Positions 1-42,472 of a DNA stretch of 42,472 bases are shown here, piece after piece (positions within the stretch are counted from its first letter, which is position 1; each line of letters starts with the position of its first letter). Source of the DNA: Planctomycetota bacterium (lineage in GTDB: Bacteria > Planctomycetota > UBA1135 > GCA-002686595); NCBI GenBank assembly GCA_028823395.1, contig JAPKBO010000008.1, forward strand, positions 1-42,472, read 5' to 3'. The notes under the pieces are model-generated. The model was given only the letters and a program-made list of their open reading frames with translations, searched no databases and was not told the DNA's origin. The position numbers and the translations under genes were made by a program.

Positions 1-723
1 GCTTCTCGCGGTGCTGTTGCCGACCAGCGGGTTCCCTTCCGGGGCGTGCGACGCAAGGTTGCCGAGGCCATGGCGCGCTCGGTGTACACCGCCCCACACT
101 TTACGATTGTAGAGGAAGTGGATGTGACAAACCTCGTACGCGTGCGTGGTCTGGCCAAAGAGATGGGGGCGGCTCAAGGTGTCAAAGTCACCTACATGCC
201 ATTCATCATGACGGCCGTCGCCCGTTGCCTGTTCGAGTTCAGAATGCTCAATGGGCACCTCGATGAGGAAGCGGGGGAGATTGTGAACCCCGGCTACGTC
301 AATCTGGGTATTGCCACTGATACGCCCAACGGCTTGATCGTGCCTGTGATTTCAAACGTGGAGTCCAAGGGCATGATGGTTTTGGCCCAAGAACTAATGG
401 ATCTCGCTCAGCGAGCACGCGAGGGCAAGGTTACCTCGAGCGAATTGCGAGGCAGTACCTTTACGATTACCAATGCCGGCAATATCGGCGGCACCCTCGC
501 GACTCCAATCATCAATTTCCCCGACATCGCCATCCTCGGCGTGCACCGAATCGTCAAGCGTCCCGGCGTGGTCGAGAGTGCTGACGGGGACCGGATTGAG
601 GTACGGCACTACATGAATCTCTCGTGTTCCGTCGATCACCGTCTTGCGGATGGGGCGGATGCGGCCAGGTTTGTGAGCCGACTACGCACCCTTCTCGAAG
701 AGCCGGCGCTACTCGCCCTGTAG
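1..723 (+). CDS. 2-oxoacid dehydrogenase E2 component (dihydrolipoamide acyltransferase), C-terminal part
   Basis: This is the catalytic domain of an E2 acyltransferase, which moves the acyl group from lipoyl-lysine to CoA in a 2-oxoacid dehydrogenase complex. The frame is open from base 1, so the GTG at 46 is internal and the gene is cut at the window edge; the lipoyl and E1/E3-binding domains lie upstream. The family opening 'RGVRRKVAEAMARS' and the active-site motif 'VDHRLADGA' (His and Asp of the CAT-like fold) are both seen near the expected ends. The stop is 5 bp before the E1-alpha ATG, indicating one operon. The E1 type next door points to a branched-chain rather than a pyruvate complex. 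An E1-beta gene is expected upstream but cannot be seen. Confidence 0.93.
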   Translation, partial: ASRGAVADQRVPFRGVRRKVAEAMARSVYTAPHFTIVEEVDVTNLVRVRGLAKEMGAAQGVKVTYMPFIMTAVARCLFEFRMLNGHLDEEAGEIVNPGYVNLGIATDTPNGLIVPVISNVESKGMMVLAQELMDLAQRAREGKVTSSELRGSTFTITNAGNIGGTLATPIINFPDIAILGVHRIVKRPGVVESADGDRIEVRHYMNLSCSVDHRLADGADAARFVSRLRTLLEEPALLAL

Positions 724-728
724 GCGCC

Positions 729-1835
729 ATGGCGGACTCTCTGCAGATCCTTGCACCTGACGGCTCGCTCGTCGGGGATCGCCCTGCGCTGGATGATTCC
801 ACGCTTCACCAGCTGTTCGTGCATATGCTGCGCGTGCGCTGCTTGGATGAGCGCATGTTGAAATTGCAGCGTGCGGGCCGTGTGGGTTTCGTTGGGACTG
901 TGTTGGGTTCTGAAGCTGCGGCTATTGGCTCTGCCTCTGCCTTGGCTTCTGAGGATTGGCTTTGGTCGGGTCTACGCGAAGGGGGGGCCGCTGTCATGCG
1001 CGGGCTACCTCTGTCGGAGTACGTGGCGCAGATGTACTGCAATGCCAACGACACGGCCAAGGGCCGGCAGATGTGTAACCACTTTCAGCACAAGGGAAGC
1101 CACTATCCCAGCTGGTCTTCGGTGATTGGTACCCAGATGCCCCATGCGGTAGGGGCGGCCTACGCTAGTCGGGTGCGTGGTGAGAAGGCCGTGCACGCGG
1201 TCTACTTCGGGGATGGCGCGACGAGCTCCAATGGTTTTCACAGCGGCATGAACTTCGCGGGCACCTGGAATCTTCCGGTGGTGTTCGTCTGTGTGGACAA
1301 CGGTTGGGCGATTTCCGTTCCCTCGAGCAACCAGACTGAAGGGGAATATGAGGACAAGGGGATCGCCTACGGGATCCCGGCCCTGAAGGTTGATGGCAAC
1401 GACGTGTTGGCGTGTCGCCAGGCCATGGATGAAGCCGCTGAGCGTGCTCGCGCTGGAGAAGGGCCCACCCTGCTTGTGCTCAAGACCTACCGGATGTTGG
1501 GGCACTCAAGTTCTGACGATCCGACCAAGTACCGCTCGGAAGAAGAGGTCCAGTCTTGGCGGGAGAAGGACCCCATCGATCGCTTTGAGATTTGGCTGAC
1601 ACATGAAGGTGTCTTGTCGGAAGGAGAGCGGAAGAGCTTGGAAGCCGAGCTTACCCTGGAGATCGACACAGCTATCCACGAACAGGAGGTCGCCCCGCCC
1701 ATGGCCCTCAAGACCCTGGTGGAGGACGTTTATGAAGACGTTCCGAACCATCTCAAACGTCAATACAACGCCTTCGCCGCCGTGGCGGAGCGTCACGGTT
1801 CCGCCCAGGTAGGGGACGGCGCCTTCCCTCTTTAG
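729..1835 (+). CDS. Branched-chain-type 2-oxoacid dehydrogenase E1 component, alpha subunit
   Basis: This is the thiamine-diphosphate-binding alpha subunit, which decarboxylates 2-oxoacids and acylates the E2 lipoyl group together with a beta subunit. ATG 729 is chosen over the ORF-track start at 624, because 624 lies deep inside the E2 gene and 729 gives a normal 368-residue protein. The ThDP motif runs from 'GDGATSSNGF' (about residue 161) to 'VDNGWAIS' (about 189-196). The stretch 'RMLGHSSSDDPTKYRS' is the phosphorylation-loop region and resembles the branched-chain (BCKDH) alpha type more than pyruvate E1-alpha. No E1-beta is seen downstream. Substrate class is inferred from these motifs. 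Confidence 0.9.
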   Translation: MADSLQILAPDGSLVGDRPALDDSTLHQLFVHMLRVRCLDERMLKLQRAGRVGFVGTVLGSEAAAIGSASALASEDWLWSGLREGGAAVMRGLPLSEYVAQMYCNANDTAKGRQMCNHFQHKGSHYPSWSSVIGTQMPHAVGAAYASRVRGEKAVHAVYFGDGATSSNGFHSGMNFAGTWNLPVVFVCVDNGWAISVPSSNQTEGEYEDKGIAYGIPALKVDGNDVLACRQAMDEAAERARAGEGPTLLVLKTYRMLGHSSSDDPTKYRSEEEVQSWREKDPIDRFEIWLTHEGVLSEGERKSLEAELTLEIDTAIHEQEVAPPMALKTLVEDVYEDVPNHLKRQYNAFAAVAERHGSAQVGDGAFPL

Positions 1836-1859
1836 GCTTTCCAGCCACGACCTATTCCC

Positions 1860-3263
1860 ATGAACTCCAGACGCAAAGTCATTGTTATCGGCGCCGGACC
1901 CGCTGGTTATGTGTGCGCGATTCGCCTCGCACAACTCGGGCAAGAGGTCACTGTTGTGGAGCGCGACAAGCTCGGTGGCACATGCCTCAATATCGGCTGT
2001 GTGCCCTCTAAGGCTTTGATCGCTGCGGGTGCTCTAATGGAAAAGGTGGGGCGGGCGAGCACCATGGGCATCACCTGTTCAGACCTGGCGCTAGACGTGT
2101 CCAAGCTCGTTGCTTGGAAGTCGGGCATCGTGGATCGTTTGACGGGAGGCATTGGAACTCTGCTGGAAAATCACGGCGTAAAGGTCGTGATGGGAGAGGC
2201 GCAACTGACCAGTTCAACCAGTGTCTCTGTCCAGACCGCGTCGGGCGAGCAGACCCTGAAGGCTGACGATATCGTCATCGCCACGGGCTCCATACCGATG
2301 GCTATCCCCGGATTTGACTTCGATGAGGATGCTGTGTGGTCTTCGACTGGTGCCTTGGCTCCCGAGAGGATTCCGGAACACCTTGTCGTCATCGGTGGTG
2401 GGTACATCGGCCTCGAATTGGGCATCATGTATCACCACCTCGGTTCGAAAGTGACCGTAGTTGAGGCGACAAAAGGTGCGCTGCCTGGTCAGGAGCGCGA
2501 CTGCACGAAGGTGATTGAGCGCAGCCTGAAGAAGCGCAAGATCAAGCTGATGACCGAGACTTTTGCCAAGGGATGGGAGCGCACGGCGACTGGCCTGTCC
2601 GTGACCATCGAAGGCAAGGCTGGTCCCAGCACTATCGAGTGTGATCAGATTCTGTCCACCGTTGGCCGTCGTCCCTACAGCGAGGGGTTGGGGCTGGAGA
2701 GTGCCGGGTTGTCGGTCAATAAGCAGGGCTTCCTCGACACGGACCGCCAGATGCGCACGGCAGTACCCAACATCTATGCCATCGGCGACATCGCCGGGCA
2801 GCCAATGCTCGCTCACAAGGGCAGCAAGGAGGGGGTTGTGGCTGCCGCCGTGATCGCAGGTCAGCCCGAAGAATACGACGCGAAGTGCGTGCCGGCCGTG
2901 GTGTTCACCGCTCCGGAGATGGCCTCTGTTGGGCTGACGGAGGATCAGTGCAAGGAACAGGGCCTTGACTACGTTACGGGGTCGTTCCCCTTCGCAGCCT
3001 CTGGCAGAGCCATGACGCTGATGGAAACCGAGGGTCTGATCAAGATCATCGCCGATGCCAAGACGGATGAGTTGCTCGGTGTTCACATGGTGGGTCCCGA
3101 GGTCACCGAGTTGATCGCGGAAGCCACCTTGGCTCTTGAGATGGGAGCTACTGCCGAGGACATCGCGCGCACCATCCACGCCCACCCGACCTTGCCAGAG
3201 GCATTCATGGAAGCGGCCGAAGCTGTCCACGGAATGGCCGTGCATATTTATCAGCGCCCCTAG
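1860..3263 (+). CDS. lpdA: Dihydrolipoamide dehydrogenase (E3)
   Basis: This FAD-dependent disulfide oxidoreductase reoxidises the dihydrolipoyl groups of E2 with NAD+. At 467 residues it is the usual family length. The N-terminal FAD fold has 'GAGPAG' at residues 11-16. The redox disulfide motif 'GGTCLNIGCVPSK' (39-51) carries both cysteines (42 and 47). The NAD fold has 'VIGGGYIGLELG' near 175, a second FAD motif is 'YAIGDIAG', and the C-terminal 'HAHPTLPEA' carries the His-Glu pair that acts as base across the dimer. It lies 24 bp after E1-alpha and just before lipB, consistent with a complete lipoyl-complex operon. Confidence 0.96.
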   Translation: MNSRRKVIVIGAGPAGYVCAIRLAQLGQEVTVVERDKLGGTCLNIGCVPSKALIAAGALMEKVGRASTMGITCSDLALDVSKLVAWKSGIVDRLTGGIGTLLENHGVKVVMGEAQLTSSTSVSVQTASGEQTLKADDIVIATGSIPMAIPGFDFDEDAVWSSTGALAPERIPEHLVVIGGGYIGLELGIMYHHLGSKVTVVEATKGALPGQERDCTKVIERSLKKRKIKLMTETFAKGWERTATGLSVTIEGKAGPSTIECDQILSTVGRRPYSEGLGLESAGLSVNKQGFLDTDRQMRTAVPNIYAIGDIAGQPMLAHKGSKEGVVAAAVIAGQPEEYDAKCVPAVVFTAPEMASVGLTEDQCKEQGLDYVTGSFPFAASGRAMTLMETEGLIKIIADAKTDELLGVHMVGPEVTELIAEATLALEMGATAEDIARTIHAHPTLPEAFMEAAEAVHGMAVHIYQRP

Positions 3264-3274
3264 GGGTGAGTTCC

Positions 3275-3979
3275 ATGACCGATTCATCGCTGCAGGGGGG
3301 CGGGGCGTTCATGGACGTCATGCGCCTGGGCACTCGGCCTTATGCCGAGGTGTTGGATATTCAAAAAGAGCTGCTCGAAAAGCGCATCAATGATGAGGTG
3401 CGCGACACCTTGATCCTGGTCGAGCACGAACCGGTGATCACCATTGGCCGCAAGGGTGCCCAATTGGGCGAGGTTTCCGTGCCCGTTGTGGAGGTCGAGC
3501 GCGGAGGAGAGGCGACGTATCACGGCCCAGGACAGGTTGTTGCCTATCCGATCTTCAAGCTGCCCGAGGAGCGCCGGGACGTGCACCGTTTCTTGCGCGA
3601 CCTCGAAAGCGTGGTCATAGGTGTTCTAGGGGAATTCGAACTGAGTGGTTCCCGGGTAGAGGGGGCCACCGGTGTTTGGCTGGGGGAGAAGAAGGTGGCT
3701 TCGGTGGGTGTGGCATTGCGACGCTGGGTGACCTGGCATGGGCTCGCGCTCAACGTTCATACGGACCTGGACGCGTTTCGACCGTTCAAGCCCTGTGGCT
3801 TGGACCCAGAGTGCATGACCCGTCTGGCCGACCATGCAGAGCTTCCTGCAAACAACCTCCTTTGCGAGGTCTTGCTCGTGAAGCACTTCCTCCTGGTCTT
3901 CGATTTGGAGTTACCACCGCCCCCGAAACCCCCGGACACGGCATCCGGTGGGTTCCCGGAGCTTCCGATCCTGAACTGA
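3275..3979 (+). CDS. lipB: Lipoyl(octanoyl) transferase LipB
   Basis: LipB moves octanoyl from acyl carrier protein to lipoyl-domain lysines, the first step in making the lipoyl cofactor. ATG 3275 follows a GGGGTGAG stretch. The ORF-track start at 3266 is a GTG only 3 bp past the E3 stop, and ATG 3311, preceded by a G-rich AGGGGGGCGGGG tract, is a good alternative start. Family signatures are 'RGGEATYHGPGQ' (76-87), the catalytic lysine in 'GEKKVASVGVALRRW' (K140) and the thioester cysteine in 'PCGLDPE' (C174). A proline-rich tail 'ELPPPPKPPD' ends the protein. Its place after E2-E1a-E3 ties lipoate attachment to the complex that uses it. Confidence 0.93.
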   Translation: MTDSSLQGGGAFMDVMRLGTRPYAEVLDIQKELLEKRINDEVRDTLILVEHEPVITIGRKGAQLGEVSVPVVEVERGGEATYHGPGQVVAYPIFKLPEERRDVHRFLRDLESVVIGVLGEFELSGSRVEGATGVWLGEKKVASVGVALRRWVTWHGLALNVHTDLDAFRPFKPCGLDPECMTRLADHAELPANNLLCEVLLVKHFLLVFDLELPPPPKPPDTASGGFPELPILN

Positions 3980-4000
3980 GACGAGTTCTGAGGTCCAAAG

Positions 4001-4034
4001 TGGGATTCCCAATGCGTTTATCAATGGGATTTCC
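4001..4034. repeat. Two spaced TGGGATT(T/C)CC elements upstream of the Hpt gene
   Basis: TGGGATTCCC at 4001-4010 recurs as TGGGATTTCC at 4025-4034, a 24-bp offset. The first copy extended by one base (TGGGATTCCCA) is an odd-centred palindrome with 5-bp arms. The pair sits in the 135-bp gap between lipB and the Hpt gene and could be a regulator site, but two copies are weak evidence. Confidence 0.25.
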
Positions 4035-4114
4035 TAGTAACCGTGATGGATGCGGCGTCCGTAGTGACGACAAAGGTGTGAGTGGACCCGTCACAGCACG
4101 GGTTGATTCCTCCC

Positions 4115-4546
4115 ATGCAACACCGCCCCGTCTCCCCCCAGCCCTATTGGGCAGCCTCTTGCGGCGAGCATTTGGACCCAGAGGTTATCGCCTCACTGGT
4201 TGAGCTCGGAGGTGAGGACGAACCTGATCTGATCGTGGAACTGATCGATCTGTTTCTAGAAGACGCCGACGTACGCATCCTCGCCCTTGAGGAAGCGGTC
4301 AAGGTGAGGGATTGGGATCAGGTGGTCAAGATCGCCCACACACTCAAGGGAGCAAGCGCCACCATCGGTGCGGTTCGCTTCTCATCTGCCTGTAGGGCCG
4401 TGGAGACGGAGTCCCGAGATGGAGGGCTGGCATCAGAATCTCTCGAGTATGCAATCGAATCCCATCTGTCCTCCCAATTCAGTCTGGTTTGCTTGCGCGC
4501 CCAGCTAACGGGCCCAGGCGGCGGTAACTACCAACGAACGGCGTGA
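4115..4546 (+). CDS. Hpt-domain phosphotransfer protein
   Basis: This is a small histidine phosphotransfer protein that would pass phosphate between a hybrid kinase and response regulators. ATG 4115 (MQHRPVS) is preferred to the GTG at 4082 because it is an ATG and leaves the domain intact; no strong ribosome site decides it. The phosphorylatable histidine is H75 in 'AHTLKGASATIGA', the family signature, on a helical bundle of about 110 residues. The C-terminus 'GGGNYQRTA' is unrelated tail. It ends 18 bp before the HDOD-REC-GGDEF gene, so the two are probably cotranscribed and the REC domain next door is the likely partner. No histidine kinase is present in the window. Confidence 0.85.
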   Translation: MQHRPVSPQPYWAASCGEHLDPEVIASLVELGGEDEPDLIVELIDLFLEDADVRILALEEAVKVRDWDQVVKIAHTLKGASATIGAVRFSSACRAVETESRDGGLASESLEYAIESHLSSQFSLVCLRAQLTGPGGGNYQRTA

Positions 4547-4564
4547 TCCGGGCTCAAGCTTCCT

Positions 4565-6535
4565 ATGGACAAGAAATTTGACGAACTGGGCCTGACAGGT
4601 GGCCTGCCATCCTCGCTGACGGTCTCCATGCGACTCATGGATCTGATGCGCAGCGATCGACGGGACGTTGATGCCTTGGTGGATATGCTTCATTGCGACC
4701 CTTCCCTGTCATTGCGCCTGATCAAGCTTGCCAACCAAACTCATAGCCGTCGGCCGAGTCGGGTCGAGGACGTGGGATCCGCTCTCAAGCGTGTTGGCTG
4801 GGATGCGGCCGAGACGCTCCTCATGGGGTTCTCTCTCGTCAGGCAGGGCGCTGCTGGGGGGTGGAGTGATTTTGACCACGAGGCCTACTGGGCACGCGCC
4901 CAGTTGACGGCTTGTCTATGCGAATCCCTCTCAGGTGCAGCTGGATGGAGCAGCACTCAACGCGCTCATTCCTTGGGGTTGCTGGCGGACGTCGGGACGT
5001 TGGCCTTGGCCAATATCCATCGCGATCGCTTCAGTGTGATTGTCCAGGACCAACCTGAGCCCATCGCTCCTGAGCGCGTGCGCCTTGAGACGGACGTTCT
5101 TGGGATCAGTCATTGTGAGGTGAGTCACGCCATGCTGGAGGATGCTGGCCTGACCTACAGCCTGCGCCAGGCGGTCTTGGTGCACAAAGACTACGAACGC
5201 ATCTGCGACCAAGAAAACGATGTCAAGACCTGGGCGGCCCTGCTGCTTGCGAGCCAAGCGGCGGCGACCCTGTACCTGGGCCGAGGGCGGGGCGCGGACT
5301 CTTCACGGAATCAGGCCGAAGACCTGCTAGCTAAGACCACTCAGCTCCTTGGGCTCTCGATGGAGCAGACCGAAGAGGCTTGTACGGAAGCGGCCCAGGA
5401 ATGGACGCGCGTACGCGAGGCGCTGGGCCTGCAACCGGAGGCAGCCAAATACCTGAAGGCAAATTCTGCCTCGTCAAGCCCGGCGGACTCCTCTGATGAG
5501 GACTCTACCGGAGCAGCACTGCGGCCCATCCGCGGAATTGTGACGCCGTCCATCCAGCTCGCACCGGTTCTGGGCAATGGGCGCTGGGGAGAAGCGGCGC
5601 GCATTCTGCTGGTGGACGACGATCCTTTGACCCGGCGCGTTGTCGGGTCCCAATTACGTCGAGCGGGGCACGAAGTCCTCGTGGCTAAGGACGGCCGCGA
5701 AGGTCTAGAGATGGCCCTGACCCTCAACCCCCAGATCGTGATCACTGACTGGACCATGCCTGGCATCTGTGGTGTGGAGCTATGCGAGCTGCTGCGTGCG
5801 ACGGACGTGGGACGGCGGCTGTGCATCCTCATGCTTACGTCTTGCGATGACGATGACGACCAGGTGATCTCCGCACTCCGCGCAGGTGCTGACGACTACG
5901 TCACTAAGCCAAGCAACCCCCGCATTTTACAGGCCCGCGTTCAGGCTGGATTGCGAACGGTTCACCTGCGCGAGCGCTCAGAGTCCATGGAGCAAACCCA
6001 CCAAGGTGAGGTCGCCGAGTTGGGTATTCTCGCCCGTCAATTGGAGTCTGCAGCTCTCACCGATCCCCTGACCCAACTGCCAAACCGTCGCTATGCCATT
6101 CAGCGCCTCGAGCAGGAGTGGGAGATGGCCTCTCGAACCGGCCGACCCATGTCTGTGATCATCGCCGATGTGGACCACTTCAAGCGGGTCAACGACCGCC
6201 ACGGTCACGGGGGAGGGGATGAGGTGCTGAAGGTTGTGAGTAGCCGCATGCGCGGAGCGTCTCGGTCCACCGATGTGGTCTGTCGCTTCGGAGGAGAGGA
6301 GTTTCTGACTCTCAACCCCGCTTGCACTGGTCAAGAAGCTCTGCGCTATGCGGAGCGCGTGCGATCGGCCGTCGGGTGCAAGCCCATTCGCCATGGGGCC
6401 ATGGACTGTTTGGTGACGCTCAGTCTCGGGATCGCTGAGCGAACCCCTGAGATGAAGAGTTCAGATGAACTTCTGTTGGCTGCGGACCGGGCGCTCTACA
6501 CAGCCAAGGCCGCGGGTCGGAATCGCTGCGCCTGA
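4565..6535 (+). CDS. HDOD - response regulator receiver - GGDEF diguanylate cyclase protein
   Basis: This 656-residue signalling protein joins three modules. Residues about 1-290 are an HDOD domain ('HCDPSLSLRLIKLANQ', then an all-helical HD-like region). Residues 346-465 are a receiver domain with acidic pocket 'VDDD', phospho-acceptor D395 ('ITDWTMPG') and K448 ('VTKPS'). After a helical linker, 497-655 is a GGDEF domain with an intact active site 'GGEEF' (576-580) and an RxxD inhibitory site ('RSTD', 567-570) five residues before it. It is therefore expected to make cyclic di-GMP when phosphorylated and to be feedback-inhibited. The linker 301-340 is Ser/Asp-rich and probably disordered. 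The gene follows an Hpt gene by 18 bp and is convergent with the next gene. Confidence 0.92.
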   Translation: MDKKFDELGLTGGLPSSLTVSMRLMDLMRSDRRDVDALVDMLHCDPSLSLRLIKLANQTHSRRPSRVEDVGSALKRVGWDAAETLLMGFSLVRQGAAGGWSDFDHEAYWARAQLTACLCESLSGAAGWSSTQRAHSLGLLADVGTLALANIHRDRFSVIVQDQPEPIAPERVRLETDVLGISHCEVSHAMLEDAGLTYSLRQAVLVHKDYERICDQENDVKTWAALLLASQAAATLYLGRGRGADSSRNQAEDLLAKTTQLLGLSMEQTEEACTEAAQEWTRVREALGLQPEAAKYLKANSASSSPADSSDEDSTGAALRPIRGIVTPSIQLAPVLGNGRWGEAARILLVDDDPLTRRVVGSQLRRAGHEVLVAKDGREGLEMALTLNPQIVITDWTMPGICGVELCELLRATDVGRRLCILMLTSCDDDDDQVISALRAGADDYVTKPSNPRILQARVQAGLRTVHLRERSESMEQTHQGEVAELGILARQLESAALTDPLTQLPNRRYAIQRLEQEWEMASRTGRPMSVIIADVDHFKRVNDRHGHGGGDEVLKVVSSRMRGASRSTDVVCRFGGEEFLTLNPACTGQEALRYAERVRSAVGCKPIRHGAMDCLVTLSLGIAERTPEMKSSDELLLAADRALYTAKAAGRNRCA

Positions 6536-6553
6536 GAACCGGACTGCAGCCAC

Positions 6554-8593
6554 TCACTCGATGAAGAATGGGGAGGTCCAGGCGAGGCTGCCATCCTCCT
6601 GCAATATGCGCAGGTACACGTATTCGCCTGCCTGCAGGTCTTCAAGGGAGAGGCTACCCATAAACCGCCGCTCGCCCTGGAGGGGCATGCTCGATACCGT
6701 GCCCGAGCGGATCATGTCCAAGCGCGCCAAGCCCGCGGTGCCCAGAATGACCACGTCGATTGCGGGCTTTGGGCCGAGGCTTGTGAGTGGAATGGCTGAA
6801 CCGATCGGATGCCCATCGAGCGTGGTTTGCAAGATCATGCGCGGCCCGCTAGTGGCGTAACAATTGCGCGCGCGTAGGGATGTGAGTAGTTCGGTGCGGG
6901 TCAACGAATCGCCCATGACCGCTGCTACACCGCCTGTTCCCAGGCTCTCCACGTCCTCCGCTGTACGGCCCGGACGCCACCCGTAGACCGGGGATAGATG
7001 GGCCAGACCCGGGTGCCCGTCATGGCTGTCGCCGCTCCCGATGAATCCCAGAGTGACCCCCTTGTCCAGCACGTCGCGCACGAAGTTCCCCGGGCGAGGG
7101 TTGCGCACCGGACGTGGGGAATCCGCGGCCTCGCTACTGCCATGAACGCTCATCACCTCAGTGACCGGCTCCAGGATGGGATCCGGGTGAAAAGTCCAGT
7201 TGGTGGGGATGGGGTCGCCCGCGGAGTGGTGCGCGAATGTGAGCGCGTCCCGGCCCTCGAGCGCCTGCCACAATTGACGGGGCGTCTCATAGCGCTCGTC
7301 CACGGAGGAAAACATCTCAGCGTCTTCTTCAAAGAAGACCACGTGCCGGTGGCCGTGGACCCAGCTGGTCCACTCGTAGCCGGGCAGTGTGACGAACTGC
7401 CCCGGTGCGTGGTGGGCACGGGCGACCGAGCACAACTCTTCCCACAGGTCCGGGGATTGATCAATGAAGCGCACTCCGAAGTGATCGTGGTCGGTTAGAG
7501 AAACGAAGTCCAGGGCGGCGGTGTGGCGCGCGTAATCAAACCATTCGTCGGGTTCGCCGGTGCCATCGGAGAAGTTGGAGTGGCCGTGGAGGTCGCCCCA
7601 GAAGACGCGCTCGGCATCGGCGTCGACCCATGTCGGGCCGGCCTCGCTTCGCAGGAGGGTCTCGCCAATCTGGATTTCTACCGCCAGTCGCACAACGCCG
7701 CTGGATTCGGCGCGGATCTCGATGCGTTTTCGGCCGTCGTCTTCGGGGATGAGGTGCACCTGTTCCGGTACGTTCCACGTGGGGGGGCGGTTCCTGATGC
7801 GAACGGCTCCCTCGAACTCGACGTTGTCGTTGCCGTGCATGTCGAGCAGGGCGATGTTGAGAAAGAAGGACTCCCCGGGACGTACGATGCTGGGAGTCGT
7901 GGCCACCACCCGCGCTGCAGGCCCCGGGACCACGTCCACGGTAGGGGAGTCCGTGATCAACCCCCGGACTCCGTCTCCATCACCGTCCACGTAGAACCAA
8001 AGGTGTGCCCCGCGCTCGGCGTGCCTGTCGACCAGGGCGCCGGGCCCTTCCATCCCATACTCAAGACGCACCTCTTCGCCCTCCCTAAGGGCGCGGCCGC
8101 CTACTTCAATAACCAGATATCCCGCCACAGCTGTTCCCACGGAGAAGGCCTCGAGTTCCACCCCTTCGGCGTCGGTGGTTACTTGTGTAAAGCCTCCCCG
8201 TTGCGGGCGCGACGTCTGGGGTACGGACCAGCCCCAGAATGGCTCGGGCATGAAATGAATCTGCCCACCCACGGCAATGCCCTCGGGGCCGGTTCGGTAG
8301 CGCAGATCAAAACTCGCCGGGCGGCCTGCGTGCAAAACGGGTGCCGCGCCACTCTCCCACTGGATCTGCGCGCTGCCGCCTCCGTCTGAGGCGGAGCGCT
8401 CAGCAGCTAAGTCCTTGCGGAATTCATCAACCTTGGACCACAGCGCGTAGGGCGGATTGGGATCATCAAGCACGGGCTTGGCCGTCGCGGGCTCAATGGT
8501 GTCCGCTCCGCACCCCGTGAGAGTCGCTAGCCCCAGTAGTGCTGCCATCCCAAAGGGGCGAGGGATGGGGGAAGGATGTTGGCGTGCGAGCAC
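6554..8593 (-). CDS. Lipoprotein of the DUF3604 / PHP-like metal-dependent family
   Basis: This 679-residue predicted lipoprotein has lipobox 'LTGC' after an n-region rich in Arg and His. The start is GTG at 8593; an internal ATG at 8548 would remove the basic n-region and is less likely. The N-terminal half looks beta-rich. The C-terminal half from 'GDLHGHSNFSDGTG' carries the PHP/DUF3604 metal-binding pattern: 'LHGHSNFSDG', 'SLTDHDHFG', 'TFAHHSAG' and 'GSGDSHDGH'. The family is annotated from genomes and its substrate is not known; PHP relatives are phosphoesterases. The gene is divergent from the M20 peptidase by 68 bp and convergent with the GGDEF gene (18 bp apart). A hydrolytic role at the envelope is inferred. 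Confidence 0.87.
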   Translation of the reverse strand: MLARQHPSPIPRPFGMAALLGLATLTGCGADTIEPATAKPVLDDPNPPYALWSKVDEFRKDLAAERSASDGGGSAQIQWESGAAPVLHAGRPASFDLRYRTGPEGIAVGGQIHFMPEPFWGWSVPQTSRPQRGGFTQVTTDAEGVELEAFSVGTAVAGYLVIEVGGRALREGEEVRLEYGMEGPGALVDRHAERGAHLWFYVDGDGDGVRGLITDSPTVDVVPGPAARVVATTPSIVRPGESFFLNIALLDMHGNDNVEFEGAVRIRNRPPTWNVPEQVHLIPEDDGRKRIEIRAESSGVVRLAVEIQIGETLLRSEAGPTWVDADAERVFWGDLHGHSNFSDGTGEPDEWFDYARHTAALDFVSLTDHDHFGVRFIDQSPDLWEELCSVARAHHAPGQFVTLPGYEWTSWVHGHRHVVFFEEDAEMFSSVDERYETPRQLWQALEGRDALTFAHHSAGDPIPTNWTFHPDPILEPVTEVMSVHGSSEAADSPRPVRNPRPGNFVRDVLDKGVTLGFIGSGDSHDGHPGLAHLSPVYGWRPGRTAEDVESLGTGGVAAVMGDSLTRTELLTSLRARNCYATSGPRMILQTTLDGHPIGSAIPLTSLGPKPAIDVVILGTAGLARLDMIRSGTVSSMPLQGERRFMGSLSLEDLQAGEYVYLRILQEDGSLAWTSPFFIE

Positions 8594-8661
8594 GGGACGA
8601 ATCGTACTCTGCTCACCCTGTTCAGGTCTCCAACTGTCTCTCGGTCGAGTAGGCTCGGGCC

Positions 8662-10089
8662 ATGAACCCCCAAGAGATCACGAATTTTGTGGACCGCGTC
8701 TGGGATGAGGAGATCATCCCGAGCCTGATCGAGTACATCCGCATCCCCAACAAGTCTCCGGACTTCGACGCAGATTGGAAGGTCAACGGCCATATGGATC
8801 GTGCTGCCGCGTGGATTGGCGACTGGTGTCGAGGCCGATCCATTCGCGGGCTTGAGGTGGAGATGATCGAACTGGAAGGACGCACACCCCTGATCTTCAT
8901 GGAAATTCCGGGTGAGGCAGAGACCACTCTCCTTATGTACGGCCATTTGGATAAGCAGCCGGAGATGGAGGGTTGGCGAGAGGGTCACGGCCCCTGGGAG
9001 CCTTCCCTCGAAGGCGACAAGCTCTACGGCCGGGGAGGTGCGGATGATGGTTACTCCGCCTACGCATCCCTAACGGCGATCGAGGCTTTGCAGGCCCAGG
9101 GCATTCCCCATCCGCGCATAGTGATCCTGATCGAGGGCTGCGAGGAGAGCGGAAGCTACGATCTGCCCCACTACATCGATCACCTTGGAGCGCGCATCGG
9201 TGAACCCGACCTCGTGGTCTGCCTCGACAGTGGTGCCGGGGACTACGAGCGCCTCTGGCTCACCACGTCACTGCGTGGCTATGCCATGGGAGTGCTCAAC
9301 GTCGAAACCCTGACGGAAGGGGTTCATTCAGGCGATGCCGGTGGCATCGTGCCGGAGACGTTCCGCGTTGTTCGTAGCTTGATTGAACGCTTGGAAGATG
9401 CTGCTACAGGTCAAGTACGAGTGGATGCGTTACACGTGGATATTCCCGAAGACCGAGCGGCCCAGGCACAGCTCGTGGCCGAGGTCCTTGGGGATGACGT
9501 GCACGAGTGCTTTCCTTTCACGGCTGGAACTGAGCCGATGGGGGCCGACCTCGCCGAGCTCGTTTTGAATCGCACCTGGCGACCCGCACTCGCAGTGACC
9601 GGTGCCGATGGGCTGCCTTCGATCCCTCAAGCGGGAAATGTCCTGCGCCCGCGTACCAGCGTGAAGATTTCCCTGCGCATTCCACCCACCTGCGACCCTG
9701 AGGGTGCGGTTGCCGCTGTGAAGGAGACTCTGGAGGCGGAGCCGCCTCACGGTGCAAAAGTGAGTTTCGGGAATACGGGCTGCGCCGGTGGCTGGAACGC
9801 ACCTGACCTGGCCGATTGGCTGGCGGAGGCCGTGGACGAGTCCTCCAAGACCTTCTTTGACAAAGGTGCGGTCCTGATGGGTGAGGGTGGGACGATCCCC
9901 TTCATGGGCCTCCTCGGTGAGAAGTTCCCTCGCGCTCAATTCGTGATCACTGGTGTGCTGGGCCCGGCCAGCAACGCTCACGGTCCCAATGAATTCTTGC
10001 ACATCCCTATGGGCAAGAAGCTCACAGCCTGCGTCGCCCAGATCACTGCGCGTCTGTGCGAATGGGGCAAGGCAAACGCCGCGGGCTGA
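8662..10089 (+). CDS. M20-family metallopeptidase (dipeptidase type)
   Basis: This 475-residue cytoplasmic two-zinc peptidase of the M20 family would act on dipeptides or N-acyl amino acids. Metal ligands are seen as H95 with D97 in 'YGHLDKQP', D128 in 'GRGGADDG', the Glu pair 'GCEESGS' (about 161-162, general base then ligand), Asp in 'VVCLDSGAGD', and the late His in 'NAHGPNEFLHI'. A dimerisation domain lies between about 205 and 330, starting at 'LRGYAMGVLNVE'. Length and motif spacing match carnosinase-like (CNDP) members. There is no signal peptide. The start ATG 8662 lies 68 bp from the divergent DUF3604 gene. Substrate cannot be read from sequence. Confidence 0.92.
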   Translation: MNPQEITNFVDRVWDEEIIPSLIEYIRIPNKSPDFDADWKVNGHMDRAAAWIGDWCRGRSIRGLEVEMIELEGRTPLIFMEIPGEAETTLLMYGHLDKQPEMEGWREGHGPWEPSLEGDKLYGRGGADDGYSAYASLTAIEALQAQGIPHPRIVILIEGCEESGSYDLPHYIDHLGARIGEPDLVVCLDSGAGDYERLWLTTSLRGYAMGVLNVETLTEGVHSGDAGGIVPETFRVVRSLIERLEDAATGQVRVDALHVDIPEDRAAQAQLVAEVLGDDVHECFPFTAGTEPMGADLAELVLNRTWRPALAVTGADGLPSIPQAGNVLRPRTSVKISLRIPPTCDPEGAVAAVKETLEAEPPHGAKVSFGNTGCAGGWNAPDLADWLAEAVDESSKTFFDKGAVLMGEGGTIPFMGLLGEKFPRAQFVITGVLGPASNAHGPNEFLHIPMGKKLTACVAQITARLCEWGKANAAG

Positions 10090-10100
10090 CGATTGCGGGC

Positions 10101-10637
10101 CTACTCGCTCTGGCTTGGGCCAACGGCGACGAGGATGTCCTCAATGATCGCCAGGTGGTGCAGAGTATGTAGTCGTGCGAAACGCAGCCACATGGCGGCG
10201 GTCAGTGGTCCGAGCACCTGATGGGGGATGTGATCTGGAGCTGTGGCAATGTCATCGCGGCATCGGCGCAGGTTCTCCAGCGTGGCCTGATTGCCCTCCT
10301 GCTCCCGCGCCAGAAACTCGGAGTTCACCTGCGCACCGGGCCGGACCATTCGCGGCGACTCGGCTTGCCCGCGCTGGAAATCCTCTTTGAGCAGAAGCTT
10401 GACCGTTCCCTCACTGGTCTGGGCTCCCTTGACGATCAGCAGGCCCTTTTGCGCGACGAGGCCCTCCACGTTGCGGAGGGAGAGGTCGCAGGCCAGTGCT
10501 GTGTGGTAGAGATGCTGGGCCGCCGACCAGCCTGAAACACTGGGATCGCTCGCGGCCCTCACGTCCACTCGACGCCCAAGGCCCTGGCAGTGGGCCAGAG
10601 CTTCTTGAAGGCCATCTAGATCTTGGTCGGGGTTCAT
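10101..10637 (-). CDS. DinB-superfamily protein (DUF1569-like)
   Basis: This four-helix-bundle protein is DinB/YfiT-like. The three-histidine metal site is recognisable as His in 'WSAAQHLYHTALA' and 'HTLHHLAIIEDI' near the C-terminus. Proteins of this fold include thiol-dependent transferases, but most members have no known activity. ATG 10637 is preferred to the GTG at 10649 reported by the ORF track. A perfect 10-bp palindrome, GGGTGCACCC (10642-10651), lies just upstream of that ATG. The gene is convergent with the M20 peptidase (11 bp apart) and divergent from the tRNA gene. Confidence 0.8.
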   Translation of the reverse strand: MNPDQDLDGLQEALAHCQGLGRRVDVRAASDPSVSGWSAAQHLYHTALACDLSLRNVEGLVAQKGLLIVKGAQTSEGTVKLLLKEDFQRGQAESPRMVRPGAQVNSEFLAREQEGNQATLENLRRCRDDIATAPDHIPHQVLGPLTAAMWLRFARLHTLHHLAIIEDILVAVGPSQSE

Positions 10638-10689
10638 CTTGGGGTGCACCCGTTTCCGGGCGGGAGAAATGATACGGTATGCCCTTCAC

Positions 10690-10766
10690 GGGCCCTTAGC
10701 TCAGTTGGTTAGAGCTGCTGACTCATAATCGGTAAGTCGTTGGTTCGAGTCCAACAGGGCCCACCA
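10690..10766 (+). tRNA. tRNA with anticodon CAU, probably tRNA-Ile2 (lysidine-type), possibly elongator tRNA-Met
   Basis: A full cloverleaf can be drawn. The acceptor stem GGGCCCT pairs with AGGGCCC, the D-stem is GCTC/GAGC, the anticodon stem is GCTGA/TCGGT (two G-U pairs) with loop CTCATAA (anticodon CAT at 10724-10726), and the T-arm is GTTGG TTCGAGT CCAAC. The discriminator is A10763 and CCA is encoded (10764-10766). The acceptor and D-arm resemble bacterial tRNA-Ile2(CAU) such as E. coli ileX more than initiator tRNA, which has three G-C pairs in the anticodon stem. If Ile2, the C34 must be modified to lysidine by TilS. Confidence 0.92.
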
Positions 10767-10800
10767 CTGTCCTCTAAGCCGGGCAAGAATCCTCAAGACA

Positions 10801-11694
10801 ATGTATCGACCCGCTGTATCCTCCCGCCTGCAATTCGCTGGATCCCTCGTCCTTGTTGGTTTGAGCTTGGCCATGCCGGTCCTCGGTCAAGATGGACTCT
10901 CGGCGTCCGCCAAGCAGCGCAAGAGCCTCGAGCCGCTTGTGGAGTCCGTGGCTCGGCGATTGGAGCTCCACATCCCATGGGTTGAAGCCTCTGCCGTCGA
11001 ACACAAGGTACGCAAGGCATTGGCCAATCAGCGCACCTCCGTGGTCCGGGCCAATTTTGCTGCCCTGATCCGCGAACTTGTCATGGAAGACCGGGATCTA
11101 GGGCGTCCGGACCGGGAGCGTGTCGACGTGGAGATCTGCAAGAATGTTGGATTGGCTCTGCCGGCCTTAGCCAGGGAATTGGTTCCGGTTCAACCGGATG
11201 CCAAGGGTTTCAAGGACTCGGATCTTCTCTTGGTTGGATTCGCAGATGAACACGCCGCGTGTCTGCTCCACAAGGGCGGGACCATCGCGGCAATCAAAGC
11301 GCGCAACGGTGAACCCCTGGAGCTCTCCACAAAGAAGGGGATGGAGGAGCTTGCGGCTTACTATTCAAAGATCTTTTCTCTCACCTTTGGAGTGGAGCGC
11401 CCCCCACGCGGATTCGAAGAGCTCGTTGCTGGTGCGATGATCACCCGCAGTACCCGGCGCGCCCGGCTGGCTATCGTGGGGAAGTTACGATTTCTCCTGA
11501 GGCCTGGAATCTACAAGGATTTGAAGGCCAAGACCCTCGTGGACAAGCTCGACGCTGAGGTCCTAGTGGAGGAGCGCATCCGCGATGTGCTCACGGATTC
11601 CGCCCTTTGGGAGCGCCTACGCCTGGATCACGAAGCCATGCTCAAGGATCCCAAGGTCATGCGAAAAGACCTTAAGGACCGTAAGCGACCCTAG
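10801..11694 (+). CDS. Secreted protein of unknown function
   Basis: This 297-residue protein has a Sec-type signal peptide ('FAGSLVLVGLSLAMPVLGQ', cleavage probably after Ala/Gly near residue 33). I do not recognise a family. The mature part is mostly helical and Lys/Arg-rich, with 'LVESVARRLELHIPWVEASA' early and a run of charged helices at the end ('MRKDLKDRKRP'). No catalytic motif stands out. It starts 34 bp after the tRNA CCA end and may be transcribed with it. Its stop TAG overlaps the stop of the convergent coiled-coil gene within one CTAG tetranucleotide. Confidence 0.75.
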   Translation: MYRPAVSSRLQFAGSLVLVGLSLAMPVLGQDGLSASAKQRKSLEPLVESVARRLELHIPWVEASAVEHKVRKALANQRTSVVRANFAALIRELVMEDRDLGRPDRERVDVEICKNVGLALPALARELVPVQPDAKGFKDSDLLLVGFADEHAACLLHKGGTIAAIKARNGEPLELSTKKGMEELAAYYSKIFSLTFGVERPPRGFEELVAGAMITRSTRRARLAIVGKLRFLLRPGIYKDLKAKTLVDKLDAEVLVEERIRDVLTDSALWERLRLDHEAMLKDPKVMRKDLKDRKRP

Positions 11695-14234
11695 ATTTGT
11701 TCCTTGTACTTGCGCTTGTGGGCGACCTTGGCTCCATGGGCCCACTTGTCGCGCCTAATGCGAGCAGCGTCCACATCGACCAGGTCTGCTAGGTCTTCGG
11801 CACCCTTGGCTCTGGCGAACCGAGCCAGATCGGCGTAGCTGCGGATGCCAGCCTGATTCAGGTCGGCTGCGTAACCGGGACCGATGCCTGTGATGGTCTG
11901 CAGGTCATCTTGGATGCGGGCCTGGGGCGCGGGTGATTTGTCCGCCAGGCGGTTTTGGATCGAAATGGAACTGGGCGCGCCCCCCGATTTGTTCAAAAGC
12001 CGTTCAGCCTGAACCCGGCGTGTGTCGGCATCTTTGAAGCGCACCGTTGCAGCTTGGAGGCGGGTGGCCGTCTCCTTGCAGCGCGCCTCGAGGGCGTTAA
12101 TTTGCACTTGCTGCGTGCTGCGGTCGCGGTCGGTGGTGGAAACTTGTCGACGCAAGTTGCCCAGCTCTTCCTTGCCGTCTTTCAGGTTTGCGGTCAGTAC
12201 TTCGATCCGCGTTTCCCGCGCGTCCACCTGGGTGTGGCTCTTGGTTAGCATGCGGCGCGTGGCTGCGAGGAGCTTGCGTGTTTCAGCCAACTCACTGGCG
12301 CGCGCTTCGAGCGTCTCCAGTCGGCGTTGAAACTTGGCTCGCTCACGGTCGGTGGTCTGCAGCAGGTCCTTGTGGCGGACTTCGCTGCGCTGCAACTCGG
12401 CCTCTTGGGTGGCGACCTGCGCAGGTAGCGGCTCGAGCGTCTCCAAGATGCCCTTGAGATCCTGAACTTCCTGCCGCTTGCGGCGATCGACTTCAGCCAG
12501 CTTGCCGCGAGTTTCCTCAACGAGCTTTTCAGCTTTGTCCACCTGGTTGGGCAGTGCGGCGAGCTTGGTGACCTGTTCGCGCAGGATCGCGATCTCCTTG
12601 GCACTGACCTTCAGATGATGCTGATGTTCCTGCCGGATTTCTCTCAGCTGGGCCTCTCGTTCCACTAGCCGTTCCGGCATCGGAGCGAGGGACGTCAGGC
12701 GCTCGTTGAGTACCGTCGATTCCGCACGTGAGTGGGTCTGGAGATCTGCGAAGCGCTTCTCGATAACCCGCAGTTCGCCTTCACGCTCGGCGAATTGCAA
12801 CTGAACGGGCTCTAGATCATTCACGCGGGAGCGTAGTTGGGCGATGGTCTTCTCGCTGTCCTCAACCAAGCGCTCGTGGCGCTGGTCGGAGGCTCGCAGT
12901 TCGGCCTCCGTGCGGGCCAATTGGGCCGAGAGAGGCTCTAGGAGGTGGTTTCGATCCTTGAGTGCCTGGATCTCATCCCTGGCTCGGGCGGAGTAGTTGC
13001 GATGACGTTCCTCCGTGACGAGCAGGGTCTCCCTGTGCTTACCCAATTCAGCTTCCACCGGGTCAAGCTCCGTGAGGCGAGCGCGCAGGGCGTTGATTTC
13101 CTGACTGCTGGAATCTTCGAGCTCCTCTGCGTTGGTCACGGCCGTGTTCAATTCCTCGTCGCGCTCCGCAAGCAGTGCCGGGTAAGGCGAGAGGTCATCG
13201 ACGCGTGCTCGCAGCGTCTTCAGCTCTTCGTCGGTGGACGTGATCAGATCATCGAGCCGAGCTTGGTTCACGCGCAGTTGCTCTTCTCGCACCTTGACCT
13301 TCTCAGGCAGGTCGACGAGTTCCTCGAGTTGCCCGCGCTGATCTCCAATGAGCTCCTGGCTTGTGCGCTCAAGGTTCACAAACTCCTCACGCAACGTGTG
13401 AAGCTCTTCACCTCGTTCGGAGTCCACTTGGGTGAGTTCGGCGGCCGTGATCTCTGACGTGCTGGCTTTCTCTCGGGCTTCTAGCAGTAAATCTCTGGTC
13501 AGCTGCAGCTCATCCCGACATGCGGCGATTTCCTCGGGCAACGGCTCAAGCACGTTCAGCTGCAGTCGCAACTCTTCGATTTCCAATCCCGATTCGCCTT
13601 CCAGCACCTCGAACCGTTCACGCCATTGGCTGGCCTCGCCCTCGCTTTTCTCAAGCTTGGCGGGCAGGGGTACCAGATTCTCAAGGCGACCCTGCAGCTC
13701 GGCGATGGCGGTGGTCTTGCTGGCCTCCATTGTTGCCAGGTCTCGCTTCGACTTACTCAAGGAGGCCGCATCAAGGTCCTCCCGCGTTTCGTGCGCGCTA
13801 ATACTTTCCTGGGCCTCCTCGCACTGTCCGGCGAGGGCCGCGTGCTCCTGAACCAGCTCCTTGTACACCTCGCTCCGGCGTTCATGCTTCTTGCGCACGT
13901 CTTGGCACTCGCCCTTCAACTCCTGTATGAGCTGGTTCTGGGAGGTCACGGTCTCCTCCAGATGCTGTGCATTGGCAATGCGCGCGGCGGAGCGGCTCAA
14001 GTCCCGTTCAGCTGTGGCTTGGGCCTCCTGGGCGCTTGTCGATTCGGACTTTGCCCGGTTGAGAGCGCCAACCGCTGCTTCGCGATCGCTCTCTGCAAGT
14101 TGGAACTTGCGATCCATCAGCTCCTGCTGGACGCGCCGCTGGCGATGGCCTTGACTGCCGCTGTAGGCCATTCCAATGACAAAGCCGACGAGAGATCCGC
14201 CGGTCAAAAGGAGAAGTGTAGTGACGGGTTCCAT
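11691..14234 (-). CDS. Membrane-anchored long coiled-coil protein with C-terminal helix-hairpin-helix domain
   Basis: This 847-residue protein has three parts. An N-terminal membrane segment ('TTLLLLTGGSLVGFVIGMAY', about 5-24) is followed by a Gln/Arg-rich turn. A long coiled coil runs from about 30 to 745, with a core (about 180-634) built of 42-residue repeats. The C-terminal 70 residues, from 'DLQTITGIGPGYAADL', are a helix-hairpin-helix fold like that at the end of several cell-envelope or DNA-associated proteins (DUF4332-like), with a basic tail 'HKRKYKEQI'. It is probably a rod that spans from the inner membrane and binds DNA or a protein with its tip. There are no partner genes nearby, and function is unknown. 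Confidence 0.82.
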   Translation of the reverse strand: MEPVTTLLLLTGGSLVGFVIGMAYSGSQGHRQRRVQQELMDRKFQLAESDREAAVGALNRAKSESTSAQEAQATAERDLSRSAARIANAQHLEETVTSQNQLIQELKGECQDVRKKHERRSEVYKELVQEHAALAGQCEEAQESISAHETREDLDAASLSKSKRDLATMEASKTTAIAELQGRLENLVPLPAKLEKSEGEASQWRERFEVLEGESGLEIEELRLQLNVLEPLPEEIAACRDELQLTRDLLLEAREKASTSEITAAELTQVDSERGEELHTLREEFVNLERTSQELIGDQRGQLEELVDLPEKVKVREEQLRVNQARLDDLITSTDEELKTLRARVDDLSPYPALLAERDEELNTAVTNAEELEDSSSQEINALRARLTELDPVEAELGKHRETLLVTEERHRNYSARARDEIQALKDRNHLLEPLSAQLARTEAELRASDQRHERLVEDSEKTIAQLRSRVNDLEPVQLQFAEREGELRVIEKRFADLQTHSRAESTVLNERLTSLAPMPERLVEREAQLREIRQEHQHHLKVSAKEIAILREQVTKLAALPNQVDKAEKLVEETRGKLAEVDRRKRQEVQDLKGILETLEPLPAQVATQEAELQRSEVRHKDLLQTTDRERAKFQRRLETLEARASELAETRKLLAATRRMLTKSHTQVDARETRIEVLTANLKDGKEELGNLRRQVSTTDRDRSTQQVQINALEARCKETATRLQAATVRFKDADTRRVQAERLLNKSGGAPSSISIQNRLADKSPAPQARIQDDLQTITGIGPGYAADLNQAGIRSYADLARFARAKGAEDLADLVDVDAARIRRDKWAHGAKVAHKRKYKEQI
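12333..13697 (-). repeat. Tandem 42-residue (126-bp) coiled-coil repeats within the helix-hairpin-helix protein gene
   Basis: Residues about 180-634 of the coiled-coil protein divide into blocks of exactly 42 residues (six heptads), each with a pattern like L-x-x-R-x-x-x-L-x-P-x-P near the block start and an acidic helix after it. Eight or nine blocks are exact: one at 180-221 and a contiguous run at 299-634. One irregular 77-residue (11-heptad) stretch lies at 222-298. The relationship is at protein level; DNA copies have diverged. Counted by hand from the translation. Confidence 0.8.
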
Positions 14235-14433
14235 GAGTGCCCCAGGATTGGGAGATGCGGTGGTTTTGGATTGCGCGCGGCATGCCCAATGAGGGCCCGC
14301 ACGAGGGCGTCAACCTGCCCTAGGCCGACATGTTTGATCGTAGCGAAACCGGGCCCTCGATTCCCACTTCCAGTACGCGCTAATCTGGTGGTTCGGACCT
14401 ACTCGGCTAGCCCTCGCAATCCAGACGAGCAGG
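14235..14433. other. Divergent intergenic region between coiled-coil and DUF1499 genes
   Basis: This 199-bp gap separates two genes read in opposite directions, so both promoters should lie here. I see no convincing -35/-10 pair, hairpin or repeat in it. Confidence 0.4.
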
Positions 14434-14949
14434 GTGCAGGATGCAAACGGGGAGCATCTTCACTTCCTCCCCCTCCCCGTGCGTTCCAAGCCACTACTCC
14501 TGGCCGTTTTGGCCCTGATCGCGACAATCGTCGTGGTCCTCTCCCTGACCTCTCGTCGGCGACCCGCGTCGGGTCTCGTCGGCGGGCACCTGCGCTCTTG
14601 TCCCACAAGCCCAAATTGCGCTTCAAGTGTCTGCGGCGACGGCACCCACCTGGCGGATCCCATTCCGGTCTACGGAGATCCACAGAGTGAATTCGAACGG
14701 CTTGTGGGTTTGGCGCAGGCCCTTCCACGCACAGAGCGACTTCAGCTGACGGAGGACTATGCCCACTTTGAGGTGAGCTCACGCATGCTGCGATTCCGGA
14801 GCGATCTGGAGTTGCACCTGGACGGGCCGGGACATCTGATCCACCTGCGCTCAGCTTCGCGCGTGGGCCACTCTGATTTTGGTACTAATCACGCCACGAT
14901 TGAGCACCTGCGCGCTCTCTTCCGGAGCCACGAATCCCCCCAACCCTAG
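14434..14949 (+). CDS. DUF1499-family membrane-anchored protein
   Basis: This 171-residue protein has one N-terminal membrane helix ('PLLLAVLALIATIVVVLSL') and a DUF1499 domain outside. Family features are the opening 'RSCPTSPNCASSVCGD', with 'CPxSPNCxSS' the hallmark, and the ending 'IHLRSASRVGHSDFGTN', close to the conserved RSASRxGxSDxGxN. The start is GTG 14434; a second GTG at 14479, immediately before the membrane helix, is also possible. DUF1499 proteins have no established biochemical role. The gene ends 11 bp before the secreted amidohydrolase, so the two probably form an operon. Confidence 0.85.
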   Translation: MQDANGEHLHFLPLPVRSKPLLLAVLALIATIVVVLSLTSRRRPASGLVGGHLRSCPTSPNCASSVCGDGTHLADPIPVYGDPQSEFERLVGLAQALPRTERLQLTEDYAHFEVSSRMLRFRSDLELHLDGPGHLIHLRSASRVGHSDFGTNHATIEHLRALFRSHESPQP

Positions 14950-14960
14950 GGACCCCCAGT

Positions 14961-16265
14961 ATGTCAGCTCTCACTAGACTCTTCCTGGCTCTGCTCATCC
15001 TGGCCCCTTCGCTGACCGCCCAGGATTCGGCCCCGTCTCGGACCTGGATTCGCTGCGGAAAGCTCCTAGCGGTGCCGGGCAATGCCCCCTTGGAGCGCGT
15101 GACCTTGACTGTGCGGGGTGGTCAGGTAGCTGGCATTAGGGCCGGCTTTCCGGACCCGAACGATGCTGAGATCCGAGTCGTGGACCTCTCGGGCAGCTTT
15201 GTCCTCCCCGGCCTGATCGATTGCCATACCCACATCACCTCCCGCCTTAGCAAGAACAGCAAGCTCGAGGCGGTTGAGGACAGTGAGGCAGATGTGGCCA
15301 TCCAGGCCACCCTTTACGCCAAGGACACCCTGCGGTCGGGCGTAACGACCATTCGGAACCTGGGCTCAAGCGGCGATGTTGTATTTGCTTTGCGGGATGC
15401 GATTGCCTCCGGTGCAATCGCCGGTCCGCGCATCTTGGCCGCGGGGTGTGCGCTCTCACCTTCGGGCGGCCACGGTGATGATACCCACGGGTATCGCGAA
15501 GATCTGTTCGATCTCCCCGGCCCTGCTGAGGGGATCGCGGATGGACCGGATGCTTGCCGCAAGGCTGTCCGCCTTCAGGTCAAGCGCGGTGCGGACGTGA
15601 TCAAGCTCACGGCCACCGGAGGAGTTCTTTCGAGGACCAATGCGGGGACGTCCCAACAGTTCTTCGATGACGAGCTAGAGGCTATCGTTCGGACGGCCCA
15701 TCGATTGGGTCGCCGCGTTGCGGCCCATGCCCATGGTGCGGATGGAATCAAGGCGGCTCTCCGTGCTGGAGTCGACTCCATTGAGCACGGCAGTTTCCTG
15801 GATGAGGAGGCGGTCCAACTGTTCAAGGAAACCGGGGCCTATCTGGTCCCCACCCTTCTCGCCGGGCAGACGGTGGTGGAAATGGCCAAGATTGAGGGCT
15901 ACTTCCCGCCCGCCATCCGGGCCAAAGCTCTTAACGTGGGGCCCGTGATGCTTGGTGCGATGGCCATGGCCCACCGCTCAGGCGTCCGTATCGCCTTTGG
16001 GACGGACAGCGGCGTCAGTCGCCATGGAGATAACTGGCGTGAGTTGGTTCTGATGGAGAAGGCTGGGATTCCTCCCATGGACTGCCTCGTCTCAGCAACC
16101 TTGAGCGCGGCCGACTTGTGTGGCTTGGGCGATGAGCTTGGGAGCCTTGAGGTGGGGAAGACAGCCGATGTCATCGCGATCGACGGAAATCCACTAGAAG
16201 GAATGGCATGCATGGCCAACGTGGTCTTCGTCATGCGCTCCGGTAAGACCCTGATCGGGGAATAA
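14961..16265 (+). CDS. Secreted metal-dependent amidohydrolase (imidazolonepropionase / prolidase-like)
   Basis: This 434-residue amidohydrolase-superfamily enzyme is predicted to be exported by signal peptide 'LTRLFLALLILAPSLTAQ'. Metal-site motifs are seen: 'GLIDCHTHI' (HxH), the carboxylated-lysine candidate in 'DVIKLTATGGVLS', 'AHAHGADGI' and 'SIEHGSF' (the two His ligands), and 'AFGTDSGVSRHGDN' (catalytic Asp). A C-terminal beta segment, 'GKTADVIAIDGNPLEG', is typical of the composite domain of this superfamily. Related enzymes cleave Xaa-Pro dipeptides or N-acyl and imidazolone rings, so substrate cannot be fixed. It lies 11 bp after the DUF1499 gene and is convergent with the SGNH-like gene (25 bp apart). 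Confidence 0.92.
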   Translation: MSALTRLFLALLILAPSLTAQDSAPSRTWIRCGKLLAVPGNAPLERVTLTVRGGQVAGIRAGFPDPNDAEIRVVDLSGSFVLPGLIDCHTHITSRLSKNSKLEAVEDSEADVAIQATLYAKDTLRSGVTTIRNLGSSGDVVFALRDAIASGAIAGPRILAAGCALSPSGGHGDDTHGYREDLFDLPGPAEGIADGPDACRKAVRLQVKRGADVIKLTATGGVLSRTNAGTSQQFFDDELEAIVRTAHRLGRRVAAHAHGADGIKAALRAGVDSIEHGSFLDEEAVQLFKETGAYLVPTLLAGQTVVEMAKIEGYFPPAIRAKALNVGPVMLGAMAMAHRSGVRIAFGTDSGVSRHGDNWRELVLMEKAGIPPMDCLVSATLSAADLCGLGDELGSLEVGKTADVIAIDGNPLEGMACMANVVFVMRSGKTLIGE

Positions 16266-16290
16266 GGCCCGCTCCTGGGGCGGCGAGGGT

Positions 16291-17244
16291 TCAACCGTCC
16301 TGTCTGTCCTTGTCCCGCTCTGCCTTGCGCTTTTCTCTGCGTTCGACTGCAGCCTCGTAACGGCTGCGCTCTTCCAGGGTCGACTCCAGCAGGCGCTTGA
16401 AAGCCAGATCGCGATCCCAGCAGATCTGATCGCTCGCATCCTCATGCTTGAGGCATAGGCGGTCCAGCGCCAGGGTTAGCAAGCTCAGAGATCCCTTCGG
16501 GCGGGTGTGCAGCAGGTCATCTTGCATCATGGAGTTCAGGTCCTCGCTGGTCCACTCGCTCTCACGCACCTTGAGTGTCTTGCCGGACTGGACGATCTCC
16601 AGGAATTCGGACAGCGGGACGATCGTCACCCGTGCTCGTGCTTTGGCCCACTCCAGAAGGCGCTTGTTGATTGCCGTACGCGCCGGCTCGGGGGGGATCA
16701 TGTTGCGCGTGATGAGAGGGAAGCCAAATGGCCCCTTGCCCTTCAGCGCCATGGCCATATCCGGGATGTCACCCACGAGCATCGGGCACTTGAAGCGATC
16801 CAGGAGCGAGAGAGCCTCGTCGACGCGGTCGACGCGCTCGCGGGTGGATGCTCCGCTCTTCCCGTAGGCGAACCAAAACAAGAAGTCCACGGCTATGACG
16901 AGAGTGGGCTTGTACGCGAGGGCGTCGGTAACCTGCTTTGCGCCTAATGTTTCGGGTGATCGGAAGAGCATGTTGCTCCCCAAGTCGAGGCACTCCTTCC
17001 CTTCACCCTCAATTAAGCATTGCACGACATCGCCAAGCTTGACGTTGGCCTTCAATTCCGACTTCAGGCCATAGCCCGCGGAAACACTGGCACCGATGAC
17101 GGCCATTCTGGAAAAGAGCCCTTCGGCGTTAGTGACTGCCTCCGTGGGCTTGGCGCCGCTTTGCAGGCAGGCGGCTTGCAGGTAGCAGGGCAGAAGTAAG
17201 CTCGCTAGCAGCAAGCATGAGAGTCGTCTTTGGATCGTGGGCAT
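16291..17244 (-). CDS. Secreted SGNH-hydrolase-like protein
   Basis: This 317-residue protein has a signal peptide ('LSCLLLASLLLPCYLQAACL'). 'AVIGASVSAGYGL' resembles block I of SGNH/GDSL hydrolases with the Ser nucleophile (here GAS rather than GDS), 'KPTLVIAVDFLFWFAYG' occupies the position of the 'VxxGxND' block but lacks the Asn, and 'DDLLHTRPKGSLSL' resembles the Asp-x-x-His block V. The oxyanion Asn is therefore not evident, so activity is uncertain. The C-terminus is a highly charged helix ('RREKRKAERDKDRQDG'). It is a single gene, with the amidohydrolase convergent on one side and the OYE gene behind it. Confidence 0.68.
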   Translation of the reverse strand: MPTIQRRLSCLLLASLLLPCYLQAACLQSGAKPTEAVTNAEGLFSRMAVIGASVSAGYGLKSELKANVKLGDVVQCLIEGEGKECLDLGSNMLFRSPETLGAKQVTDALAYKPTLVIAVDFLFWFAYGKSGASTRERVDRVDEALSLLDRFKCPMLVGDIPDMAMALKGKGPFGFPLITRNMIPPEPARTAINKRLLEWAKARARVTIVPLSEFLEIVQSGKTLKVRESEWTSEDLNSMMQDDLLHTRPKGSLSLLTLALDRLCLKHEDASDQICWDRDLAFKRLLESTLEERSRYEAAVERREKRKAERDKDRQDG

Positions 17245-17277
17245 GGCAGTCTTGGTCTTGATGCTACTTTGATTGAG

Positions 17278-18726
17278 CTAGGATATTGATTCGGGCCGCC
17301 ATGGGGGTGCACAGAGCCGTCTGCGACCGTCGAGGCTCATGAGCACGCCTGCTTCAGGGCCCGGCAGTCTATCCCAGAGTTGGCATGTGACCTCCTTGTG
17401 CCGCTGATCTAGGGCCTCGCAGTAGTTGGTGTAGACGCAGCGTCGCACCTGTTCACCATGGCCCATGCGCATCTTGCGCCACCAATCCGGGTCGGCGAGA
17501 GACTGGCGCGCCGCCGCCACCAGATCGCAAGAGCCACCAACCAGGGCCTCCTCCGCCGTCGTGAAGGTCCCGACACCCCCCGCGCCGATGACTGGAGTGT
17601 TGTATCCCGCTGCGTGCACCGCGGCTCGAATCTCCTTCGCTAGGGCAAGATTGCGCCCAAATGGCCCCACCTCGTCGATGTACACGGTGGGCATGCATTC
17701 GTGACCGCTGGGGCCGGTATAGGGATAGACGGCCTGGCCGACCTTGGGTTGTGCGGCATCTTCGAATTTGCCGCCCTTTGAGATGGAGAGGAAGTCCATC
17801 CCCGCTCGAGCGAAGTGCGTTGCGTATTCGCAGGCATCTTCAATTCTCGACCCTCCCGGGATTACTTCATCTCCCAGCATGCGGCATCCGATCGGGAAAT
17901 CGGGCCCTAGGCGCTCTCGTACAGCGGCGAAGACCTCGAGGGGTAGACGTACTCTCGCCTTGCGACTGCCCCCGTAGCCATCCGTGCGATCATTTGTGCG
18001 GGAGAGGAAGGATGCCATGGTGTAGGCGTGGGCATAGTGCAGTTCGACCCCATCAAATCCTGCGCGCCGTGAAAGGTCCGCTGCATCCGCAAACAATGCA
18101 GGCAGGGTTTCCGGCAGGCTGCGAACGGAGTCGAGGCGGGAGTCCGTAATCCGCTCGCGTGCGCCGTACTGCAGGTCTTCCCACTCTCGCGCCGAGAGCA
18201 CTCCCTCCAGCTCCTCGTCGGGCATTTCGAGTAGGGCCTGGCGCAATGGCGCTTCGTCCTGAATATCCAAGGCCTCACGGTGCCGATCTTGGATCTTGAG
18301 AAAGCGCAGCAGGTAGTCCTCGCGTACAGGCCGCCTGCGCATGTGGAGGAAGTCGATTAGTTGAATGAACAAGCGGGTTTGACCCCCGGAACGGTCCTTC
18401 ACCACTTGGGTGAGTTCTCTCAACCCGGGTAGGAAGCGCTCATGTCCCGCCCTCAGCAGTGGGCCGCTGGGAATGTCGCGAATGCCCGTGGCCTCCACGA
18501 CCAATACTCCGGGCTGGCCCTCGGCGAAACGGCCGTACCACTCAAGGAGCGCGGGCGTCACATGCCCTTCGTCCGTTGCGCGCCAGGGGACCATCGCCGG
18601 AACCCATGTGCGAGAAGACACGGATAAGGGCCCTATCGTGCAGGGCGAAAAGAGGCGACTCCGATTGGCCTGCTCGGCGCTGGGCCAAGGGTGGATCGGC
18701 AGGGGGTGTTTCTTGCGGTCAGCCAA
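17278..18726 (-). CDS. NADH:flavin oxidoreductase, old yellow enzyme family
   Basis: This 482-residue FMN-dependent TIM-barrel reductase is related to 2,4-dienoyl-CoA reductase and the reductase half of 2-aminobenzoyl-CoA monooxygenase/reductase. The substrate-binding strand 'GFDGVELHYAHAYTMASF' has His-x-x-His replaced by His-Tyr-Ala-His, followed by 'LSRTNDRTDGYGGS', and the phosphate site is 'VIGAGGVGTFTTAEE'. An insertion between about 125 and 200 is rich in charged residues. The C-terminal Cys cluster 'CVYTNYC' plus 'EVTCQLW' has three of the four cysteines that bind 4Fe-4S in relatives. The start codon is TTG and uncertain. It is divergent from the SDR operon, sharing a 123-bp spacer. 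Confidence 0.86.
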   Translation of the reverse strand: MADRKKHPLPIHPWPSAEQANRSRLFSPCTIGPLSVSSRTWVPAMVPWRATDEGHVTPALLEWYGRFAEGQPGVLVVEATGIRDIPSGPLLRAGHERFLPGLRELTQVVKDRSGGQTRLFIQLIDFLHMRRRPVREDYLLRFLKIQDRHREALDIQDEAPLRQALLEMPDEELEGVLSAREWEDLQYGARERITDSRLDSVRSLPETLPALFADAADLSRRAGFDGVELHYAHAYTMASFLSRTNDRTDGYGGSRKARVRLPLEVFAAVRERLGPDFPIGCRMLGDEVIPGGSRIEDACEYATHFARAGMDFLSISKGGKFEDAAQPKVGQAVYPYTGPSGHECMPTVYIDEVGPFGRNLALAKEIRAAVHAAGYNTPVIGAGGVGTFTTAEEALVGGSCDLVAAARQSLADPDWWRKMRMGHGEQVRRCVYTNYCEALDQRHKEVTCQLWDRLPGPEAGVLMSLDGRRRLCAPPWRPESIS

Positions 18727-18849
18727 GGGTCTAGAGGAGCGGGGGGCGGGCTCCGGGGCATGAGGCTATCCCCTGCGACCACCTCTTGGCGCAAGATTCA
18801 CCGAAGATCGAGGCGTGAGCCCAGGTCCCTGCCTTACTCTGCCCAAGTC
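18727..18849. promoter_or_regulatory. Divergent promoter region between OYE reductase and SDR-RidA operon
   Basis: This 123-bp spacer separates divergent genes assigned to the same pathway, so promoters for both directions should lie here. The ORF-track start at 18691 overlaps the OYE gene and is rejected. I could not identify a clear -35/-10 pair or operator palindrome. Confidence 0.3.
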
Positions 18850-19662
18850 ATGACCTCAGACCACGTAGCCTTGGTGACCGGAGGAGGAGGGGGCATCGGT
18901 GCCGCCACCTCCCTGGCACTCGCCGGAGCGGGTGCCACGGTCTTGGTGAGCGGCAGGGATGAGCTTCGCTTGCAGGCCTGCGTTGATGCGGTGCGCGCTG
19001 CAGGGGGCGTGGCCTACCCCTTGAGCCTTGACGTTTGTGATGAAGGGTCCATCCGAGATGCTCGCCAAAAGGCGTTGGATCTGGTGGGTCCGGTGGATTG
19101 GGTCGTGGCCAACGCGGGTGTGGCTATTAGCGCGGCTCTCACAAGCGATGAAGTGGAGTCCGTGGCTCAGAAGCAGATGGACGTGAACTACCATGGTGCG
19201 CGACGAGTCTTCGAGGCATTTTTGCCGCACATGCTACAGCGTGGACAGGGGCGCGTCGTGATGGTGGCCTCATCCGCGGCTCTGCTGGGCTACCCCTACA
19301 TCACCGGCTATGCGGCATCCAAACACGCACTCTTGGGTTATGCGCGGTCTGCGGCACTCGAAATGAGGAGCAAGGGCGTGGGGGTGGGGGTGGTCTGCCC
19401 GCACTACGTTGACACGCCCATGACCGACGCCAGCGTGGAGCACATCGTCAACAAGACTGATCGCAATCACGACCAGGCGCGAGCAGCCTTGGCCGATCTC
19501 AACCCTGGGGGCAAGTTGGTGCAGGCCGATGAAGTGGCCCGTGTCATTCTGCGCCTCTTGCAGTCCGACTCCAGCGGTGTTGTTGTTGAATTGACCGGGT
19601 CTGAGCAGCGCGAAGTCGAGAGCGGTTTACCCCTCGTGCCCAACACTCCGAAGGGAGACTGA
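18850..19662 (+). CDS. Short-chain dehydrogenase/reductase (SDR)
   Basis: This 270-residue classical SDR would oxidise or reduce a hydroxy/keto group with NAD(P). ATG 18850 gives the standard N-terminus 'VALVTGGGGGIGAATS' (dinucleotide motif), whereas the longer ORF start at 18691 adds 53 unrelated residues. Other motifs are 'VVANAGVA' (NAG), the catalytic Ser in 'VMVASSAALLG', and 'YAASK' (Tyr and Lys). It leads a run of genes with RidA next (5 bp later) and then enoyl-CoA hydratase and acyl-CoA dehydrogenase genes. In an aryl-CoA pathway it would act on a hydroxyacyl-CoA intermediate; this role is inferred from context. Confidence 0.92.
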   Translation: MTSDHVALVTGGGGGIGAATSLALAGAGATVLVSGRDELRLQACVDAVRAAGGVAYPLSLDVCDEGSIRDARQKALDLVGPVDWVVANAGVAISAALTSDEVESVAQKQMDVNYHGARRVFEAFLPHMLQRGQGRVVMVASSAALLGYPYITGYAASKHALLGYARSAALEMRSKGVGVGVVCPHYVDTPMTDASVEHIVNKTDRNHDQARAALADLNPGGKLVQADEVARVILRLLQSDSSGVVVELTGSEQREVESGLPLVPNTPKGD

Positions 19663-19667
19663 ACCTC

Positions 19668-20081
19668 ATGCAAATTGATCCGATCCAACCCCCCGGGTGG
19701 GTAGCGCCCAAGGGATATTCCAATGGCATGCTCGTCACGGGCGGCGGTTCGATGCTGTTCATTGCGGGCCAGGTGGCCTGGGATGCGCAACAGCAGTTAG
19801 TGGGGGAAGGCGACTTCGTGCGCCAGTTCACCCAGGCTCTCGAAAATGTTGCGAGTGTGCTGAGGGAAGCGGGTGGGCTACCGGAGCACATCGTCAGGAT
19901 GACCCTCTACCTCACGGACTGCGGGACCTACTTGGAGCATCAGAAGGAGGTTGGGGCGGCCTACCGCTCAATCATGGGCAAACACTTTCCCGCCATGTCG
20001 GCTGTCCAGGTTGCGGCGCTGATGGAACCCGGCGCCTTGCTCGAAATTGAAGCCACGGCTGTATTGCCCGCCACCAAATAG
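19668..20081 (+). CDS. RidA family (YjgF/YER057c/UK114) deaminase
   Basis: This 137-residue member of the RidA family hydrolyses imines/enamines or deaminates amino-unsaturated acids (for example 2-aminomuconate in a paralogous subfamily). Typical features are 'FIAGQVAWDAQQQLVGEGDF' (the GQ-x-x-x-D turn), 'ALENVASVLREAGGLPEHIVRM' and the ending 'LMEPGALLEIEATAV' (with Glu in place of the more usual 'lp..g..veie'). A ribosome site AAGGGAG precedes ATG 19668 by about 9 bp. The canonical active-site Arg that stacks with the imine is not obvious, so it may belong to a non-archetypal RidA subgroup. Its place among CoA-ester genes suggests deamination of an amino-CoA intermediate. Confidence 0.88.
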   Translation: MQIDPIQPPGWVAPKGYSNGMLVTGGGSMLFIAGQVAWDAQQQLVGEGDFVRQFTQALENVASVLREAGGLPEHIVRMTLYLTDCGTYLEHQKEVGAAYRSIMGKHFPAMSAVQVAALMEPGALLEIEATAVLPATK

Positions 20082-20084
20082 ATC

Positions 20085-20912
20085 ATGAACCCCAAGCACT
20101 TTGATTATTCCGAGGCCGATGGGGTGGCGACCCTGCGTCTCAATCGTCCCGAGCGTCTCAACGCCCTTACCTTTGATTCCTATGCCGAGTTGCGGGACGC
20201 ATTTTTGGCACTGAGGACCATGGACTCTGTGCGCAGCGTCCTCTTGACAGGAACTGGCCGCGCTTTCTGCTCAGGCGGGGATGTGAAGGACATCATCGGC
20301 CGCTTGTTTGAGGTGAGCGATGCTGAACTCCTCGCCTTTACGCGGATGACCTGCGACCTGATCGAGAACATGCGACGGCTAGAAAAACCCGTGGTCGGCG
20401 CGTTGAACGGGACAACCTGCGGAGCCGGAGCCGTCATGGCCTTAGCGTGCGATGTGCGTATTGCTTCCGATGAGGCCAAGATAGCTTTCCTGTTCACCAA
20501 GGTGGGTCTTTGTGGTGCCGACATGGGAGCTGCGTGGCTTCTGCCACGGGTTGTCGGACTTGGCCACGCGAGTGAGTTGCTCATGGGAGGCCAATTTATT
20601 TCTGCGGAACGCGCGGCACAAATCGGCCTCTACAACAGGGTCGTTCCCAGCGGAGACCTAGAAGAACAGGCCGGTGAATGGGCGCGAGAGTTGGCCGCTG
20701 GCCCAAGCATGGGGCTGGCCATGACCAAGCGCATGCTCAATGCCGAGGCCCACATGGATCTTGCGGAGGCCATGCAAACGGAAGGCTGGATTCAGGCCGA
20801 GTGCATGAAGCACCCCGACTACCGCGAGTCTTATGAGGCCTTCACCGGAAAGCGACCCACGGACTTCGTGCAGAACTACCCCGGCCATGGGGCCCAGGGG
20901 GTGCAGCGGTGA
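20085..20912 (+). CDS. Enoyl-CoA hydratase/isomerase family protein
   Basis: This 275-residue crotonase-fold protein has the CoA-binding and oxyanion elements 'SGGDVKDIIGR' (the A-F-C-S-G-G-D loop) and 'GTTCGAGAVMALACDVRIA'. The region usually carrying catalytic Glu residues reads 'LCGADMGAAWLLPR', so one or both acids are replaced. This pattern is similar to the enoyl-CoA hydratase-like member that I associate with aerobic 2-aminobenzoyl-CoA clusters. It starts 3 bp after RidA and its stop overlaps the acyl-CoA dehydrogenase GTG start by 4 bp. The likely role is hydration or ring-hydrolysis-type chemistry on a non-aromatic CoA ester, inferred from context. Confidence 0.9.
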   Translation: MNPKHFDYSEADGVATLRLNRPERLNALTFDSYAELRDAFLALRTMDSVRSVLLTGTGRAFCSGGDVKDIIGRLFEVSDAELLAFTRMTCDLIENMRRLEKPVVGALNGTTCGAGAVMALACDVRIASDEAKIAFLFTKVGLCGADMGAAWLLPRVVGLGHASELLMGGQFISAERAAQIGLYNRVVPSGDLEEQAGEWARELAAGPSMGLAMTKRMLNAEAHMDLAEAMQTEGWIQAECMKHPDYRESYEAFTGKRPTDFVQNYPGHGAQGVQR

Positions 20913-22021
20913 GTGCCTTGCGGGAAGAGGTGCGAGCGTTTGCGAGTGCTGCGGAGGCCGCGCTGGAGGCGGCGCCGGACGAAGCGTCTGCCGCTCGCCT
21001 AGCCCTCGAGATGCTGGCTGGCGCAGACCTCTTGAAGCATGCCGTGTCGGCACCCGGTGGAAGCCCGGTCTCCGTTTCGGCCCTATGCGACGTGCGTTAC
21101 GAACTGGCTCGTAGCTCGGGCATGCTGGACGTGATGTTCGCCATGCAGGGATTGGGGACCTGCCCCCTTGCTCTCGCGGGTTCCCTCGATCAGTGCGAAG
21201 CCGTCCTACCCGGTGTCCTCGCAGGTAGGGACGTGGCCGCCTTCGCTTTGACTGAACCGGAAGCAGGCTCCGATCTTGCCGGTGTAAGCACTCGGGCCGA
21301 GGCAACCTCGGGTGGCTGGGTGCTGAACGGCCACAAGACCTTTATCAGCAACGCCCCCCTGGCGGATGTGTATACGGTTCTAGCGCGTACGGCCAACGAG
21401 CCCGGTGACAAGGAGGGGCTATCTATGTTTCTGGTGCGCGGCGATGCGCCAGGAATTCGAGTAGATGGGTTCGAGGTCATGGCACCCCACCCCATTGGGG
21501 ATGTGTACTTCAGCGACGTTGAACTTGGTCCGGGCGCGCTGATTGGCGATGAGGGAGCAGGCATGGCTTTGGCTCTTGGCACGCTTGGGCACTTCCGTAC
21601 GTCCGTAGCCGCAGCGGCCTGCGGCATGGCTCGGCGCGCCCTCGACGAATCACTCCGCCACCTTCAAACCAGACAACAGTTCGGCCGACCCCTGTCCAGT
21701 TTTCAGGGGCTGCGCATGGACCTAGCGGAGATGGATACTCGGCTGCGGGCGGCGGAACTTCTCGTAGCTGAGGCGGCAGAGGCCGTGGGGCGCGGTGAGG
21801 CGGCCGTACGTGAAGTCGCTCGAGCCAAGCTCTTCGCTACCGAGGCCGCGGGTTGGATCTGCGACCGCGCCGTCCAACATTTGGGTGGATTGGGCGTCAA
21901 ACGTGGGCAAATTGTCGAACGCCTGTATCGCGAGGTGCGAGGCTTGCGAATCTATGAGGGAACGAGCGAGGTCCAAAAACTGATCTTGGCCAAGGCAGCC
22001 TTGGAAGACGCTAATTCCTGA
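20909..22021 (+). CDS. Acyl-CoA dehydrogenase
   Basis: This 370-residue FAD-dependent acyl-CoA dehydrogenase starts at a GTG overlapping the previous stop by 4 bp, a translational-coupling arrangement. Family motifs are 'FALTEPEAGSDLAGVS', 'GWVLNGHKTFISNA', the arginine-rich 'QTRQQFGRPLSSFQGLR' and the catalytic-base region 'RIYEGTSEVQ' near the C-terminus. The N-terminal helical domain is normal but short. Substrate is not deducible alone. Gene order with SDR, RidA and hydratase suggests an early oxidation of an alicyclic CoA ester or a beta-oxidation step. A 194-bp gap follows, with no feature that I can identify. Confidence 0.94.
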   Translation: MSALREEVRAFASAAEAALEAAPDEASAARLALEMLAGADLLKHAVSAPGGSPVSVSALCDVRYELARSSGMLDVMFAMQGLGTCPLALAGSLDQCEAVLPGVLAGRDVAAFALTEPEAGSDLAGVSTRAEATSGGWVLNGHKTFISNAPLADVYTVLARTANEPGDKEGLSMFLVRGDAPGIRVDGFEVMAPHPIGDVYFSDVELGPGALIGDEGAGMALALGTLGHFRTSVAAAACGMARRALDESLRHLQTRQQFGRPLSSFQGLRMDLAEMDTRLRAAELLVAEAAEAVGRGEAAVREVARAKLFATEAAGWICDRAVQHLGGLGVKRGQIVERLYREVRGLRIYEGTSEVQKLILAKAALEDANS

Positions 22022-22215
22022 AGGGTGGTCCGGGGGTGGCCCCATTGCGGGAATTGAAGGGCCCGCAGATAATGCGTTGCTCCTCGCAAGGCGAGGGCAT
22101 CCGCAAAACCTAGATCGCACACGGGTCGGCTCCCACCGTCTCGCCACTCTCCGCGATCCTCACCGCAAGCTTTCCATCGCTCCAGGGCGTTCGTCGTTCC
22201 TGGCGCGGGTTTCCT

Positions 22216-22629
22216 ATGCCCAGATTCCAACGGCACATCTTTACGTGCATCCATGAGCGTTCCGAAGGCAGCCCGCGTGGGTGCTGTGCGGCGAAGGGAA
22301 GTGAAGACGTGGCGGCGGCCCTGAAGGCGCAACTCCATGGGGCTGGGCTGCGGCGGATCGTGCGAGCCAACAAGTCGGGATGCTTGGATCAGTGCTCCCG
22401 GGGGACCACCATGGTCGTCTACCCCGAGGGCGTTTGGTACGGAGGTGTCGGTTTGGGAGACGTGGATGAGATTATCCAGCGTCACATCATCGGAGGGGAG
22501 ATCGTCGAGCGGCTTGTGATCCCCGATGAAGAACTCACCGGCAGACCCCTACCGTCGGAGGCCCAAGCAGCGGAAAGGGCCGAACTGAAACCACTGGAGC
22601 TGGACGGGCTCTTGGACTCCAACGACTAG
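22216..22629 (+). CDS. Thioredoxin-like 2Fe-2S ferredoxin
   Basis: This 137-residue protein has an N-terminal thioredoxin-like ferredoxin domain. The four expected ligands are C11 ('IFTC'), C23 or C24 ('RGCC'), C56 ('KSGC') and C60 ('LDQC'), matching the Cys-x(10-12)-Cys ... Cys-x3-Cys pattern of the Shethna/2Fe-2S family. The later 'VVYPEGVWYGGVGLGDVDEII' is the conserved beta-strand/helix pair. The C-terminal 35 residues are acidic. It starts the second part of the catabolic run, 8 bp before the PaaA-like gene, so it is a plausible electron carrier for that protein; this is inference. Confidence 0.88.
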   Translation: MPRFQRHIFTCIHERSEGSPRGCCAAKGSEDVAAALKAQLHGAGLRRIVRANKSGCLDQCSRGTTMVVYPEGVWYGGVGLGDVDEIIQRHIIGGEIVERLVIPDEELTGRPLPSEAQAAERAELKPLELDGLLDSND

Positions 22630-22637
22630 GACTTCGA

Positions 22638-23354
22638 ATGAGTAGCACTTTGTCTCAGACGCAATCCGCAAACCTCCTGATGCAATTGGTTGAGGGCCAG
22701 GCCTATCGGCAGTTGTTGTTGGGCAACATTCGTGGAGCGGGAATCCAAATGCTCCCCGACGTGCGCGCCAAGGGACGGATGGCCCACGACCTAGAGCACA
22801 GCCTGCGTTTGATGGAGCAGGTGGAGGCCATCCACCGCGAGGTCGGCGGCGTGGAGCTCGTCAGTGTGGTGCGTCCTCGTATTGACCGCGTGCCCATGCC
22901 CGAGTCCCAGCTCGAACTGAGTGTGGCGCTCGCGCTCCTGGGGCGAGCGGAATACGCCGCGGCGGGGGGCCTCGTCGAGAGTCGTCATGAGGGCCTTGCA
23001 GCTATTGCTCGCGATCTGGTGGATTCGGTACGCGATGAAGCCGAAGCCCAGGCACGAGCTTTCATCGAGGCATGCACCCATCCCTCTCGCCGTTCCTCCG
23101 CCCAGACCTACTGGAGTCGATGGTTCCCCATCGCTCTGCGATCGTTGGGGCGTCCTCACACACGCCAGGATGACCAAGCTCAAGAGCTTGGCCTGCGAGG
23201 GGTTAGCGCAGGAGAGTGCATTCGCCGGTTCGTCTGTGACGCCGAGCCCATGCGTCGAGCTTGCGGCCTGAATATGCCCTCGCTCAATCAGTTGGGCGTT
23301 GAATTGCCCGAGGACTTGCGCGGGCGGTTCCCGGAGGGTGGACTGCACGCATGA
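22638..23354 (+). CDS. PaaA/PaaC-like ferritin-fold protein (phenylacetate-catabolism family)
   Basis: This 238-residue helical protein resembles phenylacetyl-CoA epoxidase subunits (PF05138 family). The helix 'AHDLEHSLRLMEQVEAI' sits where PaaA has its ExxH iron-ligand helix ('DEAGH' in PaaA). Near the C-terminus 'YWSRWFPIALRSLGRP', followed by 'RRFVCDAEPMRRACGLNMP', matches the PaaA pattern RWWWPA...G...F...P...LGL..P. The first ligand helix reads D51-x-x-H54 instead of ExxH. The later ExxH site is not intact ('DEAEAQARAF'), so di-iron binding is doubtful. The gene overlaps the kynureninase-like start by 4 bp and follows the ferredoxin by 8 bp. It may be an oxygenase subunit, a structural partner or an inactive relative. 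Confidence 0.6.
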   Translation: MSSTLSQTQSANLLMQLVEGQAYRQLLLGNIRGAGIQMLPDVRAKGRMAHDLEHSLRLMEQVEAIHREVGGVELVSVVRPRIDRVPMPESQLELSVALALLGRAEYAAAGGLVESRHEGLAAIARDLVDSVRDEAEAQARAFIEACTHPSRRSSAQTYWSRWFPIALRSLGRPHTRQDDQAQELGLRGVSAGECIRRFVCDAEPMRRACGLNMPSLNQLGVELPEDLRGRFPEGGLHA

Positions 23355-24565
23355 CATCCGTGGAGGAGCCGGAGGACTGGGCCCAGTCCTGGCGCAGTAG
23401 ATTTCCGATCGTCGAGAAAACGACCTATCTCGTGAACCACAGCCTGGGCGCCATGCCCATCGGGGTGCGCGACAAGCTCGGCGATTTCATGGACCAATGG
23501 GAGACTCGTGGGGTCCGCGCCTGGGGTGAGGGGTGGTGGAGTGCTCCATCAGATGTGGGCAATCTAGTTGGCAAGATCATGAACGCCCCAGAGGGGTGTG
23601 TGGTCATGCACCAGAACGTCTCTGTTATCGAGGGCGTCGTGGCCTCGTCGCTCGATTTCAGCGGGCCGCGGAACAAGGTTGTTTACAGCGATCAGAACTT
23701 TCCGACCAACATGTACGTCTGGGAGGGGTTCCGGAAACTGGGCGCGCAGATCGAGGTTGTGCCCAGTGACGAAGGCGGGCTTGTCCCCACCGAACGCTTG
23801 TTGGAGGCGATAGACGAAACGACGCTGATCGTGCCCATCAGTCACGTCTGTTTCCGTAATTCCTACCTGCAGGACGCTAAGGCGATCTGTGAACGGGCCC
23901 GTTCCGTGGGAGCGTTGGTGCTCCTCGATACCTACCAATCGCTCGGCACCGTGCCCATTGACGTGCAGGAGCTCGGCGTGGACATGGTCTGCGGTGGATC
24001 GGTGAAGTGGCTCTGTGGCGGCCCGGGGGCTGGCTATCTCTACGTGCGACCGGACTTGCAAGAGGAACTGCAGCCTCGCATTACCGGGTGGATGGCACAT
24101 GCCGACCCGTTTGCTTTTGAGACTGGAGCGCAGAGGTATTCCTCCTCTGCCAGACGCTTCTTACACGGCTCACCAGCCGTAGCGAGCCTGCTGCAGGCTT
24201 CTGCTGGGTACGAGGTCATTTTGGAAGCCGGCGTCGGAGCTATTCGCGATTGGTCACTACGCCTCACGGAAGGGTTGGGGCAGGACATGCTCGAGCGAGG
24301 CTTTGCGATTTATGGACCTCAGACGGGTTCCAAACGTGGAGGAACCTTGACCATTGCGTTGAACGAGGACGAGTCGGGCCCCGCATTCGTGAAGAGTCTT
24401 GAGAGGCGAGGGATTCTTGTGGACCACAGGCCGGGAGCGGGAATCCGGGTCAGCCCACATTTCTACACACTTGAGGATGAGCTTGCCGGGTTTGCGGCAG
24501 CCATGAGTGAGTTGCGATCTAGCCGTGACTGGGAAAAGGATGCCGAGGCGGCGGGCGTCTACTAG
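23351..24565 (+). CDS. Kynureninase-like PLP enzyme (class V aminotransferase fold)
   Basis: This 404-residue PLP-dependent protein most resembles kynureninase (KynU), which cleaves kynurenine to anthranilate and alanine. Matching segments are 'LVNHSLGAMP', 'DQNFPTNMYV', 'LLDTYQSLGTVPIDV' (the region of the PLP-contacting Asp), the PLP lysine in 'GGSVKWLCGGPGAG' and 'GWMAHADPFAFE'. 'FLHGSPAV' and 'VDHRPGAGIRVSPHFYTLEDE' follow in the C-terminal domain. The gene starts on the ATGA overlap with the PaaA-like gene. If it is KynU, anthranilate production next to aryl-CoA genes fits an anthranilate pathway. A desulfurase-like or other class V lyase remains possible. Confidence 0.78.
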   Translation: MTSVEEPEDWAQSWRSRFPIVEKTTYLVNHSLGAMPIGVRDKLGDFMDQWETRGVRAWGEGWWSAPSDVGNLVGKIMNAPEGCVVMHQNVSVIEGVVASSLDFSGPRNKVVYSDQNFPTNMYVWEGFRKLGAQIEVVPSDEGGLVPTERLLEAIDETTLIVPISHVCFRNSYLQDAKAICERARSVGALVLLDTYQSLGTVPIDVQELGVDMVCGGSVKWLCGGPGAGYLYVRPDLQEELQPRITGWMAHADPFAFETGAQRYSSSARRFLHGSPAVASLLQASAGYEVILEAGVGAIRDWSLRLTEGLGQDMLERGFAIYGPQTGSKRGGTLTIALNEDESGPAFVKSLERRGILVDHRPGAGIRVSPHFYTLEDELAGFAAAMSELRSSRDWEKDAEAAGVY

Positions 24566-24588
24566 CCGCTGACCCCTAGGACGTTTCC

Positions 24589-25278
24589 ATGAATGATGAG
24601 GATTGGATTATTGTCGGCGAAGGTGTGCGTGGCGAGTGGCTCTCTTCCCCCGACAGCCAGGTCGCAACTTATCCCCCGGTTCTCTTTGTACGGGACCCTC
24701 TGACGGACACTGCAGATGCTCGCGCGATTGCCCTGGCGTTGGCCCAGCTCGGACGGCGTGTTTTGTGGGTCGATACGGACTCCCTACCTCCCCCGGAGTC
24801 AGCGTCGGATCTCCCTGCGGAGGAGAAGGACCCGCTCTGGGAGCAGGAAGCGGGATACTCTGATCGGCCTGCAGTCCGCGATTTAGGTCTGCTCATTAAG
24901 GCTATGGGAGCTGAGCGCCCTGCCGTGGTGGGAGTGGGAATGGGTGGCACCTGGGCGCTTCTCTTGGGATGCCAGAGTGTGGGCGTGTCTGCCGTGGCGA
25001 CGATCAATGGGCGCCTCGTCTACCCCCGCTTGAGCGCGGCCAAGCCTGTGCAACCCCTGGAGATGATTCTCAACCTAAGTGCGCCCGTGCTGTTCATTGA
25101 TGGCTCAGGGGGGGAAGGAACGGCTGAAGGGCAGACCGAACTGGCATTGGAACGCTTTGCAGCCTTTGGCATTGAGGCCGAGGTGGAGTGGCTTTCTCCC
25201 GACCCGCTTGCGGCCCCGGGTTCAGCGTCACGGGTGGCTGATCGCTTGGACCTCTTTTTGAGTTCTGTCCCGCGCTAG
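24589..25278 (+). CDS. Dienelactone-hydrolase-like alpha/beta protein lacking the catalytic triad
   Basis: This 229-residue protein has the alpha/beta-hydrolase layout of dienelactone hydrolases. The nucleophile elbow reads 'VVGVGMGGTWAL', where active members have 'VGxCMGG' or 'GxSxGG', so Gly replaces Cys or Ser. 'APVLFIDGSGGEGTAEG' replaces the usual Asp loop, and the final segment 'WLSPDPLAAPGSASR' has no His. All three triad positions therefore seem lost. It lies 23 bp after the kynureninase-like gene in the same direction, so it is probably cotranscribed. It may be a binding or chaperone-like protein, or a remnant. Alignment is by eye. Confidence 0.7.
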   Translation: MNDEDWIIVGEGVRGEWLSSPDSQVATYPPVLFVRDPLTDTADARAIALALAQLGRRVLWVDTDSLPPPESASDLPAEEKDPLWEQEAGYSDRPAVRDLGLLIKAMGAERPAVVGVGMGGTWALLLGCQSVGVSAVATINGRLVYPRLSAAKPVQPLEMILNLSAPVLFIDGSGGEGTAEGQTELALERFAAFGIEAEVEWLSPDPLAAPGSASRVADRLDLFLSSVPR

Positions 25279-25303
25279 GGGTGTCAATCGCTATCTTGGG
25301 GGC

Positions 25304-26173
25304 ATGAGCACCACCAGCCTTAGTATCTTCGACCTTCGGCCAGGCAACACCATCCTCGATAGGTTCCTCCTTAGGGCGCCGCTGCGAGAGAACGGTATCG
25401 CTTCTACTTTCGAAGTGGAGGACGCCGATGGCGGTGCCATACGCGAGCTGCAGGTATTCCCTGCAGGCCTCTTTGAGGGTCCCGAACAGGCGAGTGAATT
25501 CGCGGGGAAACTCGAGCCATGGACTCATGTGGAGGTGCCAGCTCTGCAGCAAGTGCACTCAGTTCAGGCTTTGGATGATGGCACCGTTGTGATTCTTGCG
25601 GACCTGCCTGAGGGTCAGGAGCTGCGCGCTCTGATGGAGAGCCAAGACCGGATGGATCCGGGTGATGTGATCTCATTGGTCACCCCTATCTTGAACGGGT
25701 TAGACGTGATCCATGGACAGGGCCTCATTCACGGAGATATCAAGCCGGCGGCGATTTTTAGCTCAGGAGTCGGCGGGGAAGGCCGACTTGTCGATGGGGG
25801 GGTGACCCCCGCGATGTGGGCAGCCAAGCATCTGGGAACCAGAACGGCTTTGATTGGCACTCCGTTCTATGCGCCGATAGAGCAATTCACGGGCGATTCT
25901 CCCGATGAACTGTCTGACCTCTACAACCTGGCGACGGTGATGTATGAAATGTTGACAGGTGTTTTGCCGTGGTCCGGCACCGGCTACATCGAAGTGTTCC
26001 AGTCAAAGATGCAGGAGACTCCGCCCAGCATGTCCCTACGTGCGCCGGACGCTGAGGTTCCACGTGCGTTGGAGGAGGCGGTTGCCAGGGGGCTTTTTGC
26101 GAGCAGGCGTAAGCGCTATCCGTCGGCGGAGGCATTCCTTGAGGGGCTGTCGGAGGCGGTGGCCAAGGGCTGA
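25304..26173 (+). CDS. Serine/threonine protein kinase-like protein, likely pseudokinase
   Basis: This 289-residue protein has a Hanks-type kinase fold without a membrane segment. The catalytic-loop sequence is 'LIHGDIKPAAIF' (the aspartate of HRD, D146, is kept, but the Mg-binding Asn is Ala). The DFG equivalent is 'LVDGGVT' (Asp kept). The beta-3 lysine position reads 'ELQVFPAG' (Gln for Lys), and the glycine-rich loop is degenerate ('APLRENGIASTF'). 'YNLATVMYEMLTGVLPW' is the standard subdomain IX. Loss of lysine and Asn suggests little or no ATP phosphotransfer. It lies 25 bp downstream of the DLH-like gene. Any regulatory role on the cluster is speculation. Confidence 0.8.
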   Translation: MSTTSLSIFDLRPGNTILDRFLLRAPLRENGIASTFEVEDADGGAIRELQVFPAGLFEGPEQASEFAGKLEPWTHVEVPALQQVHSVQALDDGTVVILADLPEGQELRALMESQDRMDPGDVISLVTPILNGLDVIHGQGLIHGDIKPAAIFSSGVGGEGRLVDGGVTPAMWAAKHLGTRTALIGTPFYAPIEQFTGDSPDELSDLYNLATVMYEMLTGVLPWSGTGYIEVFQSKMQETPPSMSLRAPDAEVPRALEEAVARGLFASRRKRYPSAEAFLEGLSEAVAKG

Positions 26174-26509
26174 TCCGCGGGGGCCGGCCCAAGGACCAGA
26201 GATTGGACCTTCTCCTGCGCCCTTTTTGCTTGGCGCGCTCAAGGGGATGGACTGATTTCCATCCGTGTGAAGCCGCGAGGAGCGGGATGAGGTCACCGGG
26301 GTGGATCCTCAGGGGTGCCGCGGGAGCCTGTGGTGGGGCTAATTCCGAGGTCTCAAGTTGGTGCTCGGCCCTGGGGTTTCTGTGGAATGCCGGGTGGGGA
26401 ATGGCTCACTTTGAGTGCACGGCAAGGGACAAGGGGCAGCCGGACCGAGAATTACCGGCCAAGGCTCCCGTGTGGGATACGGTTCCTATGCACCCTCGCC
26501 ACCCTTCTC
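26174..26509. other. Non-coding stretch upstream of the Calx-beta lipoprotein
   Basis: This gap is 336 bp long. ORF-track frames here (26203-26607 and the 5' part of 26315-27496) look non-coding: they are rich in Trp, Arg and Gly with no domain. A sequence GATACGG (26476-26482), also found about 14 bp before the tRNA start (10671-10677), might be a -10 element, but no matching -35 was found. GCGCC/GGCGC flanks a T-rich loop near 26218, too weak for a terminator call. Confidence 0.4.
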
Positions 26510-27496
26510 ATGAATGTACAAATCCAATCTGTGGCCCTCATGGGCCTTTTTGCTCTCCTCGCTTCTTGCGGCTCCGACGATGGCGGTGGCGGTGGTGGCG
26601 GTGGTAATTCATCCCCCGTGGAGGTGGAATTTGGAGTGCCTACGGTAATCGTGCAAGAGGATGCCAGCTACCTGGAGGTGGGCTTGGTTCTCGACAAGCC
26701 CTCTTCAAGCCTGTTGATCGTGGACTTCTTTGTTGCGGGCGATGCTCAGATTTTCTCGGACTACCACGTACTTACCAGCACCCCGCTTCAGATTCCTGCG
26801 GGTGTCGTCTCCACAAAGATCCTGGTCCAGATCTTTGAAGACACGCTTGGCGAGAAAGACGAAAACGTTGACTTCACCTTGCTAACCCCGCTCGGGGCGA
26901 CTCTCGGAGATAACACGACGCACCGCATCACTATCGCCGACGAAGATGCACAGGCGATTGCCGAAGCGGAACCCAACAATGATGTTGCCACCGCCAACAT
27001 TGCTGGAGGGGTCCAGGAGAACATTTCCTACAGGGTGTCGGGCAATATCAACGCGGCTTTTGAGGAGTACGACATCTTCCAATTGACGGCTACGGACAAC
27101 TCAGACGTCTTTATCCAACTCACTCCCGCGAACTATGTATCCGAAATCCGGCTTCACATTCTGGATCAAGCGGGGGCAATCATCTTCTCCTTTGCCGGTG
27201 CCGTAGGAGACGCCATCACAACGGAATACGAAGCCGTGCAGGGCGAGGTGTTCCATGTGGCGGTTTGGGTTGAAGCCGCAGATACGGACTTCCAACTGGA
27301 CCTTGTGGGGCTTGCCTCCACCTTGACCTCCAACGGGGGCCCGGGGAGCGAAACGAGCGAACTCACTCAGGCGGGCCGCTCCTTTGGGACGGATCTTGAC
27401 GGCTTCCGGGCTTGGTTGGACGCCAAGTTGCAGTCGGAGGCTCAGGACGATCTCGTCACGGATCAGGTCATCCTGACCGTGGTTTCCGAGGACTAA
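26510..27496 (+). CDS. Lipoprotein with Calx-beta and PPC-like domains
   Basis: ATG 26510 gives a 328-residue lipoprotein with signal 'VALMGLFALLASCGSDD' (lipobox LASC) followed by an eight-Gly tract. The ORF-track start at 26315 adds 65 residues with no signal-peptide logic and is rejected. Residues about 35-140 form a Calx-beta-like domain ('VQEDASYLEVGLVLDKP' ... 'ITIADEDAQA'). Next, 'AEPNNDVATANIAGGVQ' and 'YDIFQLTATDNSDVFIQLTP' match the bacterial pre-peptidase C-terminal (PPC-like) beta-sandwich. Both domains usually bind calcium or carbohydrate/protein surfaces. No enzymatic domain is present. It is probably surface-exposed and unrelated to the neighbouring catabolic genes. The glycine tract could be length-variable. 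Confidence 0.85.
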   Translation: MNVQIQSVALMGLFALLASCGSDDGGGGGGGGNSSPVEVEFGVPTVIVQEDASYLEVGLVLDKPSSSLLIVDFFVAGDAQIFSDYHVLTSTPLQIPAGVVSTKILVQIFEDTLGEKDENVDFTLLTPLGATLGDNTTHRITIADEDAQAIAEAEPNNDVATANIAGGVQENISYRVSGNINAAFEEYDIFQLTATDNSDVFIQLTPANYVSEIRLHILDQAGAIIFSFAGAVGDAITTEYEAVQGEVFHVAVWVEAADTDFQLDLVGLASTLTSNGGPGSETSELTQAGRSFGTDLDGFRAWLDAKLQSEAQDDLVTDQVILTVVSED

Positions 27497-27597
27497 TCCG
27501 CCAGGGGGTTCCATAGGGACCGCGAGGGTCCGGGAGTGGAGTTGGCCAGGGCCGGGGCCTTCCCTTATTCTGGGGTCGGCCGGAATGGCCTCCCCTC

Positions 27598-29175
27598 ATG
27601 AGCGAACTTGGATCCCCTTTTGGCCAGGGTTGGCCTGACCGCTTCAACCTCTGCACCTATTTCCTCGACCACAACGTGGACGAGGGTCGAGGGGAGAAGA
27701 CGGCCCTTGTCTGCGGCGATAGGAGTCACACCTATGCCAGCCTGCAGGAGCGCGTGATTCGCTTAACCGCCGCCCTGCGCGAAATGGGGCTCGGCGCCGA
27801 GGACCGCGTCCTGATCGTCCTTCCAGACGATTTGGAGTTCGCAGAGATTTGGTTTGCGACCCTGCGTGCCGGCGGCGTCTTTGCCATGGTCAACCCGCTG
27901 CTGAAGGCCAAGGACTTCAGCTACTACTTGGAATACACCAAAGCCCGCGTGCTGGTGACCGACTCTTCGGTGCTGGCCGAGATTGGTGAGGCAGCTCGCT
28001 CGTCACCGCATCTGCGGGGCGTGCTCGTAGTGGGTAGCGAGGTGGAGGACTTCACCCCTTACGAGGGTGCGATCGCCGCTCAGTCGGAGGATTCCAGCAC
28101 GGGATTTGTGGCGCCTACAGGCCCCGATGACCTCGCGGGTTGGTTGTTTACCTCAGGTTCGACGGGTGAGCCCAAGGCCTGCGTCCACATGCAGCGCGAC
28201 TTTGCTTTTTCGACCGAGACGTTTGCCCTGCAGGTCGCGGGATATAAAGAGGACGATGTATGCCTTTCCGTTCCCAAGTTGTTCTTTGGGTACGCGACGG
28301 GAACGAACCTCATGTTCCCTTTTCGCGTGGGCGCGACGGTCATCTTATTTCCGGAGCGTTCCACGCCCGACGCTCTCTTCGACCTTATCGCCCAACATAG
28401 GCCGACCTTCTTGACCTCGGTTCCGACCCTCATCAACAACATGCTGCGCTCGGAGCGTTGTGATTTGGCCGATCTGTCCAGCCTGCGCGTGTGCCTCTCC
28501 GCCGGAGAGGCTCTGCCGGCCAGCCTGTACGAGCAGTGGATGGAACGCACGGGCGTGGAGATCCTGGACGGAATAGGATCAGCGGAGATGTTCCACATCT
28601 ACATTTCCAATCGCATGGGGGATGTTCGTATCGGGAGCCTCGGCAAGCTCGTTCCGGGGTACGCTGCTGAAATTCTCGGCCCGGATGGCGAGGAGGTGCC
28701 TCCGGGCGAACCCGGCCGATTGCGCATCCGGGGAGGCTCGACGGCGCTTTGCTATTGGGGTGACAAGGCAAAGTCCCATGAGACCTTTCAAGCCGATGCT
28801 TGCACCACCGCCGACATCTTTCGCGTGGACGAAGAGGGTTACTTCCAATACGTGGGCAGGGGCGACGATCTCCTAAAAGTGAGCGGGATCTGGGTGTCCC
28901 CCTTGGAGATCGAGAATGCTCTGCTCGCTCACCCTGCCGTGGATGAGGTTTGTGTGATCGGTAAGGCCGACAATGACGGCTTGATCAAGCCCCAGGCGTT
29001 TGTGGTCTTGGCAGCCGGTCACCCTGGCGATGAAGCTCAGGCGGGGGACCTCAAGGCCCATCTCAAGGAACGCCTTGCCCCTTACAAATACCCACGCTGG
29101 TTCGAATGGTGCGAGGAGCTCCCCAAGAACGACCGTGGAAAGGTCAACCGCAAGCTTCTGAAGTCGAGGGGCTGA
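27598..29175 (+). CDS. Benzoate-CoA ligase family (aryl-CoA synthetase, 2-aminobenzoate-CoA ligase-like)
   Basis: This 525-residue ATP-dependent acyl-AMP/CoA ligase would activate an aromatic acid to its CoA thioester. The opening 'FNLCTYFLDHNVDEGRGEK' resembles benzoate- and aminobenzoate-CoA ligases. The AMP-binding P-loop is 'LAGWLFTSGSTGEPKACVH', followed by 'LSVPKLFFGYATGTNL', which also resembles that subfamily. The C-terminal A8-like 'GRGDDLLKVSGIWVSPLEIE' and A10 lysine in 'PKNDRGKVNRKLLK' complete the fold. It would supply the CoA substrate for the oxidising genes upstream. Benzoate, 2-aminobenzoate or 4-hydroxybenzoate cannot be told apart by eye. It is separated from that operon by two unrelated genes. 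Confidence 0.88.
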   Translation: MSELGSPFGQGWPDRFNLCTYFLDHNVDEGRGEKTALVCGDRSHTYASLQERVIRLTAALREMGLGAEDRVLIVLPDDLEFAEIWFATLRAGGVFAMVNPLLKAKDFSYYLEYTKARVLVTDSSVLAEIGEAARSSPHLRGVLVVGSEVEDFTPYEGAIAAQSEDSSTGFVAPTGPDDLAGWLFTSGSTGEPKACVHMQRDFAFSTETFALQVAGYKEDDVCLSVPKLFFGYATGTNLMFPFRVGATVILFPERSTPDALFDLIAQHRPTFLTSVPTLINNMLRSERCDLADLSSLRVCLSAGEALPASLYEQWMERTGVEILDGIGSAEMFHIYISNRMGDVRIGSLGKLVPGYAAEILGPDGEEVPPGEPGRLRIRGGSTALCYWGDKAKSHETFQADACTTADIFRVDEEGYFQYVGRGDDLLKVSGIWVSPLEIENALLAHPAVDEVCVIGKADNDGLIKPQAFVVLAAGHPGDEAQAGDLKAHLKERLAPYKYPRWFEWCEELPKNDRGKVNRKLLKSRG

Positions 29176-29238
29176 GGGCGAGCAACTGGCCACTGGGAAT
29201 CGCCGCCCGCGCTCCTGGTGAGTAGAATCCTCATACAC

Positions 29239-30012
29239 ATGTCAGAACTCGCCAAACAGACCTGGCCGGAAGCCCAAGAACTTCTCGGTCCCGAGACCGT
29301 GGCTCTAGTGCCTATCGGCAGCACCGAACCCCATGGTCCGCACTTACCTCTGGACACGGATGTGACCATTGCGACAGCCCAGACCTTGCGAGCTTCGACC
29401 CTCCTTGAAGCCAAAGGGGTCAAGACCGTGATCCTGCCCGCCGTCCCTTACGGCGTGACCCACTGGACCCATGGCTTCGCAGGCACAATCACTTTGCGCC
29501 CCGGCACTCTGTGGTCCCTGCTTGAGGACATCGTTGAGAGCCTCGAAGAAGCCGGTGTGCGCCACGTGGTGTTTTCTAATGGACACCTGGAGCCGGGTCA
29601 CATCGAAGTGTTGCGCGGCCTTCCGATGGACTACAAGGAGAAGAAGGAGGGCTCGGCCCAGGTCATTTTCCCGGACAACACACGCCGGCGCTGGGCCGCG
29701 ACCCTAGGCGACGAGTTCAAGGGCGGTGACTGTCACGCAGGTCGCTACGAATCGAGCATCATTCTCAAGGCGGATCCAGAGGGCGTACGTGAGGAGAAGC
29801 GGGTTGCGCTTGAGCCCGTGGAAATCGGACTTGTGGAGCGCATTCGTGGCGGGGCCAAGAGCTTTAGGGAGTGCGGCGCAGACCAGGCCTACTGCGGCGC
29901 ACCCGCTGAAGCGAGTGCGGCTGAAGGGGAAGCCCATATCGAGCAACTAGCCAACATGATCGTCACTTCCATCGAAGAAGCATGGCCGGAACTCTTCGGG
30001 GCGGCTTCATGA
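29239..30012 (+). CDS. Creatininase-family amidohydrolase
   Basis: This 257-residue metal-dependent amidohydrolase belongs to the creatininase family, which includes creatininase, FAPy and formamide hydrolases and mycofactocin MftE. Metal ligands appear in 'PIGSTEPHGPHLPLDTD' (Glu, His, Asp), 'SNGHLEPGH' and 'DCHAGRYESS' (His and Glu). ATG 29239 is chosen; the ORF-track start (29218) is a GTG seven codons earlier. The stop overlaps the thioesterase ATG (ATGA), and the thioesterase in turn overlaps metF, giving a tight three-gene operon. Substrate is unknown. In an anthranilate/kynurenine context an amide or formamide substrate would be attractive but is not shown. Confidence 0.86.
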   Translation: MSELAKQTWPEAQELLGPETVALVPIGSTEPHGPHLPLDTDVTIATAQTLRASTLLEAKGVKTVILPAVPYGVTHWTHGFAGTITLRPGTLWSLLEDIVESLEEAGVRHVVFSNGHLEPGHIEVLRGLPMDYKEKKEGSAQVIFPDNTRRRWAATLGDEFKGGDCHAGRYESSIILKADPEGVREEKRVALEPVEIGLVERIRGGAKSFRECGADQAYCGAPAEASAAEGEAHIEQLANMIVTSIEEAWPELFGAAS

Positions 30013-30449
30013 GTTCATATGACACCATGCTGCAGGTGCGCTTTGGTCACGTGGACCCGGCGGGAATCGTCTATTTCCCCCGTATCTACGATTATCTCCA
30101 TGACGTCTTCGAGGAGCTGTGGGAGAAGCACGTTGGGCAGCGTTATTACCATTTGCTGCTGGAGAAGAAGGTTGGCTTTCCGCTTGTTCATTCGAACGTG
30201 GACTTTAACGCGCCTCTGCGATTCGGTGATCGCCCCCTAGTGAGCGTGACCTGTTTTAAGCTGGGTCGCACCTCTCTGGGATTACGCTACGTCTTCCGTT
30301 TGGGAGAGACCATTTGCCTGGAAGCTAAGCAGGTCACCGCCTGTATAGACGTGGACACTATGAAGCCTGTGGCAATCCCCGATGCGTTCCGGGAGAAGTT
30401 TGCGGAACTGATTGAGGAGGGCGTCGAGATGACGGCGGTCAACCTATGA
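30009..30449 (+). CDS. 4-hydroxybenzoyl-CoA thioesterase-type acyl-CoA thioesterase
   Basis: This 146-residue hot-dog-fold thioesterase starts at ATG 30009 on the ATGA overlap with the creatininase-family stop; the ORF-track start at 29982 lies inside that gene. The catalytic Asp region 'VRFGHVDPAGIVYFPRIYDY' is very close to the 4-hydroxybenzoyl-CoA thioesterase signature, and 'SNVDFNAPLRFGD' is the core helix/strand. It would hydrolyse aryl- or short acyl-CoA thioesters, possibly to rescue free CoA from dead-end aryl-CoA made by the upstream ligase. Its ATGA overlap with metF couples their translation. Confidence 0.9.
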   Translation: MSSYDTMLQVRFGHVDPAGIVYFPRIYDYLHDVFEELWEKHVGQRYYHLLLEKKVGFPLVHSNVDFNAPLRFGDRPLVSVTCFKLGRTSLGLRYVFRLGETICLEAKQVTACIDVDTMKPVAIPDAFREKFAELIEEGVEMTAVNL

Positions 30450-31315
30450 GAATTGTCGACCTCTATGGGGAAGGCCGTCCCATCTTCAGTTTTGAGTTCT
30501 TCCCTCCCAAGACGGATGCCGGTGAGAACAAGCTCATGGAGACCATGGCGGATCTAAAGTCTGCTGTGGAGCCGGACTTCGTGTCCGTGACCTACGGGGC
30601 AGGTGGCAGTACTCGCGACCGAACCCATGGAGTGGTCACACGGATCCAAGACGAACTCGGTATCACAGGCATGGCTCACCAGACGTGCGTGGCTGCCAGT
30701 CGCGCAGACGTGCGCGAGAACGTGAAGCGCCTCGTCGAGTCGGGTGTCGAGAATATTCTCGCCCTACGCGGTGACCGGCCTGAGACGGATGGAGACTGGC
30801 AACCCCCGGAAGACGGCTTCTCCCACGCCAATGAACTGTTGCAGTTTCTGACTGAAGAATTTGACCTTTCACTTGGAGCCGCCTGCTATCCAGAGGTTCA
30901 CCCCGAGGCGGTCAGCGCGAATGACGATTTGGCATGGACTCACGAGAAGGTGAAGAGTGGCGCGGGATTCTTGACCACGCAGCTCTTCTTCGAATCAGAG
31001 TGCTATGTTCAGTTCGTGGGGCGAGCTCGGGAGGCGGGTATCACCGTTCCCATCGTTCCGGGCATCATGCCCATAACCAATCTTGGTCAGATCGAGCGCT
31101 TTACGAAGATGTGTGGGGCTGAGTTGCCGGCACACCTGCACGAGCGTTTACAGCGGTGCGGGGATGACGCCGCCGCCGTGATGGCCACGGGTATCGAGCA
31201 CGCGATCACTCAGTGCCGTGAACTTCTTGAGGCCGGCGCGCCGGGGTTGCATTTCTACACGCTCAACAAGAGCCATGCCACGCGCTCGATCTTGGCCGCT
31301 ATGCGCCAACTCTAA
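30446..31315 (+). CDS. metF: Methylenetetrahydrofolate reductase
   Basis: This 289-residue FAD-dependent enzyme reduces 5,10-methylene-THF to 5-methyl-THF for methionine synthesis. Family signatures are 'FSFEFFPPKTDAGENKL' (the catalytic Glu in the EFFPP motif), 'FVSVTYGAGGSTRDRTH', 'ENILALRGDRPETDGDW' (FAD/THF-binding Asp), and 'FLTTQLFFESECYVQFV'. The C-terminus 'GLHFYTLNKSHATRSIL' is diagnostic. Placement as the last gene of the creatininase-thioesterase operon (overlap ATGA) is unusual and links one-carbon metabolism with this region. It is convergent with the HisC-like gene (overlap of 4 bp). Confidence 0.96.
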   Translation: MRIVDLYGEGRPIFSFEFFPPKTDAGENKLMETMADLKSAVEPDFVSVTYGAGGSTRDRTHGVVTRIQDELGITGMAHQTCVAASRADVRENVKRLVESGVENILALRGDRPETDGDWQPPEDGFSHANELLQFLTEEFDLSLGAACYPEVHPEAVSANDDLAWTHEKVKSGAGFLTTQLFFESECYVQFVGRAREAGITVPIVPGIMPITNLGQIERFTKMCGAELPAHLHERLQRCGDDAAAVMATGIEHAITQCRELLEAGAPGLHFYTLNKSHATRSILAAMRQL

Positions 31316-32337
31316 GGCGCTTTCAGACAGTCAGCCAGCGTCGCCAGGAAGTGCTTGATCTGGTCCATGGGTGCGACCGTGATGCGAATGTGATCGCGAA
31401 TCCGATCATCGTCGAATCGGCGCACGGCGATTTTGCGTTCCAAGAGCGCGGCTTGAATTGACGCACCCGAGTGCGCGGGGTGCGTGGCAAGTACCCCAAC
31501 GGAATTGGAAGGCAGAACCGAGAAGCCAAGTTTTTCCAAGCCCGTGGCCAGATAGTCACGATTGCCCACGAGTTCATCGCGTAGGGATTCGAAGGAGGCC
31601 TGACGGCGGATGGCTTCCATGGCCATGACCTGGGCCATGGCGTTGACGTTGAAGACGTCTTTCTGAGCCAGCATGCGTGCGATCAGGCCTTCTCCCGCGA
31701 TGCAGTACCCCAGGCGCAGGCCGGCCATGCCGTAGAACTTAGAGAAGCTGCGTACGAAAGCCATGTTGGGCGGCAGGGGTGATGGGATCGAGTCGTGGCC
31801 GTACTCGCCGTAGACGTTGTCCCAGATCACATACGAATTCTCGTCGGCGGCCAACCGCATGAGTTCATCCGTTGGCACGCTGCGACCGGTGATGGCGTTG
31901 GGTGAGTCCACGACGGCGAACCCACTAAATCCGGTTGGGTCTACGTGGCCGGTCTCGAATGCATCACCGGGCAATACCTCTTGTCTGAATCCGAGTCTTT
32001 CGGCCAAGAGGTCGTAGACCTTAAAGCGCACGTCCAACACATGCATGCAGTCGTAAGTTTCATGGAGTACGCCAAAGAGGTCGGAAAGCACCTCATCCGC
32101 GCCGTTACCCAAGAAGACTTGCTCGGCACGTACACCATGGAGTCCAGCGATGGCTGTGCGCAGCGGCATGCAAGTGGCATCGGGATAAGAGGAGATCGCG
32201 GCTTGTTCCACCAGATCTCGTGCGGCATCTACGGCCCATTCGCGTCCCACCAGCAAATTCTCATTGCGATGTAGGCAAAGAACGTCGTCCATCGAAACTT
32301 GAACGCCGGGGTCGTAGGTGGATTTGAAATTGCTCAC
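31312..32337 (-). CDS. HisC-like PLP aminotransferase (class I/II fold)
   Basis: This 341-residue aminotransferase is similar to histidinol-phosphate aminotransferase. Seen: 'LHRNENLLVGRE', 'VFLGNGADEVLSDLF' (PLP phosphate region), 'FAVVDSPNAITG', 'VIWDNVYGEYG' (Asp of PLP N1, Tyr), the PLP lysine in 'SFSKFYGMAGLRLGY' and 'IRDHIRITVAP' (substrate-carboxylate Arg). The start is GTG 32337 overlapping the condensation-protein stop by 4 bp (GTGA), so the two are translationally coupled. That coupling suggests supply of an amino acid to an NRPS rather than histidine synthesis; no other his gene is present. Confidence 0.85.
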   Translation of the reverse strand: MSNFKSTYDPGVQVSMDDVLCLHRNENLLVGREWAVDAARDLVEQAAISSYPDATCMPLRTAIAGLHGVRAEQVFLGNGADEVLSDLFGVLHETYDCMHVLDVRFKVYDLLAERLGFRQEVLPGDAFETGHVDPTGFSGFAVVDSPNAITGRSVPTDELMRLAADENSYVIWDNVYGEYGHDSIPSPLPPNMAFVRSFSKFYGMAGLRLGYCIAGEGLIARMLAQKDVFNVNAMAQVMAMEAIRRQASFESLRDELVGNRDYLATGLEKLGFSVLPSNSVGVLATHPAHSGASIQAALLERKIAVRRFDDDRIRDHIRITVAPMDQIKHFLATLADCLKAP

Positions 32338-33962
32338 GATGGGTCCTCAGGGTGACTGCGGGATCGACGACCTGAGCGCTTGCGCAGGCCCTTCAGCTTG
32401 GCCTGGGTGGACGCCTTCAGGTTGTCGGCAGCTTCTTGTTCGGCCGTGGAGTCGGATTCTTGCAAGCTCAAGACTAGTTCTTGCAGGCGGATCCGCGGAT
32501 TGGCCAGTACGCAGTTTAGCAGGGTCTTGTAGCGCTCAACGAAGCGTTCCATCGTCGCAGGTTCATACAGGTCCCGACTGTACTCCAGTGTTCCTTCGAT
32601 GCCCTCCGGCATGTCCCACAGGAAAATGGCGATGTCGTACCTCGCGTTGTCGAATTTGACCTCCACCGGGCTCATGACGAGGCCCGGTAGTTCGATGGTC
32701 TCGATCTGCCCCATCTCAAGGCCATAGCCATAGACGGCGGGGTTCCGGTCGGGCGTGAGCAAGGAGAATTGCACCTGGAAAAGGGGGTTACGGCCCAGGT
32801 CGCGTCCCGGCTGCACCTGAGCCAGGATCTGCGTCAAGGGCAGATCCTGATGAGACCAGGCCCCGATGGTCGTGGTGCGTACGCGTTTCAATAGCTCGTC
32901 GAATCCTGGATTCCCAGAGAGGTCCGTGCGCAATGCCAGCATGTTTACAAGGAAGCCAATTAACCCCTCGAGCTCGCTACGGTTGCGGTGCGCAACTGCA
33001 GATCCGATCAGCATGTCGGTGTGTTTGCCTACATCGTGCAGGAGGGCCAGGAAGGCTGCGTTCAAGGTCATGAACAACGTCACGCCTTGGTCTTGGGAGA
33101 GCTTGCGCAGGCGGTTGCTCAAATCCTTTGGCAGACGGATGGCGGCGTGGCGACCTTTGAAGGACTGAACGGCAGGGCGCGGGTGATCGGTGGGAACTTC
33201 GGCACTGATGAGGTCGCCGGACAATTGCTCGCGCCAGTAGGCGAGGTGCTCTTCAAGCTTGGCCCCCTGCAGCGTCTCGCGTTGCCAGGCCGCGAAGTCG
33301 CCCATCTGAATCGGAAGCTCATCCAGAGGCGATGACTTTCCGGCTTGGAAGGCGCTGTAGAGATCCTTGAACTCCTCGGTGAACACTCCCATGGACCACC
33401 CATCGGTTGCGATGTGATGGAAATTCAATACGAGAATGTGGTCGTGCTCCGCCAGGCGCATCACAAACGTTCGAAAGAGGGGCCCGCGGGCCAGATCGAA
33501 TGGCTTGTGGGCATCCTCTGTTGCCAGGCGTGTGGCTTCCTTCTCGGCATCTCCCAGGGACCGGTCGGACAGATCTGAGATGGAAAGCTGGAAGGGCTCT
33601 GGTGCTGTAACCACTTGGTAGGGCCGCCCGTCCCTCGTCTCAATACTCATGCGCAGGGGCTCATGGCGCGCAATGATCTCGCCCAGCGTCTTTTCTAGTG
33701 CCGCCATGTCCAACTGTCCACTGAGGCGGACGGCCCCAGGTTGGTTGCTGCGCGCCTCGTTGGGCTCGAGCTGGTCGAGGAACCACAGGGCCTCCTGTGC
33801 GAAGCTCAATGGGGCTGGCCCAGAATCGGGCCGGCGGGGGATAGCCTGCTCCTCTGCAGGCGCCGCCATGCCCTTCTTCTTGAGCATCTTGGCTAACAGA
33901 GCCCGCCGCGCGGGAGAGAGTCCCTGCCGGGAGGGTGGGTCAGGTCCGCTCGACTGGGGCAT
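32334..33962 (-). CDS. Free-standing NRPS condensation-domain protein
   Basis: ATG 33962 ('MPQSSGPDPP') gives 542 residues; the ORF-track start at 34055 adds 31 residues with no domain and runs into the FG-GAP gene. A basic N-terminal helix, 'SPARRALLAKMLKKKG', precedes a complete C domain. C1-like 'PLSFAQEALWFLDQLEP' is followed by the active-site motif 'NFHHIATDGWSMG' (HHxxxDG intact), and 'LSGDLISAEVPTDHPRP' and 'HTDMLIGSAVAHRNRSELE' mark the second half. No adenylation, PCP or thioesterase domain is attached. It would condense two carrier-bound acyl groups in trans. The basic helix could dock to the acidic C-terminal tail of the module at 37361-41236. It is coupled to the aminotransferase gene. 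Confidence 0.88.
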   Translation of the reverse strand: MPQSSGPDPPSRQGLSPARRALLAKMLKKKGMAAPAEEQAIPRRPDSGPAPLSFAQEALWFLDQLEPNEARSNQPGAVRLSGQLDMAALEKTLGEIIARHEPLRMSIETRDGRPYQVVTAPEPFQLSISDLSDRSLGDAEKEATRLATEDAHKPFDLARGPLFRTFVMRLAEHDHILVLNFHHIATDGWSMGVFTEEFKDLYSAFQAGKSSPLDELPIQMGDFAAWQRETLQGAKLEEHLAYWREQLSGDLISAEVPTDHPRPAVQSFKGRHAAIRLPKDLSNRLRKLSQDQGVTLFMTLNAAFLALLHDVGKHTDMLIGSAVAHRNRSELEGLIGFLVNMLALRTDLSGNPGFDELLKRVRTTTIGAWSHQDLPLTQILAQVQPGRDLGRNPLFQVQFSLLTPDRNPAVYGYGLEMGQIETIELPGLVMSPVEVKFDNARYDIAIFLWDMPEGIEGTLEYSRDLYEPATMERFVERYKTLLNCVLANPRIRLQELVLSLQESDSTAEQEAADNLKASTQAKLKGLRKRSGRRSRSHPEDPS

Positions 33963-33999
33963 TCGTAAGAAACCGAAACAGGGGTAAACGCAAACGGCG

Positions 34000-35274
34000 C
34001 TACAGGTCAGGAAAGGTGTACAGGTAGGCCGAACCCGAGTCGGCACCCGCATCATCGTCTCGCCACGACCCGGTTACCAATAGCTTTCCTTTGAGAGCGA
34101 GGTGAAACCCGAAAGCATCCTGGGGTGCACCATCGGAGGGCACCACCTTGCGGAACTTGGACCACTTATTGTTGCGGTAGCGGTAGATGTACACCGCTCC
34201 CGGGCCCAAAGCCTCCGTCAGCTTCACCGAGGCGCCCACAGCTAGGTTGTCGCCGTCGAGGGCTATAGAGAACCCGAAGTGGTCGTAAGCAGCGCCATCC
34301 CGCGGCACGATCTTGTGCTCGTGGCCCCAACTGGCCCCGTCATGACGCCAGACATATGCGGCTCCCGATTGTGTGCCCTTAGGGCTATCTCCGAACGCCC
34401 CGGCCACGACGGTGCGGCCGTCCAGATACACCGACCAGCCCAGAAAGCTGTTGGTGCCGGCATCGGAGGCCACGAGCTTTCGCTCCTGGACCCAGCTGGC
34501 TCCGTTGTAGCGAAACAGGTACACCGCACCTGCATTCGAGGCTCCATCATCGTCCTTCCAGGTGCCCACGGCGATAACGTTTCCACTCACGCTGACGTGC
34601 CGCCCGAAGCCGTCATTGGCATCCCTGTCGGAGGCTTTGAGCTTCTGCTCTTGTACCCACTGCAGTCCATTAAAGCGGTAGACGTAGGCTGCTCCGGAAC
34701 CCTTGCCGCCCCCGTTCTTCTTCCAGGCGCCAGCGACAATCACGTTGCCGTCGATGGAAACCGTATTGCCCAAGCGGTCATCTTTTGATCCATCACTGGC
34801 CAGGAGCTTCTGCTCCTGAACCCAGCTGGTTCCGTTGTAGCGGAAAGCATAGACCGAGCCGCTTTTCTCGCCGTTGTCGTCGTCCCAATGGGTTCCGACG
34901 ACAGCCAGGTCGCCATCTAATTCTAGTGAGCGCCCAAAGTTGTCACCCGCTTGGCCGTCGTCGGGCAGGAGCTTTTGCTCTTCTACCCACTGACGGCCGT
35001 TGCATCGATAAACGAATACTGCGCCAGAGTCCTTGCCCTGGTCGTCATCCCACTCGGAGGCCACTAGGGCGACATTGCCATCCACGGCCATGGCCGCCGC
35101 GAAGATATCTTCCTGAGCCAAGTCGTTCGGCTTGATCTTGCGTTCCCCGACGGCGACACAATTGGGGTCGAGCTTCGGGGGAATGGGGGAGCCCGGCGGA
35201 ACTTGCAGCGCGGTACACGGGGCGGCGAGCGTACAGGCGAGGACAGCCGCTGTGGAAATCTTGGTCAGCATCAT
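34000..35274 (-). CDS. Secreted seven-repeat FG-GAP (beta-propeller) protein
   Basis: This 424-residue exported protein has an N-terminal signal 'ISTAAVLACTLAAPCTAL'. The start is one of two adjacent ATGs (35274 chosen; 35271 equal), with a GTG at 35277. The mature part consists of seven repeats of about 55 residues, each of the form 'FGRSLELDGDLAVVG...WDDD...SGAVYxFRYNGxxWVxExKL', so it should fold as a seven-bladed propeller. The blades have acidic 'DDDxG' loops like FG-GAP calcium sites. No enzymatic domain is present, and it may bind ligand or surface partners. It is transcribed toward the condensation gene (37 bp away), but function need not be related. Confidence 0.88.
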   Translation of the reverse strand: MMLTKISTAAVLACTLAAPCTALQVPPGSPIPPKLDPNCVAVGERKIKPNDLAQEDIFAAAMAVDGNVALVASEWDDDQGKDSGAVFVYRCNGRQWVEEQKLLPDDGQAGDNFGRSLELDGDLAVVGTHWDDDNGEKSGSVYAFRYNGTSWVQEQKLLASDGSKDDRLGNTVSIDGNVIVAGAWKKNGGGKGSGAAYVYRFNGLQWVQEQKLKASDRDANDGFGRHVSVSGNVIAVGTWKDDDGASNAGAVYLFRYNGASWVQERKLVASDAGTNSFLGWSVYLDGRTVVAGAFGDSPKGTQSGAAYVWRHDGASWGHEHKIVPRDGAAYDHFGFSIALDGDNLAVGASVKLTEALGPGAVYIYRYRNNKWSKFRKVVPSDGAPQDAFGFHLALKGKLLVTGSWRDDDAGADSGSAYLYTFPDL

Positions 35275-35363
35275 CACGTGGGCCCCCGGCGGGCTTTCAA
35301 GGCATCAGATTATCGTACCCCTAAGAGCCGCGAAGCTGTGTCCGCAACTTGCCCAAGGGATCT

Positions 35364-37196
35364 CTACAGGTAGCCCAGAGCCTTCAAGCGCTCCACCATG
35401 TCAGCGGGGATTTCAATATCGCCCGAGCCTACGTCCGGCAAGCGGATCACGTACACGCCGGGCGGGATGACGACTCCCTGCATGGAACTCCCAGGGTCGC
35501 GTTCGGCCTCCGTGAAGAGCGTCGAGATATCATCCATTCCAAGGTCCTCTTGAGTTCCTGAGAAATCTACGGGTACCGCGGTTTCCGTACGCTTGGGACC
35601 GAGGAAGACCGGCATTGCTCCAGCAATGCCACCGTACTCGTTTGATTCCACGTAAATCCTGGCGTTCGGCGGGTCCACTCGGATTTGAAAGGCGTCGTTG
35701 TCTTGGAGCAGTCCTTTCTTCACCACGTTGTCCAGCATCGGCATGAGAAGGCACTCAATTGTCAGGCGCGTTCCACCGGTTTCATAGTTGTAGGAATCCG
35801 TCGCCTCAAGGTTGAGGGGCGTCACATCCACGAACTTTCCATCCGTCCTCAAGGTCAAGTTCCATTGTGTGTTCTCGGTTGCTTTGCTGCTGATGGCTTG
35901 GAGGATCAGACCTGACCGCTCACGTGAGCGTTGCATGCGGAGCAACAAATCCAATTCGGACACTTTCAGAGGGAGTTCCGAGTAGAGATTGTTTGTCTCA
36001 CCGGGGTCCTCGCGAATGTTGAACAGGTACTTCCTAGGTTCGGGTGATAGTTCCTCGAAGTACTTGTAGTCACCAAGCACGATTCCTTTCGAGACGTGCA
36101 ATGTCCTGTTTGAACCTGCTACTAGGTTCAAATCCAAGAAAACAGGAACCGCCGGAATATCGGAACCCAGCAGGTCGAGGAGATCCCGCCCGGCGAGCGT
36201 CTCGGGAGCGTGATGCTCCAGCAGGTTTAGTTGCGTGACCATCACGTCCACCAGGGAAACAGGTGTATCCACCTCGTGGCCACCGTGATCCTGTCCGGGA
36301 AGTTTGAGTATCAGTGGGACCTCGACAACCTCGTTGAATATCTGAGTCCCGTGACCGCCTCGCCCGTGATCCAAGAACTCCTCCCCGTGGTCACTTACGA
36401 ACCAGATGACCGTGTCCTCATAAAGCCCTCGGCGCTTCAATTCCTGCACGAAATTTCCGAACTGATCATCTGAGTAGCGAATCTCACTGTCGTAGAGCGC
36501 AATCGTGTTCTTGACTCGGCGCACCTGGGGCCGCATGGCGAGCATACTTGCTATTCCAGGAGGCCGCGGGTTGTCTGTGAAGAGCGTGTCGTAGGGTTTG
36601 ATGGGGATGTTGGGCCCGTGGGGATCGATGCTATGCAGGTACAGGAAGAATGGCTGGTCTTCAGGACGTGCGTCGAGAACTTCGAATGCGCGTTGGTTGA
36701 CCTGTTCCGCTTGAATCTGCATCCAGCCCCCCGCTTGTGGGGCCTGTTCCCCGAGGTCTTCAAAGACCTCATACCCACGGTTGAAGCCCCAATGCTCCAC
36801 TACGAAAGGATTGGTGACGATGCCTGCGCAGAAGTAGCCGATGGGGCTGAGGTACTCGCTCAGTAGTTTGGCTTGGGGTGAGAGTGGGCTGCTGCGCGAG
36901 GTGGCCCCGTGCTGGCGAGGATGTAGGCCGGTCAACAGTGAACCGGTAGAAGCCTTGGTCCAAGCGCTGGTGGCGTAGGCCTGCTTGAACACGATCGAGT
37001 CTTCAGCAAGGGCATCTATACTGGGGCTCGTTTCGCGCTCGTATCCGTAAAGCCCCAGGTGGTCCTGCCTCAGGGTGTCCACCAGGTAGATAACGATGTT
37101 GGGGCGCGGTGGCGGGTCTTCTCCGCTGCAGCCAGCTAGAAGCGCAGCGGCGAGCAACAGGCTGCAAAGGGCGTAGTTCGTGGTTTTGCTGAGCAT
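35364..37196 (-). CDS. Sulfatase/alkaline-phosphatase-superfamily lipoprotein
   Basis: This 610-residue predicted lipoprotein (signal 'LCSLLLAAALLAGCSGED', lipobox LAGC) has a sulfatase domain. Metal sites are 'PNIVIYLVDTLRQDHLGLYG' (Asp pair), 'SDHGEEFLDHGRGGHG' and 'LDGDLK'-like residues that are only partly matched. The nucleophile region reads 'SAWTKASTGSLLTGLHP' rather than the CxPSR or SxPSR formylglycine consensus. A sugar- or phosphonate-ester hydrolase is therefore possible. A 200-residue C-terminal extension rich in beta strands follows 'LFNIREDPGETNNLYS', the usual end of the sulfatase core. It lies divergent from the NRPS module. Substrate unknown. Confidence 0.87.
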   Translation of the reverse strand: MLSKTTNYALCSLLLAAALLAGCSGEDPPPRPNIVIYLVDTLRQDHLGLYGYERETSPSIDALAEDSIVFKQAYATSAWTKASTGSLLTGLHPRQHGATSRSSPLSPQAKLLSEYLSPIGYFCAGIVTNPFVVEHWGFNRGYEVFEDLGEQAPQAGGWMQIQAEQVNQRAFEVLDARPEDQPFFLYLHSIDPHGPNIPIKPYDTLFTDNPRPPGIASMLAMRPQVRRVKNTIALYDSEIRYSDDQFGNFVQELKRRGLYEDTVIWFVSDHGEEFLDHGRGGHGTQIFNEVVEVPLILKLPGQDHGGHEVDTPVSLVDVMVTQLNLLEHHAPETLAGRDLLDLLGSDIPAVPVFLDLNLVAGSNRTLHVSKGIVLGDYKYFEELSPEPRKYLFNIREDPGETNNLYSELPLKVSELDLLLRMQRSRERSGLILQAISSKATENTQWNLTLRTDGKFVDVTPLNLEATDSYNYETGGTRLTIECLLMPMLDNVVKKGLLQDNDAFQIRVDPPNARIYVESNEYGGIAGAMPVFLGPKRTETAVPVDFSGTQEDLGMDDISTLFTEAERDPGSSMQGVVIPPGVYVIRLPDVGSGDIEIPADMVERLKALGYL

Positions 37197-37360
37197 TGGT
37201 GTGGCGAGGGACGGCTACGAAGCAAGAGTACCCCGCACGGGGAACAATCCTGAGGGATGATTTCGGCAGCTAGACCTTTTCTACGCTCTGGAAACTGAAT
37301 CTGTTGAGGTGCTTGTCGCCCTAGGCCGGGATATCGTCTAACAGTCACTTTGCTTTGGCC
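37197..37360. promoter_or_regulatory. Divergent spacer between sulfatase and NRPS genes, possible NRPS promoter
   Basis: This 164-bp spacer must hold promoters for both directions. A weak sigma70-like pair on the plus strand is TTGTCG (37313-37318) and TCTAAC (37337-37342), 18 bp apart and each matching four of six consensus bases. A short hairpin CCCC-GCAC-GGGG is at 37231-37242. Neither is decisive. Confidence 0.25.
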
Positions 37361-40300
37361 ATGATTCCCTCCGACCCTCATTCTCCAATCGTCTCGTTTT
37401 GGACACGGGCCCTGTCTGGTCACCCGCCCGCACTTGAGCTGCCCACAAGCACAGCGCGCTCCCCTGAGCGGTTGTTCTCTCCTACGCAGCTGGCTCTTGA
37501 GCTCGATGCTGAATTGGTTGCAGGCCTGCAGGGCTTGGCCGCGACCCAGAATTCGTCACTCCAGGAGACATTGCTGGCCGGGGTGTTTGCGCTCATGTAC
37601 CGGACCTGCGGTCAGGATGACATAGTTCTGGGGCTTGCCCGCTCGGGGGGCGTGGTGCCCTTGCGGCTAAGCCTCGCAGGGGAGTCCAGCTTGATTGCTT
37701 TGGTTGGACGAGTGCGAGCGGGGCTCGCAGATATCGATGGCGTCGAATCTCGCCCGTTGGACGAAATCCTCGCCAGCGTGGGCGTTGAGAGTACGGGGGA
37801 TCTCTTTCAGGTTCTGATACTTCTCGAGCCAGGAGCACCGGTTCCGGACTCCTGCGCCAATCTGGACCTTGTGTTCGATCTTGCGGCCGGGGCGGATCCG
37901 AGCCTGACGTATAACGCGGAACTCTTCAGCGAGCCGTCTATCAATCGCATGAAAGGCCATTTCGCGACTCTTCTCCGCAGCCTCTCATCGGACTCCGATC
38001 TGAGCCTCGATGCGGCACAGGTCTTGACGCGCGCCGAGCATGAGCGGGTAGTTGTGGAGTGGAATGACAAGGCCGTCGACTTTCCGCTTGAGGCAACTCT
38101 ACACGGGCTCTTCGAGGAACAGAGTCAGTCCAACCCCGATGCTATTGCGGCGACCTTCGGGGATCAGGAGCTTACCTACCGGGAGCTGGACGCTCGCTCA
38201 AATCAGGTGGCCCGATACTTGGCCGGACTGGGCGTGGGCCCCGAGGTGATGGTGGGCATCAGTGTGGAGCGCAGTCTCGACCTAGTGGTTGGGCTCGTGG
38301 GTCTGGCTAAGGCGGGTGGTGCTTACGTCCCTATGGATCCCGCGTATCCCATCGAACGGCTGGAGTACATGATCCGTGACTGTCGTGTCGGTGTCATCCT
38401 GACTCAGTCACATCTGGCCAGCGGATTGCCAGCGAGTGATGCACGCCTCGTGCTCCTTGACGAATGCGCGACCTTTGATGGGTTGGATACCTCACGCGTG
38501 GAGAGCGGCGCCGACAGTCAGAGCTTGGCGTACGTGATCTACACCTCCGGATCGACAGGAGCGCCGAAGGGTGTGATGCTCAATCATCAGGGGCGTGTGA
38601 ACAACTTCCTCGACTTCAATCGACGCTTTTCCGTGGGGCAGGATGACGGGTTGATCGCACTCGCCTCGCTCTCGTTCGATATGTGTGCCTACGATGTATT
38701 CGGCACCCTGGCCGCTGGAGCGACGATTGTCCTTCCCCAACCCGATCGCTTGCAGGATCCGGCTCATTGGGCAGAGCTGATGAGTCAGAGGCAGGTCAGC
38801 ATTTGGCACACCGCGCCCGCGATGCTGAAGATGCTCGTGGACTATCTGGAGGTTCACCCCGATCGCACACCCCAGAGCCTGCGCCTGGTTCTGCTTGGGG
38901 GAGATTGGATCCCTGTCAGTCTGCCCGACAGGCTGCGCGCCCTCGCTGGCGACGTGCAGGTGATCAGCATGGGGGGCGCCACCGAGTGTTCCATGGACAG
39001 CACTATCTTCGAGGTGCTGGAGGTGGATCCCGCCTGGACGAGCATCCCCTACGGGGAGCCCATGGCAAACCAATTGGCCTATGTGCTGGGCGTGAACCTG
39101 AACCCAATGCCCGTGGGAGTTCCTGGGGAGTTGTACTTGGGTGGAATCGGTGTGGGGCGAGGATACTTCGAGAGGCCTGAATTGACGGCCGAGCGGTTCC
39201 TCGACAATCCCTTCATCGAGGGTGCGGAGCATCGCATGTATCGCACCGGGGATCTGGCCCGATGGATGGAGGATGGCAACTTGGAACTGATTGGCCGCGT
39301 GGACAATCAGGTTAAGATCCGTGGTTACCGCATCGAGTTAGGTGAGATCGAGGCGCGTCTGAATGCTCATCCGGCGGTTCGCGAAGGGGTGGTCGTGACG
39401 CGCGAGGACAGCACGGGAGAGAAGGTGCTTGTGGCCTACGTGGTTCAGGAGTCGGACTGGCAAGGGCCTGAAGAGGACTCCAAGGACTTGGGATCCGAGC
39501 AGGTCGAACAGTGGGAGGCCGTCTACGATCACGCCTACACGGCTCAAGCAAACGTCGAGCTCGAAGATCCGACCTTCAACATCGTCAGTTGGGACTCTTC
39601 CTATACCAACTCGGCCTTGCCTCCCGAGCAGATGCGTAACTGGGTGGACCAGACTGTCGCGCGTATTCAGCGCGGCAATCCACAGCGCGTCCTCGAGATC
39701 GGTTGCGGCATGGGTCTACTGCTGTTCCGCGTCGCTCCTTCCTGCGAACGCTACATTGGTACGGACTTCTCCAAGGTGGCTCTCGACTACGTGGCCCGTC
39801 ACCGCGAACCCCTGGGCCTGCCTCAGGTTGAGCTCGCTCGACGGTGGGCAGACGACTTTGAGGGCGTGGAGCCGGACAGCCTGGACTGCGTCGTGCTGAA
39901 CTCGATCATCTTGGATTTTCCGAGCATGGACTACCTGATGGAGGTCATTAGGGGGTCGTTGGAAGCCGTTGCGCCCGGCGGAACCATCTTCCTAGGAGAT
40001 GTTCGTGGGTTACCTATGTTGGGTGCTTATCAGAGTTCGGTCCAGCTCTTCCAGGCTTCGGATGAGTTGCCCATTGAAGCGCTTGCCGCACGGGTCCGGC
40101 GCCTCCTGCGTCACGAAGAGGAGCTGGTCATTGATCCGCACTTCTTCGCTTGGCTGAAGACGCGGCTGCCGAAGATCGGGCGTGTGCAGATCCAACTCAA
40201 GAGAGGGGCCTTCGCCAACGAACTGAACGCTTTCCGCTACGACGTGACCCTGCACGTTGGAGAGGCCTCTGCCATGGCTGAGGAAGAGACCACCTGGCTC

Positions 40301-41236
40301 GACTGGCGCCAAGAGGGCCTCACCCTCGACTCCCTGCGCGAGCGCCTGGAAGCCGACAGCGAGCAGGGGCTCCTCTGCCTGCGCGCCGTTCCCAATGCGC
40401 GGGTGCTGGATGCGATTCGCTGTGTGGAACGGATTGCCGACCCCGGGGATCTTGAGAATGCCGCCGCCTTGCGCTCGGCGTTGGACCTCGCGCGGAAACA
40501 AGAGCCCGGCTGTAACCCCGAAGATTTCTGGGCACTGGGCGAGAGCCTTGGATTGGAAGTGGACGTCCGCTTCTCAGCCGATTTGGATTCGGGGGATTTT
40601 GATGTGGCGATCGCACGCCCCGGTCACGGCAAAGCCCTGCTCTTCCCCGATGAAACGGGCCTGGGCGCCGAGGCGGATTCTGAGGCGCGGGACTTCGCGA
40701 ACAACCCCATGCTGGGCAAGCTCTCGCGCAAGTTGGGCCCTGCCCTGCGCGACACTCTTAGCGGGCAACTCCCCGAGTACATGGTGCCGCCGCTTTACGT
40801 GCCCTTGGATGAGATGCCTCTTTCGCCCAACGGCAAGGTCGACCGTAAGCGGCTACCTGCCCCCGATACCTCGCGGCCCGAGGTCGAGGCGGACTTTGCC
40901 GCTCCGCAGAGTGCACTGCAAAGGGTGGTGACAGGCGTTTGGCTTGAGGTCCTTGCCTTTGACAGGGTTGGCATCCGGGACAGCTTCTTCGAATTGGGCG
41001 GGCACTCGCTCTTGGCCGTCCTGATACAGACCCGGCTCAATCAAATTTTGCCCTTCCAGCTCGCTCTGGCGGACATCTTCCAGTTTTCAAGCGTGGAGCA
41101 GCTTTCCGAACGCATCACAGCCCTTGGTACAGAGAATGGGGTTGATGCAGAAGAAGTCTGTTCGATTCTGGAGTCGATCGACGAGTTATCTGACGAAGAA
41201 GTAGCTGCCCTAATGGAAGAGGATGCAGCCCCTTAG
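37361..41236 (+). CDS. NRPS module: truncated C - A - N-methyltransferase - PCP
   Basis: This 1291-residue synthetase module starts at ATG 37361; the ORF-track start at 37355 is a TTG two codons earlier. Residues 1-230 are the C-terminal half of a condensation domain ('FWTRALSGHPPALELPTS') with no HHxxxDG half. The adenylation domain (about 240-700) has 'YVIYTSGSTGAPKG' (A3), 'LSFDMCAYDVF' (A4), 'GGATECSMD' (A5) and 'VKIRGYRIELGEIE' (A8). The 10-residue code read by eye is DMYHLGMMDK. A methyltransferase is inserted after A8 ('VLEIGCGMGLLLF', SAM site near 777) of the amino-acid N-methylating type. A10 lysine is in 'NGKVDRKRLP', and the PCP serine is in 'FELGGHSLLA' (near 1214). No thioesterase is attached. 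The acidic tail 'LSDEEVAALMEED' may dock. Confidence 0.93.
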   Translation: MIPSDPHSPIVSFWTRALSGHPPALELPTSTARSPERLFSPTQLALELDAELVAGLQGLAATQNSSLQETLLAGVFALMYRTCGQDDIVLGLARSGGVVPLRLSLAGESSLIALVGRVRAGLADIDGVESRPLDEILASVGVESTGDLFQVLILLEPGAPVPDSCANLDLVFDLAAGADPSLTYNAELFSEPSINRMKGHFATLLRSLSSDSDLSLDAAQVLTRAEHERVVVEWNDKAVDFPLEATLHGLFEEQSQSNPDAIAATFGDQELTYRELDARSNQVARYLAGLGVGPEVMVGISVERSLDLVVGLVGLAKAGGAYVPMDPAYPIERLEYMIRDCRVGVILTQSHLASGLPASDARLVLLDECATFDGLDTSRVESGADSQSLAYVIYTSGSTGAPKGVMLNHQGRVNNFLDFNRRFSVGQDDGLIALASLSFDMCAYDVFGTLAAGATIVLPQPDRLQDPAHWAELMSQRQVSIWHTAPAMLKMLVDYLEVHPDRTPQSLRLVLLGGDWIPVSLPDRLRALAGDVQVISMGGATECSMDSTIFEVLEVDPAWTSIPYGEPMANQLAYVLGVNLNPMPVGVPGELYLGGIGVGRGYFERPELTAERFLDNPFIEGAEHRMYRTGDLARWMEDGNLELIGRVDNQVKIRGYRIELGEIEARLNAHPAVREGVVVTREDSTGEKVLVAYVVQESDWQGPEEDSKDLGSEQVEQWEAVYDHAYTAQANVELEDPTFNIVSWDSSYTNSALPPEQMRNWVDQTVARIQRGNPQRVLEIGCGMGLLLFRVAPSCERYIGTDFSKVALDYVARHREPLGLPQVELARRWADDFEGVEPDSLDCVVLNSIILDFPSMDYLMEVIRGSLEAVAPGGTIFLGDVRGLPMLGAYQSSVQLFQASDELPIEALAARVRRLLRHEEELVIDPHFFAWLKTRLPKIGRVQIQLKRGAFANELNAFRYDVTLHVGEASAMAEEETTWLDWRQEGLTLDSLRERLEADSEQGLLCLRAVPNARVLDAIRCVERIADPGDLENAAALRSALDLARKQEPGCNPEDFWALGESLGLEVDVRFSADLDSGDFDVAIARPGHGKALLFPDETGLGAEADSEARDFANNPMLGKLSRKLGPALRDTLSGQLPEYMVPPLYVPLDEMPLSPNGKVDRKRLPAPDTSRPEVEADFAAPQSALQRVVTGVWLEVLAFDRVGIRDSFFELGGHSLLAVLIQTRLNQILPFQLALADIFQFSSVEQLSERITALGTENGVDAEEVCSILESIDELSDEEVAALMEEDAAP

Positions 41237-41246
41237 GTGCTCAACT

Positions 41247-42472
41247 ATGACTGAACCCTCACCCAAGTCCAACCTGGCCCGCTTCGCAGAGGCCGCTGTT
41301 CGCCGTCTGGAGGAGGTCGATCCTGAGCTGTCGACGATTCTTGACAACGAGTATCGTCGCCAATCAAGCGTGCTCACCATGGTGGCCTCGTCGAGTATCG
41401 CCGACCCGTCGGCTTTGATTTGCGAGGCCATGACGTCCATGAACGTGACAGCCGAAGGCTACCCGGGCCGTCGATTCCACGCTGGTTGCCGTCACATCGA
41501 CGAGATCGAGCAGTTGGCCATCGACCGGGTCAAGGCGGTGTTCGGAGCTCAATTCGCGAACGTTCAGCCCATGACGGCGAGCTCGGCCAATGAGATTGTG
41601 ATGTTCAGCACACTCAAGGCCGGAGATACGCTGCTGGGAATGGACCTGGATTCCGGTGGACACCTAACCCACGGCAGCAAAGCCTCCATCTCAGGACAGG
41701 TATTCAACGCCGTGGGCTATGGGCTCGATTCCAACGAACGGCTCGACTACGACCAGGCCCATGCCCTGGCCGTCGAGCACAAGCCTAAGCTGATCATCTG
41801 TGGCACCACTGCCTATGCGCGAGAGATCGACTGGGCACGATTCCGTGCGATAGCAGATGAGGTGGGCGCCTACGTTCTGGCGGACATCACGCACATTGCG
41901 GGCCTCGTGGCCGCTGGTATTCACTCCAGCCCGATCGACCACGCGCACTTCACTACGACCTGTACCCACAAGCAGCTTTTTGGTGGGCGTGGGGGGTTGA
42001 TCATGATCGGCAAGGATCACGACCAGCCTGCACATGATGAGCCGGATAAGACTCTGGCGCAGGTGATTCAGAATCGCGTCTTCCCCTACTTCCAAGGTGC
42101 ACCCAACCAAAGTTCCATCGCGGCCAAGGCCCGGGGCATGGGTTTTGTGGGAAGTGATGGTTTCAAGGCCGTGGCGCGCCGCATTGTGGATCTCTCCCAG
42201 GCACTTGCAGCAGCTTTCGTGGACAAGGGCTACCGGGTGATCACCGGCGGAACGGACAACCACATCGTTGTTGTGGATGTGATGCAAAAAGGCATCACGG
42301 GGGTCAACGCTGAGAAGGCCCTTGAGGACTGCGGGATCGTGGTGAATAAGAACCGAATCCCCTTCGATCAGAAGTCGCCTTTTGTGACCAGCGGGATCCG
42401 CCTGGGCACCAACGGCTTGGCGATCCGGGAGATGGAACCTGAGGACATGGTCGACTGCGTAGAGGTCATCCA
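41247..42472 (+). CDS. Serine hydroxymethyltransferase-like PLP enzyme, 3' end beyond window
   Basis: The frame is open from ATG 41247 to the window end (408 codons and two bases), so it is missing from the ORF track. SHMT-family motifs are 'AEGYPGRRFHAGCRHIDEIE', 'HLTHGSKASISGQ' (PLP-stacking His), 'ADITHIAGLVAAG' (Asp and His), the PLP lysine in 'TCTHKQLFGGRGG' and 'SPFVTSGIRLGTNG' (carboxylate Arg). Several usual SHMT residues are changed: the 'ASEN' motif reads 'ASSS', the Tyr before 'AEGYP' is Thr, the double Tyr of 'KRYYGG' is Phe-His, and 'HSGSQAN' reads 'MTASSAN'. It begins 10 bp after the NRPS stop, suggesting one operon. It may be a threonine transaldolase or alpha-methylserine-type relative rather than housekeeping GlyA. 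Confidence 0.82.
   Translation, partial: MTEPSPKSNLARFAEAAVRRLEEVDPELSTILDNEYRRQSSVLTMVASSSIADPSALICEAMTSMNVTAEGYPGRRFHAGCRHIDEIEQLAIDRVKAVFGAQFANVQPMTASSANEIVMFSTLKAGDTLLGMDLDSGGHLTHGSKASISGQVFNAVGYGLDSNERLDYDQAHALAVEHKPKLIICGTTAYAREIDWARFRAIADEVGAYVLADITHIAGLVAAGIHSSPIDHAHFTTTCTHKQLFGGRGGLIMIGKDHDQPAHDEPDKTLAQVIQNRVFPYFQGAPNQSSIAAKARGMGFVGSDGFKAVARRIVDLSQALAAAFVDKGYRVITGGTDNHIVVVDVMQKGITGVNAEKALEDCGIVVNKNRIPFDQKSPFVTSGIRLGTNGLAIREMEPEDMVDCVEVI

Follow-up and report, generated by a model that had tools for sequence, protein, structure and literature searches.

A PaaA-like protein that has lost its di-iron site in a planctomycete aryl-CoA gene cluster

The window analysed here is a stretch of 42,472 nucleotides and corresponds to one contig (C261) of a fragmented genome of a Planctomycetota bacterium (G000; 3.8 Mb, 359 contigs, 85% complete). 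It contains an open reading frame of 238 amino acids with an ATG start on the + strand, referred to here as Q. An earlier note had described Q as a PaaA-like protein with altered di-iron ligands in an aryl-CoA cluster, which might be a divergent oxygenase using a different metal site or a non-catalytic partner such as PaaC is to PaaA. The question raised by the locus is what a protein of this fold, with its metal site changed, is retained for among genes of aryl-CoA metabolism.

Fold, family and gene neighbourhood of Q

In single-sequence searches, Q on its own yielded no significant match in Pfam, NCBIfam or the PDB sequences, PF05138 and TIGR02156 included, so its likeness to PaaA is something that such searches miss. 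An alignment of 23 Q orthologues was used for both a profile and a structure model. Structure prediction had been set beforehand as the test on which the PaaA-like character was to stand or fall, and the resulting model (pLDDT 93.7, pTM 0.91) is a ferritin-like bundle, and each of its best 17 Foldseek matches in the PDB is a chain of PaaA or PaaC (lowest E 4.2e-6) rather than a member of an unrelated family. The profile found 4mud and PaaA as best PDB chains, with E values of 0.0018 to 0.06, a range in which a few unrelated chains also fall. PF05138 was matched by 5 of the 23 orthologues (E up to 1; best E 2e-14) and by all 15 relatives in which the metal site is intact (site-intact, see below). 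The same 15 proteins also matched TIGR02156 (PaaA), below its cut-off, and four of them matched TIGR02158 (PaaC) weakly. The site-intact profile aligned to E. coli PaaA at 2.8e-15 with the ligands in register, and when a site-intact orthologue was modelled (pLDDT 94.4), Foldseek ranked chains of the PaaA complex first (E 1.1e-7). By fold and homology, Q belongs to the PaaA_PaaC family, as the earlier note had proposed from the letters. The C-terminal motif on which that proposal drew is more than a chance resemblance, because W162, G171, R172, P173, L186 and P214 are near-invariant across 39 proteins, with or without the metal site.

Q starts 8 bases past the end of a ferredoxin gene and its stop codon runs into the start codon of the kynureninase-like gene that follows (ATGA), so Q is probably translated from the same message as these two genes (Table 1). 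The gene order is SDR, RidA-like, crotonase, acyl-CoA dehydrogenase, ferredoxin, Q, kynureninase-like, alpha/beta-hydrolase-like, kinase, CoA ligase, creatininase-family, thioesterase and MTHFR. An antisense frame at 22791-23357 is mechanical, since constraint follows the + strand frame. No PaaB, PaaC or PaaE gene was recognised beside Q among the main window ORFs scanned. Identity as a heme dioxygenase of the tryptophan 2,3-dioxygenase (TDO) type was rejected, as the TDO gene lies on another contig and the fold of Q is PaaA-like. No relatives were found in viral contigs, and a plasmid search with an intact copy returned, among the matches listed, only PaaA-type proteins at <30% identity. A literature search, with most subscription journals outside its reach, found no paper on the Q family in Planctomycetota. 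Elsewhere in the window are an NRPS condensation-domain protein (32334-34055, - strand), a 1293-aa ORF (37355-41236, + strand) whose start looks condensation-like by eye, and an 847-aa protein (11691-14234, - strand) with only a weak C-terminal helix-hairpin-helix match.

Table 1. Q, its ligand positions and the neighbouring genes in the window
Feature	Position	Strand	Basis or remark
Old-yellow-enzyme-like (OYE) reductase	17278..18726	-	Divergent from the cluster; only C-terminal half of PRK08255/ACMR matched
Short-chain dehydrogenase (SDR)	18691..19662	+	
RidA-family (imine/enamine deaminase-like) protein	19668..20081	+	
Crotonase-fold enzyme	20085..20912	+	PRK08258, above cut-off
Acyl-CoA dehydrogenase	20909..22021	+	
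Thioredoxin-like [2Fe-2S] ferredoxin	22216..22629	+	NF041612/NF041613, below cut-off; Cys ligands kept
Q, PaaA-like ferritin-fold protein	22638..23354	+	Di-iron ligands 6/6 replaced; profiles, model, alignment, dN/dS
Q25	22710..22712	+	PaaA E42 position, helix 1
D51-L52-E53-H54	22788..22799	+	Earlier reading 'DxxH'; out of register, not conserved
S55-x-x-L58	22800..22811	+	True first ExxH position (PaaA E72/H75)
G102	22941..22943	+	PaaA D126 position (helix D)
V131-x-x-E134	23028..23039	+	Second ExxH position (PaaA E155/H158)
C-terminal motif (R161-P173) RWFPIALRSLGRP	23118..23156	+	Kept with or without metal site
Kynureninase-like PLP enzyme	23351..24565	+	TIGR01814, E 5.5e-32, below cut-off
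Alpha/beta-hydrolase-like protein	24589-25278	+	
Eukaryote-type protein kinase	25304-26173	+	
Benzoate-CoA ligase family protein	27598..29175	+	TIGR02262, above cut-off
Creatininase-family hydrolase	29218..30012	+	Conserved in cluster
Hot-dog (4HBT) thioesterase	29982..30449	+	

The six ligand positions and their loss

The iron ligands of PaaA are E42, E72, H75, D126, E155 and H158 (PMC4498308); residue numbers of the PaaA chain in the PDB sequence differ from these by two. In the alignment, the equivalent positions of window Q are Q25, S55, L58, G102, V131 and E134, and none of the six ligands is kept. The ligands are therefore altered, as had been claimed, to a larger extent than the one softened motif and one missing histidine that had been described. 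The DxxH taken for the first ExxH lies four residues ahead of the true position, and the residue at H54 is L, T, H or F in relatives. The helix-1 position is Glu in all 15 site-intact orthologues and Gln in 83% of the proteins that have lost the site (site-lost). Apart from this frequent Gln, the ligand columns of the site-lost family vary freely, and several members have lost two residues from the last ligand helix. The site-intact orthologues, 15 of 15 full-length proteins from other families, keep the whole set (E, ExxH, D, ExxH), without the lysine bridge of PaaA, the K68 position being His and the E49 position Phe as read from the alignment.

These observations bear on whether Q could still catalyse a reaction, with a relocated or different cofactor or with none, a reading which we regard as improbable. 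Strong purifying selection (see below) speaks for it, as do the residues newly conserved in the site-lost clade (N30, a His at position 34, P88, R91 and A155). However, the window genus has Ala in place of the position-34 His, no His or Cys is newly conserved across the site-lost family in the 39-protein alignment, and there is no conserved set of His, Cys or carboxylate residues able to hold a metal. The deletions in the last ligand helix also argue against it, and the step is already supplied by a flavin enzyme, ACMR, encoded elsewhere in the genome. The suggested oxygenase with a different metal site is accordingly not supported.

All 26 sampled Q proteins from the bacterial family of the window genome have lost the site (0/26 intact), and orthologues in many other families came from a phylum-wide search. 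A tree of 42 sequences separates the 26 site-lost proteins from all others by a branch supported at 100/100; their neighbour is a site-intact protein (G039) from another family of the same order, and the stem of the clade is long (1.05 changes per site). The tree was built with the ligand columns left in (6 of 237), and these are unlikely to be the source of the split. All six ligands were lost once, on the stem of this bacterial family. The operon order is the same around the intact copies at L143, L144 and L147 and, read backwards, at L138. No site-intact paralogue was found in genomes of the window genome's family, only BoxB; the window genome itself yielded just one further PF05138-type gene, a BoxB on a different contig, and no PaaA. 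A candidate second Q in G001 (C3, E 8e-4) was rejected, its profile E value being only 0.024 and its ORF an unrelated protein.

The proposal of a non-catalytic partner comes closer to these data, except that no catalytic PaaA-like subunit accompanies Q. We consider unlikely its specific form, in which Q would play the structural role of PaaC towards a catalytic di-iron subunit from another locus, for example BoxB. PaaC chains match the Q model with a TM score of 0.72-0.74 (Foldseek), PaaC is itself a structural partner of PaaA with the same fold (PMC4498308), and a BoxB gene is present in the genome. Yet that BoxB shares a separate operon with BoxC, the nearest relatives of Q are catalytic-type, PaaA-like and site-intact, and the cluster is kept in several genomes where Q is lost. 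Since the site-intact relatives match the PaaA model far more consistently than the PaaC model, a catalytic subunit turned pseudoenzyme fits better than a PaaC orthologue.

Constraint on Q and repeated loss of its gene

Q is under purifying selection and is not drifting, its dN/dS being well below neutral and in the range of its neighbours. In comparisons of the window genome with its two sister species, the ratio is 0.069-0.102 for Q and, in the same species, from 0.03 (crotonase, kynureninase) to 0.21-0.31 (hydrolase) for the neighbours; at larger distances Q reaches 0.17-0.35, similar to several neighbours and nearer saturation.

Most genera of the family retain the gene. It is nevertheless dispensable, having disappeared on at least 5 occasions from clusters that are otherwise intact. 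The ferredoxin adjoins the kynureninase, with Q absent, in five genomes (G007, G014, G022, G024 and G090), and in some other genera the ferredoxin has neither Q nor kynureninase close to it. On a tree of the cluster genes, the presence of Q changes 7 times, at least 5 of them on supported branches. Kynureninase is found in 23 of 25 loci with Q versus 6 of 15 without it (Fisher p 0.0007, from counts made by hand that treat loci as independent of kinship, some loci being cut by contig ends).

Repeated loss, together with the disappearance of all ligands and a long-range divergence faster than that of the neighbours (35-44% versus mostly 60-75% identity, in a cluster mostly kept around Q in about 20 genera), could be taken to mean that Q is a decaying pseudogene without function. 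We consider this very improbable, because the frame is open in all full-length copies sampled, dN/dS between sister species is about 0.08, thirteen near-invariant positions are common with the catalytic clade, and the gene retains its translational overlap with kynureninase.

The pathway, the flavin enzyme and known systems

The aryl-CoA context of Q is borne out by its conserved neighbours. The window cluster combines a CoA ligase with the RidA, crotonase, acyl-CoA dehydrogenase and SDR set, and resembles clusters for tryptophan/anthranilate breakdown. An anthranilate route via 2-aminobenzoyl-CoA is known from Azoarcus evansii (PMC4539516). The CoA ligase, RidA, OYE and kynureninase genes point to 2-aminobenzoyl-CoA (anthraniloyl-CoA) as the most likely substrate, judging only from the neighbouring genes. 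TDO, on another contig in the window genome, is encoded beside kynureninase and Q in G039. The creatininase-family and alpha/beta-hydrolase-like proteins travel with the cluster, and either could be the N-formylkynurenine hydrolase; the protein kinase is kept in the cluster in most genera of the family, Q-less ones included. The OYE-like reductase, which has an extra stretch in its barrel region, is also present in Q-less genomes and is thus not tied to Q.

The cysteines of the ferredoxin are kept with and without intact Q. The same ferredoxin family directly follows BoxB, on its 3' side, in two other families of the order (L220:2801-6117 and L221:3094-4969), which suggests that it serves di-iron epoxidases. 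At L220 a NuoF-like gene comes after the ferredoxin (translations read by eye), and in both loci the genes that follow BoxB may possibly provide an alternative electron chain to BoxA. As the ferredoxin persists where Q is gone, it has another job and is not there for Q alone. The BoxB of the window genome (contig C289, L081:12-3139, - strand; TIGR03225, 746 bits) forms one operon with BoxC (766 bits), beside a divergent gene in which an HTH regulator is fused to a shikimate-kinase-like domain, BoxR-like by reading.

ACMR is the 2-aminobenzoyl-CoA monooxygenase/reductase. It is missing from the window cluster itself. Contig C85 of the same genome encodes a full-length ACMR of the PRK08255 type, which at 1068 bits scores narrowly below the cut-off of 1078, and the idea that Q and the ferredoxin make up a missing monooxygenase of this genome was dropped on that account. 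Among 28 Q-bearing genomes of the window family, ACMR is full or near-full in 24, fragmentary in 2 and not found in 2, both site-lost and possibly affected by gaps in the MAGs. It lies on the Q contig in two genomes (G006 and G338), 20-28 kb away, and in G006 between the ligase and creatininase genes. Among the 15 genomes with fully intact Q, ACMR is absent from 10 and present in 5, all from one family (f21) whose loci differ in layout and contain a more distant OYE; these five indicate that both can coexist. Because the site was lost only once, the link with ACMR is a single event, a consistent story outside statistical testing.

We favour, with a probability of roughly 0.7, the explanation that Q is a metal-free pseudoenzyme, an accessory left behind after the flavin ACMR took over hydroxylation of the anthraniloyl-CoA ring. 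The ancestor of Q would have been a small stand-alone PaaA-type di-iron aryl-CoA oxygenase, as it still appears to be in other planctomycete families, oxygenating an aryl-CoA ring, most likely that of 2-aminobenzoyl-CoA made from kynurenine, with electrons presumably from the neighbouring [2Fe-2S] ferredoxin; the OYE-like reductase, RidA, crotonase, acyl-CoA dehydrogenase and SDR would have finished the pathway. Ring hydroxylation would then have passed, in the window genome's family, to the bifunctional flavoenzyme encoded elsewhere. In the simplest history, this takeover released Q from catalysis and the ligands disappeared after it, with Q retained in a non-catalytic accessory role, probably through binding to the aryl-CoA or to a protein of the cluster.

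Site-lost Q would accordingly be a pseudoenzyme branch of the PaaA_PaaC family, and its site-intact sisters look like an uncharacterised stand-alone oxygenase. More tentatively, and at somewhat less than even odds, these sisters may constitute an undescribed class of stand-alone di-iron 2-aminobenzoyl-CoA oxygenase working with a thioredoxin-like ferredoxin and a separate OYE, a non-homologous counterpart of ACMR that was displaced by it in one family and kept there as a selected metal-free pseudoenzyme. Intact, dead and lost copies within one conserved operon provide a clean before-and-after series for an aryl-CoA oxygenase. Should anthraniloyl-CoA prove to be oxygenated by the intact copies, they would represent a second, unrelated route to the key step of the Azoarcus evansii pathway; should the dead copies act as partners, they would parallel a way in which a PaaC-type subunit could derive from a PaaA-type one.

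Compared with known systems, Q has in common with PaaA (TIGR02156, PF05138; PDB 3PVR, 3PWQ, 4II4, 4IIT), the catalytic subunit of the 1,2-phenylacetyl-CoA epoxidase, the fold, the C-terminal motif, the helix order and the aryl-CoA gene context. The site-intact orthologues align with PaaA ligand for ligand, whereas window Q lacks all six ligands and is ~60-70 residues shorter. PaaC (TIGR02158) has the ferritin fold without a working iron site and a length similar to that of Q, but the site-lost clade branches from site-intact PaaA-like proteins and no PaaA partner was found for it. SSO1313 of Sulfolobus solfataricus (PDB 4MUD), the best PDB sequence-profile match to the site-lost family, is like Q a small stand-alone PF05138-like protein, although it has all six ligand residues. 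BoxB (benzoyl-CoA 2,3-epoxidase, TIGR03225) is also an aryl-CoA di-iron epoxidase, with the same ferredoxin type downstream in other families of the order, but it has 470 residues, an intact site and, in the window genome, a separate operon. Finally, the PRK08255-type ACMR, which likely performs the step formerly carried out by site-intact Q and OYE, is a flavin monooxygenase fused to an OYE, with a fold unrelated to that of Q.
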